This document shows positions 1 through 64,000 of a DNA stretch of 64,000 bases, one piece after another. A program made the translations under genes and the position numbers. The stretch is from a virus: the IMG/VR virus record IMGVR_UViG_3300034117_001294, positions 124,001 through 188,000 of that record; one strand, 5' to 3'. A model generated the notes under the pieces. It did no database searches, was not told the DNA's origin, and was given only the letters and a program-made list of their open reading frames with translations. The number at the start of each line of letters is the position of its first letter. Position 1 is the stretch's first letter.

Positions 1-201
1 ACCGACCATAGAGATCAGTCACATAATGTTTGGTGGTGGTCGTACTTAACATTTGGCGAAGGTTGGCACTATAACCATCACACTACTCCCGGAAGTTGGA
101 AAATTGGAAAAGAATGGTGGCAGTTTGACCCCGGTCGATACGTTATCCAAATTTTGATATTTCTAGGACTTGCGTCGGAGAAGAAAATAAGTTATAATTA
201 A
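1..201 (+). CDS. Fatty-acid (acyl-CoA/acyl-lipid) desaturase, C-terminal end, partial
   Basis: The window opens inside a gene read in frame 1 that stops with TAA at 199-201; only its last 66 codons are present. Residues 19-27 read GEGWHYNHH, the last histidine box of membrane di-iron delta-9-type desaturases (usually GEGWHNNHH), followed by a Trp-rich WWQFDPGR segment also typical of that family. The two histidines and the Glu help bind the di-iron centre that introduces a double bond into acyl chains at the membrane. Desaturase genes are known as auxiliary genes in some marine T4-like phages, where they may adjust membrane fluidity. The N-terminal part and its start lie outside the window. 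A non-desaturase member of the superfamily cannot be excluded. Confidence 0.8.
   Translation, partial: TDHRDQSHNVWWWSYLTFGEGWHYNHHTTPGSWKIGKEWWQFDPGRYVIQILIFLGLASEKKISYN
170..198 (+). promoter_or_regulatory. Putative sigma70 promoter for the tRNA-like element
   Basis: A perfect -10 box TATAAT (193-198) lies 17 bp after TTGCGT (170-175), a weak -35 that keeps the TTG. Predicted transcription starts near 205, at the 5' end of the tRNA-like element. The promoter sits inside the end of the desaturase gene. Confidence 0.5.
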
Positions 202-203
202 TT

Positions 204-304
204 GCGGTCGTGAGCAAATTGGAAAAGCTCCCAAGGTCCACTGAGGGGAACGGGCACGGTCCTAGACGACGCCCTTGTAGGTTCGAAGCCTACCGACCGT
301 ACCA
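204..304 (+). tRNA. tRNA-like element with an over-long central region, isotype unresolved
   Basis: A 7-bp acceptor stem pairs 204-210 (GCGGTCG) with 294-300 (CGACCGT, one G-U), followed by A and an encoded CCA (302-304). A perfect T arm is present: GTAGG, loop TTCGAAG, CCTAC (277-293). A D arm forms at 212-230 (GAGC/GCTC) with GG in its loop. Between the D and T arms lie 46 nt, more than a class II tRNA normally has. They contain a possible variable arm (GGGC/GCCC, 252-274) but no good 5-bp anticodon stem. It may be an unusual class II tRNA, a tRNA holding a short insertion, or a decayed tRNA gene. The intact acceptor and T arms suggest at least tRNA-like processing. Confidence 0.55.
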
Positions 305-317
305 AATTTAGTAAAGT

Positions 318-1013
318 ATGATTAAAACTATAATATCAGGTGTTGATGCTGACAAATACATATACAAAACAAATTTAAAATTTGCAGATGATTTTTGTCA
401 GGATCTGTTAGGTCAAGTTAAACTTAGCATAGACAATCTTGTTTTTAGAAATAACTACAACGACCCTAGAAATAACCCAAGAGATACTTTTAATTTAATA
501 GGAATTGAAGATTCAAGAGAATTGATTCGACGAGGCAGGCAAATCAAGGAATACTTTACAGAAAGTAATGTTATTAACTTTACTCAATATTTTCTTACAG
601 AACATGATACTTCTGAATTCCTTTCACTAACTCCGGACTTTTTAAAAGAACCCACTCCCGGCGAGCCAGTTCCTATATTCCAAATTAGCCACGGAGGAGA
701 AATCCTGCCGCCCCATAAAGGTCATAAAAGAAAAAGTTCTCTGTTTATGCTACTCGAAGGTAACGGAGAAGAGACTAGATGGTATCGAGAAAAAGAGCCA
801 TTCGAGATTATTCACACTACTAGAATACCAGACTTAGATAAAATCGAACATGTGGTCAGTGCCCAAATAGAGCCAGGGTATTGGTATGTGTTCAATCATC
901 TCGAGTGGCATAGTGTACATAAGTTTAGCACTGGTATTCGAATGAACATAGGCCTAGACTTTGACAGTATCTTAGCACCCGAACTAATTAACCTAATAAA
1001 AAAGAATTCTTAA
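318..1013 (+). CDS. Cupin / aspartyl-hydroxylase-like protein
   Basis: A 231-aa soluble protein. The C-terminal half carries a pattern seen in double-stranded beta-helix oxygenases: a histidine in LPPHKGH (about residues 130-137), then a Phe/Leu-rich strand, and a second histidine in FNHLEWHSVH before an Arg-containing strand (IRMNIGLDF). In 2OG-Fe(II) oxygenases and aspartyl/asparaginyl beta-hydroxylases such positions bind iron and 2-oxoglutarate, but the full HxD...H triad is not certain here, so a metal-binding cupin without hydroxylase activity is possible. It begins 13 nt after the tRNA-like element and ends 1 nt before the methyltransferase gene. With the clearer 2OG oxygenase at 1743 and nearby glycosyltransferases it belongs to a probable macromolecule-modification group. 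Confidence 0.5.
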   Translation: MIKTIISGVDADKYIYKTNLKFADDFCQDLLGQVKLSIDNLVFRNNYNDPRNNPRDTFNLIGIEDSRELIRRGRQIKEYFTESNVINFTQYFLTEHDTSEFLSLTPDFLKEPTPGEPVPIFQISHGGEILPPHKGHKRKSSLFMLLEGNGEETRWYREKEPFEIIHTTRIPDLDKIEHVVSAQIEPGYWYVFNHLEWHSVHKFSTGIRMNIGLDFDSILAPELINLIKKNS

Positions 1014-1014
1014 A

Positions 1015-1746
1015 ATGTCAGAAGTTAAAAACAACTATATCAAAGCCTCATGGGCACGTAGAGCAGAACTTACAGAATTAGTGTATCAACGAACACAGGG
1101 ATTCGTACATCGAGGTCCATTTCAAGCAATGAAAATTTTGCACAAGTTTAGCTGGGGCGATGGCGACTGTGCTAGCAAATTACTAGGGTTATATGAATGT
1201 GAACTATTTGAAGACATTGAACGAGTTATTAATCAACCGCACGACCTAATCTTAAACATAGGATGTGCTGAAGGTTACTATGGTATTGGTTTGGCAAAAA
1301 GAACACAGACAAAAACCATAGTGTTTGATGTAAACAAAACTGCTGTGGACATTGCAAGAGAAAATGCTGCCGCCAACGGTGTAAACAAAATTCTATTCAG
1401 TACAGACTGCACTATAGACAACTATAGATCATTCCTTGCTTCGGCTAATAATCCGTTTATCTTTATGGATTGCGAAGGTGCAGAAGAAGAAATACTTGAC
1501 CTCAATGTGATGCCAGAACTAACCAAGACCGCAGTAATGGTTGAAAGTCATGACTGTAATAGGCCTGGCCTAACTGATAAGTTAGTTGCACGATTTGCAG
1601 AAACACACAATATTAAACTGATTAGGCAAGGAAATAAAAATCCCTATATGCCGTTAATTGACGATTTAGATGATTATGATAAAATGTTGCTATGTGTGGA
1701 AGCAAGGCCTAGCACAATGATCTGGTTATACATGTATCCTAAATGA
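1015..1746 (+). CDS. SAM-dependent methyltransferase (FkbM-like)
   Basis: This 243-aa protein has a class I Rossmann methyltransferase core from about residue 80. Motif I is ILNIGCAEGYYG, which holds the SAM-binding Gly-rich loop. An acidic end of strand 2 follows (VFDVNKTAVDIA), and a later strand reads FMDCEGAEEEIL, the D-x-E-G-x-E arrangement seen in FkbM-type methyltransferases, many of which O-methylate sugars or small metabolites. The 80-residue N-terminal region is helical and unassigned. Its ATG follows the upstream gene by 1 nt, and the last codons overlap the start of the 2OG oxygenase gene by 4 nt, so the three are probably translated together. The substrate cannot be told; glycan O-methylation fits the neighbouring glycosyltransferases. 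Confidence 0.7.
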   Translation: MSEVKNNYIKASWARRAELTELVYQRTQGFVHRGPFQAMKILHKFSWGDGDCASKLLGLYECELFEDIERVINQPHDLILNIGCAEGYYGIGLAKRTQTKTIVFDVNKTAVDIARENAAANGVNKILFSTDCTIDNYRSFLASANNPFIFMDCEGAEEEILDLNVMPELTKTAVMVESHDCNRPGLTDKLVARFAETHNIKLIRQGNKNPYMPLIDDLDDYDKMLLCVEARPSTMIWLYMYPK

Positions 1747-2381
1747 AGTACGAAATTTTTAAAGAACCATTTGTCCACATTGTGATAGATGATTTTGTAC
1801 CATGGGTGTACAATTTGCAGATTATCAACGAAGCTTGTAGATTAATTCCTGGAATGATTACTAGCAAGGTCAACAGTAATCAAGGCATTGTTATTAGTCC
1901 CGGCTCGAAGAGCAGTAAGAATATGTGGCTGTTCCAGCAATACGCTGCCCGACCAAACAATTTTCAAATTTCAACTTACCTTGAACAGAGAATTTGGTCC
2001 AACGAAGTTAAGCAGATATTACTTGAAGCAAATGATTCTCTCTTTACTAGTATGTTATATACTGATTCTAGTCAGATGCTAATGAGCAAATATACCCACG
2101 AAGATCATTACAGTTGGCATAGAGATTATAATCCCACTGCTACAATGAACTATATGTTTGCTAAAGACCCATCTAAATTTACAGGTGGGGATTTTGTGTT
2201 CGGCGATTGGGAAACTAAACAACCTCTTAAAACTATTCAATTTAAAAATAATAGATTAGTCATCTTTCCTAGCAGAGTCTACCACTGTGTAACTCCTGTA
2301 GTGAAAAAAGATAAAAATCCAGAGTACGATAGATTCACTGTTCAATACTGGAGTAAGCTCAAAGAGATCAGAGAAACTTGA
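1743..2381 (+). CDS. 2OG-Fe(II) oxygenase (prolyl 4-hydroxylase-like)
   Basis: This 212-aa protein has the full iron triad of 2-oxoglutarate-dependent dioxygenases. HRD of the segment YSWHRDYNP gives HxD near residue 125, and the distal His is in FPSRVYHCVTPV near residue 182, followed by an Arg (YDRF) that would hold 2-oxoglutarate. FTGGDFVFGDW matches the GGxL/F strand of the P4Hc (prolyl hydroxylase) domain. Such enzymes are frequent in marine T4-like phages, usually with unknown protein or nucleic-acid substrates. The start codon overlaps the stop of the methyltransferase gene. Collagen-like virion proteins are encoded further on, which makes peptide hydroxylation an attractive but unproven role. 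Confidence 0.8.
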   Translation: MKYEIFKEPFVHIVIDDFVPWVYNLQIINEACRLIPGMITSKVNSNQGIVISPGSKSSKNMWLFQQYAARPNNFQISTYLEQRIWSNEVKQILLEANDSLFTSMLYTDSSQMLMSKYTHEDHYSWHRDYNPTATMNYMFAKDPSKFTGGDFVFGDWETKQPLKTIQFKNNRLVIFPSRVYHCVTPVVKKDKNPEYDRFTVQYWSKLKEIRET

Positions 2382-2406
2382 CATTCAGATCTAATAACGC
2401 TAATAT
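2378..2406 (+). promoter_or_regulatory. Sigma70-type promoter for tRNA-Thr
   Basis: A perfect -35 TTGACA (2378-2383) is followed after 17 bp by TAATAT (2401-2406, 4 of 6 matches). Predicted start is near 2413, about 17 nt before the mature tRNA-Thr. The -35 overlaps the stop codon of the 2OG oxygenase gene. Confidence 0.6.
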
Positions 2407-2429
2407 AGTAGCTACTTAAATAAAACATT

Positions 2430-2505
2430 GCTGCCTTAGCTCAGTTGGTAGAGCACCGGTTTTGTAATCCGAAGGTCGTCAGTTCGATTCCGACAGGCAG
2501 CACCA
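2430..2505 (+). tRNA. tRNA-Thr (anticodon UGU)
   Basis: A cloverleaf of normal length with encoded CCA: acceptor stem GCTGCCT/AGGCAGC, D arm with TTAGCTCAGTTGGTAGAGC, anticodon loop TTTGTAA giving UGU (Thr, codon ACA), T loop TTCGATT and CCA at 2503-2505. The end pairs of the anticodon stem (C-A and T-T) are mismatched. ACA is a codon used often in this AT-rich genome, in line with phage tRNAs supplementing host decoding. Confidence 0.93.
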
Positions 2506-2517
2506 ACTAATTAAATT

Positions 2518-3675
2518 ATGAGCCAAAAATTCAGATTCCACATATTGGGCTTGCCCCACACAGTATCCAGTAAAGAATATAATGCCTGTGCTTATACTCA
2601 GAAAGTCGTTAAATTCGGCAAGATGATGAAAGAGCGTGGGCATTATGTTATCCACTACGGACATGAAGACAGCGACCTAGTATGCGACGAGCATGTTACG
2701 GTCACTACAAACAAAGACTTAGAAATTGCTTACGGCAGCTATGACTGGCGTAAAAACTTCTTTAAGTTTGATACAGGCGATCATGCATATCAAACATTCT
2801 ATGCAAATGCTATCCGAGAAATTGGACTACGCAAACAACCTAAAGATTTTATCTTACCATTCTGGGGATCTGGTGTTCGTGCAGTATGTGATGCACACAA
2901 CGACCTAATTGTTGTTGAGCCGGGTATTGGCTACGCAGGAGGTCATTGGGCACGTTGGAAGATCTTTGAAAGCTATGCTATTATGCACGCCTTCTTTGGA
3001 TTACAAAGTGTGGGTACATGTAATCAAGATTGGTATCACGGTGTTGTTCCTAACTACTTTGACCTAGAAGACTTTACCTATGAGCCGGAAAAGAAAGAAG
3101 ATTACTTCCTGTTCTTGGGTCGAGTATATGAAGGCAAAGGAGCACACCTTGCCATTGAAGTGACTAGAAAGATTGGTGCAAAATTAATCATGGCTGGTCA
3201 GAATAACCTGGCATCAATGGGTTACGCAGAAACTCCAAGCCACGTAGAATTTGTAGGGTATGCAGATGTTGAAACTCGTAAGAAATTAATGAGCCGTGCC
3301 AAAGGAGCATTTGTTCCTAGTCTATATACCGAACCGTTTGGTGGTGTGCAAGTAGAGATGTTGTTGAGTGGTACTCCTACTATCACAACAGATTGGGGAT
3401 CATTTACAGAGAACAATGTACACGGTGTCACTGGATATCGTTGCAGAACATTTGATCAGTTTGTTTGGGCCGCTGAAAACATTGATAAGATCGATCCGGC
3501 TGCATGTCGTGCGTTTGGTGAGAACTTTAGCCTAGAACGAGTAGCACCGATGTATGAAGAATACTTCCAGATGGTGTATGATGTGCATAGCGGCAAAGGA
3601 TGGTACCAGGATCACCCAGAAAGAGAAAACCTTGATTGGTTGCGTAAGTACTATCCACCAATGGACAAGAAATGA
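2518..3675 (+). CDS. Glycosyltransferase, GT4 family (GT-B fold)
   Basis: This 385-aa protein has a C-terminal GT-B domain typical of GT4 (group 1) enzymes: [17 protein letters not shown] (about residues 199-215), strand IMAGQ, FVGYAD, and the donor-binding stretch [19 protein letters not shown], in which the EPFGxxxxE motif carries the conserved glutamates. [14 protein letters not shown] also fits. It would move a sugar from a nucleotide-sugar donor to an unknown acceptor such as glycan, protein or modified DNA. It starts 12 nt after tRNA-Thr and overlaps the next glycosyltransferase gene by 4 nt, so the two are probably co-translated. The aromatic-rich N-terminal domain would bind the acceptor. 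Confidence 0.85.
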
Positions 3676-4610
3676 AAAGAGTAGTTTTTTACTTTGAGCC
3701 CAATTGGGCATTCGGCACAGTGCATTACGAGCTGTTCAAATATCTATGGGGACACGGATTTAACTGTCATCTGTTACCCTGGAATAAAAGTTACACTCGA
3801 GAAGAAATGTTGGAATTAAATTCCACAACTGATATTTTTGTAACTACCCCGCACGGATGGAGATTCTTAGGATATAATTACGGAACTGTTGCACCTGAAC
3901 AATGTGTTATTATAAGTCACGCTAAATTAGACATGACTGAACTTATTCATCATCACGGATATGAGGATTTTAAACGGTTCCGTAGATACGGTTGTGTCAG
4001 TCAATGGCTAGTTGATCTTAGCAAAGAGCTAGGTATCGAACGCCCGGCTGAACTAACGCCAGTAGCAATCAATTACAATACCTTCTACAGTACACCTAAC
4101 GATAATTTAAAAGTTGTAGGATATACAGGCAGCTTCCACAGAAAAGAAGAATTTGCACAGGATATGGTTGCGAGTGACTTAGCACAACCTAAGTATCATA
4201 AACGTGGTTGGTTAGTCGAAGAAGCAGTGAAACGTGCCGGATTAGAATTTAGAGTTGCCCAACAATACCATAATAGTTTTATCACTATGCCAGGATTCTA
4301 CAAAGGCATAGATGCTGTTATTGCAGCCAGTACAGAAGAAGGTGCCGGACTACCTGTTATGGAAGGCGGTGCAGCGGGCAAGCTGGTAATTGGTACTAAT
4401 GTTGGACACTGGGCTCAGAGAATTGGTGATGCAGGCGGATATGCTGTGCCTGTAGCAGAAGACGAATTCTTAGAAAAAACTGTGGAAATTTTAAGTTATT
4501 ATAAAGATAACCCTAACAAGTACAGACAACGATGCTTGGAAATTCAAGAACATGCTAAAAGTTACGATTGGAAGCACGTTATTGACAAGTGGGTTAACAT
4601 TTTATCTTAA
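3672..4610 (+). CDS. Glycosyltransferase (GT-B-like)
   Basis: A 312-aa protein, the second of a translationally coupled glycosyltransferase pair. It has a weaker GT-B pattern: [14 protein letters not shown] around residues 146-160 and a donor-site-like stretch [28 protein letters not shown] (the EGxGLPxxEG pattern equals the E-x7-E of GT4 enzymes). The N-terminal half reads like a Rossmann domain. No signal or membrane segment is visible. The acceptor is unknown. Together with the neighbouring glycosyltransferase, the GalE-like epimerase at 8953 and the glycosyltransferase at 8087 it implies that the phage builds or decorates a glycan. Confidence 0.7.
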
Positions 4611-4628
4611 TTAACTACCCTGATAACG

Positions 4629-4658
4629 TGGACTGATTTACGAATAATTATGTAAAAT
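4629..4658 (+). promoter_or_regulatory. Possible sigma70 promoter
   Basis: TGGACT (4629-4634, 4 of 6) and TAAAAT (4653-4658, 5 of 6) stand 18 bp apart in the 61-nt gap before the HExxH gene at 4672, which has the ribosome-binding site GAGGGG. The match is moderate. Confidence 0.4.
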
Positions 4659-4671
4659 AGCTGAGGGGTTT

Positions 4672-5409
4672 ATGACTAAAGCTGCTACTTTTGATTGGTC
4701 TGCGTTAGATAGAAATCTAATAACAGAAATGGTAAATTTTATAAGCTACAATGTTGTGGATAAATCCTTATCTCCGACTAGCTTTTCTAACAAACTACGA
4801 GAAATCTTAAGATTTTTTAAAATACCTGTCAAGGTTAGATCCTGCTACAATACTAAAACAGAAAAAAATTCTGTATGGGTAGGTGGATTATACGACAGTG
4901 TGTTAGATCAAGAGGGCAAAACGTCCATCACGCTTTGTATCCAATATCATTCCTCCGACGTAATTATCAAAGCAAATAAAAATTTATTTCGCAGAGTCTG
5001 TATAGCAATAGCAGACACAGTAATGCACGAAGTTATTCATATGCGACAATATCGTAGACGAGGTTATAAAGACATTCCCGGATATGAAAGTTCTGCTAAT
5101 TTGGCAAGAAAACGCAACGAACAAGTGTATCTAGGAAATGGGGACGAGATTGATGCATACAGCTTTAACATCGCGTGTCAGCTGCTTGACAGATTTGGGG
5201 AAGATAAAACATCTATAGTAAATTATCTAAACACTGATCTCCGTGATAGGAGATTAAAAAAGGACGGCTTCAGAATGTATCTAGATACATTTGATCACAA
5301 TCACAGTCACAGAGTAATCCGTAAATTAAAAAAGAAGGTAATGAATTATATTCCTAATGCCCAGGAAATAGCAAAGCCTTATAAAACATCTGATTGGTTA
5401 AAAAAGTGA
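4672..5409 (+). CDS. HExxH zinc-metallopeptidase-like protein, copy 1
   Basis: This 245-aa protein carries HEVIH at residues 119-123 inside a helix (DTVMHEVIHMRQ), the zincin signature in which two His bind zinc and Glu is the base. About 40 residues later a helix beginning DEIDAYSFN offers a Glu as third zinc ligand, and this is repeated in the next gene. The family beyond the motif is not recognised. The neighbour at 5406 is a clear paralogue with the same order of elements (GGLYD/GYYDGGLDE, HEVIHMxQ, DEI(D/N)AYxxNIA), so a tandem duplication is likely. Both end in a basic tail (HxVIRKLKKKV / HPVLRKLIKKV). Substrates and virion association are unknown. The start is supported by GAGGGG 6 nt upstream. 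Confidence 0.65.
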   Translation: MTKAATFDWSALDRNLITEMVNFISYNVVDKSLSPTSFSNKLREILRFFKIPVKVRSCYNTKTEKNSVWVGGLYDSVLDQEGKTSITLCIQYHSSDVIIKANKNLFRRVCIAIADTVMHEVIHMRQYRRRGYKDIPGYESSANLARKRNEQVYLGNGDEIDAYSFNIACQLLDRFGEDKTSIVNYLNTDLRDRRLKKDGFRMYLDTFDHNHSHRVIRKLKKKVMNYIPNAQEIAKPYKTSDWLKK

Positions 5410-6149
5410 GTAAAAGAACAAAAATGAAAAAATTCAACTGCTGCCCAAAGTTAGATAAAAAAGTAGTAGTCCCAACAAGAAAAGAAGTCCTTGAAATATT
5501 TAATGATATTAAACCTACAATAGTTAACCAATTTTATGCAGTTGATGAACTAATTCAAGACCTCGGAGTATTCATTGGAAAGCGTTTTAATATCGATGTT
5601 AAACATGCAGAAGCTACCCAAGTGGATCAAAATGACATTGAACTCAATGGATACTACGATGGCGGCTTAGATGAAGCCGGCGATGTTGCTATTGAGATAT
5701 ACCTAGTTACTAACCCAATGCAGGACGTCATGTTAATTGACGAAACTCAATTCGATATTATCACAAGAAAAATTGCAGATACCTTAAGTCATGAAGTTAT
5801 CCATATGCAGCAATTCCGTGCAAGAGATTTCTTAGAAGTTGAAAAATGGGACTTTGAAACAGCCTACGAAGAAGGCGATGACGAATACGACGAAGCAGAA
5901 GAAAATCGCTGGTACCTAAGTAGCCCAGATGAGATTAATGCCTATGCATATAACATTGCCAACGAATTGTTAGATAGAAATAGTTATCCACAAGTAATTG
6001 AAAAATTAAACAAAGTTAAAGACATTGCAATTGAAGACAGTATTAATCTTTGGGCATATGTTAACGCATTTTCCAAAGATGTAAATCATCCAGTTTTACG
6101 TAAATTAATCAAAAAAGTTTATAAAAGTTTAGATCGCTTAAACAGATAA
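5406..6149 (+). CDS. HExxH zinc-metallopeptidase-like protein, copy 2
   Basis: A paralogue of the upstream gene, about 247 aa, with HEVIH in the helix DTLSHEVIHMQQ and DEINAYAYN as the candidate third-ligand helix. It differs by an acidic insertion (EEGDDEYDEAEE) between the two. The start is uncertain: GTG at 5406 overlaps the upstream stop (GTGA) and would couple translation, while ATG at 5424 removes the basic N-terminus. Both copies keep all catalytic-type residues, so neither looks decayed. Proteolysis of a host or virion protein is a guess; no prohead-protease features (gp21-like Ser/His) are seen. Confidence 0.65.
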   Translation: MSKRTKMKKFNCCPKLDKKVVVPTRKEVLEIFNDIKPTIVNQFYAVDELIQDLGVFIGKRFNIDVKHAEATQVDQNDIELNGYYDGGLDEAGDVAIEIYLVTNPMQDVMLIDETQFDIITRKIADTLSHEVIHMQQFRARDFLEVEKWDFETAYEEGDDEYDEAEENRWYLSSPDEINAYAYNIANELLDRNSYPQVIEKLNKVKDIAIEDSINLWAYVNAFSKDVNHPVLRKLIKKVYKSLDRLNR

Positions 6150-6165
6150 TTGGTAAAGTCGATAC

Positions 6166-6194
6166 TTGACAAAACCTTAAATGTGCTGTATTAT
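6166..6194 (+). promoter_or_regulatory. Strong sigma70 promoter giving a leaderless mRNA
   Basis: Perfect TTGACA (6166-6171), a 17-bp spacer and TATTAT (6189-6194, 5 of 6). The usual start point, seven bases after the last -10 base, is 6201, exactly the A of the ATG of the lipoprotein gene, so the transcript would have no leader. Confidence 0.75.
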
Positions 6195-6200
6195 ATACAC

Positions 6201-6443
6201 ATGTTTAAGGTTTTTTCTTTAGTGATCATTTTGTTAGCTGGCTGTTCTACTACCAGCTATAGAATTCTAACTCCTACGGAAGTTAGCAATATTCCAATTG
6301 ATTGCTGGAATAAAAATCGAATCAACGGATGGTTAACTGAACAACTGCAATTTGCAGAGAAAGATGCAAAAACAAATGGTGCCAGCATTAACGCTATTAA
6401 GCACAAAATTTGGCAAATTCGTACTGATTGCAACGGCCGCTAG
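6201..6443 (+). CDS. Small lipoprotein, unknown function
   Basis: An 80-aa protein with a lipoprotein signal: MFK, a hydrophobic stretch, and the lipobox LLAGC with Cys16, followed by Ser-Thr-Thr. The mature part is about 65 aa and has two further cysteines (in DCWNK and RTDCNGR) that could form a disulfide in the periplasm. The ATG at 6201 is chosen because it begins directly at the signal peptide and coincides with the predicted transcription start. The gene overlaps the next lipoprotein gene by about 70 nt. Early-type promoter use and envelope location would suit a superinfection-exclusion or host-envelope role, which is inference. Confidence 0.7.
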   Translation: MFKVFSLVIILLAGCSTTSYRILTPTEVSNIPIDCWNKNRINGWLTEQLQFAEKDAKTNGASINAIKHKIWQIRTDCNGR

Positions 6444-6732
6444 TCTAGTAGGGTGTGCAAGCACTACGCAACGTATTCTGCCGTCGTCGCATACTCTAGG
6501 TAGTTTTAAACCAGATTGCACCATTGCCAAAGAACAGGTTGAATGGTTACGCAGTATTCGGCCAACTCTACATGAGCGTCGAGACGCTTATCTTGAGGTA
6601 ACCTCTTGGGGTGGGTTTTCTAAAGAGTTTGCCAAAAACAAAGAGATTGCAAACGGTCGTATAGATTATTTGATTGACGCAAACATTGATGAGATTTACT
6701 ACAGATGCAACTTTCGACACAAATCTTACTAA
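6376..6732 (+). CDS. Lipoprotein, unknown function
   Basis: Read in a different frame from the preceding gene and overlapping its last 68 nt. The signal segment KFGKFVLIATAASLVGC ends in a lipobox (SLVGC), followed by ASTTQRIL, similar to the STTSYRIL that follows the lipobox of the upstream lipoprotein, so the two may be diverged duplicates. The mature region has Cys in PDCTIAKEQ and YRCNFR. Starts at 6352, 6364 or 6376 are possible; 6376 gives the shortest n-region. The tail overlaps the following secreted-protein gene by 28 nt. Confidence 0.6.
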   Translation: MVPALTLLSTKFGKFVLIATAASLVGCASTTQRILPSSHTLGSFKPDCTIAKEQVEWLRSIRPTLHERRDAYLEVTSWGGFSKEFAKNKEIANGRIDYLIDANIDEIYYRCNFRHKSY

Positions 6733-7283
6733 CTGCTGTACTCTTTACTAATTCTGCGATCGCACAAGATTGCATTATGAAAGAGCGAACAACATCAAAA
6801 GAAATCGGACGGATACATGAAATTAAAAATGTAGTAGCCGAAGTTAATCCGTTTGGCAAAGGACAATACAAATGCACAGCTAGTCTAGAGGGCTATACTG
6901 GCGGGAAGTGGCATCAAGGTAAAGGTGAATTTATTTGGTCAGGTGACTATAGTCATGCCAAAGCCTGTGGTGCCGCAACTGAATTGGCAAAGAAAAATTT
7001 GCTCACAGGCTTATATTCAAGTACAATAACAAGTGAGACGTTCGTAGTTTGTAAAGAGCAGGAAGAAAAAGATAGACCTCTTTTAAATCCTAAGATTGGA
7101 ACAATTATAGATGATGTTCGTAGATTACGAGCCCATATAAATTATCCCAATGCATTTTACCACAACGGAGAAGAATGTAGATGGTATCTCGAAACTGGCT
7201 GGAATGGCAAGGACATTACACAGTTTCAAGGAATTGTTTGCAGATATGGTCCTACAAAATGGATCATAGTTGATAAATTTTAA
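6705..7283 (+). CDS. Secreted (periplasmic) protein, unknown function
   Basis: A 192-aa protein with a Sec signal peptide: MQLSTQ, a hydrophobic core and the cleavage-like site NSAIAQD near residue 20. The mature part contains at least six cysteines (DCIMKE, YKCTAS, KACGAA, VVCKEQ, EECRWY, IVCRYG), an even number that suggests disulfide bonds in the periplasm. No known domain is recognised. It is the third exported product in a row within an overlapping mini-operon served by the promoter at 6166. Confidence 0.6.
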   Translation: MQLSTQILLTAVLFTNSAIAQDCIMKERTTSKEIGRIHEIKNVVAEVNPFGKGQYKCTASLEGYTGGKWHQGKGEFIWSGDYSHAKACGAATELAKKNLLTGLYSSTITSETFVVCKEQEEKDRPLLNPKIGTIIDDVRRLRAHINYPNAFYHNGEECRWYLETGWNGKDITQFQGIVCRYGPTKWIIVDKF

Positions 7284-7303
7284 CACACACAGAAAGAGTA
7301 GTT

Positions 7304-7432
7304 ATGACAAACTTTATTGTAGGAACAATCTTTGGAATTATCCTAGCCACTGCTGGAGCATCTGGCATTGCAAAAATTATCGACAGAGGTGTCGATCAAA
7401 CTAAAATTATCATTCAGGAGAATGTAAAATGA
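7304..7432 (+). CDS. Small single-membrane-span protein, 42 aa
   Basis: ATG at 7304 opens a 42-codon frame whose TGA overlaps the next ATG (ATGA, 7429-7432). The protein begins MTNFIVGTIFGIILATAGAS, a single hydrophobic span, followed by IAKIIDRGVDQTKI. Small proteins of this pattern (MTNFIVGxxFGI...DRGVD) are familiar from marine T4-like phages, though their function is not known to me. AGAAAGAG upstream may serve as ribosome-binding site. It sits in the run of envelope-directed genes from 6201. Confidence 0.7.
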   Translation: MTNFIVGTIFGIILATAGASGIAKIIDRGVDQTKIIIQENVK

Positions 7433-8025
7433 AGCGTATTTCAATTGTTCTAGCAGTACTAGCGTTGTCTGCATGTTCGTCTATGACAGAACTGAGGACT
7501 GAGAATTTAGAGAAAAAGACTGTACCTACTTGGTATATCGATCATGTTGATGTAGGATCGGAAATGAAAGCATGGTATAAGCCGTGGGATCAAAACGGTA
7601 TGTATTATGCAGTAGCCGAAGATGTAAGTCCTTCAATGGAAATGGCCATGAAGAAAGCTACACTTAAGGCAAAAGCAAAAATTGCAGATCGAGTTAACGG
7701 TGAAATGAATAATCGTACAATTATTCGATACGACGAATCCGGTTCCCCAGATCGTCCATCAGGTCGGGCTCAGAGCCAAGATGTAATTGTAAATTTGATC
7801 GCCGAAAGTGTAGTACGTACTTACGGCGTTGAAAAGAAGATGGTCATCTTTAATCCAGAAGCAAATAACTTCAGAGTATTTGTTATGCTAAAAATTAGTC
7901 AACAAGATGTTAAGGCCATGGCAGCTACTTATGATCAAAACAAGCAGGTAAAACTTGAAGGTAGGGTTGGCGGCAAAACGCTAGATCAAACTGCTACTGA
8001 AGTTTTAGATCAAGCACGTCGATAA
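7429..8025 (+). CDS. Lipoprotein, LPP20-like
   Basis: A 198-aa protein with a lipoprotein signal (MKR, hydrophobic core, LSACSS with the lipid-bearing Cys16). The mature part has the pattern PxWY...G.YYAVAEDVSPSMEMAMKKATLKAKAKIADRV, in which a Tyr/Ala-rich strand is followed by a long Ala/Lys-rich helix, and ends with a strand-rich segment FRVFVMLKISQQDV. This order resembles the LPP20/LPP-type fold of bacterial outer-membrane lipoproteins. It is fourth in the exported-protein run and is coupled to the 42-aa membrane protein by an ATGA overlap. A role in altering the host envelope is inferred from location only. Confidence 0.6.
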   Translation: MKRISIVLAVLALSACSSMTELRTENLEKKTVPTWYIDHVDVGSEMKAWYKPWDQNGMYYAVAEDVSPSMEMAMKKATLKAKAKIADRVNGEMNNRTIIRYDESGSPDRPSGRAQSQDVIVNLIAESVVRTYGVEKKMVIFNPEANNFRVFVMLKISQQDVKAMAATYDQNKQVKLEGRVGGKTLDQTATEVLDQARR

Positions 8026-8054
8026 TCAAGAACGTAATAGCAGGTGCTTGATCT
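8007..8054 (+). terminator. Strong hairpin at the end of the lipoprotein operon
   Basis: AGATCAAGCAC (8007-8017) pairs perfectly with GTGCTTGATCT (8044-8054): 11 bp with a 26-nt loop that contains the stop codon. No U-tract follows, so it may be a Rho-type end, an RNA-stability element or a processing site rather than an intrinsic terminator. Confidence 0.5.
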
Positions 8055-8086
8055 TAGATAATTAAAAGAATAAAACAAAGGATCCC

Positions 8087-8785
8087 ATGAAAAACAAACC
8101 CAAGTTCAATGTTAAGCCGGCACAGGCAGCACCTGCGGCTGCACCGGCACAACAAGGTAGAGCACCTAGCATTATGATCGCTGTTCCAGCAATGGAAATG
8201 GTCAATGCTGAATTTGCACAGCACTTAGCAATGGCGGCAGCTAATCTTGTTGCCAACGGAATTAAGATTAACTGTGCATTCAACATTGGTTCAGTTATTA
8301 CTATTGCTCGCCGTAACTTAACTGATATCTTTCTCAAGAGCGACTTCGATTATATTTGGTGGGTTGACTCAGATATGAAGTTTCCTATTGATGCACCTAT
8401 TCGTTTGCTCAAGAGAAACAAACCAATTGTCGGGGTAAACTATCGTCGACGCCGTTTCCCTAATGCTAACTTTACAGGTATGCTAGGGTCTAATGGTCAG
8501 TTCCGTGAATTTGAAACTAGAGATGATAGCCCTCCAATGGAATTGATTGATGTCCTACCGCACGGATGTGTATTAGTACATCGTTCAGTTTATGAAAAAA
8601 TCCCTCAACCTCACTACTTGCAAGAATATATTCCTGAGCTCAATCTTGAGATCGGTGAAGATATCTATTTCTGTCAACAGGCACAGAAGGCAGGTTATGA
8701 AGTTTGGTGTGATCAAGAGTTGAGTCGTGAAATAAGCCACATCGGCATATTCCACTTCAACTATAACCTAAGTGTGCCTAAATAA
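8087..8785 (+). CDS. Glycosyltransferase-like protein, GT-A fold
   Basis: A 232-aa protein. After a low-complexity Ala/Gln/Pro N-terminus, the core begins PSIMIAVPAMEMV and reaches YIWWVDSDMKFPIDA (about residues 86-100), a DxD-type metal/nucleotide-sugar motif at the end of a hydrophobic strand. It continues with PIVGVNYRRRRFPN and, near the C-terminus, GEDIYFCQQAQKAGYEVWCD, the ED helix seen in GT2-like enzymes. No membrane span is present. The gene begins after the lipoprotein operon and shortly precedes the GalE-like epimerase, which would supply UDP-hexose. The acceptor is unknown. Confidence 0.75.
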   Translation: MKNKPKFNVKPAQAAPAAAPAQQGRAPSIMIAVPAMEMVNAEFAQHLAMAAANLVANGIKINCAFNIGSVITIARRNLTDIFLKSDFDYIWWVDSDMKFPIDAPIRLLKRNKPIVGVNYRRRRFPNANFTGMLGSNGQFREFETRDDSPPMELIDVLPHGCVLVHRSVYEKIPQPHYLQEYIPELNLEIGEDIYFCQQAQKAGYEVWCDQELSREISHIGIFHFNYNLSVPK

Positions 8786-8797
8786 AGAAAGATCACC

Positions 8798-8956
8798 ATG
8801 TTCGAAAGTATTGAATTGAGAAAAGTCGAGAACGGTATTGTTATTCTAATCAGAGATGACGAGAACAACGAAAAAGAGTTTGTATACGATACTGACCGCA
8901 AGGCTTTGAAATTCATCAAAGAATTGTTAGAAACTAAGGTAGCCAACGTAAAGTGA
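8798..8956 (+). CDS. Small acidic/charged protein, 52 aa
   Basis: ATG at 8798 starts a 52-codon frame ending in TGA (8954-8956) that overlaps the GTG start of the epimerase gene (GTGA). The predicted protein (MFESIELRKVENGIVILIRDD...) shows a beta-strand rhythm then a helix (ALKFIKELLETK). No function is recognised. Its position and tight coupling to both neighbours support it as a real gene. Confidence 0.6.
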   Translation: MFESIELRKVENGIVILIRDDENNEKEFVYDTDRKALKFIKELLETKVANVK

Positions 8957-9957
8957 AAGTTATTTTAGTCACTGGCGGTAGTGGCTACGTAGGTAGTCAT
9001 GTTGCAAAAATGCTTTTCGAGCATGGGTATTTTCCTGTTGTATTTGACATGCAGGCCAAAGCAAGGCCGTGGGCAAGTCCCCATTGGCCTGCTGTTTGCG
9101 GAGACATAAACAACAAATGGTCATTAGACTTGTTATTTGAACAGTGGCAATTTGATGCAGTTATACACCTTGCCGCTAGTAGCGAAGTTGGTGCGAGTGT
9201 TACTGATCCATTAAGATACTATCAAAACAATGTAGGCGGAACAGCCGAGTTGTTGCGAGCCTGTGCAAAACATAACGTAACCAAAGTTATTTTTAGTTCT
9301 ACAAGTAGTGTCTACGGAGAGGTCAATATCAATAATCTTCCTACTAAAGAAGATCATGCTAAAACTCCAGTTACTAGTTACGGCTCAAGTAAATGGGCTG
9401 TTGAATGTATGCTACGAGATGTAGACATAGCACATAATATTAGGTCAGTTAGCTTACGATATTTTAATGCCAGCGGTGCTAGTCCGGATGGTACGATCGG
9501 AGAATTTCGTAACAGACCCACGCATTTGATTCCTAGCATACAAAATGTATACGACGGAAAAAAGGATGCGTTTGATATTTACGGAGTAGACTATCCTACA
9601 AAGGATGGTAGTGCTGTTCGTGACTTTACTCACATATGGGACATTGCAGATGCACATTTAAAAGCATTGCAGTATCTTGATGCAGGCGGAAAAACTGATG
9701 CAGTTAACATAGGTGCAGGGTCCGGCAAGAGTGTCTTAGAGATGTTAATCGAATACCAAGACCAAAAAGACCAAGCAATCACTGTTAACATAACGCCAAG
9801 AAGGCCCGGCGATATCCCTATGAATTATGCAGACATTGCCAAGGCAAAAAGCATTCTCGATTGGGAGCCAAAAATGAGTAGTGCTAAAAAAATTATAGAA
9901 GATGCTATTCAATGGTATTCAAGTGACCTTTACAAAGAACTAGCGAGTAATTCATGA
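8953..9957 (+). CDS. galE: NAD-dependent sugar epimerase, UDP-glucose 4-epimerase-like
   Basis: A 334-aa protein, the usual length for GalE. The NAD-binding loop GGSGYVGSH lies at residues 8-16. SSTSSVYG carries the catalytic Ser/Thr region, followed by SYGSSKWAVE with the YxxxK pair, and by RYFNASGA, highly typical of GalE. The C-terminal half contains RDFTHIWDIADAH and RRPGDIP, which bind the UDP-sugar. It would interconvert UDP-glucose and UDP-galactose in the cytoplasm and feed glycosyltransferases at 2518, 3672 and 8087. The start is GTG (8953), overlapping the stop of the small upstream gene; the stop overlaps the following gene by 4 nt. Related UDP-sugar epimerases with other substrates cannot be excluded. 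Confidence 0.88.
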   Translation: MKVILVTGGSGYVGSHVAKMLFEHGYFPVVFDMQAKARPWASPHWPAVCGDINNKWSLDLLFEQWQFDAVIHLAASSEVGASVTDPLRYYQNNVGGTAELLRACAKHNVTKVIFSSTSSVYGEVNINNLPTKEDHAKTPVTSYGSSKWAVECMLRDVDIAHNIRSVSLRYFNASGASPDGTIGEFRNRPTHLIPSIQNVYDGKKDAFDIYGVDYPTKDGSAVRDFTHIWDIADAHLKALQYLDAGGKTDAVNIGAGSGKSVLEMLIEYQDQKDQAITVNITPRRPGDIPMNYADIAKAKSILDWEPKMSSAKKIIEDAIQWYSSDLYKELASNS

Positions 9958-10310
9958 TCGAAGTATTAATCATATTGGCATTGTTACAGATCAAGCATTG
10001 GTACATCGACTTTGTTAACCAAACAACTGAAGAAGTACAGCACAAAGGAATTTACCTTAATTGGTTAGGTGTTAAGCATAGTCTTAAACACGGAGTTGCT
10101 ACTGCGGCTATCTTGTTCTTATTCACTCCAGTAAGTTGGGCAATCTTATTGGGGTTTATTGATTTCGTATTGCATTATCATATTGACTGGACTAAAATGA
10201 ATAAAGGCAATAGAGACATCACCACTCCTCAGTTCTGGAATCATCTAGGACTTGACCAAATGGCCCACCAACTAGTTTACCTAGTAATTGTAGCAGTACT
10301 AATAGTATGA
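9954..10310 (+). CDS. DUF3307-like membrane protein
   Basis: A 118-aa protein with about three hydrophobic helices and conserved polar residues within or near them: HWYIDFVNQ at the start, KHSLKHGVAT, DFVLHYHIDWTK and DQMAHQLVYL. The HxxxH.G..., HYxxDW and DQxxHxxx pattern matches the DUF3307 family of small membrane proteins found in bacteria and phages, whose function is not known. It overlaps the epimerase gene and the following gene by 4 nt each. Confidence 0.65.
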   Translation: MIEVLIILALLQIKHWYIDFVNQTTEEVQHKGIYLNWLGVKHSLKHGVATAAILFLFTPVSWAILLGFIDFVLHYHIDWTKMNKGNRDITTPQFWNHLGLDQMAHQLVYLVIVAVLIV

Positions 10311-10789
10311 AAAAAGAATATAACATTAAAGACAGAGTTTGGATTCATTTAGGTGAACGTAAACTTGTAGAAGGTAGAGTGGTGGAAATTATTGACCTAG
10401 TACATTTAAAAGAAGGACATAGTTCCGATCGTGAACTATACATTATCGAACTTAAAACAGGAATTGACGACGTTTACGAAGTTAGAGATTACGATCAGAT
10501 TAGTCCTGATGCTAGAGGTCCCATTAATTTGTTTAGGAATAGTAAAACTGATATCCTAAAGAATCAACGATACTTGAATAAAGTAGGCATTAAGATGCCA
10601 GTAGATGGACCAAATCCTCTTGAAGATATTGCCAATGAAATTAATAGTGAGCTTGCTAGAAATGACGAAGGTCCAACTATTGAAGAAATTCATGCAGCAC
10701 TTGATAAGAGTTTAAAAGACACTGAGCACCAACCTCTAAATTTAAAAACAGATAAACCTAAGCGTAGATACTTTAAAAAGAAAAAATAA
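10307..10789 (+). CDS. Hypothetical protein, 160 aa
   Basis: Unrecognised. The N-terminal 70 residues are strand-rich (VWIHLGERKLVEGRVVEII...LYIIELKTG), like a small beta-barrel of KOW/SH3 type. The middle is acidic and helical, and the C-terminus is very basic (KPKRRYFKKKK), which could bind nucleic acid. It starts at an ATGA overlap with the membrane-protein gene and ends by sharing a base with the next ATG. Confidence 0.6.
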   Translation: MKKEYNIKDRVWIHLGERKLVEGRVVEIIDLVHLKEGHSSDRELYIIELKTGIDDVYEVRDYDQISPDARGPINLFRNSKTDILKNQRYLNKVGIKMPVDGPNPLEDIANEINSELARNDEGPTIEEIHAALDKSLKDTEHQPLNLKTDKPKRRYFKKKK

Positions 10790-11136
10790 TGAATAGTGAT
10801 CCCTGGATTGGTGTCCTTGAGCAATTAGAGCCCAATTATCAAGACCTTAAGTATATGTCAGAACACGCACCTAAGATTAGACTAGTATTGCGTAAAGTTA
10901 ATCTAGCATGGCGTGTGCGAATCGAAGAAGATTGGGAACACGTATCTGATGACGAACAGTATCTTTATTACACAGCAGATTACGGCAATTTAGATACAAG
11001 ATGCGAATGGTCTGCTACTCAACTAAAAGATTGGAAGTTAGTTAATCGCCTTAGTTATCAAGAATGGAAGTTTTGGAAACGTGAAGACGCCGATAAATTT
11101 TTAACCATATTCAATTTAAAATGGTCATGTCAGTAA
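10789..11136 (+). CDS. Hypothetical protein, 115 aa
   Basis: Unrecognised soluble protein rich in Trp (eight) and acidic residues, with a YYTADYGNLDTRCEW segment. The start codon directly follows the upstream stop (TAATG) and the end overlaps the next gene by 16 nt, so it belongs to the same translational chain as its neighbours. Confidence 0.6.
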   Translation: MNSDPWIGVLEQLEPNYQDLKYMSEHAPKIRLVLRKVNLAWRVRIEEDWEHVSDDEQYLYYTADYGNLDTRCEWSATQLKDWKLVNRLSYQEWKFWKREDADKFLTIFNLKWSCQ

Positions 11137-11432
11137 GATGTCAAGTTATTGAAGAAAACGGTACTAGCCGAGTAGTAGAAATACATAAAGTAGTAGTACA
11201 CCGATTTATGATGGGTGATGTTGACGACCCAGACTTGTATGCGGCTCAGCCATTATGGGAATGGGAAAAAAGCGAAGCTGGACAATATGTAATGGAACAC
11301 GCTATAGATAAACCAGAATGGCATAGGAACATTAGTCACTTGACAATGGGACACGAATATGCTATAATAGCTGAGTTAGAAAAGAAAAAACTGTCAGAAT
11401 TTTATTTAAAGTTTGGAAAAGTAAATGCGTAA
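11121..11432 (+). CDS. Hypothetical protein, 103 aa
   Basis: Unrecognised. The N-terminus has a beta-strand pattern (VRCQVIEENGTSRVVEIHKVVVHRF), then an acidic segment and a WEWEKSEAGQYVMEH helix; such a W-W-ExGxW/Y-V pattern is often seen in small phage proteins of unknown role. ATG 11121 or 11127 may be used. The gene contains a perfect sigma70 promoter at 11340-11368 directed at the next gene. Confidence 0.6.
   Translation: MVMSVRCQVIEENGTSRVVEIHKVVVHRFMMGDVDDPDLYAAQPLWEWEKSEAGQYVMEHAIDKPEWHRNISHLTMGHEYAIIAELEKKKLSEFYLKFGKVNA
11340..11368 (+). promoter_or_regulatory. Perfect-consensus sigma70 promoter inside a coding region
   Basis: TTGACA (11340-11345), exactly 17 bp, TATAAT (11363-11368). 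All twelve consensus bases match. Predicted start near 11375, 50 nt before the ATG at 11425. It lies within the 3' part of the gene at 11121. Confidence 0.7.
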
Positions 11433-12261
11433 TCACTATTGGACATGCTCAAAGTTTGCGGATTGGATCCGCGGCACAGCCAAACTCAAGGCTGGCACAT
11501 CAGAAGAATGGGACGAATGGACTACTACTGCACAAATGCGACACAACTTCCGCTACTGGTTAGCAGAAGAAGGTTTAGATTACTTACAAAAAATTGTTTA
11601 TTTTATTCCGGACAAACTACATGCTATCAAGTACTACATTAACAACCGTTGGGTTAGTCGGACTCATAGTCTTACCGCTCATCCCCGGGATATTAAGCCT
11701 GGCCAGTGGCAAGACGTGGGGAACCGCTTTCTGCCTTGCCTATTCAATGAGCTGGTTGATTTTGTTGAGATAGAATCAGCGTGGAGTCATATTGCTTGGG
11801 GCGACAAAGAAGCTCGTGCCAAATACAATCCTCCATTCTATGCAAGTGGTTGGTGGCGTTGGAGAACTTGGCGTTGTCCCCAAGCTGGCCTTGATCACCT
11901 TGACTGGGCCATGACATTGACCATGGGCTCAGACTGGGGTGTGGAAGAAGACAATCTAAACTTTGGCAAGCCCACTGGACAAGCTATCCGTGCCAAAGAG
12001 CTTAAAGAGCTTTATGTTTGGTGGACTGTAACCTATCGCAATCGTCCTGACCCCTACGATGTAAGTGGCTGGACAGAATACTGCGAAAAGTCTCGGTTAC
12101 TTAACGATGGCAGACTCTTTGGCAGCAAGAAGACTCCCGAACTTGAAGAACTCAGCACACGTTCACATGAACTACTGCAAAAGATCGAAGCTGACTATAC
12201 GGCTGAAGACGAAGCCATGATGATCCGTTTGATCAAGGCACGTGACAGTCTTTGGACATGA
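11425..12261 (+). CDS. Hypothetical protein, 278 aa, Trp-rich
   Basis: An unrecognised 278-aa protein with about 20 tryptophans and many charged residues. It holds repeated WRW/WxW patterns (GWWRWRTWRCP) and ADWIRGTAKLKAGTSEEW near the start. No signal peptide or membrane span is seen. A perfect internal promoter 50-85 nt upstream suggests strong early expression. It overlaps the previous gene by 8 nt and the next by 4 nt. From about 11690 on, codon use is more G/C-rich (GGC, CCC, GCC) than in its neighbours, which may reflect separate ancestry. Confidence 0.6.
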   Translation: MRNHYWTCSKFADWIRGTAKLKAGTSEEWDEWTTTAQMRHNFRYWLAEEGLDYLQKIVYFIPDKLHAIKYYINNRWVSRTHSLTAHPRDIKPGQWQDVGNRFLPCLFNELVDFVEIESAWSHIAWGDKEARAKYNPPFYASGWWRWRTWRCPQAGLDHLDWAMTLTMGSDWGVEEDNLNFGKPTGQAIRAKELKELYVWWTVTYRNRPDPYDVSGWTEYCEKSRLLNDGRLFGSKKTPELEELSTRSHELLQKIEADYTAEDEAMMIRLIKARDSLWT

Positions 12262-12443
12262 TCCTAAGAATAATAACTATTGCAATAGTTCTAAGCATTC
12301 CTATATTGATTTTAGTCAATAATAGGTTGCCTAGAGTGCATTATTATAACTGCGAAATTGCAGAGTTTCATCCCGATTACCCGATTGCGGTTAAAGAAGA
12401 GTGCCGTAAGATTCGTTCAGATTCAAAACAAGTAACTATATGA
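12258..12443 (+). CDS. Small membrane-anchored protein, 61 aa
   Basis: ATG at 12258 overlaps the preceding stop (ATGA). The first 20 residues form one hydrophobic span (MILRIITIAIVLSIPILIL). The rest reads YYNCEIAEFHPDYPIAVKEECRKIR, with two cysteines and a HPDYP motif, a pattern I associate with small proteins of marine T4-like phages. Its function is unknown, and its coupling with both neighbours supports expression. Confidence 0.6.
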   Translation: MILRIITIAIVLSIPILILVNNRLPRVHYYNCEIAEFHPDYPIAVKEECRKIRSDSKQVTI

Positions 12444-12976
12444 AACCTAGTAAAAGTCCAGACCGACATACCTTTCAAAAAGAAGGATATGTCGAACGTA
12501 TGAAAGAAAAAGGCGAAGAACCTAGTCAAGACTACTTGGACATGTTTCAAAAGATTTTAGAAGAAGCTGATCTAAAATGGCAAACTCCAGAGTCCAAGAT
12601 TGATAACATGGAATACGATCTAGTAACCACTGATTGGATTTTGGCAAAAGTTCGTGCTAACAAATCATATGCCCAAAATCTTTATGCCGCAATCTGCAAC
12701 AACGATTTCCAAAAGTTAGCAGTCATTCCTATCCTAACTGAAAAAACTTGGAGTGCCAGTTGGAGATCGGCTGGGGGCATTATTGCAGATATGCGTCAAG
12801 AGGGCGACTACATCGATTGGTATTGTTCGGGTATTCGAAACGACGGCAATTATGATCCAGAAATAAACATCAAGTTCCCAAACGGATATGTTCCGGAAAA
12901 GGTAGTTACTGATGAGATTCGAGAAGACCTAAAACGACTTGGTTGGATAGTCGTGGACCAAAATGATGAATTCTAA
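12440..12976 (+). CDS. Hypothetical protein, 178 aa
   Basis: Unrecognised soluble protein. The N-terminal third is helical and charged; the C-terminal two thirds alternate strands and loops (TWSASWRSAGGIIADMRQEGDYIDWYCSG) and end with EIREDLKRLGWIVVD. No motif for catalysis is visible. It overlaps its upstream neighbour by 4 nt and shares its last base with the next ATG. Confidence 0.55.
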   Translation: MKPSKSPDRHTFQKEGYVERMKEKGEEPSQDYLDMFQKILEEADLKWQTPESKIDNMEYDLVTTDWILAKVRANKSYAQNLYAAICNNDFQKLAVIPILTEKTWSASWRSAGGIIADMRQEGDYIDWYCSGIRNDGNYDPEINIKFPNGYVPEKVVTDEIREDLKRLGWIVVDQNDEF

Positions 12977-13254
12977 TGAGCAAACCAATTGTATTAAATT
13001 TGGAGCAATGGCTCCGTCTGCATTCTCAACTGACTAAAGATACCCCTCCCAGTGTAATGCTTATTCGAGATAAGATGAAGTCTGTTTTAGGATTTACTGT
13101 TAGGAGACATGCAGTATGGAAAACGGATTCAGATTTTGGACACAAATACCTGAAAGAATCTATACACTTGGATTTTTACAACGAGCCAAAACGCACCATG
13201 TTTCTGCTGAAATATAGTGAATATTTGGACAAAACTGGTATTACCGACTCTTGA
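12976..13254 (+). CDS. Hypothetical protein, 92 aa
   Basis: Unrecognised small basic protein (MSKPIVLNLEQWLRLHSQL...). It ends just before the strong promoter at 13251, whose -35 box overlaps its stop codon, so it is the last gene of the chain that begins at 8798. Confidence 0.55.
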   Translation: MSKPIVLNLEQWLRLHSQLTKDTPPSVMLIRDKMKSVLGFTVRRHAVWKTDSDFGHKYLKESIHLDFYNEPKRTMFLLKYSEYLDKTGITDS

Positions 13255-13279
13255 CAAAGCCCCCAATTGGCTATATAAT
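13251..13279 (+). promoter_or_regulatory. Perfect-consensus sigma70 promoter
   Basis: TTGACA (13251-13256), 17 bp, TATAAT (13274-13279): twelve of twelve consensus bases. Predicted start near 13286. AAAGGAG precedes the ATG at 13311. Confidence 0.8.
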
Positions 13280-13310
13280 AATAACATACTGAAACACAAA
13301 GGAGCGACAC

Positions 13311-14525
13311 ATGGCAACAGTTGCAGGCATCAAGATCAAACCCAAAGTTAAAAAAGAAAAAATCACTAGCCAAAGCATTCGTGAGAATGCCAAACGTGAC
13401 TATAGCCCAAAGTGGGACAATACCGCAGAGCTAACTGGCGAAGAATTTAATCGTCACTTCCGTGGTGCTATGGCCTACTACCGTTTGGAAAAGACTAATA
13501 AGGATCTTAAGCCAGCAGTTATCAACTGGATGGCAGCAAACGGCTACGACAAGTCAGACATCAAAGCATTTAAAGACACTAAGGACAGTCGTTGCGGTAC
13601 AACTATGGGCAGTGTTGCCGCTTGCCTGCTTCGTGGTATGCCAGAAGTTCATGAAGACTTTAATCAAGGTCGAGACACTGCACAATGGTTGCGAAACGAA
13701 ATTGCCAAGGTAATTGAGCAAGGTGCTGATGACGAAGTTGAAGATGACAAAGAAATAAAATCTGCAAAAATTACAGTAGCACAACCTACTATTCAAGATC
13801 GTATGCGTGAGGCTGCTGGCACAATGAGCGAAGAACTCGATGCCGCCATCGACAGCTGGATCTTAGACCCAGAAGCATTCAATCCCAAGGATATCAAGAT
13901 TATTAATCTGTTGCGTAGTAAAGGTGCCAAGGCCGCCCACTCACGTTTTATTAAACAGTATTTTCAGCGAAACTTTGATGAACTAGCCGAACTGGCTAGT
14001 GGTAATGCCGATGAACAGTTGCGTGAAGCGTATAAGCACAACAGTCGAAAGAATGTTAAGAAACTGATTGAGTTCTACGAAATGATTATGGCTGCATGTG
14101 AACAGATTGCCGCCGAACAGAAAATTCTAAAGAAGCCACGTGCTAAGAAAGTTAAGCCAGCAGAAGAGCTAGTGGCAAAACTCAAATTTAAACCTATTGA
14201 CGATAAACTAGGTGTAGTGTCAGTGCCGGCTGCGGGCTTGATCGGAGCACAGGCGGCAGTTATTTACAACAGCAAGACTCGAAAAATTGGTATCTATATT
14301 GCTAAGACATCAGCCGGGCTGAGTGTCAAAGGTACTAGTATTGCTGAGTTTACTGAAAAGAGCTTCCAGAAAACTCTGCGTAAGCCGGCAGATCAACTAC
14401 GTGAGTTTAAAGAACAGAACACTCAGAGACGAGTTACAGATTGGTTTGGTAAGATTAAAGCTACCGAGACTATTATGAACGGGCGTATGAATGTGGACAT
14501 TATGATTTTAAAGGTGTTTAAATGA
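13311..14525 (+). CDS. Hypothetical basic protein, 404 aa
   Basis: A 404-aa protein with a strongly basic N-terminus (KIKPKVKKEK), an acidic segment near residues 145-155 (DDEVEDDKE), a long helical middle (IKIINLLRSKGAKAAHSRFIKQYFQRNFDEL) and a strand-rich C-terminus. Both charged ends suggest nucleic-acid or protein binding. The family is not recognised, although I associate proteins of this layout with marine T4-like phages. A perfect promoter and a good ribosome-binding site (AAAGGAG) predict high expression. The stop overlaps the next ATG. Confidence 0.6.
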   Translation: MATVAGIKIKPKVKKEKITSQSIRENAKRDYSPKWDNTAELTGEEFNRHFRGAMAYYRLEKTNKDLKPAVINWMAANGYDKSDIKAFKDTKDSRCGTTMGSVAACLLRGMPEVHEDFNQGRDTAQWLRNEIAKVIEQGADDEVEDDKEIKSAKITVAQPTIQDRMREAAGTMSEELDAAIDSWILDPEAFNPKDIKIINLLRSKGAKAAHSRFIKQYFQRNFDELAELASGNADEQLREAYKHNSRKNVKKLIEFYEMIMAACEQIAAEQKILKKPRAKKVKPAEELVAKLKFKPIDDKLGVVSVPAAGLIGAQAAVIYNSKTRKIGIYIAKTSAGLSVKGTSIAEFTEKSFQKTLRKPADQLREFKEQNTQRRVTDWFGKIKATETIMNGRMNVDIMILKVFK

Positions 14526-14740
14526 ATGTTGTAGAAACAGTTATGTGGAGGAAATACTCCATTGACTTAAACACTGGACCAGAGCTAGAATACATTAACA
14601 TGGCTGTGGAGTTAACTAACAATCGATGTGTGACTATATGTAAAGAAGTTCAAGAAAGTTTTGAAATTAGCCCTCGATTAAAACCTGTAGTAGTACAAGT
14701 AATTGATGCGTGTACGACAAAAATTAAAGTAACTAAATGA
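14522..14740 (+). CDS. Hypothetical protein, 72 aa
   Basis: Unrecognised small protein, mainly beta by pattern, with two cysteines near the middle (NRCVTICKE). It is chained to both neighbours by 4-nt overlaps. Confidence 0.5.
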   Translation: MNVVETVMWRKYSIDLNTGPELEYINMAVELTNNRCVTICKEVQESFEISPRLKPVVVQVIDACTTKIKVTK

Positions 14741-15513
14741 AGAATATTATTTTAATAATGTGTCTTGCCTCTGCGGCAGTTGGATGTACTACAGTTCCTG
14801 AGTCATATTATCCAACAAAGGACACTAACTATCACACTAACGGAATTCCTATTGAGGAAAAGTATGTTTTTAAGGAAGTAAAAAATACTCCAAGGCCAAC
14901 TGTTATCATTGCACACGGGTGTGACGGCACTCAAAATCAGTCCTATAAAGAATGGTTAGTACAAGTTAGTCGTTGGGGTTACAATGGAGTTATGGTAGAT
15001 TCTTTTTTGCCAAGAGGTTTTTCTAACCTCTGTCATAGAGGATATGCAGTTAATCCCGAATTACGGGCATACGATATTGGCAAGTTAGTTGATTATATTA
15101 AAAAACAAACTTGGCATACTGGAAAAATAGCAGTAATAGGATTTAGCCACGGAGGCAGTACTGTGTTAAATCTAGCAAATAACGATCGGGTCAGCGGAGT
15201 AGATGCCGCAATAGCATATTATCCGAGCTGTTACAATAAGTATTTCAATTTTATAGGAAGAGATTGGTCAAGACCACAGTTTCCTGTGCAGATACATTTT
15301 GGAGATAAGGACACATGGACGCCGCCAGAATTATGTACAAATATAGAGAAATATGAATCACACATGTATAAAAATGCCACCCATGCGTTTGATATGAATT
15401 TTCCATCAAGAGTTGCATACGGATATTACATGGAGTATAATTCAGAAGCAGACAGGCTCTCAAGAAAACGAACAAAAGAATTTTTAGATAAAAATTTAGT
15501 TGCAAACAAATAA
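14737..15513 (+). CDS. Alpha/beta-hydrolase lipoprotein, dienelactone-hydrolase-like
   Basis: A 258-aa protein with a lipoprotein signal (MKN, hydrophobic stretch, AVGCTT with the lipid Cys) followed by an alpha/beta-hydrolase domain. [11 protein letters not shown] gives the oxyanion-hole segment, GFSHGGS the nucleophile elbow with catalytic Ser, [14 protein letters not shown] the acid residue region, and NATHAFDM the catalytic His. This layout is that of dienelactone-hydrolase-like enzymes acting on esters or lactones. Its predicted location is the periplasmic face of a host membrane. The substrate is unknown; an envelope lipid or polysaccharide ester is plausible. The end overlaps the promoter for the ClpP-like gene. 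Confidence 0.75.
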
Positions 15514-15528
15514 ACAATCTGCTACAAT
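15500..15528 (+). promoter_or_regulatory. Putative sigma70 promoter for the ClpP-like gene
   Basis: TTGCAA (15500-15505, 4 of 6), 17 bp, TACAAT (15523-15528, 5 of 6). Predicted start near 15535, just ahead of AAAGGA and the ATG at 15545. Confidence 0.5.
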
Positions 15529-15544
15529 AAACAAAGGAAAAATT

Positions 15545-16165
15545 ATGCTAGTACCAATGGTAATCGAAAAAACAAGTTCGGGAGAACGTGCATTTGACAT
15601 TTTTAGTCGACTGCTGAACGAACGAATTGTTTTCTTAAATGGTCCAGTTGATGACCATAGTGCCAATTTGATTGTGGCACAGATGCTGCATCTTGAAAGT
15701 CAAGATGCAGCCAAAGACATTCATTTTTACATTAACAGTCCTGGCGGAGTAGTCACCGCTGGACTTAGCATCTACGATGTTATGCAGTTTATCAAACCAG
15801 ATGTCTGCACTTATGTTATGGGACAAGCCTGCTCTATGGGCTCTTTCCTTGCACAAGCAGGTGCCAGGGGTAAACGATTTGTACTTCCAGAGGCTCGAAC
15901 AATGATCCATCGTGTTAGTTCAGGAACACGGGGCACAAGCGGATCAGTTCATGTACAAGATCTGCAATTTGAAGATGCTAAACGTAGTTTTGAAGAATCT
16001 AAACGAGTAAACGAACGGCTGACTCAGCTGTATGTCAAACACAATACTGCTGGGAAAACATACGAAGAAATGTTCGAAACTATGAAGTTTGACACATTTT
16101 TAAGTGCCGCAGAGGCTGTACAGCACGGTCTTGCTGATCAAGTAGTGGAAAATAGACCCGTATAA
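15545..16165 (+). CDS. clpP: ClpP-like serine protease subunit
   Basis: A 206-aa protein, close to normal ClpP length. The start ATG at 15545 follows AAAGGA; the frame extends upstream but without good signals. The ClpP fold is clear: FINSPGG-type loop ([12 protein letters not shown], residues 62-73), GQACSMGSF with nucleophile Ser97, MIHRVSSG with His122 (same numbers as in E. coli ClpP), and the acid region [20 protein letters not shown]. ClpP forms a barrel of two heptamers and degrades proteins fed by a Clp ATPase. A ClpA-like ATPase with a VGF tripeptide is encoded at 51704, so the phage may make its own ClpAP-type machine, or its subunits may mix with host Clp. A prohead-maturation role is another possibility. 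Confidence 0.9.
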
Positions 16166-16182
16166 TCGTTCCTAAACTGTAG

Positions 16183-16221
16183 AGCCCCTATGTGCTAAAT
16201 ACACAAAAGCACTTAGGGGCT
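16183..16221 (+). promoter_or_regulatory. Hairpin enclosing a late-promoter-like box
   Basis: AGCCCCTA (16183-16190) pairs with TAGGGGCT (16214-16221), and GTGC with GCAC inside it, leaving a 13-nt loop. CTAAATA (16195-16201), which resembles the T4 late promoter TATAAATA, straddles the stem top and loop. The hairpin may end transcripts of the ClpP-like gene while the box starts late transcripts for the fibre gene at 16245. Confidence 0.5.
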
Positions 16222-16244
16222 TCTCACATTTACGGAACAACACC

Positions 16245-17324
16245 ATGGTAAAGACATTTGATGCAGGTAATCTAGAAAATATTCCACGCGGCAGCTTATT
16301 AATTGTAGAAAACGATTTTAGCGGCGATGTTATTGATGGCGGAACAATTACCAATTTTGGTAGCACAGGTATTAAAGATCTTGCTACAAAACAGACGTTA
16401 GTTGTAGAAGATGATAAAATTACAGTACAGACACTGAATGTAAAGAACATCGAAGGTAACACTACATTCCGAGGGGATGTTAAAATCTATGGTGTACTAG
16501 ATGCAGGATTTGTTCGTACTACAGAAATTATCACAAATCAGATTTATGAAAAGCAATATCTAGAGTTTGCACACGGAGAAAGCGGTACAAACGTAGGTAC
16601 AGGATTGTTATGGCCAGGTGCCCCTTACAATAAACAATTGGTGTTGATGGCTGGTCCTGATCGATTCTTTAGTACAGAAAGCATCGAAATTGCCAAAGGC
16701 AGAAACTATCTTATTGGTGGTGCCAGTGTACTTACTAGCGAAAGCCTGGGCAGTAGCATTGTTAATTCCAGTTTAAAAACTGTAGGAACACTCCGTGACT
16801 TAAATGTAAGTGGTGCTGTAAACTTTAACGACTTTGTTTTTTACAACCCCATTGCTAATAGATTCAGCCTAGGACAAGATGCTCCTACTGCATTGTTTAC
16901 AGTTTACGATTATCCAAATAATGTTGAAGTAGTTATTGATTCAGACGATCGAGGCCGTGGCCGCATCGGTACTCTGAATACCAAGGCACTGGACATTATT
17001 ACAGATGACCAAGTTCGCGTAAGTATTGATGAACAGGGCCATATTACATTTGGACATGAACTCCGTGACAGCACAGTTATTCGTGCATACGGTAAACTGG
17101 CCATCAACGTGAAGAATCCAACTGAAGCATTTGAAGTTGGTGGGAATGTTCGAATTGGCGGAAAGCTACAGATGCGTGGAGTTGAACCTCCAACACAAGG
17201 TGCTTACCAACAAGGAGACATTGTATGGAATGACAATCCTCTACCACAGGGCTTCATTGGTTGGGTCTGTGTCAGATCTGGCACTCCGGGCACTTGGAAG
17301 AATTTTGGTGAAATTAGAGCTTAA
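16245..17324 (+). CDS. Tail-fibre-like virion protein, 359 aa
   Basis: A 359-aa protein that is almost entirely beta and rich in Gly, Asn, Thr and Val, with repeating strands such as VVEDDKITVQTLNVKNIEGNTTFRGDVKIYG, the style of trimeric phage fibres. It ends with QQGDIVWNDNPLPQGFIGWVCV, a short segment seen at the ends of fibre or head-decoration proteins. No enzymatic motif is found. A late-type promoter precedes it. It is a probable structural protein, but its exact place in the virion cannot be told. Downstream, TTGACA promoter elements begin five bases after its stop. Confidence 0.65.
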   Translation: MVKTFDAGNLENIPRGSLLIVENDFSGDVIDGGTITNFGSTGIKDLATKQTLVVEDDKITVQTLNVKNIEGNTTFRGDVKIYGVLDAGFVRTTEIITNQIYEKQYLEFAHGESGTNVGTGLLWPGAPYNKQLVLMAGPDRFFSTESIEIAKGRNYLIGGASVLTSESLGSSIVNSSLKTVGTLRDLNVSGAVNFNDFVFYNPIANRFSLGQDAPTALFTVYDYPNNVEVVIDSDDRGRGRIGTLNTKALDIITDDQVRVSIDEQGHITFGHELRDSTVIRAYGKLAINVKNPTEAFEVGGNVRIGGKLQMRGVEPPTQGAYQQGDIVWNDNPLPQGFIGWVCVRSGTPGTWKNFGEIRA

Positions 17325-17328
17325 ACAC

Positions 17329-17357
17329 TTGACAGAATAAATATCTGCCTATATAAT
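17329..17357 (+). promoter_or_regulatory. Perfect-consensus sigma70 promoter with a long leader
   Basis: TTGACA (17329-17334), 17 bp, TATAAT (17352-17357). Predicted start near 17364, leaving an 80-nt leader that contains AGCGG/CCGCT (17365-17392) and a late-promoter-like TATAAATT (17394-17401). A ribosome-binding site AAAGGAG lies before the ATG at 17444. Use of both early and late signals is possible. Confidence 0.75.
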
Positions 17358-17443
17358 AGTTACTAGCGGTCTTTAACGACTTTCACCCCGCTTTATAAAT
17401 TCTGCATGTCGTCAAACTTGCTACCTTACAAAGGAGACTAGAG

Positions 17444-17950
17444 ATGGCAAATCTACAACCCGTACAATATAAGTACACCTCGACAAAAGAGTATCACGAT
17501 GCTTTTCCATGTGCATATCGCCAATGGAGAGCCGATAGTCACTGTAACCTAAATCACGGATACAGTTTTTCAATGAAGTTCTATTTTGGAACTAACGACC
17601 TAGACGTTCGTAATTGGGCGGCTGACTACGGTGGCTTAAAAGAACTTAAAAAAATCTTAGAAGATCAATTTGATCACACTACCCTAGTTAGTGCCGACGA
17701 TCCAGAACTAGAATTCTATAAAGAGATGGAACGCCGTAAGTTAGCAAAGCTAACAATACTGCCAGCATTAGGTTGCGAAGCACTGAGCGATATGCTGTAC
17801 AAGTATGTGAATGGTGTTTACATTCCAGACATGTGGGGTGACGGTGAAAGCAAACGTCTTTGGTGTTATCGTGTAGAAGTACGTGAAACCCAAAGTAACA
17901 TGGCATTCCGTGAAGGTCATCGTGAATGGAATGAAGATCTATTTGCGTAA
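17444..17950 (+). CDS. Hypothetical protein, 168 aa
   Basis: An unrecognised 168-aa soluble protein, rich in Tyr, Trp and charged residues. Notable stretches are YRQWRADSHCNLNHGYSFSMKFYFG near the N-terminus, where the dyad NHGYS is followed by a strand, and LPALGCEALSDMLYKYV in the middle. The N-terminal part has the character of the 6-pyruvoyl-tetrahydropterin synthase (6-carboxytetrahydropterin synthase) fold, with His-containing loops (CNLNHGYSF; DFGGLKxLKxxLDxxxDHxxL-like segment DYGGLKELKKILEDQFDHTTL). That second segment, with its Asp-His, closely matches the PTPS/QueD family, and the catalytic Cys is replaced or displaced. QueD-type enzymes feed 7-deazaguanine synthesis. It is expressed from a strong promoter. 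Confidence 0.6.
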   Translation: MANLQPVQYKYTSTKEYHDAFPCAYRQWRADSHCNLNHGYSFSMKFYFGTNDLDVRNWAADYGGLKELKKILEDQFDHTTLVSADDPELEFYKEMERRKLAKLTILPALGCEALSDMLYKYVNGVYIPDMWGDGESKRLWCYRVEVRETQSNMAFREGHREWNEDLFA

Positions 17951-18101
17951 AGTATGGAGACTTTGGGCCAAGGCCCTAGGTGAAAAAATGGGCGATACTG
18001 ATCGAGAAGCTGATCGTATTGCCCTTATTCGTACACTAATTGTATCTGTGTACATGATAACCAATTTGTTCATTATTGCTGGTGTTATTAGACATTGGTG
18101 A
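17931..18101 (+). CDS. Small membrane protein, 56 aa
   Basis: ATG at 17931 lies inside the end of the preceding gene (20-nt overlap, different frame). The N-terminus is basic (MKIYLRKVWRLWAKALGEKM), followed by an acidic hinge and a C-terminal span (LIVSVYMITNLFIIAGVI). The function is unknown. Confidence 0.5.
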   Translation: MKIYLRKVWRLWAKALGEKMGDTDREADRIALIRTLIVSVYMITNLFIIAGVIRHW

Positions 18102-18130
18102 TTGACAATGCTACATAAATCCTGTACAAT
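18102..18130 (+). promoter_or_regulatory. Sigma70 promoter
   Basis: TTGACA (18102-18107), 17 bp, TACAAT (18125-18130). Predicted start near 18137, 17 nt before the ATG at 18154. Confidence 0.7.
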
Positions 18131-18153
18131 AAGATATTACTAGAAAGGTGTTT

Positions 18154-18330
18154 ATGTGGAATTCATTTCGTAATTGGTACATTTATAATCAAGATCAAAT
18201 TACTTGGTTTATTATTGGATGGCTGACTTTTGCCGGCATTGATAGTATTGCTCGCGGTAACTACATTTGGGCACTTGTTAACTTTGCTCTTGTATACGTT
18301 AACTATAAATTTTCAAAGGTGAGAATGTGA
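18154..18330 (+). CDS. Small membrane protein, 58 aa
   Basis: ATG at 18154 follows GAAAGG; a GTG six bases upstream is less well placed. MWNSFRNWYIYNQDQITWF leads into hydrophobic stretches (IIGWLTFAGI and YIWALVNFALVYV) separated by DSIARGN. This type of protein (WFIIGWL..D...RGNY..A..N) is common in marine T4-like phages, with unknown function. Confidence 0.65.
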   Translation: MWNSFRNWYIYNQDQITWFIIGWLTFAGIDSIARGNYIWALVNFALVYVNYKFSKVRM

Positions 18331-18635
18331 TTGACTTTGCAGGTACCTCTAACCCTGTGGAAACACAGTATCAAGTTATTAAAGACATCCTCTATCAAGG
18401 TGTTTGTGAAGTTGAGTTTACTAAAGTAAGTGGCGAGCTTCGAGTCATGAAGTGTACGCTTCATAAAGATTGGATGCCTAGTGAAGCAATTCGCGAACAT
18501 CATCAAACCCGTCTGCTAGATTTAGAAACCGTTCCGGTTTTTGATACAGACAAACAAGAATGGCGTAGTTTCAAAACTATGCGTGTACTAACCGTTAAAT
18601 TAATAGATCATGGAACAGAAACACTGGACACTTAA
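18327..18635 (+). CDS. Hypothetical protein with a WYL/SH3-like strand pattern, 102 aa
   Basis: The GTG start at 18327 overlaps the upstream TGA. The segment VEFTKVSGELRVMKCTLHKDW resembles DUF2693-type phage proteins (FTKxxGExRxMxCTL). The C-terminus has VFDTDKQEWRSFKTMRVLTVKL. The small beta fold is unassigned in function. It overlaps the following AbrB-like gene by 26 nt. Confidence 0.6.
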   Translation: MIDFAGTSNPVETQYQVIKDILYQGVCEVEFTKVSGELRVMKCTLHKDWMPSEAIREHHQTRLLDLETVPVFDTDKQEWRSFKTMRVLTVKLIDHGTETLDT

Positions 18636-19080
18636 TATAGAAGAAGATCCCGCAACAGGAGATGCTATCCTAATGTTCCCTCCAGAACTGCTAGAGAAGG
18701 CAGGATGGAAAGAAGGGGACACGATAGAGTGGATTGATCGTAAAGACGGTTCTTGGGAACTTAAAAAGAAAGAACCAACTCAATGGGTGCTAGTTGAATG
18801 TGTTAGCACATTTCGTGAACGCTATATGGTTGAAGTGCCAGTAGGTGTAGACCAGTACGGTAAAGATAAAACTCTATGGGCATTAGATACTGTAACAATG
18901 AACGAAGCTAAAGAATTTAGCCAAGAACATATCGGCGAACAAATTGTGTCTCATCGTGTTGTTACTAAGGAAGAAGCACTGGCGTTGTGCGATAAAGACA
19001 ACGACTATGGTACTTCTTGGGATGAAGATACAAAAATCAAAAACTTTTTTACAACTTGGAAAGAACAAGTAAATGACTGA
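18610..19080 (+). CDS. AbrB/SpoVT-like swapped-hairpin protein, 156 aa
   Basis: Residues 1-53 read WTLNIEEDPATGDAILMFP, PELLEKAGWKEGD and a strand WELKKKE: the beta-x-helix-GWxxGD-beta pattern of AbrB/SpoVT swapped-hairpin DNA-binding domains, which act as dimers. The remaining 100 residues (including TFRERYMVEVPVG, KDKTLWALDTVTMNEAKEF) form an unassigned domain. The next gene encodes a second, free-standing copy of the first domain, which suggests duplication. A transcriptional regulator is possible, but similar domains in phages can lack a DNA-binding role. Confidence 0.55.
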   Translation: MEQKHWTLNIEEDPATGDAILMFPPELLEKAGWKEGDTIEWIDRKDGSWELKKKEPTQWVLVECVSTFRERYMVEVPVGVDQYGKDKTLWALDTVTMNEAKEFSQEHIGEQIVSHRVVTKEEALALCDKDNDYGTSWDEDTKIKNFFTTWKEQVND

Positions 19081-19243
19081 TACTAGCCAGGTTGTTACTC
19101 TAGAGGGAGATCCGGAGCATCCTGGAAAATTAATGATGCCTTTCCCTCCTGATCTATTGGCTCAAATGGGGTGGGACTACGGTGATGTACTAGTTTGGAA
19201 AGATTATAACGACAGTGGTTTTTCACTTTCTAAGAAAGAATAA
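19073..19243 (+). CDS. AbrB/SpoVT-like small protein, 56 aa
   Basis: A 56-codon frame from ATG 19073 to TAA 19243, overlapping the upstream gene by 8 nt. DPEHPGKLMMPFPPDLLAQMGWDYGDVLVW aligns with the N-terminal domain of its neighbour (DPATGDAILMFPPELL, GWKEGD), so the two are paralogues in tandem. It could form heterodimers with the longer copy. It ends 1 nt before the endonuclease start. Confidence 0.55.
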   Translation: MTDTSQVVTLEGDPEHPGKLMMPFPPDLLAQMGWDYGDVLVWKDYNDSGFSLSKKE

Positions 19244-19244
19244 A

Positions 19245-20261
19245 ATGGGTAAGATTGGGTTTGCATGTAAATGGATTGATAATCCTGCACAAATTGACGG
19301 TATTAAGCCTACAGACGATGCTAAACAATACAACACAGGTTCTACTACTGTGGCATGGCTCAAACGTCAAAGCCAACAGGTAGCAGAAGAAAAACTGTGG
19401 GACCTAATGAAAGGCAACATTGAAGCTGTACGCAAACTAGTAGAAAAAGTAGGCACACTTGATGAATCTCTCCGAATGGTACGTATTAGCAGTGATATAC
19501 TTCCTGTCTATACCCAACCTGATTATAGCTACTTTTGGCGTCTACCAGACGTTCGTGCTTATGCGGAAAAGCACTTCGCCCAAGTGGGTGCTTTGGCTCG
19601 CACTAATAACGTTCGCTTGTCATTTCATCCTGGTCAGTTTACTGTGCTGGCTAGTGAAAATCCCGGCATTGTAGAACGTTCAATTGAGGAGTTTGAATAT
19701 CATGTGGATATGGCCCGCTGGATGGGATTCGGTAAGACCTTCCAAGATCTTAAAATCAATGTTCACATCTCGGGTAAACGCGGCCCCGAAGGCATCATTG
19801 ACGCATTGGGAAAGTTATCCCCAGAAGCAAGAAACTGCATCACAATCGAAAACGACGAAAACTGTTGGGGAATCGACTCAAGTATCGAACTCGCAAAACA
19901 TTGTGCCCTCGTACTTGATATACACCACCACTGGATCCGTACAGGAGACTACATTCAAGCCACCGACGATAGATGTCAGCGTGTGATTGAATCGTGGCGT
20001 GGCGTTCGTCCTGTTATTCATTATTCAGTCAGCCGAGAAGATGTGTTAATAGGGCATTGTCCAATTACGTTACCTGATCATGCATTATTGCTAGAGAACG
20101 GCTACAAAAAACAGAAGATGCGAGCACACAGCAACTTCTATTGGAACAAGTCTGTTAATGATTGGGCATTGACTTTTAGAAAAGACTTTGACATTATGTG
20201 CGAGTCTAAAGCTAAAAACCTAGCTTCTAAAACACTGTACGATTACAGTTTAACCAATTAA
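19245..20261 (+). CDS. uvsE: UV-damage endonuclease (UvdE/UVDE family)
   Basis: A 338-aa protein with the TIM-barrel pattern of UVDE enzymes, which nick DNA 5' of UV dimers and other distorting lesions using bound metal ions. Visible signatures are MGKIGFACKW, MVRISSDILP, RLSFHPGQF (metal His), NVHISGKRG, CITIENDENCW (metal Glu), LVLDIHHHW (Asp-x-His-His-His) and RPVIHYSVSRE. The start at ATG 19245 gives the natural family N-terminus. Such genes are found in several sunlit-water phages, where they replace T4 endonuclease V for UV repair. A bidirectional terminator follows directly. Confidence 0.92.
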   Translation: MGKIGFACKWIDNPAQIDGIKPTDDAKQYNTGSTTVAWLKRQSQQVAEEKLWDLMKGNIEAVRKLVEKVGTLDESLRMVRISSDILPVYTQPDYSYFWRLPDVRAYAEKHFAQVGALARTNNVRLSFHPGQFTVLASENPGIVERSIEEFEYHVDMARWMGFGKTFQDLKINVHISGKRGPEGIIDALGKLSPEARNCITIENDENCWGIDSSIELAKHCALVLDIHHHWIRTGDYIQATDDRCQRVIESWRGVRPVIHYSVSREDVLIGHCPITLPDHALLLENGYKKQKMRAHSNFYWNKSVNDWALTFRKDFDIMCESKAKNLASKTLYDYSLTN

Positions 20262-20286
20262 AAAAGGGCTCTCGGAGCCCTTTTTT
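20261..20286. terminator. Bidirectional intrinsic terminator
   Basis: GGGCTC (20266-20271), loop TCG, GAGCCC (20275-20280), with A5 before and T6 after. It works for both the plus-strand endonuclease gene and the convergent minus-strand gene that ends at 20285. Confidence 0.92.
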
Positions 20287-20629
20287 ATTTTACCTTCTTT
20301 GCTTTAATTACTGCTACCTTTTTTGGTGCAGTTTTTTCTGCTTTAGGCTTTGTGGCTTTTGCCGGAGTTGCAACCACAGCTTTAGGAGCACGTGGTTTAC
20401 GCGGCGTCTTAGCAGTTACCGGAGTAGTAGCGGTTGCAAAATCCATTGGTTCTAAATCTAATGCGACTGAAACCGGATCAACCTTAGCTTCTACTACTGG
20501 TTGCACTTCCTCAACTACCGGTTGTAGTACCACATCATTTGCATGTACAGGCTTTGTTTCTTCAACCTTGGGTGCTGCCGGTGTTTCAACTGGCTTGCCT
20601 AGGAAGAATTCTTTAATTGTTTTAAACAT
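20285..20629 (-). CDS. Histone H1-like basic protein, 114 aa
   Basis: One of only two minus-strand genes in the window. The N-terminus MFKTIKEFFLGKPVETP is followed by a Val/Glu/Pro-rich linker, and the last 45 residues are a Lys/Ala/Pro tail (TPRKPRAPKAVVATPAKATK...) like histone H1 or bacterial H1-like proteins. It probably binds nucleic acid through charge. Similar short proteins starting MFK(T/S)IKEFFxGKPVETP occur in marine T4-like phages as far as I recall. A good ribosome-binding site (AAGGAG) lies upstream on the minus strand, and GTAAATAA there could be a late promoter. Confidence 0.7.
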   Translation of the reverse strand: MFKTIKEFFLGKPVETPAAPKVEETKPVHANDVVLQPVVEEVQPVVEAKVDPVSVALDLEPMDFATATTPVTAKTPRKPRAPKAVVATPAKATKPKAEKTAPKKVAVIKAKKVK

Positions 20630-20756
20630 CGATATCTCCTTAAAAGTATTAACTCGATACTTTATTTACTATTACAGGAATTTCATTTAACACCCTTTGA
20701 GTAACTTAAAATAAATACTTGTAGAATACTACCTGCTGTTATTTTGACAGAATTTT

Positions 20757-20773
20757 ACCAGAATAAATATGGT
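20757..20773 (+). promoter_or_regulatory. Late-promoter-like box flanked by ACCA/TGGT
   Basis: ATAAATA lies at 20763-20769 between ACCA (20757-20760) and TGGT (20770-20773), 22 nt before the ATG of the giant fibre gene. AGAGGAAA serves as ribosome-binding site. A second ATAAATA stands near 20711. Both resemble the T4 late consensus TATAAATA. Confidence 0.5.
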
Positions 20774-20790
20774 GTAGTACAGAGGAAATT

Positions 20791-23700
20791 ATGCCACTAA
20801 ATCAACAGATTATCAATATCGGTAGCGAACCAAACGATGGAACAGGCGACAGCGTCTATGCAGCTTTTCAGAAAGTTAACTCTAACTTTACAGACATCTA
20901 TACATTGTTAGGTTTTGGTGCTGGATTCAGCTTTTTAAGACTAAAGGAAGCTCCTAGCACATTAAGACCCAATGCTATTTTACAAGTTAACGCAGAAGGT
21001 AATAAATTTCTTAATAAAATTTTAGTAGCTGGCACAGGTATTAACATTGACTTTGTTACAAGTTCAACTGAAATCAGGATCGTTAATACTGCATCTAGCC
21101 TATCAAGTGATAAGAATCCAACACTAGCAGCAGACATCAGCGGTGAGAATGCATTTAGTATCATTAACATGGATAACACAGGTCCACATGCAGATTGGGA
21201 TGCAGTTAGTCGTAAGTGGGTTTATGAGAACTTTGTTAACCGTGACGGTATTACTAGATATGATAACACTAGTGTAAGTGAGAGCATATATGACGGAATG
21301 AGTACGATTCGGGATAATGTTGAATTATTAGTAAGTCCTACAAGTTCTACTCACATTGTTAACAAAGGATATGTTGACGAACTTGTTGACAACAGTGGTT
21401 TTGCAAGTCGCCAAAACTTCTTTGTTAGTTTAAGTGGTGACGATCATCAGTATTCTTTACCTAGCTATAAACGTGGGCGGGCCTTTGCCTATGCATTTAA
21501 AACTGTTAATCGTGCCGCAGAAGCAGCAGAACAATTTATTGCAGCAAGTCAAATTGTACTAGGACCGTACCAAAAAACTGTTTCGATGAGTAACGGCACA
21601 GCAAATCCTGTTGTTACTAACATAACCACTAGTACATTGCTAGACACTAGCTCTTTTGGTATCCGCTTAAGATTAACACTAGATCCAGCTAGTTTTAATA
21701 TTGGATCAGATCCCTTTATTAATAAAAGTATTTTCCCAGGAAACTACATCATTGGTGCAAGCAGTGAAGCAGTAGGTCTAGTTGAAGCTATTACACTCGA
21801 TGACGTGAATGGCTATGAATACTATGATATTACTCCAGTTGATTACGCTAAACCATATCGTATGGCAGTTGAACCAGAGCCGTTCAGCTATAATGCGTAT
21901 GTAACCAGTGGTGGTGAAATTACCGAAGTAGCGTTCTTATTAGACGTAGCAGACAGCATTGACATTCCAGATTTTTGGATTGGTTACAAATTTGTCATCA
22001 CTAATTCTAGTTACGGTGTCATAAGCTATGGATATATTTCTCGAATTATTCAAGAACTAGACGACGATCAAAACGTTAGAGACACTATTGTTGTTGAGTT
22101 TAGAGATGGTCTCGGATTACAAAATGGCGATGTTGTTGACTATGATAAGTGGCACGTCTATGCTGCCGACTTTGAATTAAACGAAGAGCTACAATGGGGC
22201 CAAAAACAGAACAAGAATCAATCTACTATTATGGTAGAGTCGGGTGAGCATAACGATCAATACCCAATTAAGGTTCCGGAAAACTGTTCTATCCGTGGTG
22301 ATGAATTCCGCCGAAGTGTTATTAAACCTGCACCTTTAGAAGGTACAAGACTTCCAGGTATTAGTAGTTCTAAATGGGCTAATACATACTTCTTTAGAGA
22401 TGCCCAAATTGACGGTATTATTGTAACACAATTAAACACTGCAACTGATTATGCAAGTGCAGCAGGTATTACTATCAGCTCAACTGATAATGACTCAGTT
22501 ACACAAACTGTTACTGTTACTGTAGATGCAGGAGTTGTTAGCACCAATTGGATTGGAAAGATTTTCAAAACTACCGGTGCAGTTTCTGCACAAGGTGAAG
22601 TTCGAGCCGTAAGTAGCAATACTTTTGCAGTTTCTCTAGCACAGAACGAAGTTAATTTTGAAAAGAGTGCTTACAATTATACAGTAGGCAATACTATTGC
22701 TTACGGTGCATGGCATATATATGAACCGTTCAAATACGGATATCATTACCTAAGAGATGCTAGTCGTCCAGTTAACACATTAACTACTCAGACTAACAGT
22801 GGTGGTTATAATAATGCCGGTTCTATTCTACTAGACAACCGAGAATTTATCAAAGCAGAATGTATTGGCTTCCTAAATGCTACATACCCTAGTTTTGTAT
22901 TTGATGAAGATAAATGTGCAAGAGACATCGGTATTATTGTTGATTCAATTGCATACGATTTAACTAACGGTGGAAATAATAGAACTATTAATGCAGGCGA
23001 TAGCTATCGAAATGTTGCAGTAGTTAAAGGATCCCAACTAGCAGAGACTGTTGCGGCTATTAACTATATTAACACTATTGGTCAACGAATTATTAAGAAT
23101 CAACAACCTGTTACTTCTTATCAAGCGGTCGAAGATCAAGTGTTCACTGACCCAGTTGGTGGTACACTAGTTAGTAGTGGGTCTGATTTAATCTTAGCAG
23201 ACTTAGTGCAGGCCTGCTCACGCATTGTCAACAACGATCCTGATTTTAATCCTCCCAAGTATAACGATCAAATGGATGTGTTCTTGATGAACGATGCAAC
23301 AATTAATCGATATATTAGTTGTCAAGGACACGGCGGCTTCATGAAAGTACTTGACCCAGACGGTCAAATTCTTGCCAAGTCCCCATATACTCAAACTGCT
23401 TCTAGCTTCTCTAAGAGCAAGAACAGGCACGTATTTGCAGGTGGTATGTTTATTGACGGATTCTCCGGCAATACTAAGATGACTCCTGCTAGCATTACTA
23501 CTGCATCAGGAACAGGCTATCCAGTAAGAATTAATTCAGCATTGACTACTGGCAGCATTGGACGTCCGAGTGTTGTGCCTGGTGAAGGATATATTCGTCC
23601 CCAAGTGCCTTGCTTCTTTGTTCATAGCGGTGTTACATACGAAGTCAGCTTTGTTAGTAACTTTAATCCAACAAACGGTACAGGTAGTTTAAACTTAAAT

Positions 23701-26700
23701 CCGTTACGTCCAGGTGGTATTGCCACTATTACTAATGCAGGAAACATTGCTACAGGATTTAAAGCTAACGCAGGAACAGTACCTGTAAGATTCAGTGCTC
23801 CGACACAGGCAGGTGGTCTAAATGCAACAGGTACTGCGGTGATTGGAGTTTCGGGTAATGTATCTAGTGTTTCTGTATCCTTCCCAGGATCAGGGTATAC
23901 AAACGGATTATTCACGTTCGGAACTACTCAAGGTTGCCCAAATATTGTTATTGGTGGTGCTCGAATTAGTTGGACTAGAAATAGTTCAGGTGCAATTACT
24001 GGTTACGAAATTATCGACGGTGGTGTTGGATACGCAGTTGGCACAGTTATTAATTTCCCAAGTTCCGGTGGTACAAGTGCTGCCGCAACAGTGGCCAGTG
24101 TAGACGGCAATGGTACAATTACTGCAATTACTATTGGAACAGCAGGCAGCGGCTATAATTCAGATCCGGCAGTAACATTTGGTACTGGGTTAGCATATGT
24201 GGCCACAGTTAAACCTGGATTCATTGTTACCGCAGCACATCCTTTACCAAGCGAGATCACATTAATCACAGCTGGTAATAGAAGTATGTTGGCTAACGAC
24301 TTCACACAGATCAACGACTTAGGCTACGGTATTTTTGCAACTAACGGCGGTTTAGTAGAAAACGTTTCCATGTTTACTTACTACTGCTATAGTGCGTACT
24401 ATTCTTTAAATGGTGCTCAATGTCGTAGTATTGCTGGTTCTACTTCCTACGGTCTAAATGGTCTTAAGTCAGAGGGGAGCGATCCAACAGAGGTTCCAAT
24501 TGCAGTTAGAAACAAACGTTCTACTAGCCAGATTGCCACAATTACCGCAGCAGGCACATACACAAACAAAGCTGAAGATGCAACCTTGTATGTAACTGGG
24601 TTGTCTTATGCACCTATTGCACAAAGTCAACTTGAAGTTAACCATAGTGGAACTGTTGTCCTTTATAATGTCAAGAGTGCAGTACAAGATACATTTGATA
24701 GTACCGTGTATTCTCTATCATTAGATGACGGGCAAGGACAGGGACTAAGGGCAGCTATTGCAAACGGTGAGAAAGCCACGTTACGCATATACTACAATCA
24801 AGAATTATTAGATGTAAATGCAGCAACATTAAGCCGTCCTAGTACTGTATTGACTTTAGACGAAGATCCAACATACGTATATCGTGTATTAAAATATTCA
24901 GACCTTGGCGGAGATACTGCACTTGCAGAAAGTGATACTCCTTACAACTATATTAACCTAACTCCGTGGACTGAGAGTAACGGTTTATACAGACAAGGCT
25001 TAGGCAAATTAACAATTACCAGCGGCGGTGCTGGATTTGGTTCGACTACCACAAACTATACTGCAACAATTCCTGCACCAAGTACCGCAGGAACTGCATC
25101 AGTTAATGGCACTGCAACAGATACTGATTTAATTACTATCAGTGGTGCAAGCGGCACTATAATGATAGGTAGTCGTGTAACTTTAACATCTGGTGGTGCT
25201 GATCCTAACGGTGCTGCAACTTATGTAACTTGGGTTAATTCTAGTTCTACACAGATTAGAGTTGACCGAACATGGACATGGCCTAACAGTACTGGCCTAA
25301 CATTCTCCGGAACACAGGCAGTTGGTTACGGCAAGGCTAACAGCAGTGGACAAATTTTTAAAGTTATTTTAACTAATCAGGGTGCAGGCTACGCCGGAAC
25401 CAGTGTTAGTAATATCACGATTACTGGAGGATCTGCCACAGCTACTGTAACAGCTTACCCAGATGGCGAAACTGGTAATAACAGGATCAAAGTTGTAGAC
25501 CTTGACGCAGATGATCAGGCAAGGATAGGTGCGGGATTAACTGCAAGTACTCCTTACTATTATATATTTGGTCATGCAGGTAATTTGTATAAAATTACAG
25601 ATTATATTAACAGCGACGAAACTTATAATGAATGGGGAGAAATTGTTGTTGAGAGAGTTAGTGATGGTGCTACATTACAACATCAAGTTTTGGCTACAGC
25701 ATTAAAAGCAGGTATTACATCTAATCAACCGGGTGATATTACTGTACGTATTTCTACAATGCGTGTTACCGGACACGACATGTTGAACGTAGGTACAGGA
25801 GGCTATGCTGACAGTAAGTATCCAAACGATTTATACGGCCCTCCAAGCAATCCTCCAGACTCGGCATTAGAAACTCAAGAGGTAGGAAAAGGTCGTGTAT
25901 ACTATGCCACTACTGACCAAGACGGTAACTTTAAAGTTGGTAAGTTCTTCAGCGTAGACCAAGGTCGCGGTACTGTGAGTATCAGTGCTCCGATTAGTTT
26001 AACTAACGTTGATGGCATTAGCTTTAAACGTGGGCAGACTCTTGTACAGGTGTTTAGCGTAGACGGTACGTTAGGCGGCAACAGTAATAACAGCGTTCCA
26101 ACTGAACGTGCTATACAAACATATGTTAATAGTAGATTAGGCCTAAACAGAAACAATACTACCGCAGGTGTCAGTCCAATCGGTAATGGATTCTTAGATC
26201 GTGGCGGCGTTTTAGAAATGCTCGATACTATCAAGATGGGCGACAACCGTATTGTTAATATGGCCGATCCAGCAGCTGATAAAGATGCTGTTAACAGACA
26301 ATGGGCTAACCTAAACTATATCAATACCAGTGGCGACACTATGGTAGGTACGTTAGTTACTCAAAAGTTAGAACCTAGTGCTAACTTAACATACGACATT
26401 GGTGAAAATGGCAAGCGATACGTTAATGTCTATGCGAACAGATTCCAAGGTACTGCAACTACTGCACAGAGCTTAGATGCTGCGGTAACTATTCAACTTA
26501 GCGGTGATGTTACTGGTAGTGCTAGTTTCTCTGGTGCAGGTGGTATCAACATTGTGACTACTATATCAAACAATAGTGTTGCATTAGGTACTGATACAAC
26601 TGGAGATTATGTATCTACTGGTGCAACTAGCGGATATGGTCTAAGCGGTAGCACAACAGGAGAAACTCAAACATTCACCGTTACTTCAAACGGTACAAGT

Positions 26701-27276
26701 TCTAATAGTGCAAGTACACTGGTCTTTAGAGACGGTAGTGGCAATTTTAGTGCAGGGACCGTTACTGCAACATTTAGCGGTAACATAACCGGTACTCCGA
26801 CTGTTCCGAGCATCACAAAGAGCGGCACTAACGGAACTGGCGACATTGGTCAAAGTGATAACTTGTTTGGAACAGTTTATGGCACTGCTTACTATGCAAA
26901 ATACGGTGACTTGGCAGAAAAATATTTGCCAGATGCACATTATGAGCCAGGTACTGTTGTAGTATTTGGCGGTGCAAAAGAAGTTACTGCTGCGGTAGAA
27001 TTCATGGACCGCAGGATCGCCGGCGTGGTTGCAACTAATCCGGCGTTCAAAATGAATGCCGAACTAGAAGGTGGCGTCTTTATTGCACTTACTGGTCGTG
27101 TTCCATGTAAAGTTGTAGGTAAAGTACGCAAAGGCGATATGTTAATTTCTAGTGGTGCTCCGGGTGTTGCAACTGCTGAAAAGAATCCTGCAATGGGTTC
27201 AGTAATTGGCAAAGCATTAGAAGATTATGATAGTCAAACAATTGGCGTCATTGAAGTTGTAGTAGGGAGAATTTAA
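20791..27276 (+). CDS. Giant tail-fibre/virion protein, 2161 aa
   Basis: The N-terminus IGSEPNDGTGDSVYAAFQKVNSNF is a short module also seen at the start of the next gene and likely serves attachment or trimerisation. The body is beta-rich. Two zones contain GxGY repeats (FPGSGYTNG, DGGVGYAVG, TAGSGYNSD, GGAGFGSTT, QGAGYAGTS), near residues 1030-1125 and 1410-1540. Other parts read like beta-helix and fibre shaft. The last 115 residues begin YYAKYGDLAEKYLPD and include [14 protein letters not shown]; a homologous domain ends the collagen-like protein at 30535, and resembles C-terminal (G2/chaperone-type) domains of phage appendages. It is preceded by a late-type promoter. Likely function: host recognition on the virion. 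Confidence 0.8.
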   Translation: MPLNQQIINIGSEPNDGTGDSVYAAFQKVNSNFTDIYTLLGFGAGFSFLRLKEAPSTLRPNAILQVNAEGNKFLNKILVAGTGINIDFVTSSTEIRIVNTASSLSSDKNPTLAADISGENAFSIINMDNTGPHADWDAVSRKWVYENFVNRDGITRYDNTSVSESIYDGMSTIRDNVELLVSPTSSTHIVNKGYVDELVDNSGFASRQNFFVSLSGDDHQYSLPSYKRGRAFAYAFKTVNRAAEAAEQFIAASQIVLGPYQKTVSMSNGTANPVVTNITTSTLLDTSSFGIRLRLTLDPASFNIGSDPFINKSIFPGNYIIGASSEAVGLVEAITLDDVNGYEYYDITPVDYAKPYRMAVEPEPFSYNAYVTSGGEITEVAFLLDVADSIDIPDFWIGYKFVITNSSYGVISYGYISRIIQELDDDQNVRDTIVVEFRDGLGLQNGDVVDYDKWHVYAADFELNEELQWGQKQNKNQSTIMVESGEHNDQYPIKVPENCSIRGDEFRRSVIKPAPLEGTRLPGISSSKWANTYFFRDAQIDGIIVTQLNTATDYASAAGITISSTDNDSVTQTVTVTVDAGVVSTNWIGKIFKTTGAVSAQGEVRAVSSNTFAVSLAQNEVNFEKSAYNYTVGNTIAYGAWHIYEPFKYGYHYLRDASRPVNTLTTQTNSGGYNNAGSILLDNREFIKAECIGFLNATYPSFVFDEDKCARDIGIIVDSIAYDLTNGGNNRTINAGDSYRNVAVVKGSQLAETVAAINYINTIGQRIIKNQQPVTSYQAVEDQVFTDPVGGTLVSSGSDLILADLVQACSRIVNNDPDFNPPKYNDQMDVFLMNDATINRYISCQGHGGFMKVLDPDGQILAKSPYTQTASSFSKSKNRHVFAGGMFIDGFSGNTKMTPASITTASGTGYPVRINSALTTGSIGRPSVVPGEGYIRPQVPCFFVHSGVTYEVSFVSNFNPTNGTGSLNLNPLRPGGIATITNAGNIATGFKANAGTVPVRFSAPTQAGGLNATGTAVIGVSGNVSSVSVSFPGSGYTNGLFTFGTTQGCPNIVIGGARISWTRNSSGAITGYEIIDGGVGYAVGTVINFPSSGGTSAAATVASVDGNGTITAITIGTAGSGYNSDPAVTFGTGLAYVATVKPGFIVTAAHPLPSEITLITAGNRSMLANDFTQINDLGYGIFATNGGLVENVSMFTYYCYSAYYSLNGAQCRSIAGSTSYGLNGLKSEGSDPTEVPIAVRNKRSTSQIATITAAGTYTNKAEDATLYVTGLSYAPIAQSQLEVNHSGTVVLYNVKSAVQDTFDSTVYSLSLDDGQGQGLRAAIANGEKATLRIYYNQELLDVNAATLSRPSTVLTLDEDPTYVYRVLKYSDLGGDTALAESDTPYNYINLTPWTESNGLYRQGLGKLTITSGGAGFGSTTTNYTATIPAPSTAGTASVNGTATDTDLITISGASGTIMIGSRVTLTSGGADPNGAATYVTWVNSSSTQIRVDRTWTWPNSTGLTFSGTQAVGYGKANSSGQIFKVILTNQGAGYAGTSVSNITITGGSATATVTAYPDGETGNNRIKVVDLDADDQARIGAGLTASTPYYYIFGHAGNLYKITDYINSDETYNEWGEIVVERVSDGATLQHQVLATALKAGITSNQPGDITVRISTMRVTGHDMLNVGTGGYADSKYPNDLYGPPSNPPDSALETQEVGKGRVYYATTDQDGNFKVGKFFSVDQGRGTVSISAPISLTNVDGISFKRGQTLVQVFSVDGTLGGNSNNSVPTERAIQTYVNSRLGLNRNNTTAGVSPIGNGFLDRGGVLEMLDTIKMGDNRIVNMADPAADKDAVNRQWANLNYINTSGDTMVGTLVTQKLEPSANLTYDIGENGKRYVNVYANRFQGTATTAQSLDAAVTIQLSGDVTGSASFSGAGGINIVTTISNNSVALGTDTTGDYVSTGATSGYGLSGSTTGETQTFTVTSNGTSSNSASTLVFRDGSGNFSAGTVTATFSGNITGTPTVPSITKSGTNGTGDIGQSDNLFGTVYGTAYYAKYGDLAEKYLPDAHYEPGTVVVFGGAKEVTAAVEFMDRRIAGVVATNPAFKMNAELEGGVFIALTGRVPCKVVGKVRKGDMLISSGAPGVATAEKNPAMGSVIGKALEDYDSQTIGVIEVVVGRI

Positions 27277-27800
27277 TGGCATTACAATACATCAACACTG
27301 GAACAAGTGCAAACAAAGGAGACGGTGATAGTCTCCGAGTAGCATTCCACAAAATTAATCAAAACTTTTCACAAGTTCAAAGTTCCAGTACGTCATCTGT
27401 TGTTATCAGCGATAGTGGTGAAGTGCCTGCAATTGAACTACAATCATTTGGTGGCACATTTACCTTACCGGGCGACAACTCTACGGCTGTGCAACTTTTT
27501 GAATTTGATAAAAGAATATATAGAGGTGCTAGCATAGATATTCTAGCAGAGAACCAAACTACTGATACACAGGATTCCGGAAGTAGCTATATGGTAACCT
27601 GGAATAGCACTACCAGTCATGTGTTAGGTACAGGAATTGTGAGCTTATTTGAAAACGGTAGCACCAATAATGCCAACTGGGACATTGTAGATACATCAAT
27701 CTATGACAATCGAGTGAGAGTACAGGCCTATAATGTTTCCGGACTAACTGCTACTAATGTAATTTCTTGGCGTGCTCAAGTAAGTTTGTTTAGGTTATAA
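27276..27800 (+). CDS. Virion fibre-associated protein, 174 aa
   Basis: It starts in the stop codon of the giant fibre gene (TAATG). The N-terminus YINTGTSANKGDGDSLRVAFHKINQNF repeats the module that starts the giant fibre protein (GTGDSVYAAFQKVNSNF), so both probably plug into similar sites. The rest is a beta sandwich-like domain (FTLPGDNSTAVQLFEFDKR...WRAQVSLFRL). No enzymatic motif is present. Confidence 0.65.
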   Translation: MALQYINTGTSANKGDGDSLRVAFHKINQNFSQVQSSSTSSVVISDSGEVPAIELQSFGGTFTLPGDNSTAVQLFEFDKRIYRGASIDILAENQTTDTQDSGSSYMVTWNSTTSHVLGTGIVSLFENGSTNNANWDIVDTSIYDNRVRVQAYNVSGLTATNVISWRAQVSLFRL

Positions 27801-27801
27801 T

Positions 27802-30531
27802 ATGACAGCACCAGTATGGATTACCAATGCGGGGTTCCTGGGCACGTTAACAGAACGAACTGCTATTAATATACCATTTTCAGTTGAAGGCACTGGATCT
27901 ACATTCAGTGTTATAAGCGGGAAGCTTCCGGACGGAATGGTTTTACAATTAGTAACTACTGCTACGTCGACTACTACAACTGGGTTTATTATTGGAAACC
28001 CTATGAGCGTGCCTTCTACAATTAGAAGTCAATTTGTAGTTCGTGCAAAAAATGCACAGGGTGTAGCTGACCGTACGTTTTCAGTAGATGTAACTAGCAA
28101 TCAAGATCCAGTATGGGTAACTCCTAGCGGATTCCTAGCAGTAGGAACCAGTGGTGAGTGTTTTGCAGTAAACGAACATATTGTAGATTATCAATTGTCT
28201 GCTGTAGCTAATGTCTTGTTTGAAAATATGAAACTAAGATATTACATTGCAGACGGAGACGGGCAACTACCCAAAGGGATTAAATTAACTGAAGACGGTA
28301 GATTAACTGGCGTTATTGATGAAATAACTGTGCAAGAAGAGCCGGTTGGAGTTTCAGGCAACGGATACGACACTGAAAAATATGACCGTTATCCGTATGA
28401 TAGTGCTTTCATTATTGAAAATAAAACTAATCGTCCAAAATACATTAAGAAAATTTATCAATTCTATGTAACTGCCACTGACAGTTTTAATAGCAGTCGT
28501 AAATTATTTAAATTGCAAGTTGTTGATGTAAACAGCTTACGTGCAGACACTGGGTATATTTCAGCAGATGCAAGATGTTTTCAAGCAGGCGACAGTTACT
28601 TGTATGCACCTGCTTGGCTAAGTCCGGCGAACTTGGGTATTCGTCGTGCCGCGAACTATCAAATTGTTAGAATACAAACATATGATCCGCACCCTGAACT
28701 AGGTGCAGTTAATTGGATCTGGGATAATATTAGTGTAAATCCGGAAGTACGAGCTATTGCTGATACTCAGTACAATACAGGACCAAGTGGCTTACCTGTA
28801 ACTGTAAGAGGTGTAGTTGATACGTTTGCTGAGTTACCGTTAGTTAATACCATCGGTGATTTGTACAATGTAGTAGATGAAACTGTTAGCTATGTGTGGA
28901 ACGGAACGGATTGGGAAAGTGCAGACTTCTTACCTAAGTATAACCGTGCTGGTATGAGTGAGGTGCATTTAAAGAGCTTGTCTAGCTTGCCTCAAGTTGG
29001 ACAATTGCTTAGATTGGACACATATGTGCCCGATGCAATATACGATACTACTTATACAATCAGTTCAGTGACAGGAACTACTTCAACTTGTGTAGTTGGT
29101 ATTAAACATAGTCCAGTACTTGTAGGCGATACGGTAGTATATGACACTACACTAAGAGACGACATTCCAGATAATACTATTCTATTCGTTGGAAGTGAGA
29201 GTCAAAAGCCGCCCGGATTTAATTTAAATGAAACGTCTGGAGACCTATACGGACAAATTCCGTACATACCTGCATATAGTGAAGATTACAAATTTACTAT
29301 TAGGATGATTAAAACTGATCCTAAGACCGGAGATCAAAGTAAAAGCGATAGAGTATTTCAATTAAGACTACAAGGCAGTGTAAACACTGATTTACAATGG
29401 ATTACTACCTCTACCGTAGGAACAATTGCAGCAGGATATCAAAGTGAGCTATCAGTAGTAGCACAACATGAAAATTTACCCGACTTAGGAATTCAATACA
29501 GATTTGTACAAGGTGAATTACCTGCAGGTTTAGAATTTAAGAATGACGGAAGTATTGTGGGGAAAATTCCTTATGGTGGAACTACTGAAGTTGATTACTA
29601 CCAACCTACAGAATTTACCATCGATGGTGGCGGAACTACATTTGACCGTGCATATACGTTTACAGTAGAAGCTACTAATGCCTATCGACTGGCAACAATT
29701 GATCAAGAGTTTACAATTCTTATTGGAGACAACGATCCAACTCCGTTTAGCAGCGTGTACATGAGACCGTTCATGGCACGACATAGAAGAAAAGTCTATA
29801 GAGATTTTATTAACAATAGAGATGTATTCGATCCAAAGGTATTATACCGACCATCGGATCCAGCATTCGGGCTACAAAAAGATATTCGAATGACTTTAGA
29901 GTACGGCATTGAGCGATTAAACTTAGCTGAATACGTTTTAGGGCTACAGAATTATTTCTACAATAAGAGATTCTATTTTGGAGATGTCAAGACAATTCCT
30001 GCAGAAGACGCTCAAGGAAATTATGTTTACGACTTTGTCTACGTTGACATTATTGACAGCCAAAGTAATACATTAGGGAAAAGTCCGGATAATATCAGTT
30101 TCTTGATTAATCAGGGACTGGTTAATTTATACAGTAATAGCGTTGAAAACTGGCAAAAGAGTCTAGAAAGCGTTCAAATATACGGCGAAACTATTAAAGT
30201 AGACGAATATTTACGTCCTAGATTTATGAGTACTATTCAACAGGCAACTGGAGCACCTTTAGGATTTATTAAAGCGATGCCAATTTGTTATGCATTACCC
30301 GGCGAAGGCTATAAAATTAAAAGAAAGATTGAGCTTAATGGATTTGACTTTAAGTTAATTGATTTCGAAGTTGATAGATTAATTATTGATCAAACACTAG
30401 ATTACAGTGGCGATAAATATCTCAAGTTCCCAATTAAGAATGTTGATGATGTACAACCATTAAATGTGCTGGCTGGTCCAGACGGTATCATTATTACTGA
30501 CTCTGATGGAAACGCACTACTAGTTGAATAA
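27802..30531 (+). CDS. Virion protein with Ig-like (He_PIG-type) repeats, 909 aa
   Basis: At least four copies of a cadherin/He_PIG-like repeat are visible: GKLPDGMVL near residue 45, DGQLPKGIKL...DGRLTGVI near 155, KPPGFNL...SGDLYGQIP near 475, and GELPAGLEF...DGSIVGKIP near 575, each a LPxG(l/f)xL strand turn followed by G.(L/I).G. Between them lie beta domains. The C-terminal third is more helical (FINNRDVFDPKVLYRP, MTLEYGIERLNLAEYVLG) and may dock to a baseplate or fibre partner. The layout is that of a surface-binding virion protein in late marine T4-like operons. Confidence 0.7.
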   Translation: MTAPVWITNAGFLGTLTERTAINIPFSVEGTGSTFSVISGKLPDGMVLQLVTTATSTTTTGFIIGNPMSVPSTIRSQFVVRAKNAQGVADRTFSVDVTSNQDPVWVTPSGFLAVGTSGECFAVNEHIVDYQLSAVANVLFENMKLRYYIADGDGQLPKGIKLTEDGRLTGVIDEITVQEEPVGVSGNGYDTEKYDRYPYDSAFIIENKTNRPKYIKKIYQFYVTATDSFNSSRKLFKLQVVDVNSLRADTGYISADARCFQAGDSYLYAPAWLSPANLGIRRAANYQIVRIQTYDPHPELGAVNWIWDNISVNPEVRAIADTQYNTGPSGLPVTVRGVVDTFAELPLVNTIGDLYNVVDETVSYVWNGTDWESADFLPKYNRAGMSEVHLKSLSSLPQVGQLLRLDTYVPDAIYDTTYTISSVTGTTSTCVVGIKHSPVLVGDTVVYDTTLRDDIPDNTILFVGSESQKPPGFNLNETSGDLYGQIPYIPAYSEDYKFTIRMIKTDPKTGDQSKSDRVFQLRLQGSVNTDLQWITTSTVGTIAAGYQSELSVVAQHENLPDLGIQYRFVQGELPAGLEFKNDGSIVGKIPYGGTTEVDYYQPTEFTIDGGGTTFDRAYTFTVEATNAYRLATIDQEFTILIGDNDPTPFSSVYMRPFMARHRRKVYRDFINNRDVFDPKVLYRPSDPAFGLQKDIRMTLEYGIERLNLAEYVLGLQNYFYNKRFYFGDVKTIPAEDAQGNYVYDFVYVDIIDSQSNTLGKSPDNISFLINQGLVNLYSNSVENWQKSLESVQIYGETIKVDEYLRPRFMSTIQQATGAPLGFIKAMPICYALPGEGYKIKRKIELNGFDFKLIDFEVDRLIIDQTLDYSGDKYLKFPIKNVDDVQPLNVLAGPDGIIITDSDGNALLVE

Positions 30532-30534
30532 AAG

Positions 30535-33072
30535 ATGAGCACAATAAGTAATTTACCACCGTTAAACACACTAACCAATGCTGTTCTGATACCAGTAGCG
30601 GATACTTCTACCAGACAAACATACTATGTAACTGTAGAAACATTAGGAACATTTTTTAGTAGAGAAACTGCGGTAGGTGCTAGCGGAGCCACTGGACCGA
30701 TTGGTCTACGAGGTGCCACAGGCAGCGGATCAACTGGTGCTACGGGGCAAGGTGGTTCAACTGGATCTACTGGTCCAAAAGGTGATATTGGCTATCCCGG
30801 AGGAACTGGTGCTACTGGTCCGCAAGGTATCCCAGGTACTGCTGCATTTATGGGTGCAACTGGTGCAACCGGAAGTCAAGGGCCTGCTGGTAGTGCAGGT
30901 GCTACAGGTAGTGCAGGTGCTACTGGTAGCGGTGCTACTGGTTCTACAGGTGCCCAAGGTGCAACCGGTGAACAAGGTGCAACCGGTCTCCAGGGTATTC
31001 CCGGAATAGCAGCATTCCAAGGCGGTACTGGTTCCACTGGTCAACAAGGTATTCCCGGCCAAGGCGGTACAGGTGCAACTGGTGCTCAAGGATCAACAGG
31101 TTCTACAGGACCCCAAGGTGCTACTGGTATTGCTGGAACATTTGCAGGTCAAGGCGGTACGGGTTCAACTGGACCAATTGGTTCAACTGGTGCTACAGGC
31201 GAAGGTGCTACAGGTGCAACAGGGGAAATTGGTCAGCCATTTGTTATTGATGCTGTAGGGTATTGGCCAACTCCGTACGACGAACGAAGTCAATATGATG
31301 ATCGTCCGTTTGGTTTTGCATTTTTAGAACTAGGTACCGGAACATTATACATTAAACAAAACGGAGATGGTAACTGGAGTGCAGGTGCACCATTTGGCGG
31401 TGCAGGTGCAACTGGTGCTACTGGACAAGGAACTACAGGTGCAACTGGTATAGGCAGTCCGGGTGCTACTGGACCAGTTGGCGGAACTGGGGCTACTGGC
31501 AATTTTGGTGCAACTGGTGCTACTGGCATTCAAGGACCGACTGGCGACTTAGGTACAACAGGTGCAACTGGTCCGTTAGGATCAACAGGTGCTACAGGTA
31601 ACTTTGGTGCTACTGGTGCTACCGGACTCCGAGGTGCTACAGGTGCAACTGGTCCGCAAGGATCAACTGGATTAGGTGCTACAGGTGCAACCGGAGCAGA
31701 CGGTGCTACCGGTCCAGACGGTGCTACTGGTTCAACTGGACCAATTGGCGGTGACGGTGCTACCGGTGCAACTGGTATTCAAGGCGAGTTAGGCTCAACT
31801 GGTGCTACAGGCATTGGTTCAACTGGTGCCACAGGTGCTACTGGTAACCAAGGAGAGCCGGGTGCTACAGGTGCTACAGGACAAGGTGCTACAGGTGCAA
31901 CAGGTGCCATTGGAGCAACAGGTGCAACAGGTGCTACTGGATTACAAGGCAGCACAGGTGCAACTGGCCCGTTAGGAACTACAGGTGCAACCGGTGCAAC
32001 CGGTGCTACTGGTCCTGCAGGTGCTACTGGTTCAGAAGGTCCAAGTATACCGGGAACTACAGGTGCGACAGGTGCGACAGGGCCGGCTGGGGCTACCGGA
32101 GCAGTCGGTTTACAAGGCAGTGAAGGAGCATCTGGTGCTACTGGTGCAACTGGTCCTCAAGGCAAATATATTACCACTGCTACATTAACTTCTAGCAATA
32201 CAATAATTGAATTTACATTAAGCGATGCTTCCGTAATAAGTGTTGGTCCAATAACCGGTGCTACTGGTCCTAGTGGGGCTACAGGTGCAACTGGAGCAGA
32301 AGGTGTAATGGGTGCTACTGGTGCTACTGGAATAGGATCAACAGGTGCGACCGGAGCAACTGGTGCAACTGGATCAATGGGAGCAACTGGTCCACAAGGA
32401 GATATCGGACTTCCAGGAAGTACAGGATCAACTGGTTTGTGGGGGTCTACTGGGCCTGCTGGATATGATGGTGCCACAGGTGCCACAGGTGCTCAAGGAT
32501 CATCGGGTGCAACTGGTGCTCAAGGATCAACTGGTGCCACTGGATTAACTGGTGCTACTGGTTCGAGTAATGCACAGGCCGCAGCTTTAGAAATTGTGCC
32601 TTATGCAGGCGGATTTACATACTATGCTAAAGGATATGAAGATAATATTACTGCTACTATTGTTGCAAGAGATGACCTAGGTGATATTAGAGGATCGTTC
32701 TTTAGAGGAACTGCTACTGTTGCAGTGTATGCTGACTTGGCAGAAAAATATCTAACAGACCGAGAATACTCAGTCGGTACTGTGATGACAGTTGGTGGCA
32801 TTGCAGAAGTTACCGCGGTAACAACTAGTGACTGTTATGTTATCGGTGTAGTCTCCGGTAAGCCTGCATATATGATGAATAGTGAATTAGAAGGCGGAAC
32901 ATATATTGCGTTAACTGGTCGTGTACCAGTTAAAGTAGAAGGGTACGTGTTAAAAGGCGAACCTATTTGGCCGTACATGGATGGCAAAGGCAGTACAACT
33001 AGCAATGGCCGACAACCATTTGCATTTGCATTAGAAAACGGTTCAGGCATTGTGGAGTGTTTAGTTAAATGA
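30535..33072 (+). CDS. Collagen-like fibre protein 1, 845 aa
   Basis: The N-terminal anchor [18 protein letters not shown], nearly the same as in the next gene, is followed by long Gly-X-Y runs dominated by Gly-Ala-Thr, interrupted by globular inserts near residues 235-285 and 545-575. Collagen-like triple helices give phage fibres a stiff trimeric shaft. The last 110 residues ([25 protein letters not shown]) match the C-terminal domain of the giant fibre protein at 20791. The repetitive DNA is prone to slippage and recombination. Confidence 0.85.
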
Positions 33073-35430
33073 GTACCATTAGTAATCTACCCGTTATTGG
33101 TTCAATAACAACGGCAACTAGTATGCCTGTTGCTGACGGCAACCTAACTAAACAGATGACTGTAGGGCAGTTAGGCGAATTCATTAATAATGAATTAGTC
33201 ACATTCAATGTGTCAACGGCAACTACTAGCACTATTGGCGGAATTAAAATTGGCGATGGTTTAAATATTGACCAAGAAGGATTTTTAAATGTAACAACTG
33301 TTGCTACTACTGCAACTACTTCTACTCTAGGAACAATTATAGTAGGCGACGGTTTAGAAATTGTTGAAGGTGTAGTCAATGTAGTTTCAATGGGTGCAAC
33401 TGGTGCTCGGGGTGCAACTGGCACTAGAGGATCGACTGGTGCAACTGGTCCTAGACTGACCGCAGTAATTTCAACTTCAAGACCATCGGTGGCAGCGGCT
33501 GGGGACATGTGGCTTGATACTCAAGAAACAGGACAACTGTTTACTTACAACGGTTCTGTTTGGGTATCAGCAAGTCCTGGTGGTGCTGTTGGAGAAACGG
33601 GAGCAACTGGTTCAGTCGGTGCTACGGGTGCAACTGGGTATCAGGGTGCCACCGGTGCTACCGGATTTACTGGCGGGCCAGGTGCTACAGGCTTAACCGG
33701 TGCAACTGGTGCCCAAGGCATTCCTGGCACATTTGCAGGTCAAGGGTCTACTGGTGCAAGCGGATTGCCGGGCGTAGACGGTGCAACTGGTGCAACTGGT
33801 AGTGGTAGCACAGGTGCAACCGGAGTTGGTTTCATTCCTTTGTATTCTCAAACTACTGCAACTATCAGTTTAAACACTGTAACTTTCGTAACTCATTTAT
33901 CGTCTAGTACTGTAGCGTATACAGTAAGTTCTAGAGTAAGGGCTACTGCGGACGCTGATATTTTATCAAACTTTGACGGCATTGTTGAAAGTTTTATTGG
34001 AGATCAGCTCACTATTAGACCGTTAACTAGCTTTGGTGCAGGAACATTCCAAGCATGGACTATAACATTAGTCGGCGGACAAGGTGCTAGAGGTTCTACA
34101 GGACCGGATGGTGCTACCGGAGCAACGGGTATTGGATCTACTGGTGCTACCGGTGCTACTGGACCTCAAGGTGCTACTGGTGCAGGTGCTACAGGTGCTC
34201 AGGGAGAAATTGGATCTACTGGTGCTACCGGTGCTACTGGACTTCAAGGGGCAACAGGTAGTGGTAGTACAGGTGCTACAGGAAATATTGGATCAACTGG
34301 TGCTACAGGTGCTACAGGTGCAACTGGGCCAGTTGGTTCAACAGGTGCTACAGGTGCTACAGGTGCTACTGGTCCTCAAGGTGCTACTGGGCCCCAAGGC
34401 ATTCCTGGAACGTTTGCAGGTCAAGGAGCAACAGGTGCTCAGGGAGAAATTGGATCTACTGGTGCAACTGGATTGCAAGGCGGCACAGGTTCTACTGGAC
34501 CTCAAGGATCTGAAGGAAATATTGGTGCTACTGGTGCTCAGGGATCAACTGGTGCAACCGGAGCAGGTGCAACTGGAGCGACAGGTGCTATTGGAGCAAC
34601 AGGTGCTACTGGTGCTACTGGTCCAGCAGGTGCTACAGGATCTGGTGCTACAGGTGCAACCGGTGCACAGGGTGCTACAGGCCCACAGGGACAAAACGGT
34701 GCCACCGGTCAAGGTGCTTCAGGTTCAACTGGACCGCAAGGTGATCAAGGATCAACAGGAGCAACCGGATTAACAGGTTCAACTGGTCTGGGTGCCACAG
34801 GTTCAACTGGTGCAACTGGATTCATCGGTGCTACAGGTGCCGTTGGTGAGTTCGGTAGTACAGGTGCTACAGGTATTCAAGGCACTACCGGAGCGTTTGG
34901 AGCAACAGGTGCTACAGGACCGACTGGAACTAGAGGATCAACAGGGGCTACTGGCCCAGCAGGTGCTACTGGTAGTGGTTCTACCGGTGCTACAGGTGCA
35001 GCCGGACAGTTTGGGTCTACTGGGGCTACAGGGCAATGGGGATCTACTGGTGCTACTGGTCTATGGGGATCTACTGGTGCCACTGGTCCAACAGGATCAA
35101 CTGGACCTGGATACCTACAACTAATTTCTACATCAACTACCTTAGTTATAACTACCAGTACTTCGACTTTTGTATTTCAAGTTGATAAAGCATACGGAAC
35201 TAATGCGTATACAACATCAACTCGTGTTCGTGCAGTGGCATTTACCAGTACTGCATTTAGCACAGTTATTGACGGCTACGTTGAATGGTATACTGGCACT
35301 AATATAGGTATTGCTCCATATACCATTAACGGGCCGGGAACATTTAAAGATTGGTCTATTAGTCTTACTGGTGCAAGAGGATTTCAAGGATTTACAGGTG
35401 CCACTGGTCCTGCTGGTGCAACAGGTGCAA
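30680..35430 (+). repeat. Collagen-coding DNA repeats (GGTGCTACTGGTGCAAC-type)
   Basis: Hundreds of 9-bp units such as GGTGC(T/A)AC(T/A) encode Gly-Ala-Thr runs at about 30680-31225, 31390-32160, 32250-32560, 33585-33830 and 34080-35105, with a further block at 36150-36560. The pattern is protein-driven and in frame, with synonymous variation between units. Confidence 0.9.
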
Positions 35431-36017
35431 TTGCAAATCCATTAAGTAGCGTCTTTACAATTACAAATACTACCAGTGCAACTTCAACAAACTCTGGTGC
35501 TCTACAAGTTGTAGGTGGTGCTGGCATTGGCGGAAACTTACATGTTGGCGGAAATATTTCAGTCAATAATAGTCAGGCTGTAAACGGCCCTGCATTCTCA
35601 GTTTATCCAGACTCGGGAGTAACGCAGACAATTACTTCTGGAACACAACAAAAAGTGTTGTTCCAACTTGAAGATTTTGACACTAATGGAAATTTTGCCA
35701 GTTCAAGATTTACGCCCACTGTTGCAGGTTATTATCAACTAAATGCCGCAGTTCGCATAAGCGGTACTATGGGTACTGGTGAAAGCATGTTAGTTATTTG
35801 GAAAAATGGATCAGAGTATAAGCGTGGTTGGAATGCAAGTGGCACAGAAGTAGGTGCTAGTTTCTTTAGCATGGGCGTAAGCACTATAGCTTATGCTAAC
35901 GGAACTGGAGATTATTTTGAAGTCTATATTCAACAGACTAGCGGCAGCAGTAAAGATATTACCGTTGCTGGCGGAAACATTACATGGTTTAACGGCTGCA
36001 TGATGCGTGGTGCGTAA
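33069..36017 (+). CDS. Collagen-like fibre protein 2 with C-terminal C1q-like domain, 982 aa
   Basis: It begins in the stop of fibre protein 1 (ATGA). The anchor [18 protein letters not shown] is shared with it. Gly-Ala-Thr collagen blocks alternate with globular inserts; two inserts are related to each other ([14 protein letters not shown]... and [15 protein letters not shown]..., each ending GxGTFxxWxI(T/S)L(V/T)G). The last 135 residues fit a C1q/TNF-type jelly roll: [56 protein letters not shown]. The C1q head would form the trimeric tip that binds the cell surface, the same architecture as animal C1q and adiponectin. Confidence 0.85.
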
Positions 36018-36038
36018 TTAGAAATATAGGAATACACA

Positions 36039-36872
36039 ATGGCAATTCAATTTCCATCAAGCCCGATAGCTGGTCAAGTTTACACTTACAACGGCAGTCT
36101 TTGGGTTTATAACAGCACATCAACAGCATGGGTTGCAGGCCCATTACCTAGAGGTGCCACAGGTGCAACTGGTATGCCGGGTGCCACAGGTCCTAGAGGA
36201 TTAGACGGAACTGTAGCGTTTGCAGGTGCTACTGGTGCAACTGGGCAAAGTGGATCAACAGGACCGGGTGGTGCTACCGGATTGCAAGGAATCCCCGGAA
36301 CTGCGGCAGCACAGGGCAGCACAGGTGCTACTGGCCCTCAAGGGGCAACCGGACCACAAGGAGCTACTGGTCAAGGTGCCACAGGTGCTACGGGTGCAAT
36401 TGGTTCGTCCGGTGCTACTGGTACTGGCAATGACGGTTCTACTGGTGCTACTGGTCTAAGAGGGGCAACAGGTGCTACTGGTATTACTGGTGCAACGGGT
36501 CAAATAGGCCTAACTGGCTCAACTGGACTAACTGGTGCAACAGGTAATCTAGGAGCAACTGGGGCTGTTACAGTAGTGGGCAATACTTACACTGTGCAGA
36601 CTCTTTACATCTCAACGCTAACTGTTACCGGAGTAAGCACTGCTGCAACTATTCAATCAGGCAACGATCTTAATTTACGGGCTGCTGGACAAATTACTGT
36701 TAACAGTCCTTTTGTATTAACTACTGCAACTACTGCACAATTATCTGCGTTAGGTGCAATTACACGACAAGGTGCAATACTTTATGTAGTAGATGCTGCG
36801 GGCGGTGGGCAACCTTGTTTCTATGACGGAGCCAATTGGAGACTATTCACTGATAGAACAGTGATATCGTAA
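36039..36872 (+). CDS. Short collagen-like fibre protein 3, 277 aa
   Basis: The N-terminus [30 protein letters not shown] is a module known from phage fibres (the FPxxPxxGQ.yT.nG..W.yn...W pattern). About 45 Gly-X-Y triplets follow, and the last 95 residues are a beta/helical end domain ([37 protein letters not shown]), again typical of fibre ends. Likely a shorter trimeric fibre or adaptor co-expressed with the two longer collagen-like proteins. Confidence 0.8.
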
Positions 36873-36875
36873 GGA

Positions 36876-38450
36876 ATGTCAATGTTACGAAAATATTATG
36901 TCGTAGTTGAAAATCCAAATGACAAGCCCGGCGTTCATGCAGATTTGACTACGGATTATTCAGACGAAGCCATTCCAGAACGTGCCGTAGAAATCATTAA
37001 CCCAATGCTGCACAGTGAGCACAATTCTACTGTGATGCTAACTGACGAAGAAGCGGCGGCACTGATGTCCGATCTTAGGATCAAAGAAGTTCATAGAGAT
37101 CCTGTTGAAATGGGCGTTAAGAAAAGAACAACAGGTATTAGAACTGGTGTTTTTAACAAATCAGTTGAGCCTTTTCAGACTTCAAAAAATTGGGGTTTGA
37201 TTAGATGCCTAAGCACAGTGACTAATTTTCCAACAGGGTTTGGGTCTAGTACTGGTCCATTTACTTTTAATCTAAATGGTTCAGGAGTTGATATAATTAT
37301 TATCGATACAGGTGTCGAGCCTAACCATCCAGAATTTGCAGTTAATGCAGACGGTACTGGAGGTAGCAGAGTTGTAGATTACGACTGGACACAGCACGGA
37401 ATTATTACATCTGCACCCACAGGCGGGTTCTTAGGGGACTGCGATGGACATGGCAGCAACTGTGCCAGCATTGCGGCAGGCAATACACAGGGTTGGGCAC
37501 CGGGTGCAAATATCTATAGTCTACGTTCAGTTGGTTCAGGTGCGGCAACAGAATACGATATAACAGATGGCAGAGAATTAGGACTGTTAGATGACTTTGA
37601 AGTTTGGCAAACTATCAGAGCATTTCATGTAGCTAAGTCTGTAGATCCCACAACTGGTTACAAGAGACCTACTATTGTTAATTGCAGTTTTGGTTTCTTT
37701 TATAGCTACACAAGAGTAACAGGTATTAGATATCGTAGTACTAACTATGCCGTATCAACTACTACTGCGGCATACGGAACTATCGGAATTCCCGAAGGTG
37801 GCATAGGTGTACACGGATATTTCTATCCTGCATTAAATGCTGAAATAGAAAGTTGTATCAATGCCGGAGTTATTGTAGTAGCTGCTGCCGGTAACGATCG
37901 TCATAAAATTGATGTCAGCGGTGGTCTCGATTATAACAACTATTGGACTGAATATACGGGCTTTACTTATTATTACCATAGAGGATCAACTCCTGCAGGT
38001 ACTAATGGAGTAATCTGTGTCGGTGCAATTGCAGCCTATGCAACTGCTGCGGTTAATCCCGAACATAAACGAGATTTTAGCTGCACAGGACCCGGGGTAG
38101 ATATATGGGCCCCAGGAGATTATATTATGGGTGCATATGCAAATAGTGCATATGCATATCCTGCGGTAGCGGATCCTAGAAATTCTAATTACTATCTAAA
38201 TGCCGTATCCGGAACCAGTCAAGCATGTCCACAGGTAGTGGGTGTATTGGCCAATGTGTTACAGGCAAGACCACAGATGACTCAACAACAGTGTTTAAAT
38301 TGGACAACTTCTACAGGCAGCACATGGAAAGTTAACGAAAGTTATTACGGCGGTTCTGGCTACACTAACTGGGGCAGCTTACAAGGTGGCTCAGCTAAAG
38401 CATTGTATCAGGTTTTTAATTCTGCAACACCCCTCACAATCTTCGGATAA
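36876..38450 (+). CDS. Subtilisin-like serine protease (S8 family)
   Basis: A 524-aa protein with all S8 catalytic segments: IIIIDTGVEPNHPEF with Asp144, DCDGHGSNCASIAAG with His192, AAAGNDR with the oxyanion Asn340, and VSGTSQACPQVVGV with Ser448. The first 110 residues look like a pro-region or a docking domain; no signal peptide is seen. It lies 3 nt after a fibre gene in the late virion operon, so it is probably carried on the particle, where it could cut host surface proteins or process the fibres. The C-terminus is short after the Ser motif. Family assignment is firm; location is inferred from context. Confidence 0.88.
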   Translation: MSMLRKYYVVVENPNDKPGVHADLTTDYSDEAIPERAVEIINPMLHSEHNSTVMLTDEEAAALMSDLRIKEVHRDPVEMGVKKRTTGIRTGVFNKSVEPFQTSKNWGLIRCLSTVTNFPTGFGSSTGPFTFNLNGSGVDIIIIDTGVEPNHPEFAVNADGTGGSRVVDYDWTQHGIITSAPTGGFLGDCDGHGSNCASIAAGNTQGWAPGANIYSLRSVGSGAATEYDITDGRELGLLDDFEVWQTIRAFHVAKSVDPTTGYKRPTIVNCSFGFFYSYTRVTGIRYRSTNYAVSTTTAAYGTIGIPEGGIGVHGYFYPALNAEIESCINAGVIVVAAAGNDRHKIDVSGGLDYNNYWTEYTGFTYYYHRGSTPAGTNGVICVGAIAAYATAAVNPEHKRDFSCTGPGVDIWAPGDYIMGAYANSAYAYPAVADPRNSNYYLNAVSGTSQACPQVVGVLANVLQARPQMTQQQCLNWTTSTGSTWKVNESYYGGSGYTNWGSLQGGSAKALYQVFNSATPLTIFG

Positions 38451-38453
38451 ATA
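38446..38453 (+). promoter_or_regulatory. Late-promoter-like box
   Basis: GATAAATA (38446-38453) overlaps the protease stop codon and lies 25 nt before the ATG at 38478; it matches the T4 late consensus TATAAATA except for the first base. AGAGAG precedes the ATG. Confidence 0.5.
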
Positions 38454-38477
38454 TCTACTGTTCTTAGAGAGAAACAT

Positions 38478-39056
38478 ATGTCAAGCACCGTAACCAATTT
38501 TAGTAACAATATCAATGTTTTATATCCTGTGCCAGGAGTAGATAACGATACTCAGGGATTTCGAGATAACTTTGCCAGCATCAAAAATGCACTGCAATCT
38601 GCGGCCCAAGAATTAACTCAACTAGAATTAACTTCTGTAAAACTAAACGATGTAAATGACTACGGATACGAAGGCAGCATATATCGAGGAGTGCTCAAAG
38701 CAACAGGTATTGCAGGAACAGTTATTGATGACATATCATCAAGTACTCAAATAAACTATCAACTAGGTGGATATCATAAAGTTACTGTAGACGGTGCTGC
38801 AACCTTAACAGTGATCAACTGGCCATCTGATAGCAACATATATTCAACAGTAAGGTTTGAAATCTTAAACGCAACTACGTTAACAGGAACTATCAGTTTT
38901 ACACAAGGTAGTAATGTGTTAAAGAAGGAAGCAAGTTTAACATTACCGCACGTTTTAGGAACTAATACAGAAGTATCTCACATATTTGAAATGTCAACTG
39001 CTGATGCAGGAGACACTGTATTCATAAAGTTTATCGGCACATATACTAATGTTTAA
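38478..39056 (+). CDS. Virion-associated beta-rich protein, 192 aa
   Basis: The N-terminal segment VPGVDNDTQGFRDNFASIKNAL is the GDxxxxxRxNFxxIxxAL-type start of several proteins in this block (compare the GDSLRVAFHKINQNF module of the gene at 27276). The remainder is a single beta domain (NYQLGGYHKVTVDGAATLTVINWP). It probably decorates or links fibres. It overlaps the next gene by 8 nt. Confidence 0.6.
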   Translation: MSSTVTNFSNNINVLYPVPGVDNDTQGFRDNFASIKNALQSAAQELTQLELTSVKLNDVNDYGYEGSIYRGVLKATGIAGTVIDDISSSTQINYQLGGYHKVTVDGAATLTVINWPSDSNIYSTVRFEILNATTLTGTISFTQGSNVLKKEASLTLPHVLGTNTEVSHIFEMSTADAGDTVFIKFIGTYTNV

Positions 39057-39291
39057 CCCGTTGCTGGCAAATCCTGCTGATTTAAAAGATGCAGAACTAG
39101 AACAAAGAATTTTAGATCTCTCTAGAAAGTACGGTATTGCAGCAAGAACAGGAATGAATCAGGTATTACCACAAATTATTGTTGTGCTTAATACCTATAG
39201 AGAAGAAATGGCCAAACGGAATCAAGCAGCATTACAGGGTGCAACTAAGAAGAATAATGGCAATATTGACGACTTGATTAACGTAGATTAA
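39049..39291 (+). CDS. Small helical protein, 80 aa
   Basis: Mainly helical: ANPADLKDAELEQRILDLSRKYGIAAR, then LPQIIVVLNTYREEMAKRNQAAL. I associate proteins starting MFNPLL...L.D.ELE.KI.ELSKKY with marine T4-like phages but know no function. It overlaps the virion gene upstream, and its stop is followed after 17 nt by the DnaE-like fragment gene. Confidence 0.6.
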   Translation: MFNPLLANPADLKDAELEQRILDLSRKYGIAARTGMNQVLPQIIVVLNTYREEMAKRNQAALQGATKKNNGNIDDLINVD

Positions 39292-39308
39292 TATGTTAAA
39301 CTTGTTAA

Positions 39309-39833
39309 ATGAGATCTGACAACTACGGACAGTTAATATTAAACACAGACGATGCATTTAAGGCATTGTATTCTGGTAAAATCAAAAGTCTTGATAAGAT
39401 TTTATTTGACGATACCGCAGAAATTAAACAATTCAATGCTGCCGTCAAGGAAAACTTTGAACATACTGCCCTTTTAAAGATTTACCAACAACCTGCAGAT
39501 GTTGATTCTGTAGAGCTATTTGACAAAACTAATCAAAGTAATTGGTTTATGCCCGACAATTACTGCCCGGATTTGATACAACAAATTTACGGAATGTGCA
39601 AAACTGACGAACAAAGAGATAGAGTAAGTTCAGAACTAGAACTGTTTATTCAGCATGGCATGCTGGACCTATTGTATTACCTTAAATACTTGGTAGACAC
39701 TATGCGTGAACATCAACTAATTTGGGGTGTAGGCAGAGGCAGTAGTGTGGCCAGTTATGTGCTGTACCTAATAGGTATCCATAAAGTAGATAGTATCAAA
39801 TACAAACTCGATATACATGAGTTTTTAAAATAA
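39309..39833 (+). CDS. DNA polymerase III alpha (DnaE)-like fragment, 174 aa
   Basis: The C-terminal 45 residues read WGVGRGSSVASYVLYLIGIHKVDSIKYKLDIHEFL. This matches the start of the catalytic palm of bacterial DnaE (GRGSxAxSLVAYxLxITxxDPIxYxLLFERFL), the helix and loop that bind incoming nucleotide. The catalytic aspartates that follow in real DnaE (PDxDxDF) are absent because the protein stops there. The N-terminal 125 residues are helical and could represent the preceding linker. It is either a remnant or a small protein that has kept this element for another use. It lies in the block with gp31-like and MazG. Confidence 0.65.
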   Translation: MRSDNYGQLILNTDDAFKALYSGKIKSLDKILFDDTAEIKQFNAAVKENFEHTALLKIYQQPADVDSVELFDKTNQSNWFMPDNYCPDLIQQIYGMCKTDEQRDRVSSELELFIQHGMLDLLYYLKYLVDTMREHQLIWGVGRGSSVASYVLYLIGIHKVDSIKYKLDIHEFLK

Positions 39834-39843
39834 GGAGTCAAAA

Positions 39844-40062
39844 ATGACACGTAAAGTATATAGAACAATGAAGGGCAAAGAAGTTGACATGGACCAACTT
39901 CTAGAAAAAAATCAACTAATGCCAGCAGTAGGCAATGTGCGAATGAATGCTCGTGGAGATGAATTAGGACCAGGCGGCAGGATTGTTAAGAAGCGTGAAG
40001 ACACTATTAATTCGTATTACGAAAGTAATCCAAACGCCACTATGAATAAAGGTAAAAAATGA
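39844..40062 (+). CDS. Small protein, 72 aa
   Basis: Unrecognised, highly polar and probably disordered: MTRKVYRTMKGKEVDMDQL, then NVRMNARGDELGPGGRIVKKRED. A strong ribosome-binding site (AAGGAG) lies before it. It overlaps the gp31-like gene by 4 nt. I associate the RMNARGDELGPGGxI segment with marine T4-like phage genomes, where it also has no assigned role. Confidence 0.6.
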   Translation: MTRKVYRTMKGKEVDMDQLLEKNQLMPAVGNVRMNARGDELGPGGRIVKKREDTINSYYESNPNATMNKGKK

Positions 40063-40439
40063 AAGTCATAGGAAAGATTGTTCCTATTCGAGACAAGGTA
40101 CTTGTGTCGGACATGAATTTTGACAGTCAGAAAACTTTTTCAGGTATTATCATTCCTAGTGACAACGGTAAGGTGCAAGGCATTCATCCACGATGGGCTA
40201 AGGTCTTTGCAGTCGGTCCTGAACAAAAAGAAGTAAAAGTAGGCGAATGGATTTTAGTAGAGCACGGCCGTTGGACCAGAAGTATCGAATATGAACTTGA
40301 AGATGGCGAGATGATCGAGTTGCGTATGGTAGATAATGCTGCTATACTAATGTCAGCTGACGAAGTTCCTAACGATGCATTATTTGCATTCCAAGTAGGA
40401 GCACCGGCTGAAAATACTTCTAATGTAGGAAAACAATGA
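40059..40439 (+). CDS. 31: GroES-like co-chaperonin (T4 gp31-like)
   Basis: A 126-aa protein with the GroES barrel pattern: IVPIRDKVLVSDM at the start, a mobile-loop region with hydrophobic GIIIPSDNG (compare GGIVLT/S of GroES), HPRWAKVFAVGPEQKEVKVGEWILVEHGRW and a final strand VDNAAILMSADEVP. In T4, gp31 replaces host GroES so that GroEL can fold the major capsid protein. The mobile loop here carries the conserved three-hydrophobic tip. Its neighbour MazG overlaps by 4 nt. Confidence 0.85.
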   Translation: MKVIGKIVPIRDKVLVSDMNFDSQKTFSGIIIPSDNGKVQGIHPRWAKVFAVGPEQKEVKVGEWILVEHGRWTRSIEYELEDGEMIELRMVDNAAILMSADEVPNDALFAFQVGAPAENTSNVGKQ

Positions 40440-40801
40440 CCAACCCATTTCGTGATCAAGAAAAGTTTATGCGGGCCTGTGACCAAACGGTCGAAGAGTT
40501 TAACCAAGAACAATTTAAAATGTATCTCGGATTAATTGAAGAAGAGTATAAAGAACTCAAAGAAGCTATTAATAATCATGATCAATTAGAAACGCTAGAT
40601 GCATTGATTGACATTCTAGTTGTTACTATTGGTACTATTCACAGTGCAGGTTATGATGCCGAAGGTGCATGGAAAGAAGTCATGAACACAAACTTTGCCA
40701 AGATTGACAAAGAAACTGGCAAGGTTCGCAAACGTGAAGATGGTAAGGTTCTCAAGCCAATAGGTTGGACGCCGCCGGATTTAAAACCGTTTGTAAAATA
40801 A
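40436..40801 (+). CDS. mazG: MazG-like nucleotide pyrophosphohydrolase
   Basis: A 121-aa protein of the all-alpha NTP-PPase superfamily: EEEYKELKEAI (ExxE at about residues 38-41) and ETLDALIDILVVTIGT (ExxD), the four acidic residues that bind magnesium. A C-terminal segment NFAKIDKETGKVRKREDGKVLKPIGW(T)PPD is usual in the HisE/MazG-like proteins of phages. Marine phages are thought to use it to alter nucleotide pools or stringent-response nucleotides, but substrate claims vary. A terminator-promoter element follows directly. Confidence 0.85.
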   Translation: MTNPFRDQEKFMRACDQTVEEFNQEQFKMYLGLIEEEYKELKEAINNHDQLETLDALIDILVVTIGTIHSAGYDAEGAWKEVMNTNFAKIDKETGKVRKREDGKVLKPIGWTPPDLKPFVK

Positions 40802-40805
40802 CACC

Positions 40806-40830
40806 AAAGGGTCTTGACAGACCCTTTTTT
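40806..40830 (+). terminator. Intrinsic terminator whose loop is a -35 box
   Basis: AAAGGGTC (40806-40813) pairs with GACCCTTT (40820-40827), and T continues to 40830. The six-base loop, 40814-40819, is exactly TTGACA, the -35 of the overlapping promoter. Confidence 0.88.
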
Positions 40831-40842
40831 AATCTCTACAAT
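40814..40842 (+). promoter_or_regulatory. Sigma70 promoter nested in a terminator, leaderless mRNA
   Basis: TTGACA (40814-40819), 17 bp, TACAAT (40837-40842). Start predicted at 40849, which is the A of the next ATG, so translation would begin at the transcript's first base. Confidence 0.8.
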
Positions 40843-40848
40843 ATTTGT

Positions 40849-41097
40849 ATGGGATATAAACATTCATACGATATTATCGAAGCCACTAACCAAATACGTG
40901 CTGCGGCACGTGAGTGTAGTAATCCACGCAATGACGGATTTGTTGCCTGGGGTGTTAAACAAGACCTGTATCAACTGAAATGGCAGTTGGACAAATTATT
41001 AAAAGAATGTCCAACATTTAGTCCGGAAGAGGAATGGTTACATGAGCAAGAGCAAAAACGGATCATTAACATCCTTAGCACAGATAAACCTGTATAA
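40849..41097 (+). CDS. Hypothetical helical protein, 82 aa
   Basis: The ATG at 40849 sits at the predicted transcription start and has no ribosome-binding site. The frame continues upstream through the terminator but without a plausible signal. The protein is helical (YDIIEATNQIRAAARECSN, KQDLYQLKWQLDKLLKECPTF) with two cysteines. Its function is not recognised. The end overlaps the following gene by 56 nt. Confidence 0.65.
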   Translation: MGYKHSYDIIEATNQIRAAARECSNPRNDGFVAWGVKQDLYQLKWQLDKLLKECPTFSPEEEWLHEQEQKRIINILSTDKPV

Positions 41098-41359
41098 AGA
41101 ATTTACAGATGAACTGCAAAAAGACCCTGCACGGTTAAAAACATTTTTGCGTAAAATTATGGGGCTGCCTCATATTACGTTGGAAGGTAAAGAAAAGGAC
41201 AATGTTTTATTGTTGTTAGCATTAATGGAGCCGTTCAAGGCTACTAACAATCAGCACAGTTTTACAGAGTACTATATAATTGGTGAGACAGAATATCATG
41301 TTACTACCTTCCCTGGAGAAGATGTAATTGTTGACAAAATGTTAAAGGAAGAAGAATGA
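41042..41359 (+). CDS. Hypothetical protein, 105 aa
   Basis: Unrecognised. The N-terminal half is helical and basic (INLYKEFTDELQKDPARLKTFLRKIMGL), then a hydrophobic helix (DNVLLLLALMEPF), then strands (FTEYYIIGETEYHVTTF). It may be a small regulatory protein. The stop overlaps the ATG of the zinc-knuckle gene. Confidence 0.55.
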   Translation: MSKSKNGSLTSLAQINLYKEFTDELQKDPARLKTFLRKIMGLPHITLEGKEKDNVLLLLALMEPFKATNNQHSFTEYYIIGETEYHVTTFPGEDVIVDKMLKEEE

Positions 41360-41508
41360 AGTGTAATTTTTGTAGGAAAGAAATCGCACCAGATTGCGAC
41401 TATAATCAGGGCCGCTGCCCCTATCGTGAGCCTATGCTGACAAATTATCATTTTAGATTTTACAATCTAATACAAACTATTAAAGGATTTTTCAAACGTG
41501 GAAATTGA
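41356..41508 (+). CDS. Small Cys-rich (zinc-knuckle-like) protein, 50 aa
   Basis: ATG at 41356 overlaps the upstream stop (ATGA). The N-terminal MKCNFCRKEI, DCDYNQGRCPY gives a C-x2-C ... C-x6-C pattern that can bind zinc. The C-terminus is helical and basic (FYNLIQTIKGFFKRGN). The function is unknown. Confidence 0.6.
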   Translation: MKCNFCRKEIAPDCDYNQGRCPYREPMLTNYHFRFYNLIQTIKGFFKRGN

Positions 41509-41671
41509 AGTACAACCAAAAGATACTAGCAAGGGACATTTTTATGTCAGCATTTGTAAGAGTGCAGTACGTATTGCCGCAGGTGCAGCCCTTATTATGG
41601 GGTCATTAGTTGTGTGCGGTGCTTTGCTTATTCTAGCAGAAATTCTAGGCATTGTTGAGGAAGTGGTATGA
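41498..41671 (+). CDS. Small membrane protein, 57 aa
   Basis: GTG at 41498 opens a frame that overlaps the end of the previous gene by 11 nt and the next ATG by 4 nt. A polar N-terminus (EIEVQPKDTSKGHFYVS) leads into one long hydrophobic span (AAGAALIMGSLVVCGALLILAEILGIV). The GTG start is inferred from overlap and reading continuity. Confidence 0.5.
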   Translation: MEIEVQPKDTSKGHFYVSICKSAVRIAAGAALIMGSLVVCGALLILAEILGIVEEVV

Positions 41672-42126
41672 TCTTCAACAAAATACAAGAACTTAAAAAG
41701 CAAGGAATGAAGATTGGCATTACCTTTAGCCAATTTGATATGTTACATGCAGGACACATTGCCATGTTAAGTGAGGCCCGCAACCATTGCGATTACCTGA
41801 TTGCAGGTTTGCAAAACAATGCCAAGTGGGATCGTCCAGAAAAGAATGAGCCCATTCAAAGTATTGTAGAACGACAAATACAATTGGCTGCAACTCGGTA
41901 CGTGGACGAAATTGTGGTGTATAATACTGAAAAAGACCTTGAAGATCTCTTGCTCATTTTGCCAATTGATGTTAGAATATTAGGTATAGAGTACGAAAAG
42001 AAGGAATTTACTGGTAAAGCTATTTGCTTACAAAGAGGCATTAACTTAGTTTTTAACGGTAGAGATCACAGTTTTAGTTCATCCAGCCTACGCAAACGTG
42101 TGGCAGAAGCAGAAAGTAAAAAATGA
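41668..42126 (+). CDS. Cytidylyltransferase-like nucleotidyltransferase
   Basis: A 152-aa protein with the HxGH signature of the nucleotidyltransferase alpha/beta-phosphodiesterase superfamily: GITFSQFDMLHAGHIAML (His and His of HAGH near residues 29-32), RxxxV region ERQIQLAATRYVDEIVVY, and the C-terminal SSSSLRKRV, equal to the ISTTxxRxR motif. The size suits glycerol-3-phosphate cytidylyltransferase (TagD-like) or the ADP-heptose RfaE-C group. It would activate an alcohol or sugar phosphate as a CDP or ADP derivative, possibly for glycan or teichoic-like decoration. Confidence 0.8.
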   Translation: MIFNKIQELKKQGMKIGITFSQFDMLHAGHIAMLSEARNHCDYLIAGLQNNAKWDRPEKNEPIQSIVERQIQLAATRYVDEIVVYNTEKDLEDLLLILPIDVRILGIEYEKKEFTGKAICLQRGINLVFNGRDHSFSSSSLRKRVAEAESKK

Positions 42127-42971
42127 AGATCCAATTAGCGTCAGATTTACATCTAGAGTTTCATGATTTGAATCTCCAAAACCAAAACGGTGCAGATGTA
42201 CTGGTGCTGTCTGGCGACATTTGCACAGCACAGGATCTTCATGATCATCCTGCGGCTCAGTTTGATCCGTGGAGCCCCGGAGCATTAGAAGACCTTAAAC
42301 GTCAAGCAGGTAAAGCACAAAGATTCCGAGACTTCTTCAAGCGTGTTAGTTTTCAATTCTCTCATGTTATCTACGTGATGGGTAATCACGAACACTATCA
42401 TGGTAAGTTTGATCGTAGTGCAACCTATTTGAGGGACGAATTCACTAGTATGGGTTTGGACAATGTTCATCTGTTAGACAACAACACTAAAGAAATTGAC
42501 GGAGTTCATTTCATTGGGGGAACCTTGTGGACTGACATGAACAATCATGATGCACTTACTTTGTATCATATTGAGAATATGATGAACGACTTCCGAATTA
42601 TTCGCATTGCTAACGAAAACTTTAAAAAGTTCTTGCCCAAGCGAGCAGTAGTTGAACATATTAAGACCAAGCAATACCTTCAAACAGTTATACAAGGACT
42701 ACCTCAAGATGCTAAAGTAGTTGTATGTACACATCATGCACCTACTTTCCTCAGTATCGGAGAGCAGTACAAAGATGACACATTGATGAACGGTGGTTAT
42801 GCAAGTAATCTGAGTGAGTTTATATTAGATCATCCTAGAATCAAAGTATGGACACACGGCCACATGCATCAGAAGTTTGACTATATGGTAGGGGACACTA
42901 GAGTTGTATGCAACCCTAGAGGTTATCCTGGCGAAATAGAATTTGATGATAACTTTATTTTTGAGGTGTAA
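42123..42971 (+). CDS. Calcineurin-like metallophosphoesterase
   Basis: A 282-aa protein with the full motif set of metallophosphoesterases: LASDLHLEF (D-x-H, Asp8 and His10), LSGDIC (GD), VMGNHEHYH (GNHE), VVCTHHAP (H) and VWTHGHMHQ (GHxH). These bind two metals and cleave phosphomonoesters or diesters, possible substrates being RNA, cyclic nucleotides or DNA ends. It is coupled to the cytidylyltransferase gene by a 4-nt overlap, so the pair may work on one metabolite. Many T4-like marine phages encode such an enzyme. Confidence 0.88.
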   Translation: MKIQLASDLHLEFHDLNLQNQNGADVLVLSGDICTAQDLHDHPAAQFDPWSPGALEDLKRQAGKAQRFRDFFKRVSFQFSHVIYVMGNHEHYHGKFDRSATYLRDEFTSMGLDNVHLLDNNTKEIDGVHFIGGTLWTDMNNHDALTLYHIENMMNDFRIIRIANENFKKFLPKRAVVEHIKTKQYLQTVIQGLPQDAKVVVCTHHAPTFLSIGEQYKDDTLMNGGYASNLSEFILDHPRIKVWTHGHMHQKFDYMVGDTRVVCNPRGYPGEIEFDDNFIFEV

Positions 42972-42972
42972 A

Positions 42973-43434
42973 ATGGGTGATGAAGAACTAGAACCTTATG
43001 AGGTGTTTGCTGAACAAATGGAAACTCGCTTTCCAAAAATGTTCGAAGAAGGATACGGTGGATTTGCCTGCGGTGAAGGCTGGTGGCCTATTCTTGAAGC
43101 ATTGTGTGTTAATATTCAGGGCCATATTGATTGGAAGAATAAGACTCGTGCTCAATTATTAGAAGACAATCCGTATAATCACGATATTCCAGACGAAGTA
43201 GAACAAGTTGTAGTTCGTCAAATTAAAGAAAAATTTGGCGGACTACGTTTCTACTACGATGGTGGTGACGACGAAATTAGCGGAATGGTTAGAATGGCAG
43301 AAAGCTGGGCACAAAGATCTTGCGAAGATTGCGGTTCACCTGCTACTAAACAGACATCGGGTTGGATTAAGAATGTATGTGATAAACATTTTGAAGAATA
43401 CGAAGCTAAACGTAAAGCAAGGTTTGCAGAATGA
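42973..43434 (+). CDS. Hypothetical protein with C-terminal zinc ribbon, 153 aa
   Basis: ATG at 42973 is preferred because it follows the upstream stop by 1 nt. The N-terminal 100 residues contain CGEGWWPILEALC and VVRQIKEKFGGLRFYYDGGDD. The C-terminus reads RSCEDCGSPATKQ, then VCDKHFEEYEAK, a CxxC...CxxH arrangement that may bind zinc. Proteins of this layout are frequent in phages without a known role. Confidence 0.65.
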   Translation: MGDEELEPYEVFAEQMETRFPKMFEEGYGGFACGEGWWPILEALCVNIQGHIDWKNKTRAQLLEDNPYNHDIPDEVEQVVVRQIKEKFGGLRFYYDGGDDEISGMVRMAESWAQRSCEDCGSPATKQTSGWIKNVCDKHFEEYEAKRKARFAE

Positions 43435-43583
43435 AATTACTCTGTGACGACTATAAAGAAATATATGTTTGGGTTGACGACCTAAATGAAGACTTAGAAT
43501 TGAGCCCGCATTTTGACTACGAAGAAGACGCAGTTAGGTGGCGGGATAGAATGAAGCAAGAACTACTGAGAGAAAAGAAATGA
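43431..43583 (+). CDS. Small acidic protein, 50 aa
   Basis: ATG at 43431 overlaps the upstream stop and TGA at 43581-43583 overlaps the next ATG (both 4 nt). The product MKLLCDDYKEIYVWVDDLNED... is acidic at first and ends in a basic helix (RWRDRMKQELLREKK). The chain of overlaps supports it as real; no function is recognised. Confidence 0.55.
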   Translation: MKLLCDDYKEIYVWVDDLNEDLELSPHFDYEEDAVRWRDRMKQELLREKK

Positions 43584-44005
43584 AAATCGGATTAAGTTAC
43601 AGCCGGTGTGTCCTGGACATTGTAGAAGGTCGAGTTGGCATAGAAGATGTACTAGTTTTAATTACTCGTACAAATTTTGATCCACGTGATGACGAACAAT
43701 GGGCAGGAATTTGGTCTGGATATTGCTATGGCGGGCTGAGCAATCCCGAATGGAGTGATTACGATTTTCATAGTAAAGATGACGAGGACAAATTCCGTAG
43801 CGTCAGCATTATGCTTTACGCAGATGGCAAGATGCATCAACCTCGACAGTTTGGAGCTCATCCCCGCCGCCGTCCTGAAATTTGGCTAGAAGCAGTCTTG
43901 CCAAGTAGTGAACTGGAAACAAATCCAGCCGCTAAGAAAGCGTGGGATAACTTCCAAGTTATTGCCGGACTTACCAACACTACCTTAGATAAGGAATATC
44001 AATAA
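43580..44005 (+). CDS. Hypothetical protein, 141 aa
   Basis: Unrecognised. It has a DVLVLITRTNFDPRDDEQWAGIWSGY segment and many acidic and aromatic residues, then RQFGAHPRRRPEIWLEAVLP. Proteins with this WxGIWxGY and conserved RR core are found in marine T4-like phages. No catalytic motif is visible. It shares its last base with the next ATG. Confidence 0.6.
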   Translation: MKIGLSYSRCVLDIVEGRVGIEDVLVLITRTNFDPRDDEQWAGIWSGYCYGGLSNPEWSDYDFHSKDDEDKFRSVSIMLYADGKMHQPRQFGAHPRRRPEIWLEAVLPSSELETNPAAKKAWDNFQVIAGLTNTTLDKEYQ

Positions 44006-44427
44006 TGAACTACGGTGCAGCAATAGCGTCGGCAAAATACGCAGAAGAAACAGATGTAGAGTACAGAATCGAATCTGCACTACAAAAAAAGAAAGTTAAA
44101 AAGCCAGGATTCTTTTCTCGATGGCTCATGAAGAAGTTGGTAGAAGGTGCCGATTTTGAAAAGCGTCAGAATCAAGAACGTGAATCAGCACAGAAAATAA
44201 GTCGATTATCTGGTTCTTTAATTAGTGTAGGCCCTCCAAATATTGATCAGCCAGAACGTGCAATTCAATTCACTGTGTATAATGCTAATGGTGGTAGAGT
44301 TATTGAGACACGCCGCTATGACAAGAAGACAGACCGCAATACAAACGGTTTGTACGTCATTAACAACGATGCAGATTTTGGTAAAGAGATTGATAAGATT
44401 ATTACTATGGAACATTTAAAATCATGA
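44005..44427 (+). CDS. Hypothetical protein, 140 aa
   Basis: Unrecognised. A helical basic N-terminus (IESALQKKKVKKPGFFSRWLMKKLVEGAD) is followed by a beta-domain (RAIQFTVYNANGGRVIETRRYDKKTDR...LYVINNDADFGKEIDKIITME). It is coupled by a 4-nt overlap to the clamp-loader gene, the usual neighbour of this protein type in marine T4-like phages as far as I recall, so a link with replication is possible. Confidence 0.55.
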   Translation: MNYGAAIASAKYAEETDVEYRIESALQKKKVKKPGFFSRWLMKKLVEGADFEKRQNQERESAQKISRLSGSLISVGPPNIDQPERAIQFTVYNANGGRVIETRRYDKKTDRNTNGLYVINNDADFGKEIDKIITMEHLKS

Positions 44428-45347
44428 GCAAAGAACTCTGGGTAGAAAAATACAGACCAAAGACAGTTGACGGCTATGTGTTCAAAGATGCACAGCAACG
44501 CAGGCAGGTCAATACATGGATTAAGGACAAGAGTATCCCTCATCTGTTGCTCAGTGGTACTGCCGGAATCGGCAAGACTACTATGGCTAAATTATTAATT
44601 AACGAGTTAGGCATTGAAGAATTTGATGTGTTGGAAATCAACGCCAGTCGTACTAACTCAGTTGAAGATGTTCGAGACAAAATCACAAACTTTGTTTCAA
44701 TGATTCCTTTTGGACCTTTTAAAGTTGTACTACTTGATGAAGCAGATTATCTTACACCTAATGCACAAGCTGCCCTCCGCGGAGTTATGGAGCAGTTTGC
44801 TTCGACCGCTCGTTTCATACTTACTTGCAATTATCCTGCTCGTATTATCCCTGCTATCCACAGTAGATGTCAAGGATTCCACATCGACAGAGTCGATCAA
44901 ACCGAGTTCACCGGACGAGTTGCGGTCATCCTGGTAGAAGAGAATATTGAATTTGAATTAGACGATCTTGATACTTTCGTCAAAGCAACATACCCGGACT
45001 TGCGTAAATGTATTAATACCGTACAACAACATGTGCAGGGCGGACAATTAGTTAAGCCAACGTCAGAAACTTCCACTACATCAGATTGGAAGATTGATAT
45101 GGTTGATCTCTTTAAAAAGAAAAAGTTTAAAGAAGCAAGAACACTAGTATGTAGTAAAGCTAGACCTGAGGAGATTGATGAAATCTTTAGATGGCTATAT
45201 GATAACCTAGACTTGTTCAGCACTGACGAAGATACTAAGGATGCTGCTATCCTTATTATCAAACAAGGACTAGTTGACCACACTATTATTGCAGATCCAG
45301 AAATTAATCTGGCAGCAACTATAATTAAATTAGCTAGAATACAATAA
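44424..45347 (+). CDS. 44: Sliding-clamp loader large subunit (T4 gp44-like AAA+ ATPase)
   Basis: A 307-aa RFC/clamp-loader protein: WVEKYRPKTVDGYVF at the N-terminus, the family hallmark; Walker A SGTAGIGKTT (residues 44-53); Walker B VVLLDEADYLTPNAQAALRGVME with DEAD; sensor 1 FILTCNYPARIIPAIHSRCQ including the SRC arginine-finger motif of RFC. A helical collar domain follows. Four copies with gp62 load the gp45 clamp for the DNA polymerase and for late transcription. Neither gp45 nor gp62 is seen in this window. The late promoters seen here would need that clamp. Confidence 0.93.
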   Translation: MSKELWVEKYRPKTVDGYVFKDAQQRRQVNTWIKDKSIPHLLLSGTAGIGKTTMAKLLINELGIEEFDVLEINASRTNSVEDVRDKITNFVSMIPFGPFKVVLLDEADYLTPNAQAALRGVMEQFASTARFILTCNYPARIIPAIHSRCQGFHIDRVDQTEFTGRVAVILVEENIEFELDDLDTFVKATYPDLRKCINTVQQHVQGGQLVKPTSETSTTSDWKIDMVDLFKKKKFKEARTLVCSKARPEEIDEIFRWLYDNLDLFSTDEDTKDAAILIIKQGLVDHTIIADPEINLAATIIKLARIQ

Positions 45348-45394
45348 AAAAATCAGGTAGTGTGCAGGCCGGATAAACGGTTACACTACCTGAT
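45346..45394. terminator. Long hairpin terminator between convergent genes
   Basis: ATCAGGTAGTGT (45352-45363) pairs perfectly with ACACTACCTGAT (45383-45394), 12 bp, 19-nt loop. An A-run at 45346-45352 reads as a T-run on the minus strand, making a full intrinsic terminator for phoH; on the plus strand there is no U-tract. Confidence 0.85.
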
Positions 45395-45424
45395 CGTACG
45401 ATTTATGTTTAGCGAATGTGGTGT

Positions 45425-46165
45425 TTATTCGTTATCTGATTCCTTATAGATCTTTAATACTTCTCGAACTACAGGGTGACGTTCAACGTCTTTTGTTTCA
45501 AACCTTGCCATCGCAATCATACGATACTCACCTCCTTGGGCGTATAAACTGCAAAATTCTAGCAAGCCGTTCTCTCTAGGACGGTCCGCTTGATTCAAAT
45601 CTCCTGTGACTACCATGCGACTGCCGTCGCCTAATCTAGTTAATAACATTTTCATCTGTGACGGTGTGGCGTTTTGCATTTCGTCAGCAATGACAAAGGC
45701 GTTCTTAAAGGTTCTGCCTCGCATATAAGCTAACGGCGATATTTCAATCGCTCCATCCTCTAGCATTTCTGCTATTTCTTTTGGATGGTAATACTCTTCA
45801 AATACATCGAAAATGGGCCTTGTCCAAGGTGCCATCTTAGCATTCAAATCACCCGGTAAAAAACCGTGTTCCTCATCTACGCTAACCGCAGGTCTGGTTA
45901 CAATGATCTTACTGATTGCACCCTCTTTAAACAACTTAATGGCCATTTGAACGGCTAGCATAGTTTTACCCGTGCCGGCTGGACCAATAGCAAAAACAAT
46001 GTATTTTCGAGGATTTTTCAGCAGTTCTAAGTATGTTTCCTGCGAAAGATTTCGCGGAACTATATTGACCTGTGTTTTTTTACGCAGATATTGATTCATT
46101 TGAATCAGATTTTGACCTTGTTCGGGACGAGCCATTACTCTTTCCTTACGTTTTGCTCTAGACAA
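45425..46165 (-). CDS. phoH: PhoH-like ATPase
   Basis: A 246-aa protein with the PhoH signature: Walker A AIGPAGTGKTMLA (61-68), TRPAVSVDEEHGFLPGDL, and Walker B FVIADEMQNATPSQMKMLLTRLGDGSRMVVTGDL with DE at 161-162. It is one of the most frequent auxiliary genes of marine phages; its exact role (RNA or phosphate metabolism) remains unsettled. It is read against all neighbours, and a strong terminator follows. A TTG start at 46165 lies 6 nt after AGGAGG; ATG at 46135 is an alternative. GAGTAAATATC (46196-46206 on the minus strand) may be its late promoter. Confidence 0.93.
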   Translation of the reverse strand: MSRAKRKERVMARPEQGQNLIQMNQYLRKKTQVNIVPRNLSQETYLELLKNPRKYIVFAIGPAGTGKTMLAVQMAIKLFKEGAISKIIVTRPAVSVDEEHGFLPGDLNAKMAPWTRPIFDVFEEYYHPKEIAEMLEDGAIEISPLAYMRGRTFKNAFVIADEMQNATPSQMKMLLTRLGDGSRMVVTGDLNQADRPRENGLLEFCSLYAQGGEYRMIAMARFETKDVERHPVVREVLKIYKESDNE

Positions 46166-46195
46166 ATTATGCCTCCTTTGTGAGCGACCTGCATA

Positions 46196-46206
46196 GATAT
46201 TTACTC
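46196..46206 (-). promoter_or_regulatory. Late-promoter-like box for phoH
   Basis: On the minus strand this reads GAGTAAATATC, with TAAATA as in T4 late promoters (TATAAATA, 7 of 8 with GTAAATA). It lies about 31 nt before the TTG start of phoH. Confidence 0.4.
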
Positions 46207-46229
46207 AAGAGTATAAAAAAGCTAATCAA

Positions 46230-46275
46230 ATAGGGTTCTTTCGAATCGTATAAATATTACAAAGAGAACCCCTAT
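46230..46275 (+). promoter_or_regulatory. Perfect T4-type late promoter inside a start-codon-masking hairpin
   Basis: TATAAATA (46249-46256) matches the T4 late consensus in all eight bases. It lies in the loop of a hairpin formed by ATAGGGTTCT (46230-46239) and AGAACCCCTAT (46265-46275, one bulged C). The 3' arm includes AT of the start codon at 46274. RNA from upstream would fold and hide the start; RNA begun at the late promoter lacks the 5' arm and stays open. Confidence 0.75.
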
Positions 46276-46834
46276 GCACGATATTGTAGATATTATTAAA
46301 AACGTACAGACTCTAAGCTCTAACGACACTGCATTTCAAATCCTAAAAGATTTTGAACGTGTAATCGACGAGTTAGATATCTATGTGTTTAAAAACTGGG
46401 AAGACGGTGAACTTATCGAAGGTCCTACTGTAAACAGGTATTCAGTTACCTGCAAGTTTATGTGGCCTCGTGAAGAGATGCCTGATCCTAGTGGCGGCGA
46501 AAGATTGTTAGACTATGGTTGCAAAATCACTTATCAGAAAGACAATCTACTCGTTCCTAGAAAAGTATATAGTCCAGATGATTTTAGACCTAATACTAAA
46601 AAAGGAAAACTAGATGCACATCCTGTTTGGATTGTGACTATCACTATTCCTAAAAAATTAATGCAGGATATCTTCCAAGGATACGAAGATCGAGAGAATA
46701 GTGCGTTGGCAGATTCACTAAAATACGAACAGTTACAGCAGGCAAATCAATCAGCTGTTGCTGGAGGTGGAGAAGAAGCCGCAGCAGGCGGCCAAGTTGC
46801 AGGAGGAGCACCTAATGAAGCACCAGTTGTTTGA
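46274..46834 (+). CDS. Probable virion/neck-type protein, 186 aa
   Basis: A 186-aa protein with a compact domain (ILKDFERVIDELDIYVFKNWEDGELIEGPTVNRY), a strand-rich middle (DYGCKITYQKDNLLVPRKVYSPDDFRP) and a disordered Gly/Ala/Glu tail. This type (MHDIVxII...DFERVIDELDxYVFKNWxxGELVxGP) occurs next to late genes of marine T4-like phages. It is made from a perfect late promoter, which supports a structural or assembly role; no exact counterpart in T4 can be named. Its 3' end overlaps the next gene by 20 nt and includes that gene's AGGAGGAG ribosome-binding site. Confidence 0.6.
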   Translation: MHDIVDIIKNVQTLSSNDTAFQILKDFERVIDELDIYVFKNWEDGELIEGPTVNRYSVTCKFMWPREEMPDPSGGERLLDYGCKITYQKDNLLVPRKVYSPDDFRPNTKKGKLDAHPVWIVTITIPKKLMQDIFQGYEDRENSALADSLKYEQLQQANQSAVAGGGEEAAAGGQVAGGAPNEAPVV

Positions 46835-47561
46835 AGGTCTTAGGAGAGGTGATCTGCAAGGATTTGTAGATACAACTTTTACTATTGATCAATATACTAG
46901 CAAGATGGGGCAAGACTCCGATGTACTAGTCTTAGGATTTAAAGTTAACGATAAGCATCCTGCTATCGATTTGATGGAGTTTATTGAAAAGGGCTATCCT
47001 TTTGTACTCGATGCTGACATGAGCAGCGGAGAAGAGAGAGATGGCAAATATCAAGTGTTTGTAGAAATACAAAGAACTAAACATTTGCCTGGACAAATTA
47101 GAGATTTGTTAAGTGGCGTTGGTCAACTGGTCGACAGTGTTGATTGGAGATACCGATACCATAAAGGCGGAAAAAGCAGAGCGTTTAGCGAACAGGCAAT
47201 CCAAGAAGACATTCCGTTGTCTGAAGAAGATTACAAAAATAAAATGCTAGAAATTAAAGGAGACGCTATTAAAGAATTCTTTGATAGAACTCCGTTTGAT
47301 TCTGTAAAAATTGACGAGAATCACAGCGTTACTATTTCTAAGCCATTTTCAGGATCTGTTAATTTAGAACTATTAGCAATGGGGCCGTATCAAGAAATAC
47401 AAGACAGCTTACAAGGTGCTATTCAGTTAGACGAAGCTAGCCAAAGTCAGGTTAATTTTTTAGAAAAATATTTAGGTCCTTACGAAATACATAAAATTAA
47501 TGATAAATTTTTAGTTCGTAATGGAGATACAGCGTTAGTTTTTAAAAAGGAACGATGGTAA
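46815..47561 (+). CDS. Probable head-packaged or virion protein with CTS-like N-terminus, 248 aa
   Basis: ATG at 46815 is favoured by AGGAGGAG six bases upstream; the frame extends upstream without such a signal. The N-terminus MKHQLFEGLRRGDL resembles T4 capsid-targeting peptides (basic, hydrophobic pair, Glu then Gly), which are cut after the Glu by the prohead protease. Later parts are ordinary alpha/beta (SDVLVLGFKVNDKHPAIDLMEF, DGKYQVFVEIQRTKHLPGQI) with LLSGVGQLVDSVDWRYRYHKGGKS. No enzymatic motif is recognised. The late promoter at 46249 would serve it together with its upstream neighbour. Confidence 0.6.
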   Translation: MKHQLFEGLRRGDLQGFVDTTFTIDQYTSKMGQDSDVLVLGFKVNDKHPAIDLMEFIEKGYPFVLDADMSSGEERDGKYQVFVEIQRTKHLPGQIRDLLSGVGQLVDSVDWRYRYHKGGKSRAFSEQAIQEDIPLSEEDYKNKMLEIKGDAIKEFFDRTPFDSVKIDENHSVTISKPFSGSVNLELLAMGPYQEIQDSLQGAIQLDEASQSQVNFLEKYLGPYEIHKINDKFLVRNGDTALVFKKERW

Positions 47562-47608
47562 TGGATCAAGAAGAATGCCCTAAATGCGGCGGAAAACATA
47601 AGAGGTAA
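47561..47608 (+). CDS. Mini-gene for a 15-residue CxxC peptide
   Basis: ATG overlaps the stop of the previous gene (TAATG) and the frame ends after MDQEECPKCGGKHKR. CPKCGG looks like one knuckle of a zinc ribbon. It is in the exact place where a gene would be expected, 2 nt before the endolysin start. It may be a real peptide, a leftover, or a translational coupler. Confidence 0.35.
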   Translation: MDQEECPKCGGKHKR

Positions 47609-47610
47609 TA

Positions 47611-48240
47611 ATGAGCTTTACATTTGATTTTAAAAAAGAACATCTAGAAGAAATGATTCACGGCAATCCGTATGTGGATCAATGGTATGATGCATTATAT
47701 GCAATTTTGCCAGAATACCAGATCAACACACCAGAACGTGTAGCAGCATTTGTTGCTCAATGTGCTCACGAAAGTGGCGGCTTTAGAGCACTTAAAGAAA
47801 ACTTAAACTACCGTGCAGTGACATTAAGGAAAGTATTTCCTAAATATTTCACAAGTGATGAAATGGCCGCACAATACGCTAACAAGCAAGAAGCAATTGC
47901 TAACAGAGTTTATGCGAATCGTATGGGCAACGGTAGCGAAGCAAGCGGAGACGGATTCCGTTATTGTGGTCGTGGATTAATTCAGTTAACTGGTAAAGAA
48001 AACTATTCTTGGTTTGCTGCTAGTTTAGAAATGTCTGTCGAAGAGGTTCCTGAATACTTGGCAACATTTGAAGGTGCTGTACAATCAGCGTGTTGGTTCT
48101 GGGAAAGCACTGGATTGAATAAAGAAGCAGATGCTGGCGATATTAAAACAATGACCAAAAAAATCAACGGCGGTTTTATTGGTTTAGAAGATCGTATTAA
48201 GCATTACAATCACGCATTGCATGTTCTAGGAGCACACTAA
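47611..48240 (+). CDS. GH19 chitinase-like endolysin
   Basis: A 209-aa protein with the fold of GH19 chitinases/endolysins: VAQCAHESGGF with the acid Glu54, ALKENLNYRAVTLRKVFPKYF, FRYCGRGLIQLTGKENY, SACWFWESTGLN and TKKINGGFIG. These enzymes cut peptidoglycan or chitin glycosidic bonds; in phages they lyse the host. There is no signal peptide, so release would depend on a holin. It is the first gene of a lysis cassette, followed by the membrane spanin candidate and the lipoprotein. Confidence 0.88.
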   Translation: MSFTFDFKKEHLEEMIHGNPYVDQWYDALYAILPEYQINTPERVAAFVAQCAHESGGFRALKENLNYRAVTLRKVFPKYFTSDEMAAQYANKQEAIANRVYANRMGNGSEASGDGFRYCGRGLIQLTGKENYSWFAASLEMSVEEVPEYLATFEGAVQSACWFWESTGLNKEADAGDIKTMTKKINGGFIGLEDRIKHYNHALHVLGAH

Positions 48241-48241
48241 A

Positions 48242-48721
48242 ATGTGGCAATTAACTTGGATGCTAGGTCTATTACCTGATTGGTTTTGGGCATTAGTATT
48301 AATAGCAGGAGTGCTGGCGGTGCTAGCATCATTTGTTCTCAAGTTCATTCCTTTTGTTTCTACATACCGCTTGCCTTTACAGGTTGGCGGTATTTTAGCT
48401 TTGTTAGTGGGAGTTTACTTTCAAGGAGTAATTGCCAATGAAGCAAAGTGGGAAGCACGAGTAAAAGAATTAGAAGCTAAGTTAGTAATAGCCGAACAAG
48501 AAAGCAAACAGACAAATACTGTTATACAAGAAAAGATTGTAAAACAAAAAGAATTTGTCAAAGGCAAAACTGAATATATTACAAGATATATTGATAAAGA
48601 AATTATCAAGAAAGAAGAAATTGTCAAATATATCGAAACTTGTCCAGTTCCAAAAGAAATTATTGAGCTACATAATGCTGCTACTGAAATGAACAAAGCC
48701 GCAGAAGGAGCAAAGAAATGA
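48242..48721 (+). CDS. Inner-membrane spanin or holin-type protein with coiled coil, 159 aa
   Basis: Two hydrophobic spans (WFWALVLIAGVLAVLASFVL and VGGILALLVGVYFQGVI) are followed by a long charged coiled coil (residues about 75-140; ARVKELEAKLVIAEQESKQ and several Lys/Glu/Ile repeats), and a final CPVPKEI. This matches i-spanins of the Rz type (N-in anchor plus periplasmic coiled coil), though two spans are unusual and a holin-like function for the first is possible. It overlaps the lipoprotein gene by 4 nt. Confidence 0.7.
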   Translation: MWQLTWMLGLLPDWFWALVLIAGVLAVLASFVLKFIPFVSTYRLPLQVGGILALLVGVYFQGVIANEAKWEARVKELEAKLVIAEQESKQTNTVIQEKIVKQKEFVKGKTEYITRYIDKEIIKKEEIVKYIETCPVPKEIIELHNAATEMNKAAEGAKK

Positions 48722-48987
48722 AATACAGTATTTTAGCACTTGTATTTTTTCTAGCAGCGTGTTCTACTGCGGTACCCGTAAAACAAAAATGGCCCGAGGC
48801 ACCTAAAGAACTTTTAGACAAGTGCCAGGCTTTGCAAAAAGCAGACCCTTCAAAGCCTGCTATAACAGATTTGCTAAAAACTGTAGTAGAAAATTACGGA
48901 CTGTATTATCAATGCAGTTTGAAGGTAGAAGGTTGGAATGAATGGTACACTGAGCAAAAACGAATATTTGATAATTCAAATAAATAA
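48718..48987 (+). CDS. Outer-membrane spanin-like lipoprotein, 89 aa
   Basis: MKYSILALVFFLAACSTAVP has a clear lipobox (LAACS, lipid Cys15). The mature part is short with Pro-rich and Cys residues (KLLDKC-like KELLDKCQAL, YQCSLKVEGWNEWY). It follows the coiled-coil membrane protein as o-spanin follows i-spanin in Rz/Rz1 pairs. The pair would fuse inner and outer membrane after the endolysin has cut the wall. Confidence 0.75.
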   Translation: MKYSILALVFFLAACSTAVPVKQKWPEAPKELLDKCQALQKADPSKPAITDLLKTVVENYGLYYQCSLKVEGWNEWYTEQKRIFDNSNK

Positions 48988-49014
48988 TTAACACTACACT
49001 TATTAGGAGCGACA

Positions 49015-49551
49015 ATGTCAGAAGTGAAACCACTATCACGTTCAGAGCGTGAAGCAAAGATTAAAGACAAAGCAGGATGGGTCATTACCGTCATTGCTCT
49101 GTTACTAGCAGGCAACACATATGTTGCTAGCGGATTTAGTAGCAAAATTTTAGGTAATACTATTAAAGCTAACGATACTTGGAACTTTTATCAGGCAAAA
49201 AGTATCAAGCAAAGTATTGCAGAAGGTCAATTAGAAGCTACTAATGATACCCAACGTAAGGCCACACTACAGGCTAAAATTGATCGATACGAAAGTGATC
49301 CTAAGTCAGGTGAAGGAAAGAAAGAACTGATGGCCAAAGCTATCAGCATCGAAGCAGAACGAGATCAGGCTAAACAACATACACCGTGGCTAACATTTGC
49401 TGGCATGGCTTTCCAACTAGGAATCGTGTTGTTAAGTGCAAGTATTCTAGCTGTCAGTATGCCCATGTTTTGGGGCAGTATTGCAGTAGGTGCATTTGGT
49501 TCTCTACTACTAAGTCAGGGCCTGTGGCTGTGGCTACCACTATCACTATAA
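49015..49551 (+). CDS. Membrane protein with periplasmic or cytoplasmic coiled coil, 178 aa
   Basis: One span near residues 22-42 (AGWVITVIALLLAGNTYVASGF), a helical charged middle (residues 50-115, WNFYQAKSIKQSIAEGQLEATN...), then two spans at the C-terminus (FAGMAFQLGIVLLSASILAV, IAVGAFGSLLLSQGLWLWLPL). The WNFYQAKSIKQ segment resembles the DUF4337 family of bacterial membrane proteins with three spans. A good ribosome-binding site (AGGAGCG) is present. A role in lysis timing is possible from its location beside the lysis genes. Confidence 0.6.
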   Translation: MSEVKPLSRSEREAKIKDKAGWVITVIALLLAGNTYVASGFSSKILGNTIKANDTWNFYQAKSIKQSIAEGQLEATNDTQRKATLQAKIDRYESDPKSGEGKKELMAKAISIEAERDQAKQHTPWLTFAGMAFQLGIVLLSASILAVSMPMFWGSIAVGAFGSLLLSQGLWLWLPLSL

Positions 49552-49560
49552 GGGGCGATC

Positions 49561-50094
49561 ATGACAGAAGAAGTTAAACAAAGCGAAAGCGAAAAGAAAA
49601 AAGAAGATTGGATGAACAGTAAGTGGCGTCCAATGATGGGATGGATGTATATGGTTGTCTGTACTATGGACATGGTTATATTTCCAATTCTGTGGAGTTT
49701 ATTACAAACTACAACAGGCACACAAATCACACAATGGAATCCGTTAACCCTGCAAGGTGCTGGATTATTCCATATTGCAATGGGTGCTGTTTTAGGTATT
49801 GCGGCATTTGGTCGAACTCAGGAGAAATTAAATGGAGCAAACAATGGAGGCATCTCCGTACCATCAACTAACGGTCCAGCATTTGGCTCGCCGTCAGCAG
49901 GAGGCTTCGGCACACCCAGTAGCTTTGGTTCACCAGCAGCAACACCGAGTTTCGGAGCACCGGCAGCAGGCCCAAGTTTTGGAGCACCAGCAGCAAGGTC
50001 ACCAGTAACTCAACCATCGTTTACTCCTAGCTCAACATTTGTTTCAAGCAGCGGTAAGCCGGGTCCTATGCAGGGCCCAGATCCAGAACTATAA
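49561..50094 (+). CDS. Membrane protein with Pro/Gly/Ala/Phe repeats, 177 aa
   Basis: The N-terminal half has two spans (MGWMYMVVCTMDMVIFPILWSLL and GLFHIAMGAVLGIAAFG), a layout seen in holin-like proteins with a DMVIFP core. The C-terminal half is low complexity: repeats of (S/P)xFG(S/A)PA (GTPSSFGSPAATPSFGAPAA...). The conserved WKPxxGWxxxxCxxxDFxxxP pattern of holin-like proteins (superfamily III) fits WRPMMGWMYMVVCTMDMVIFPIL. It is therefore a holin candidate for the cassette at 47611-48987. Confidence 0.65.
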   Translation: MTEEVKQSESEKKKEDWMNSKWRPMMGWMYMVVCTMDMVIFPILWSLLQTTTGTQITQWNPLTLQGAGLFHIAMGAVLGIAAFGRTQEKLNGANNGGISVPSTNGPAFGSPSAGGFGTPSSFGSPAATPSFGAPAAGPSFGAPAARSPVTQPSFTPSSTFVSSSGKPGPMQGPDPEL

Positions 50095-50105
50095 AAGGAA
50101 AAACT

Positions 50106-50309
50106 ATGAAAAATATTATTTTTGTCGCAGGTCTAGCATTAGCATTAGCTACAGGAGCCCAGGCTGAAGAAGCTAAACCAGAAACTAAAAAAGTGTGTGT
50201 TAAAACCACAGATGCAAAGACTCAGAAAGAAGTTGAAAAGTGCAAAACTGTAAAAATACACGAAAAGCACGAAGGAACAAAAGTTCCAGAAAAAGCACCT
50301 AAGAAATAA
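50106..50309 (+). CDS. Small secreted Lys/Glu-rich protein, 67 aa
   Basis: A signal peptide (MKNIIFVAGLALALATGAQA, cut after AQA) is followed by 47 charged residues with two cysteines (KKVCVKTTD, EKCKTVK) that may form a disulfide. Unknown function; likely periplasmic. It is the last gene before a terminator-promoter element. Confidence 0.6.
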   Translation: MKNIIFVAGLALALATGAQAEEAKPETKKVCVKTTDAKTQKEVEKCKTVKIHEKHEGTKVPEKAPKK

Positions 50310-50315
50310 TCTTAG

Positions 50316-50344
50316 TTGACAATTAGAAAAAGGTATAGTATAAT
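50316..50344 (+). promoter_or_regulatory. Perfect sigma70 promoter overlapping a terminator
   Basis: TTGACA (50316-50321), 17 bp, TATAAT (50339-50344). The -10 begins with the last base of the stem and covers most of the loop of the hairpin at 50328-50358. Predicted start near 50351, 11 nt before the dnaJ ATG. Confidence 0.85.
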
Positions 50345-50360
50345 AAACTATACCTTTTCT
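50328..50360 (+). terminator. Intrinsic terminator sharing DNA with the dnaJ promoter
   Basis: AAAAGGTATAGT (50328-50339) pairs perfectly with ACTATACCTTTT (50347-50358); 12 bp, 7-nt loop ATAATAA, then CTT. It would stop transcripts of the secreted-protein and lysis operon. A transcript from the overlapping promoter would start inside the 3' arm. Confidence 0.8.
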
Positions 50361-50361
50361 T

Positions 50362-51195
50362 ATGGACCATTACAAAACTTTAGGCATTTCAAAAGAAGCA
50401 ACACAAGACGAAATTAAAAAAGCGTTTCGTAGTCTAGCTTCAAAACATCACCCAGATAAGGGAGGTGATACTGCCTCTTTTCAAAAAATTCAAGAAGCAT
50501 ATGCTACACTGGGAGATCCAGAAAAACGAGCAGCATATGATAATCCCAGTCCGTTTGGACAAGATCCATTTGGAGGATGGCAACAGGCAAATACCGGCGG
50601 AGTTCCGCAAGGATTTGAACAATTCTTTCATCACTTTGGTCCAGACCTGGGTGCAGTGTTTGGCAGAAGGCCTCAGCGTAATAAAAATATAAATCTTGAA
50701 ACAGTTATTAGTCTAGAAGAAGCATTTGCTGGTAAAGAAATTATTGCAAGCTATCGTTTAATAAATCATCAAGAAAGAACGTTTGAAGTTAAAATTCCTG
50801 CTGGTATTAATGATGGAATAGTACTAAGGATTGCAGGTGCAGGAGATAATTCATTTGCAGGTATGCCTCCCGGTGATGCTATGCTGTCAGTAAGAATTCG
50901 CCCTCACTCAAGATTTCAGAGAAATGGAAATGATCTTGTTGAACAGATTAATATCACTGCCTGGGATGCAATGTTAGGCAAAGACCTTGAAGTAATTACA
51001 GTTGGAGGAGATAAACTAACTGTTCAAATAAAAGAAGGCACTCAACCAGATTCGTTCCTACGAATACAAGGCTACGGAATGCCAGTAATGAATAATCCCG
51101 GTATTAAAGGCAATCATATGATACTGATTAAAGTATCAATTCCTAATAACCTTACAGAGTATCAAAAGAATACACTGAGATCAATTGCATCTTAA
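50362..51195 (+). CDS. dnaJ: DnaJ-like (CbpA-type) co-chaperone
   Basis: A 277-aa protein. The J domain is at residues 1-66 with HPDKGG (His30-Pro31-Asp32), the motif that triggers DnaK ATP hydrolysis. A Gly/Phe-rich linker (NPSPFGQDPFGGWQQANTGG) follows, then two beta C-terminal domains (FEVKIPAGINDGIVLRIAGAGDN; KLTVQIKEGTQPDSFLRIQGYGMPV). The zinc finger of full DnaJ is absent, so it is a type II (CbpA-like) form. It lacks a clear ribosome-binding site (only an 11-nt predicted leader). It heads an operon with peptide deformylase and a ClpA-like ATPase and may direct host DnaK to phage substrates. Confidence 0.92.
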   Translation: MDHYKTLGISKEATQDEIKKAFRSLASKHHPDKGGDTASFQKIQEAYATLGDPEKRAAYDNPSPFGQDPFGGWQQANTGGVPQGFEQFFHHFGPDLGAVFGRRPQRNKNINLETVISLEEAFAGKEIIASYRLINHQERTFEVKIPAGINDGIVLRIAGAGDNSFAGMPPGDAMLSVRIRPHSRFQRNGNDLVEQINITAWDAMLGKDLEVITVGGDKLTVQIKEGTQPDSFLRIQGYGMPVMNNPGIKGNHMILIKVSIPNNLTEYQKNTLRSIAS

Positions 51196-51203
51196 ATATT
51201 ACT

Positions 51204-51704
51204 ATGTTGACAATTATAAAAAATCCAGACCCAATATTGGCTGAAAGAATGCCAGAATTTGATTTTGAAAATCCACTAACCGATCCTGTTCAACTTGAAA
51301 AAGACATGATTGAAGCTATGCTTGCCAATGGCGGCATTGGATTATCTGCTAATCAAATAGGTGTTAGAACTCGTATGTTTGTTATGGGACATCAGAAATA
51401 TCGAGATCATGCACAGGCATTTTTCAATCCAATCATTGCGAGAGTAACAGACGACTTGCTCGAAGAAGAGGAAGGATGCTTGAGTTTTCCCAACATTTAT
51501 GCTAAAATAAAAAGACCAAGAGGAATTCTTGTTAGGTTTCAAAACTCAAAAGGTGAGACCCAAGAAGCTGAATTTTTTGGTTACGAGTGTCGATGCTTTT
51601 TACATGAATTTGATCATCTAGAAGGAATCACATTTCAAAATAGAACAAGTGCTCTCAAGTGGGCGTTGGCAGTAAAGAAATCAATCAAAAGGAAATACAA
51701 ATAA
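51204..51704 (+). CDS. def: Peptide deformylase
   Basis: A 166-aa protein with the three PDF motifs: GGIGLSANQIG (residues 43-53), EGCLS (90-94, metal Cys92) and HEFDH (134-138, metal His134 and His138, catalytic Glu135). It removes the formyl group from new proteins. Phage deformylases are common in marine T4-like phages and are thought to help with fast synthesis of particular proteins. It starts 8 nt after dnaJ and its stop overlaps the ClpA-like ATG (TAATG). Confidence 0.93.
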   Translation: MLTIIKNPDPILAERMPEFDFENPLTDPVQLEKDMIEAMLANGGIGLSANQIGVRTRMFVMGHQKYRDHAQAFFNPIIARVTDDLLEEEEGCLSFPNIYAKIKRPRGILVRFQNSKGETQEAEFFGYECRCFLHEFDHLEGITFQNRTSALKWALAVKKSIKRKYK

Positions 51705-53974
51705 TGCTGGAACCAAATAACGATCTCGAAGGAATGTTTGAACGTGCGATCGAAGTTGCCGCTAAACATAAACATGAGTATATCACGCTGGAACATTTTT
51801 TGTACAGTATGATAACTGATGAAAACTTCAAAGGGATGCTAAAAGATTTTGGTGCCGAAGTTGAGTTGTTAAAGAAGAGTCTCGAAAAGTTTATTCGAGA
51901 TGATCTTAACGATATTAAAACTGACAAAGAAAATTATCGTCCAAAGAAAACAAACACTGTAGAGCGTATGTTGAATCGTGCTTTTACACAAGTGTTGTTT
52001 AGCGGCCGTACAGTAATTGAACCAATTGACTGCTTTATTAGTATTTTTAGTGAAAAGAAGAGCTTTGCTAACTTCTTTCTACGCAAGGCTAAAATTGATA
52101 AAGACAAGTTTATTGAATTTCTACATAACAGTGCGTTAAACGAAGACGGTGAGGCTAGCGAAGTAGGTAGCAATCAACTAGAAAAAATGATTGTTCAATA
52201 CTGTGCAAACTTAACTAATAGGGTCAAGCAGAAAAAGATTGATCCTGTTATCGGTCGTGAGAAAGAAATTGAAGAAATTCAACTTGCACTAGCACGCCGT
52301 CAAAAATCAAATGTTATGTTGATCGGCGACCCAGGTGTAGGTAAAACTGCTATTGCAGAGGGCCTTGCTCGCAAGATTGAAGAAGGCAAGGTTCCTAAGT
52401 TTATTCAAGGTCATACTGTTTACAGTCTAGATATCAGTGCATTACTAGCAGGCAGTAAGTATCGTGGCGACTTTGAAGAACGCTTAAAGATGGTTATTAC
52501 TGCACTTGAAAAGAAAAAGAACTGTATCTTGTTCATCGACGAAGCACATATGATGAACGGTGCTGGATCAGCAAGTGGCGGATCTAATGACATGGCAAAT
52601 ATGTTGAAACCAGCATTAGGTAAAGGTACTATCAAAGTTGTGGCATCGACTACATGGGAAGAATTCCGTAAGCACTTTGAAAAGGATCGTGCCCTGATGC
52701 GTCGATTCCAACGTGTTGTAGTTAACGAGCCAGATGAAGCTACTGCTATTAAAATCCTTAAAGGTCTTAAGAAGTACTATGAACAGCATCACGGTGTTAA
52801 GATCACTAATCAGGCAGTTATTGACAGCGTAAAATATTCTATCAAGTATATGACTGATAAGAAGCTGCCAGATAAAGCAATTGACCTAATTGACTGTGCA
52901 TGTGCTAGATTCAAAGTCAGAGACGAAGAAGCAGGCATTGTTGATCACGATGAAATTTTATTTGAAGTGTCAAAGTTAACTGGCTTACCTTTAGATCAAA
53001 TTGCACAAAAAGAAAACAAGAATCTTAAAGACCTTGACAAGAACATGCGTAACAAAGTGTTTGGTCAGGAAACTGCAATTGAAATATTGTTAGATAAAAT
53101 CTTTATTGCACAAGCAGGTTTAAAGAGCTTAAACAAACCAGTAGGTAGTTTCCTATTTACAGGACCAACCGGTGTAGGTAAGACTGAAACTGCAAAAGTA
53201 TTGGCTGCAAGTATGGGAGTAGAACTAGTTCGCTTTGATATGAGTGAATTCCAAGAGAAACACTCAATTGCTAAGTTTATTGGTGCTCCCCCCGGCTATA
53301 TTGGATTTGAAGACAATGCAGGTATGTTGATTACCAAACTGCAAGAGCATCCAACTGCTATTTTACTGTTTGATGAAATTGAGAAAGCTCATCCTGATGT
53401 TGCTAACTTACTACTACAAATGATGGACAATGGTTATGTTACTGGATCTAATGGTAAGAAGGCTGATGGTCGAAATGCCATTCTTATCCTTACTAGTAAT
53501 TTAGGTGCTGCCGATAACGATCGTAATGCAGTTGGATTTAGTAGTTTAGAAAGAGGTGACGAAACTGATGGTGCAATTAACAGTTTCTTTAAACCAGAAT
53601 TCCGCAATCGATTAGACGGTATTATCAAGTTTGGTAAACTAGATCACAATACCATGGCTAAGATTGTCAAGAAGTTTATTGACGAACTAAACAGTTTGTT
53701 GAAAGATAAGAATGTTGCTGTTAAGTTAACTGCTGACGCTGCCGAATTGTTAATCAAGAAAGGATTTAATCGTAAGATGGGTGCTCGTCCACTACAACGT
53801 ACAATTGATGATATGATTAAGAAGCCGCTGAGTAAGGAAATTTTATTTGGTCGGTTAGTAAACGGTGGAGTTGTTGAAGTAGGTGCTAACAGTAATGATC
53901 TTACCTTAACTTATCCTGAAATTTTACCCGTAGTAGAAAATGTTGAAATTGATAAAGCGACAGAAAGTCGATAA
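51704..53974 (+). CDS. clpA: ClpA-like AAA+ unfoldase
   Basis: A 756-aa double-AAA Clp/Hsp100 protein; ATG at 51704 is used, since upstream codons overlap the deformylase gene. An N-terminal Clp-N domain (residues 1-145) is followed by D1 with Walker A GDPGVGKTA and Walker B ILFIDEAHMM, no ClpB-type long middle coiled coil, and D2 with Walker A GPTGVGKTE, Walker B ILLFDEIEKAHPDV and sensor region FRNRLDGII. After the D2 sensor 1 (LTSNLG), NAVGFSS puts VGF where ClpA has its ClpP-binding IGL loop. It should thus be able to dock ClpP, and a ClpP-like protein is encoded at 15545. Function: ATP-driven unfolding and perhaps degradation of chosen host or phage proteins. Confidence 0.93.
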   Translation: MLEPNNDLEGMFERAIEVAAKHKHEYITLEHFLYSMITDENFKGMLKDFGAEVELLKKSLEKFIRDDLNDIKTDKENYRPKKTNTVERMLNRAFTQVLFSGRTVIEPIDCFISIFSEKKSFANFFLRKAKIDKDKFIEFLHNSALNEDGEASEVGSNQLEKMIVQYCANLTNRVKQKKIDPVIGREKEIEEIQLALARRQKSNVMLIGDPGVGKTAIAEGLARKIEEGKVPKFIQGHTVYSLDISALLAGSKYRGDFEERLKMVITALEKKKNCILFIDEAHMMNGAGSASGGSNDMANMLKPALGKGTIKVVASTTWEEFRKHFEKDRALMRRFQRVVVNEPDEATAIKILKGLKKYYEQHHGVKITNQAVIDSVKYSIKYMTDKKLPDKAIDLIDCACARFKVRDEEAGIVDHDEILFEVSKLTGLPLDQIAQKENKNLKDLDKNMRNKVFGQETAIEILLDKIFIAQAGLKSLNKPVGSFLFTGPTGVGKTETAKVLAASMGVELVRFDMSEFQEKHSIAKFIGAPPGYIGFEDNAGMLITKLQEHPTAILLFDEIEKAHPDVANLLLQMMDNGYVTGSNGKKADGRNAILILTSNLGAADNDRNAVGFSSLERGDETDGAINSFFKPEFRNRLDGIIKFGKLDHNTMAKIVKKFIDELNSLLKDKNVAVKLTADAAELLIKKGFNRKMGARPLQRTIDDMIKKPLSKEILFGRLVNGGVVEVGANSNDLTLTYPEILPVVENVEIDKATESR

Positions 53975-54623
53975 GCTATTCTACAACAAGTGGCCCTACA
54001 AGATTGAATGTCTTGTATCGGCCTCTAGTAGAATAGTTCGATATGGTGCTGACACTGTTTTAGATTATTGTGACGGTAAGGTTGCTAATCTGGGATATTC
54101 AAAGATTGCAGTTGACAAGGATAAACTTCGTGAATTTACCAAGGCAGTTATATCTTACCTAGGTCGCAAAGAAGAAATACAGGTCAGAGCAGAGGGCAGT
54201 AAGTTCTGCCTTTTCTGTAAAGACCCTGCTGTCTATGACAGTATTGTAAAAGACTTATCTCCTTGGGTATGGACAATATCCGAACCAGAAACTCCGGACC
54301 AATTAACATTCTTATTAGATAACGAAAACAAACGAATTTTATGTGATGTTATTCCATATGAAAAATACGCTTATAAAGTTGTTATGCGAAGTGTAGCATC
54401 TAATGTGAAATTTCAATTCTACGAGTGGGCTAAAAAATACGGCGACAATATTAAAATTAGTCCCACAACCGAAAAATGGATGACTGGAAGATACTCTTAT
54501 AAACAAGATCCGTTCTTTTATGTCAAGGACAGTAAGATGTTAACCATGACTCATTTGTTCTTAGGTAATAACATTCGTAAAGTGTACGAATACATACCTC
54601 GAGATACATTAGTTAAGGGCTAA
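53940..54623 (+). CDS. Hypothetical protein, 227 aa
   Basis: It overlaps the ClpA-like gene by 35 nt in a different frame. Unrecognised alpha/beta protein: LFYNKWPYKIECLVSASSRIVRYG at the start, CDGKVANLGYSKIAVDKDKLREF, EIQVRAEGSKFCLFCKDPAVYDSIV in the middle and basic aromatic residues near the end (NIRKVYEYIPRD). I associate this layout (YNKWPYKI...) with marine T4-like phages. It closes the proteostasis operon, and a late-type promoter follows. Confidence 0.6.
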   Translation: MLKLIKRQKVDKLFYNKWPYKIECLVSASSRIVRYGADTVLDYCDGKVANLGYSKIAVDKDKLREFTKAVISYLGRKEEIQVRAEGSKFCLFCKDPAVYDSIVKDLSPWVWTISEPETPDQLTFLLDNENKRILCDVIPYEKYAYKVVMRSVASNVKFQFYEWAKKYGDNIKISPTTEKWMTGRYSYKQDPFFYVKDSKMLTMTHLFLGNNIRKVYEYIPRDTLVKG

Positions 54624-54639
54624 ATATAGCTTTAGAGCC
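54618..54639 (+). promoter_or_regulatory. Late-promoter-like box within a small hairpin
   Basis: CTAAATA (54620-54626) lies in GCTA/TAGC (loop AATA) and inside GGCT/AGCC (54618-54639). It overlaps the previous stop codon and is 19 nt ahead of the virion gene at 54645. Confidence 0.45.
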
Positions 54640-54644
54640 GTAAT

Positions 54645-55094
54645 ATGCCATCACTAAGTAAGAGTTTTAAATTCACCGTATATACAGGAATAGGATCAAC
54701 TGGTACCAGTGTAGCAGTTGCATACCCACTTTATCCTATTGGTACCACAGGTACTCAAGTCTTTACCAGTGTTCCGGAACACGGAGCAGGTTATTATGGA
54801 ACTACTTCAGGTTTACACACGCTTATAGTGAATACTACTCCTACATTTGTAGGAACAGCAACTATCCAAGCTACGTTAGCAGTGAGTCCGGCGGATACTG
54901 ACTGGTTCAATATAGACAATGCGGAGTTTGTCTATACTACAAATAGCCCGGGCTATATACCTCCAGCTAGAGTAGGTGCCATTGAAGGTCCTATTCGCAC
55001 AGAACACCTTAATTTTACAGGACAATTTGCATGGTTACGTGCAATATTTGCTGTAAATTCCGGTGCTGTGACCTCAGTCAGCTACAATTACTAA
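54645..55094 (+). CDS. Virion-type beta protein, 149 aa
   Basis: Beta-rich and Thr/Gly-rich (FKFTVYTGIGSTGTSVAVAYPLYP, TPTFVGTATIQATLAVSP), ending FTGQFAWLRAIFAVNSGAVTSVSYNY. This pattern (TxxxxxTGxxxxxxxxGxxxWLRA) suits head- or tail-decoration proteins. It is expressed from a late-type promoter and stands before the modular protein cluster. The exact role is unknown. Confidence 0.6.
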   Translation: MPSLSKSFKFTVYTGIGSTGTSVAVAYPLYPIGTTGTQVFTSVPEHGAGYYGTTSGLHTLIVNTTPTFVGTATIQATLAVSPADTDWFNIDNAEFVYTTNSPGYIPPARVGAIEGPIRTEHLNFTGQFAWLRAIFAVNSGAVTSVSYNY

Positions 55095-55105
55095 GCAAAC
55101 ATTTC

Positions 55106-55133
55106 AGCTAAATACTCTACTAGAGCGTTAGCC
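55106..55133 (+). promoter_or_regulatory. Late-promoter-like box in a hairpin
   Basis: CTAAATA (55108-55114) overlaps a hairpin: GCTAA (55107-55111)/TTAGC (55128-55132), with CTCT/AGAG inside. It stands in the 71-nt gap before the ATG at 55166 and would start the modular-protein operon late in infection. TATAAACA at 55156 is a second, weaker match. Confidence 0.45.
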
Positions 55134-55165
55134 TCTCTATTGGTTATATTAGGGCCTATAAACAT

Positions 55166-55540
55166 ATGCTATTAAATGAATTCTTTGGACGATTAAACAT
55201 CAAAAACGACAAGCCGTCGAGAAATGAAGAAACTGACAAACTTCAAGAAACACAGATGTTAGAGGATATACTAGAGTATATCATAAATGACGACAATTTG
55301 CATAAAAAGGTCTTCTTCCCAATCGCAGAAGAGATTGGAAACAAACCGACTGATGAGCATACTCCAAAAGTTTGGATGCCATTGGCAAACAAAGGCTGCA
55401 TGAAATTTTATCACAAATTTGATCTTAAAGAAGATCCTGTAAAGTTATTTTCTAAAGAGTTTAGAGAGTCTTTATGCACTCGATTATCAGAACACTATAA
55501 CGGCGACATTCTCAAAGGCCTATATCAATTAGGAAAATAA
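55166..55540 (+). CDS. Small CTS-like protein, 124 aa
   Basis: The N-terminus MLLNEFFGRLN has the hydrophobic (E/Q)FF/FI type of a capsid-targeting peptide. The rest, with MLEDILEYIINDDNLHKKVFFPIAEEIGNK and FYHKFDLKEDPVKLFSKEFRESL, is helical and does not match a known family. It is the first gene of the modular-protein operon, ends 1 nt before the giant protein, and may be packaged in the head with it. The targeting idea is inference. Confidence 0.55.
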   Translation: MLLNEFFGRLNIKNDKPSRNEETDKLQETQMLEDILEYIINDDNLHKKVFFPIAEEIGNKPTDEHTPKVWMPLANKGCMKFYHKFDLKEDPVKLFSKEFRESLCTRLSEHYNGDILKGLYQLGK

Positions 55541-55541
55541 A

Positions 55542-58500
55542 ATGAATTTAAATGAGCTGTTTAGTAACAAAAAGAAAGTTGTGTCAGAAGGTGGAAATTT
55601 ATCGCTACCTGGCGGGCACGATGCACAGCAAATCGATCTTAAAGTGCATAATCGTTCCTACATTGTACCAATTTTAGATACACTGTTGATTAATATCAAC
55701 AGTTCTTTTGCAAAAAAATACAAAAAACCTTTGTGGAATCCGCAACTACTACAGAGTAAACAATTTCTAAGTGGAAGTAGTCTACACTTCTTTAATACCA
55801 AAGGTATTACTGACCAACAATTTGTAGAAAAGAAACCAAAAGTAGGCGACATTGACACACAGGTCAACAAAGAAAACGAACAAGAATTAGAACAATGGTT
55901 ATCTGCTAGTCAAGGTAAGATGGTAGGCAATGCCAAGTTCTTAGGTTTCCAAAGAGGCAACGAACAATTCTCCAGTTTATGGGAGCTACAAGACCCACCT
56001 ATTAAAGTGCAAATTGACTTAGAATTTGTAGAGTTTGACAAAGACGAACCCACTCCATGGAGCAAATTTAGTCATAGCAGCAGCTGGGATGATCTAAACG
56101 CAGGAGTTAAGGGTGTATTCCACAAGTTTTTAATTCAAAGTCTAGCATCATTAAGTAGAAAAGATTTCTTACTACGCAAAGCTGTAGGACGAGGCAAGGC
56201 CAAAGAAATACAAGATGTTCCTACAACTGATAACATGGTCAGCTTTGCAGTATCCAGTAAAGAAGGCGGCGGCCTACGTGCCAAATACGAACCAGTATTA
56301 GATGCAAACGGACAGCCTTTAATTAGTAACGGTATGCCAGTTATGCAGGCATTACCAGCAACTGGTTACGAACAAGACATTGGAAAGATTTTTGGATCTA
56401 TCTTTGGTTCGAGATTAAATCCTAAACAAGCTGCACAATTAGAAAGCAAGTACTGGAGCTTTACTGGTTTAGTTGATGCAATGAATACGCTAGTAACTCC
56501 AGAAGAAAAGCAGTCAGTGTTGTCTGCATTTATTGACAAAATATTTGGCAAGGGTGCCCAAGGTCTTTACAAAGGCGATCCAGAGCGTGATAGTGCAGAA
56601 AAATCTGCTGCATTGGATTTAATGATCAATAAATTAGGAGTTCAGACACCTAGTGATCTTGAACAGATGAAGCAGCAATACAAGGCATCGTACAGAGTTA
56701 CTGCTGAAAGTTTGCAAGAAGCAGAAGTTAAAGCACAGTTCCGTAAGAACATGCCACACCTACGTGATCTAAAGCCTATTGACTTTTTAGATCTATTGGA
56801 CGAGATTCACGATGGTAATGGTAATTTTAAATTACAAAACATTCCGTTAAATGTTAAGATTGACGGATTTGGCGGACGTTTTGGTAAGGATGCAGAAGGC
56901 AAGCCTTTTATGGCTACCAGCAATACTCCTCCAAGATATAAAGCAGGATTTGTACAATATCATCAAGACAAGGGCACAACTGATCCTGAAATTTTAGGTC
57001 GTGCAGAAAAGTTTGATGAACTGTTTAATGAAATGATGAACGCTATCAAATTGGTTGATAGCAAGCTAGGTGCAGACTTTCTTGTTAATAAACAGGTCAC
57101 CTGTGAAGTATTGTTCTTGCCGTTTGCAGCCGAAACGTCAGAGGGCAAATTAAAATTTGTAGGAATTCAATACGATAAGTTTCCTCCAGGTGTAGAATTA
57201 GTTCTTGTGCCGTTCCGTGTAGTAGATGCTAGTTCCGGAGAAGATGTACCTGATGCTAACGATGTTGTTACAAGTCTAAGCAAATTAGGCGGACAAGGAA
57301 GTGTTAGATTCCTTAGTAATAGTCTAGTACAAAAAGACGGACTTGATGTTACTGAGATTATTAATCCTTTAGATAATATCGAAGAACTAAAACAAATTGT
57401 ATCTGACACAGCAGGCAAAAGAGATCGTGCCAGTTTGCAACTAAGACGCGAAGTAGAAGAAAAATTAATGCCTGTTAAGATTGCACTGGAAAAGGCAATT
57501 GATGCAGATCCTAACATTATTGGCAAAGATATATTAGGTCAAGACTACGAAGGTATTGTTATCAACAGTCGTCTTGGCCCTATCAAAGTTACTAGCCAAC
57601 AACAAAAAGATATTATTACCCAAAAGAACGCTGCCAAAGCTGCCGCTCGTGCAGAACAGCCGCGTGGTGAAAACAAAACTGCGGTAGTTGCTATCGGTAG
57701 CTTTGTGGGACACAAAGGTCATCAACAGCTATTTGGTCTTACAATTAATAAGGCAAAAGAAGTCAGCGGCGATCCTTATCTGTTTATGGGCAGTGCAGTA
57801 GGTGCAGACGATCCTATTCCAGTTGCTGACAAAATTAAAACTTGGAAACAATTGTATCCCGAGTATGCAGGCAATATCAGTGCTGTAACACAAGAGGGCG
57901 GATCTTTGATGCAAAAGATCAAGCACGAGTTAATCAACCCGTTGCCAGGCAAGCCACCACGCTACGATAATGTTATTATTATGGTAGGTGAAGATCAGGC
58001 CAAGATGCCTATCGCACAGGCCCTAATGAAGGCAGTTAATAAGTTTCCTGGATACGAGCATGTTAAGGTACAATTAGAAGTTACTCCTAGAGGAACTGGC
58101 ATGAGCTTTACTAAGCTACGTAACGTGTTAAAAACTGGAGATGAGCAACAAGCATTCCAAATGTGGAATGATGCATTCAATGGCGGCCAGGATGGAGCAA
58201 AACCATTACCGTCACAATGGATTAAACATTTAATGGATGTGTCAAAGACCGGAATGAGCACACCTCAACCAAAGCCAGCAGTTAAGAAGCCTGCTGTACT
58301 ACCTACTCCGCAGACTGTTCAACAACCTGCACTAGGTGAAATGAGATTGTTTAATGCACTAATGAGTCCTAAAAAAATTGTAAATGAAAAGACTATTGAA
58401 GAACGTAAACGTAAAAAAAGTAAAGGTGCAGCATGGGGTCCAGGGCCATATGGTTGGTACGGATTTGATGCAGGTTATAGTGGTAACGGTGGAGATGGTG

Positions 58501-60350
58501 GTAGTGATGGTGGTGAGAGCATGAATCAAGAAAACTTTGCTGATAGTCGTAATCCACAAGACAACAGCAACAGTAAACGGCAAATGTTAAAAATTGCATC
58601 ATTAAACAATATTAAAGATGTGAACAAAATTAATGCAGGGCAGATGTTAAAATTGCCTAACGGCACAACTTATAAAGTAATGCCTGGAGATACCCTGTCT
58701 ACAATTGCGGCAAGACAAGTGAAAGATCAATCTTCTCCAATGCCCCAACCCTCAGTTAAACAAGGTCCAAACTCTAACATAGATCAAACGACAAGAGATA
58801 AAGCACAGGCATTTGTTGGTCAACAAAAACCAGAAATGGGTGGTGGCAGGGGGGTCGTTAATCCAGCAACCGTCCGGCCCGACGAACCAACCCAAACCGG
58901 AGTTCGAAGTGGTCCTAACACAAACATAGATCAACCAGCAAGAGATAGGGCCAAAGCGGCTGTTACTAAAATTTCTAGTGAAGACGATATCATGAATATG
59001 GTTAAAGATCATGAAGGTGTAAAAAATAAACCATACCAAGATACAAAAGGATTATGGACTGTAGGAGTAGGTCACTTAATTGGTGATGGCAAGACTCTCC
59101 CTTCAGAGTGGAAAAGAACATTTTCAGACGCAGAAATAATGAATCTGTTTAAAAAGGATTATCAGCATCATAAACAGGCAGCAGAAAAAATTCCTGGATT
59201 TAGTAATTTAAACATGAACGGACAGGCTGCTCTAATTGATCTAACATTTAACATGGGTCCAAGATGGTGGAAGGCTTGGCCTAATTTTACAAAAGCCATG
59301 CAAGCAGGAAACATAGATCAAGCAGCAAATGCATTAAAAAATAGTGCATGGTATTCACAAGTTGGTAGAAGAGCACCTAAAATTGTATCTCTTTTACAGA
59401 GCGGAGATCGATCTGTAGCAGAAAACTTTGCGGATGGACGTAATCCACAAGACAAGGGCGACAGTAAACGTCACGGCGTTCCTACAAAATCGTCAGTGAG
59501 CAATCTACGTAAAGTAGCTAAACAAGGCGGCCGTAAAGGACAATTAGCACATTGGATGGCAAATATGAAAGCAGGTAAAGCAAAAGCTAAGAATGAAGAC
59601 TTCAACGGCGAATACGACGACGAAGCAGGAATGGCACAGAGTAATCTACGCACAATGGCTCGTGCAGTTGATGGTTTATTAAAAACTATTAAGAGCAACG
59701 ATAACTTGCCAGAATGGGGACAAGAAAAGATTGCCAAAGCAGAAATGATGTTGGTCAGTGTCTGGGATTATTTGTTAAGCCAAAAAGAAATGGGCATGGA
59801 TCCTAAGATCAACGAAAGCAAGGCTGTAGAAAGTTTAAGACAGATTGTCGCAGAGTTGTCCAATGAAAAATTAGGACAATATAAAAAGGCCGCCGGTGAT
59901 CAAGCAACTGCCGCAGACAAAGCGGGCGACTATGCTAAGGGTCATAAACGTTTCAAAGGAATTGTTAAAGCAACTAACAAGCAGTTTGATAATGATGCTA
60001 AAAAGCATAGAGAGCAAGGTATGGCGGAGGCTGGCAGCAATGCTATAGATACTGTATCTAAACGCTTAACTGATCCTAAAGATGGAATGACAGCCAAACT
60101 TAGAGCAGCTGGTGATAAGAAACGCGATAGTCAGTACATGGGCACACAGATTGCTAAGAATGATCGAACCAGTAAAGACGAATGGGGCAACTTAAAAGAA
60201 AAGATTAAAGGTGCAGACGGCAAAGCCTGTTGGAAAGGTTATAAGTACGCAGGTACTAAGAACGGTAAAGACAAGTGTGTGCCAATTGGCGAAGCCTACG
60301 AACTTGAAATGACCCTGGCTATTCTAAAGCTGTTTGAAAGTAATAAATGA
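55542..60350 (+). CDS. Giant modular protein: nucleotidyltransferase, ligase-like, HxGH, LysM and GH24 lysozyme modules, 1602 aa
   Basis: Domains in order. MNLNELFSN: CTS-like start. Residues 35-205: Pol-beta-type nucleotidyltransferase with GDID (Asp103, Asp105) and VQIDLEF (Asp159). 430-690: ATP-ligase/capping-type fold with KIDG (Lys439 as candidate AMP-binding lysine), CEV (Glu522), EGIV (Glu670) and K682. 708-890: HxGH transferase (GSFVGHKGH, His724 and His727) with FTKLR near the end. 1025-1060: two half LysM repeats. 1149-1285: GH24 lysozyme with Glu1158, Asp1167, Thr1173, the T4 lysozyme triad spacing of 9 and 6. After that come marine-phage modules (SNLRTMARAVDGLL; CWKGYKYAGT). Seams such as SVAE and GMAE may be cleaved by a prohead protease. 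It is most likely a head-packaged polyprotein delivered with the DNA; a baseplate role for the lysozyme is the alternative. Confidence 0.75.
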   Translation: MNLNELFSNKKKVVSEGGNLSLPGGHDAQQIDLKVHNRSYIVPILDTLLININSSFAKKYKKPLWNPQLLQSKQFLSGSSLHFFNTKGITDQQFVEKKPKVGDIDTQVNKENEQELEQWLSASQGKMVGNAKFLGFQRGNEQFSSLWELQDPPIKVQIDLEFVEFDKDEPTPWSKFSHSSSWDDLNAGVKGVFHKFLIQSLASLSRKDFLLRKAVGRGKAKEIQDVPTTDNMVSFAVSSKEGGGLRAKYEPVLDANGQPLISNGMPVMQALPATGYEQDIGKIFGSIFGSRLNPKQAAQLESKYWSFTGLVDAMNTLVTPEEKQSVLSAFIDKIFGKGAQGLYKGDPERDSAEKSAALDLMINKLGVQTPSDLEQMKQQYKASYRVTAESLQEAEVKAQFRKNMPHLRDLKPIDFLDLLDEIHDGNGNFKLQNIPLNVKIDGFGGRFGKDAEGKPFMATSNTPPRYKAGFVQYHQDKGTTDPEILGRAEKFDELFNEMMNAIKLVDSKLGADFLVNKQVTCEVLFLPFAAETSEGKLKFVGIQYDKFPPGVELVLVPFRVVDASSGEDVPDANDVVTSLSKLGGQGSVRFLSNSLVQKDGLDVTEIINPLDNIEELKQIVSDTAGKRDRASLQLRREVEEKLMPVKIALEKAIDADPNIIGKDILGQDYEGIVINSRLGPIKVTSQQQKDIITQKNAAKAAARAEQPRGENKTAVVAIGSFVGHKGHQQLFGLTINKAKEVSGDPYLFMGSAVGADDPIPVADKIKTWKQLYPEYAGNISAVTQEGGSLMQKIKHELINPLPGKPPRYDNVIIMVGEDQAKMPIAQALMKAVNKFPGYEHVKVQLEVTPRGTGMSFTKLRNVLKTGDEQQAFQMWNDAFNGGQDGAKPLPSQWIKHLMDVSKTGMSTPQPKPAVKKPAVLPTPQTVQQPALGEMRLFNALMSPKKIVNEKTIEERKRKKSKGAAWGPGPYGWYGFDAGYSGNGGDGGSDGGESMNQENFADSRNPQDNSNSKRQMLKIASLNNIKDVNKINAGQMLKLPNGTTYKVMPGDTLSTIAARQVKDQSSPMPQPSVKQGPNSNIDQTTRDKAQAFVGQQKPEMGGGRGVVNPATVRPDEPTQTGVRSGPNTNIDQPARDRAKAAVTKISSEDDIMNMVKDHEGVKNKPYQDTKGLWTVGVGHLIGDGKTLPSEWKRTFSDAEIMNLFKKDYQHHKQAAEKIPGFSNLNMNGQAALIDLTFNMGPRWWKAWPNFTKAMQAGNIDQAANALKNSAWYSQVGRRAPKIVSLLQSGDRSVAENFADGRNPQDKGDSKRHGVPTKSSVSNLRKVAKQGGRKGQLAHWMANMKAGKAKAKNEDFNGEYDDEAGMAQSNLRTMARAVDGLLKTIKSNDNLPEWGQEKIAKAEMMLVSVWDYLLSQKEMGMDPKINESKAVESLRQIVAELSNEKLGQYKKAAGDQATAADKAGDYAKGHKRFKGIVKATNKQFDNDAKKHREQGMAEAGSNAIDTVSKRLTDPKDGMTAKLRAAGDKKRDSQYMGTQIAKNDRTSKDEWGNLKEKIKGADGKACWKGYKYAGTKNGKDKCVPIGEAYELEMTLAILKLFESNK
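58530..58579 (+). repeat. 50-bp direct repeat, copy 1
   Basis: It encodes ENFADSRNPQDNSNSKR. Copy 2 at 59421-59470 matches at 44 of 50 positions, in the same frame, 891 bp (297 codons) away. The two bracket the LysM and GH24 modules. Confidence 0.85.
59421..59470 (+). repeat. 50-bp direct repeat, copy 2
   Basis: It encodes ENFADGRNPQDKGDSKR. It is preceded by SVAE, so the junction reads VAE/NFAD. See copy 1 at 58530. Confidence 0.85.
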
Positions 60351-60613
60351 AGCAATATCGAATAGCAGGATTTCCTGTAGATACTTCAACTGATCCAGAC
60401 TGTGCTCTAAGCCCAGATGATCCTATACATGCACTACAATCTAGTAACTGGTTAGGAGAGTTAGGTGCAGAACAGCGTATGCGTGAATACTTAAAAAAGA
60501 GAGACACACCTTTGCATAGTCAGCACGGTAATGAAAATGCTCGCATAATGCGTGAACAAGGAATTAAACCGGGTACACCGGCTTGGTTCGAACTTTGGTT
60601 TGGTAAAAAATAA
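60347..60613 (+). CDS. Hypothetical protein, 88 aa
   Basis: It starts in the stop codon of the giant gene (ATGA). The product MKQYRIAGFPVDTSTDPDCALSPDD... is polar with an ARIMREQGIKPGTPAWFELWFGKK C-terminus; such REQGIxPGTxxWFxLWF endings are frequent in proteins of marine T4-like phages. No signal or catalytic motif is seen. Confidence 0.6.
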   Translation: MKQYRIAGFPVDTSTDPDCALSPDDPIHALQSSNWLGELGAEQRMREYLKKRDTPLHSQHGNENARIMREQGIKPGTPAWFELWFGKK

Positions 60614-60621
60614 ATAACATT

Positions 60622-60993
60622 ATGAGAGCAAAAGAATTCATCGCTGAAAGAAAAGAAGGTAAGATAACAAAACGTCAGCAACAATCTACTAGGGGTCTGC
60701 ATCGTTATTCAGACGCCGAAAAAGCAGATAGCGGTTATGTTAGCTTTAGAGTAGGCATGGCCGCAGCTATGAGCGATGGAAAAAATAAATTAGACATCGA
60801 TTCAAAGAGTTGGGCAGGAAAGAAAAAGACTGCACATCCTTACACTCAAGTGGAAGCAGACATGCTCAAAGCAGCATACAAAGCTGCCGGTGCCAGTTAT
60901 GAAGATATGAATCACGGCGATATGGATAGTTGCGAGTTAGACTCGACTAATATATACGGGCCTGTACCAGATAGAAAGAAACTAACAAAATGA
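60622..60993 (+). CDS. Head-targeting-type protein with EFIAE start, 123 aa
   Basis: The N-terminus MRAKEFIAERKEG is the closest match in this window to the capsid-targeting peptide of T4 internal proteins (consensus ...QEFIAE, cut after Glu). The body KITKRQQQSTRGLHRYSDAEKADSGY, AAAMSDGKNKLDIDSKSWAGKKKTAHPYTQVEADMLKAAYKAAG is a small helical domain that I associate with uncultured marine T4-like phages. It may bind DNA, being basic. ATAAATAA at 60610 lies just before the ATG; whether it serves as a late promoter is doubtful because of the very short distance. Confidence 0.65.
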   Translation: MRAKEFIAERKEGKITKRQQQSTRGLHRYSDAEKADSGYVSFRVGMAAAMSDGKNKLDIDSKSWAGKKKTAHPYTQVEADMLKAAYKAAGASYEDMNHGDMDSCELDSTNIYGPVPDRKKLTK

Positions 60994-62177
60994 GAATTAA
61001 ACAACTTTTAGAATCAGCAACTACTGGAGGCACAAGCTCAGCATCAGTAGCAACAGTTGCAAAAGGCAGTAAGGGAATGATTAAACGTCAGAAACCTACT
61101 GACAATGCATTGGATAGTGGAAAGTTGTTTCAAGAAACTAACGCTGCGGAAGGCAAGGAAGATAAGATTGCTCAACTAAAGAAAGACCATGACACCGCAG
61201 TGCATTGGAGCAAGAATGAAACAAGCCCACAAAAGCGTGAGGCTGCTCGTCAAAAGGCTGAAAAGATCAAGCGTCACTTAGATACACAATACAAGCAAGG
61301 TGTGGCGGAGGTTAGTGATGCTACGCTAACCAGTTATCTAACAAAATTAGATAAAGATAATCTTAAACACAGAATGGATCCCACAAAACGCAGTGACACA
61401 AAACGCATGAAAAGTGGTCCTAATTTTGTTAAAGCGTTTACCAAATTGGATAATAAAAAGCAAGGTGTGGCGGAGGCCACAGGTGACGAAAAATTTGATA
61501 AATCAATGAGAAAAATGACTGGAAAAATTACTCCAGGCGATGCTGACGAGATGTGGCCGACACAAGAATTTGAACCAGTTGATCTTGATCCATCATACTT
61601 GCCAAGTATGGAAAAATACAAGGCAAAATTATTTCCATTGGCTTACCAATACTGGACTGACGGCGACAATGCAGATGAATTAAGAGCATTAGGATGGGAA
61701 CCCGATTATGGCGACGACTATGTTATGGTGGTGCTGTCTGGCATCGGACACGACGGTCACATTCAATACGACAAATATGATTTTGATGCTGAAGATGAAA
61801 ACAATGAAGGTGTGGCGGAGGTAGCACCGCCGGGAGCCAAAGCCGAACGCATGGTCAAGCATATTAAAAAGGGATATGCTAAAGATGGTAAGTTAACTAA
61901 AACTGAAAAAAGCAAGGCATACGGTGCTGCATGGAAAGCACACAATGCCGGCAAAGTAGAAGAACAAAGTGTAGAAGAAAACAAGAAAGGTGTACGTGCT
62001 GTGAAACATGCAGTTAAGCCTAGAAACTTTGTTGCCAAGAACGCAGTACAAAGTGGTGCAGGTGCTCACAAAGATAAAAAGAAAGCACAAAAGCAAGGTG
62101 ATGTAAAACACAAGGCTAAAGAGCCAGCTTACGAATCTAAGCTATGGGCAGCATTAGATCGAAGAATTATCAAGTAA
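60990..62177 (+). CDS. Modular CTS-like protein with three GVAE seams, 395 aa
   Basis: The N-terminus MRIKQLLESATTGG is CTS-like (basic, hydrophobic pair, Glu). Three GVAE seams (residues about 102-106, 157-161, 273-277) divide it into four parts: an N-terminal Lys-rich part, DATLTSYLTKLDKDNLKHRMDPTKRSDTKRMKSG, an acidic unit (DADEMWPTQEFEP...WEPDYGDDYVMVVLSGIGHDGHIQ), and a basic helical unit (MVKHIKKGYAKDGKLTKTEKSKAYGAAWKAHNAG). If a gp21-type protease cut after each Glu, small basic peptides like T4 internal proteins would result. It is coupled to both neighbours by 4-nt and 1-nt overlaps. Confidence 0.7.
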   Translation: MRIKQLLESATTGGTSSASVATVAKGSKGMIKRQKPTDNALDSGKLFQETNAAEGKEDKIAQLKKDHDTAVHWSKNETSPQKREAARQKAEKIKRHLDTQYKQGVAEVSDATLTSYLTKLDKDNLKHRMDPTKRSDTKRMKSGPNFVKAFTKLDNKKQGVAEATGDEKFDKSMRKMTGKITPGDADEMWPTQEFEPVDLDPSYLPSMEKYKAKLFPLAYQYWTDGDNADELRALGWEPDYGDDYVMVVLSGIGHDGHIQYDKYDFDAEDENNEGVAEVAPPGAKAERMVKHIKKGYAKDGKLTKTEKSKAYGAAWKAHNAGKVEEQSVEENKKGVRAVKHAVKPRNFVAKNAVQSGAGAHKDKKKAQKQGDVKHKAKEPAYESKLWAALDRRIIK

Positions 62178-62593
62178 TGAAAATCATAGACCTATTAGAG
62201 GATGTAAATTCAAAACCTGATTTTATGAAAATACTTCAGGAGTTTCTTCCCTTTGCAGTCAATGAACTTAAATTAAAATCTGTTCCAAAAATTAAAATGC
62301 ATTTACGTATTGGCAGCGTAGATGATCAACCTAGTTTTGGTAGTTTTAACAGTGAAACTAAAATAATCAATATTGCAATTGAAGATAGACATCCTTTAGA
62401 TATTTTAAGAACTCTTGCACACGAGATGGTACATTACAAACAAAACGAAGAAACTGGACTGAAGCCAGGTGCGGGTGCTACCGGTAGCCCTGAAGAAAAT
62501 CAAGCACACGAACTAGCTGGTATTGTGATGCGTAAATTTAATAAAGCGAACCCTGAATTTTTTAATACCGACGCTGTTAATCTAGAAGAATAA
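62177..62593 (+). CDS. HExxH metallopeptidase-like protein with CTS-like start, 138 aa
   Basis: ATG at 62177 overlaps the upstream stop (TAATG) and gives MKIIDLLEDVNSKPDFM, again like a capsid-targeting start. The core has strands (KIKMHLRIG, KIINIAIEDRHPL) and the helix LRTLAHEMVHYKQNEE with the HEMVH zinc motif, and NQAHELAGIVMRKF later, where the His or Glu may be the third ligand. It belongs with SprT/zincin-like small metallopeptidases and resembles in motif the pair at 4672 and 5406, but is only half their size. If it is packaged, it would be a candidate protease delivered to the host. Confidence 0.7.
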   Translation: MKIIDLLEDVNSKPDFMKILQEFLPFAVNELKLKSVPKIKMHLRIGSVDDQPSFGSFNSETKIINIAIEDRHPLDILRTLAHEMVHYKQNEETGLKPGAGATGSPEENQAHELAGIVMRKFNKANPEFFNTDAVNLEE

Positions 62594-62594
62594 A

Positions 62595-63230
62595 ATGAGT
62601 TTCTTAGTTGCAAACTTACCTCCGGTGCATTGTTTTGTACGCAAAGAATTTTTGTATGATTTTAAGTCAGGACAGGGCGAATACGAACCGTGCATATGGG
62701 TGTCAATCAAAAGCCTGCGTAGTCAAGCATTCCGTATAGAAAGCTATTTGCCCAGATACGGAGCACTGTACGACAAACTACCTTTACATGCCTATGTAAG
62801 CAGAAACACCGATTTAGAGCCAGACAAGTTTGTACCACTCGATACACTGCAAATATGGGACTGCTTCAGCTATGATATTGCTGTAATACAAAAGGCGTTC
62901 TTACGTAATCTTTCCTGCGAGTTCTATGCCAAGGATCGTCAGCTACACAAAGGCGACTATATGTTTACCGTAGACAATGCTAGTCCAGATCTCAATGTTA
63001 TAGACACTAGCTACTCAGAGTGGCCCGAAGATCACAAAAGTTTTAACTTTATACAACTAGATAATGGACAATATGCCGCACAGCCCAATAATCGTTGCAG
63101 ATTCTTTGATGCAGCCAGTAACCCTAAAGAAATGTTATTTCCAGATTTTAAAGTTGCTACAAAAAAATGGGTTGTAGAAACAAACCCCAAATGGCGATTG
63201 GGCGACTCCGATACAGTAACTTACGAATAA
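62595..63230 (+). CDS. Hypothetical protein, 211 aa
   Basis: Unrecognised, but with a clear alpha/beta pattern: VHCFVRKEFLYDFKSGQGEYEPCIWVSIKSL, then aromatic strands, then FKVATKKWVVETNPKWRLGD near the end. The segment HCFVRKEFLYD...GEYEPCxW is one I associate with conserved proteins of marine T4-like phages. No transmembrane or signal segment. It may belong to the late operon that ends with the promoter at 63235. Confidence 0.6.
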   Translation: MSFLVANLPPVHCFVRKEFLYDFKSGQGEYEPCIWVSIKSLRSQAFRIESYLPRYGALYDKLPLHAYVSRNTDLEPDKFVPLDTLQIWDCFSYDIAVIQKAFLRNLSCEFYAKDRQLHKGDYMFTVDNASPDLNVIDTSYSEWPEDHKSFNFIQLDNGQYAAQPNNRCRFFDAASNPKEMLFPDFKVATKKWVVETNPKWRLGDSDTVTYE

Positions 63231-63234
63231 AAGT

Positions 63235-63263
63235 TTGACACTGTGGTTGCATTAGTATATACT
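63235..63263 (+). promoter_or_regulatory. Sigma70 promoter for the DsbA-like gene
   Basis: TTGACA (63235-63240), 17 bp, TATACT (63258-63263). Predicted start near 63270; CACAGGAG precedes the ATG at 63287. Confidence 0.8.
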
Positions 63264-63286
63264 TAATGTTCACAGGAGATTAATTT

Positions 63287-63556
63287 ATGTCAAAAGCATT
63301 CGGTGCACCAGAGCAAGCAAAGATTAAGCAGATTGTCGCAGAAGGTATGACAGTTATGCAGGAAATTCAAGACTTAACAGAAGGATTGAATGAAACAATC
63401 AAAGCTGTTGCAGAGGAACTTGAAGTCAAGCCAAGCGTTATCAAGAAGGCTATCAAGATTGCACAAAAAGATACATGGGATCAAGTGTTCCGTGAGTTTG
63501 ATGATTTGGAAACTATTGTTGATATTAGCGGTCACAGTTTTCGTAAGGAAGATTAA
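63287..63556 (+). CDS. Small helical protein, T4 DsbA-like candidate, 89 aa
   Basis: An 89-aa protein, the same length as T4 DsbA (a double-stranded DNA-binding protein that enhances late transcription). The pattern is helical (KIKQIVAEGMTVMQEIQDLTEGLNETIKAVAEELEVKPSVIKKAIKIAQKD) with ELGVDxxxxNRLL-like ELEVKPSVIKKAI and a final acidic tail. The similarity is by layout and conserved helix spacing, not strict identity. It has its own strong promoter. Confidence 0.5.
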   Translation: MSKAFGAPEQAKIKQIVAEGMTVMQEIQDLTEGLNETIKAVAEELEVKPSVIKKAIKIAQKDTWDQVFREFDDLETIVDISGHSFRKED

Positions 63557-63843
63557 TGGGCCTTGTCCAAAAAATATATAATTGGGCGAGAACTGATTAT
63601 CGAGAGTGGCCAACTCGATTTTCATTAGAAATTGCTGCCTGGCTAATGAGTCTCGGATGTTCCTTAACATTGGCCGCAGGAGCAACTGATCCTTTATTTT
63701 TCTATCTATATCCTATATTCATTTTACAATGTGCAATATTCGGGTGGGCTGCTTGGACTCGTAAGAGTACTGGCATGGTTGCAAACTATCTACTATTAGT
63801 CACTATTGACATTGTTGGATACGTTAGACTATTAAATATATAA
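63556..63843 (+). CDS. Membrane protein, 95 aa
   Basis: It shares a base with the DsbA-like stop (TAATG). Three hydrophobic stretches are visible: LEIAAWLMSLGCSLTLAAG, PLFFYLYPIFILQCAIFGWAAW and MVANYLLLVTIDIVGYV, after a polar start (WARTDYREWPTRF). A small phage membrane protein of unknown function; the DYxxWPxRFxxE(V/I)xAW start is common in marine T4-like phages. Confidence 0.65.
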   Translation: MGLVQKIYNWARTDYREWPTRFSLEIAAWLMSLGCSLTLAAGATDPLFFYLYPIFILQCAIFGWAAWTRKSTGMVANYLLLVTIDIVGYVRLLNI

Positions 63844-63853
63844 GAGAAAGGTT

Positions 63854-63903
63854 TGATCAGCCATAAATGATCATGTTGGTATTTGTAGGCCACAAACTAC
63901 AAA
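63854..63903 (+). promoter_or_regulatory. Twin hairpins with matching 8-nt loops before the last gene
   Basis: Hairpin A: TGATCA (63854-63859), loop GCCATAAA, TGATCA (63868-63873). Hairpin B: TTTGTAG (63882-63888), loop GCCACAAA, CTACAAA (63897-63903). The loops differ by one base. Hairpin B abuts the ribosome-binding site AAAGGAG of the gene at 63914 and overlaps its first three bases. This suggests a translational operator. Confidence 0.6.
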
Positions 63904-63913
63904 GGAGAAAAAA

Positions 63914-64000
63914 ATGAGCTACGTCGATTCAATGTGGGATCGCGACAAGGACGTTATTCGCGTCGTTGAGCGTGATCCCAAAAAAGGCAGAATCTTTCAA
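63914..64000 (+). CDS. 5' end of a CDS, possibly DNA polymerase (gp43-like)
   Basis: Only 29 codons are present: MSYVDSMWDRDKDVIRVVERDPKKGRIFQ. ATG is preceded by AAAGGAG. The start, with a short strand, acidic turn and VVER...GxR, is like the N-terminal beginning of family B DNA polymerases of marine T4-like phages as I recall them. The identification rests on a short stretch and is weak. If correct, the twin hairpins upstream could be its translational operator, as in T4 gene 43. Confidence 0.4.
   Translation, partial: MSYVDSMWDRDKDVIRVVERDPKKGRIFQ

Follow-up and report, generated by a model that had tools for sequence, protein, structure and literature searches.

On the plus strand of the viral window analysed here (64,000 nucleotides, taken from a record of 228,849 bases), a run of genes at 20791–38450 begins with a 2161-aa fibre protein, continues through a 174-aa protein, a 909-aa protein and three collagen-like fibre proteins, and ends with a subtilisin-like (S8) protease (Table 1). 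A PHROG 677 N-terminus is seen on the 174-aa protein, and one scan also placed it on the 2161-aa fibre (E 6.3e-13), a match absent from the whole-protein scan. The collagen-like fibre directly upstream of the protease matches the PHROG 3449 tail collar N-terminus. A phrog_22593 domain with a DLAEKYL-type motif is conserved at the C-terminal ends of two fibres, the 2161-aa protein and the 845-aa collagen-like one. Just past the operon, 39309–39833 encodes a 174-aa protein matching Pfam DNA_pol3_alpha (E 1.3e-12; bacterial DNA polymerase III alpha) and also phrog_11127, a profile just 171 long. Elsewhere in the window lie a PhoH-like gene that runs against its neighbours (45425–46165, minus strand), a 771-aa protein matching an ATP-dependent protease family (51659–53974; phrog_4871, E 4.2e-244), and a 1602-aa protein (55542–60350) whose matches are of the endolysin and internal virion lysozyme type (phrog_7, phrog_2083).

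Table 1. Features of the protease locus, in window coordinates; the promoter boxes and the pro-domain are predictions
Feature	Position	Strand	Remarks
Two ATAAATA boxes, candidate late promoters of the run	20711..20717, 20763..20769	+	ahead of ORF 20791
2161-aa fibre protein, first gene of the run	20791..27276	+	tail-fibre PHROGs 9851 and 5342
174-aa protein with PHROG 677 (baseplate wedge/tail fibre connector) N-terminus	27276..27800	+	phrog_677 E 6.4e-6 / 4.5e-7
909-aa protein	27802..30531	+	homologue fused to S8 domain in Phosso 119 and Atu_ph07 gp329
Collagen-like fibre protein, 845 aa	30535..33072	+	Pfam Collagen E 1.1e-53
Collagen-like fibre protein, 982 aa	33069..36017	+	Pfam Collagen E 7.5e-47
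Collagen-like fibre protein, 277 aa, directly upstream of protease	36039..36872	+	Pfam Collagen E 7.8e-18
S8 (subtilisin/proteinase K-like) protease gene, PHROG 9158, 522 aa	36882..38450	+	likelier start; alternative start 36876
Predicted I9-type pro-domain, residues 1–76 of 522	36882..37109	+	beta-alpha-beta-beta-alpha-beta; AlphaFold2 model
Peptidase_S8 catalytic domain	37278..38312	+	Pfam residues 133–477 of 522; structure match keratinase 5wsl
Asp144 codon	37305..37307	+	D in 99/99 aligned rows; residue numbering from 36876
His192 codon	37449..37451	+	H in 99/99 aligned rows; residue numbering from 36876
Oxyanion Asn340 codon	37893..37895	+	N in 99/99 aligned rows; residue numbering from 36876
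Nucleophile Ser448 codon	38217..38219	+	S in 99/99 aligned rows; residue numbering from 36876
ATAAATA box overlapping protease stop	38447..38453	+	ahead of ORF 38478
192-aa protein after protease	38478..39056	+	homologue starts the gene following the S8 fusion in Phosso

The protease ORF, first called at 36876–38450 (+) with 524 aa, has the only S8 match in the whole record (Pfam PF00082, Peptidase_S8; E 2.5e-27, 96.4 bits where the curated cut-off is 21.8, residues 135–479 of 524). An earlier note on this DNA had placed it 3 nt behind the collagen ORF, which holds for a start at ATG 36876. A Shine-Dalgarno-like AAGGA (36871–36875) abuts that ATG and lies 6 nt upstream of a second one at 36882, and the ATG of three relatives (L007, L008, L011) is the residue aligned with 36882. 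Because of this 6-nt spacing and the ATG placement in the relatives, 36882 is the likelier start, giving a predicted protein of 522 aa that begins 9 nt past the stop of the collagen fibre ORF. The note's reading that the protein lacks a signal peptide is borne out by hydrophobicity: within the first 45 residues, the top 15-residue window averages just 0.37 on the Kyte-Doolittle scale.

The active site is complete, again as the note had it, with D144 in IIIDTGVEP, H192 in CDGHGSN, N340 in AAAGNDR and S448 in SGTSQACP. All four residues are kept in each of 99 aligned rows, comprising the window protein, five close loci, 13 isolates and 80 further loci, with near-duplicates included (L048, L064, L090, L094 and L104, as well as L031, a copy of the window gene, and L032, a copy of L007). 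One of the two patterns used to retrieve relatives surrounds Ser448, so that S448 was partly selected for; D144, H192 and N340 were not. Identity to the window protease spans 27–93% in alignment A1 and 33–60% in alignment A2, in which all 58 members have a Pfam S8 match. The ORF encodes a Peptidase_S8 protein with canonical active-site motifs, and chance is excluded. In a comparison with its relative L006, dN is 0.042 and dS 0.588; judged from these substitution rates, the protein is an enzyme under constraint, subject to purifying selection. We predict with high confidence that it is an active subtilase. Its His-to-Asn spacing is 148 residues, with family-specific conserved positions in between, compared with 91 residues in subtilisin BPN'.

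By structure prediction, the catalytic domain resembles a known branch of subtilases. An AlphaFold2 model of the full-length protease, built with 58 natural sequences, reached a pLDDT of 91.2 and a pTM of 0.85. Compared by VIA-align, the modelled catalytic domain matched keratinase 5wsl at Z 37.8 (rmsd 2.2 over 279 aligned residues) and proteinase K relatives at Z 35–37; across the proteinase K/keratinase branch as a whole (5wsl, 2prk, aqualysin 4dzt), Z was 35–38 and rmsd 2.0–2.2. The window protease is thus predicted to have a subtilisin-like catalytic fold of proteinase K type. Among viral models, the six best were two cyanophage S8 proteins, a lectin-annotated protein of an uncultured phage, the S-SCSM1 protein, an S-CAM1 protein annotated as ‘putative proximal tail fiber protein’, and the Atu_ph07 protease.

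The model also points to a pro-domain that the first reading of the sequence had overlooked. The N-terminal 76 residues fold as beta-alpha-beta-beta-alpha-beta both within the full model and when modelled alone (pLDDT 78.7 alone). Foldseek comparison of this domain with the PDB gave pro-subtilisin chains as its two top rows (E 0.052 and 0.059) and no row at E 0.001 or better. Each of the 18 best VIA-align rows (Z 8.7 to 6.9) was a subtilase pro-domain, a subtilase that was whole or unprocessed, or the related inhibitor POIA1; the first unrelated row, NapD at Z 6.8, tied with the lower I9 rows, so that even Z 8.7 is little above the level that unrelated folds reach. Pfam I9 (PF05922) gave a hint in two of the 58 members (best E 0.056) and no match in the window protein; a search for I9 with a profile against PDB sequences was discarded, its one row being unrelated (E 0.61). 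With Z 8.7 and Foldseek E 0.052 as the best values, we assign residues 1–76 to an I9-type pro-domain with moderate confidence. The I9-type pro-domain predicted here would be shared with the secreted subtilases of the proteinase K/keratinase branch; unlike those enzymes, the window protease has no signal peptide and is phage-encoded. A pro-domain kept in a protein without a signal peptide would suggest a folding aid and a lock in the producing cell.

Late control of the protease operon, also claimed in the earlier note, is plausible from the placement of promoter-like boxes. ATAAATA, which we take to be the core of T4-type late promoters, occurs in the window in eight copies, all on the plus strand (17337, 20711, 20763, 30413, 38447, 46250, 48980 and 60610), and seven of these end 6–100 nt upstream of the starts of ORFs of at least 120 aa; the copy at 30413 is intragenic. 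Two boxes precede the first gene of the run, in keeping with the claim, but the total of eight falls below a chance mean of 20.0. We set aside full TATAAATA boxes as support for late promoters; they too are rarer than chance, with one in the window against 5.4 expected.

The protease belongs to a widespread family. It matches PHROG 9158 at E 1.6e-66 over residues 3–503, and an alignment-based scan of IMG/VR found at least 577 stretches encoding a relative, of which 80 loci were kept. A genome scan, from which 79 loci were kept, had contigs from metagenome bins as its best seven (L111–L117, E 5e-29 or lower); its remaining loci matched at E 4e-17 or weaker, mostly across the S8 domain. When 45 of the 99 rows were placed in a tree, the window protease lay within a clade made up of 24 uncultivated rows (support 90/88). 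The cyanophage proteins called ‘subtilisin-like serine protease’ (S-H38, S-CREM1, S-RSM4 and P-SSM2 T4-GC 292) belong to the same PHROG 9158 family, the S-H38 protein being 34.5% identical to the window protease over 96%. Cyanophage S8 proteins share with it the tetrad, a conserved N-terminal region and a place beside fibre or structural genes; a collagen fibre as the upstream partner is common to the window and P-SSM2 but not found in most isolates examined. Photosystem PF00124, sought as a cyanophage sign, had no match in the record, which is possibly incomplete, and the Pfam capsid marker Gp23 had no match in either the record or the controls. The clamp loader at 44424–45347 is 57% identical to that of PA5oct-like Pseudomonas jumbo phages, a comparison of one gene only. 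Together, the cyanophage members and this clamp loader suggest that T4-like cyanophages share the protease family with what appears to be at least one further lineage of jumbo phages.

Across this family the protease is linked to tail genes by place or by fusion. From the 80 IMG/VR loci we obtained 67 upstream partners (alignment A3, in which the window gene represents its near-identical copy L031). Thirteen loci were left out: four had no upstream ORF (L054, L073, L108, L109), five were near-duplicates (L048, L064, L090, L094, L104), and in four the ORF was short or overlapped by about 50 nt (L035, L039, L066, L102). Start codons at these loci were assigned by a script preferring ATG, a nearby Shine-Dalgarno sequence and closeness to the match; alignment A4 holds 49 of the 58 A2 rows, nine with doubtful starts having been removed by eye. 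In 58 of 67 cases the partner stops between −25 and +15 nt from the protease start, and in 23 it stops exactly 1 nt away, a closeness that is partly built in, since the upstream ORF was chosen as the longest one with its end between −60 and +250 nt. When a single simple gene caller was applied to both sets, close spacing was seen in 41 of 49 S8 pairs versus 145 of 285 other pairs at the same loci, where short intergenic gaps are frequent in general.

The identity of the partners points to the tail. By PHROG, 20 of the 67 match family 677 (baseplate wedge/fibre connector) and 29 match family 9627; by Pfam, 16 match collagen, leaving 51 without it, and eight match T4_gp9_10_N. Long G-x-x runs occur in 18 of the 67 partners; among the upstream genes of other pairs at these loci, the count is 15 of 285. 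One of the 67 itself has a Peptidase_S8 match, showing that tandem S8 genes occur. Among annotated isolate records, a directly adjacent gene is annotated as a fibre, tail, baseplate or virion/structural protein in 12 of 13, and in the S-T4 isolate such genes sit a few places from the protease gene.

Fusions tie the enzyme to tail or surface modules within single proteins. In the 1411-aa S-SCSM1 homologue, Laminin_G_3 lectin domains lie C-terminal to S8. The serine motif was present as scripted in 74 of the 80 loci, and 13 of these have a C-terminal extension of more than 200 residues; nine of the 13 were scanned in Pfam, and two, L033 and L061, carry a YHYH domain behind S8. L033 is a close relative of the window protease, both by identity (54%) and in the tree. 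According to the available text of a jumbo-phage review, YHYH is predicted to be a tail-associated hydrolase domain, frequently fused to tail/baseplate or lectin domains (PMC7824862).

A third kind of fusion mirrors the operon described here. Atu_ph07 gp329 and Phosso 119, both in PHROG 3677 (protease), have S8 motifs matching those of the window protease, their S8 domains being just 25–26% identical to it. In each, the S8 domain is followed in one chain of 1251–1287 aa by a homologue of the 909-aa window protein (25.0 and 25.8% identity; E 4e-8 and 9e-10 in the phage collection), whereas in the window the two are encoded separately, with three collagen genes lying between them. Moreover, the gene after each fusion starts with a homologue of ORF 38478 (Phosso, E 9e-7; Atu_ph07, by local comparison among four proteins). 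Neither phage is among the 39 records found by tblastn with the window protease; their kinship to the window rests on PHROG 3677, the 909-aa protein and local comparison.

Two relatives come with particle data. ORF228, the S-SCSM1 homologue, bears a ‘virion protein’ tag in its GenBank record, and mass spectrometry of CsCl-purified S-SCSM1 detected 45 proteins according to the available text of the paper, against 48 tagged features by our count (PMC9602691). ORF91, ORF213 and ORF214, which the paper names, are all tagged in the record; the main text of the paper, as available, does not mention the S8 protein by name (PMC9602691). The virion peptides may derive from the lectin part alone. For Atu_ph07, the available text places virion-protein clusters at CDS 31–76, 170–215 and 284–329, and does not name gp329 in its main part (PMC6102473). 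By numbering matched through gp327, a tail fibre, gp329 is the last gene of the third cluster. The window protease itself showed no recognisable particle-binding domain. The earlier note had proposed that the protease is virion-borne, and the fibre and baseplate linkage, the lectin, YHYH and fibre-operon fusions, the S-SCSM1 tag and the gp329 cluster all support this indirectly. The window protease is probably part of the virion.

Combining these observations, we lean towards a tail-borne, pro-domain-gated protease that would cut host surface proteins. The protein would be made late and without a signal peptide; its I9-type pro-domain would aid folding and hold it latent in the producing cell; and it would be assembled beside the fibre encoded just upstream, as a minor component of the tail fibre or baseplate. 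In the particle, it would trim the host surface (outer-membrane proteins, S-layer, pili or slime protein), letting the fibres reach their receptor. We infer its presence in this virion, its latency, its self-cleavage and its host-surface substrate. On balance, host surface proteins would be the main substrate, with fibre maturation making up most of the remainder. T4 gp21-type prohead proteases (Pfam S77) are also phage enzymes tied to the virion, yet differ in fold and place, and tail-spike depolymerases, likewise virion-tied, act on sugars where protein is expected here.

Alternatively, the protease could mature the fibres, cutting its collagen-like or other fibre neighbours during assembly with no action on the host required, a reading we consider rather unlikely. 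The gene sits directly behind a fibre gene, long G-x-x runs are over-represented among the partners, and the phrog_22593 C-terminal domain common to two operon fibres is possibly a removable folding chaperone. However, the partners vary, and no constant fibre substrate is therefore seen; the fusions to lectin, YHYH and structural proteins tie the enzyme instead to surface and structural modules. Moreover, 33 Synechococcus phage records have S8 against 376 with a clamp-loader match, counts drawn from redundant records in which more divergent S8 genes may be missed, and such a patchy distribution suits an obligatory assembly step poorly. The processing of collagen fibres suggested in the earlier note is thus weakly supported: collagen-like partners are indeed commoner next to the protease, but most partners lack a Pfam collagen match.

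Less probable still is an intracellular protease whose targets, late in infection, are proteins of the host or the phage, and which lies among fibre genes by chance or timing. Intracellular subtilisins exist, and both the missing signal peptide and the late-type boxes upstream would fit one, but throughout a diverse family the gene stays next to fibre or structural genes, and the structural fusions and particle data in relatives argue against it. A dead or non-catalytic subtilase fold used structurally is very improbable: enzyme folds are known to serve in virions without catalysis, but here the tetrad is invariant down to the lowest identities aligned, dN is far below dS, and the N-terminal domain is retained in the 49 members aligned across it.

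The literature searched annotates this kind of protease without describing its function, and the window protein is a new member. Judged by titles and abstract openings, none of the papers listed in our searches describes a virion-borne phage S8 protease. Sullivan 2010, in its available text, names an S8 peptidase in two cyanophages, function not given (PMC3037559). For other phages, the available text on S-CREM1 reports 14 virion proteins by mass spectrometry, with neither ‘peptidase’ nor ‘protease’ in its main text (PMC9964418); that on S-CREM2 mentions a prohead protease as its sole protease (PMC10665884); and that on Sinorhizobium phage AP-J-162 names one peptidase, gp289 (PMC11242549). In the text available, the jumbo-phage review contains neither ‘subtilisin’ nor ‘subtilase’ (PMC7824862), and ‘subtilisin’ in two further papers, which we set aside, denotes a tail-sheath domain (PMC12796325, PMC9004378).

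To our knowledge, the enzymes with which phages open their way to the cell break down sugars or peptidoglycan. We tentatively propose, as a possibility less likely than not, that tailed phages also deploy widespread ‘protein depolymerases’: pro-domain-locked, proteinase K-like enzymes that would sit beside exchangeable fibres (collagen, lectin, YHYH, gp9/10-anchored) and digest host surface proteins on contact, much as tail spikes digest capsule sugar. Until assembly or contact, the latent pro-form would spare both the cell that makes it and the fibres of the phage itself from attack. Relatives are available in phages of cultured Synechococcus, Prochlorococcus and Agrobacterium, which makes the question directly testable. 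If true, a tail-borne protease family with a complete active site and a pro-domain, matched in at least 577 viral stretches, would mean that many phages also cut surface protein, which bears on their host range.
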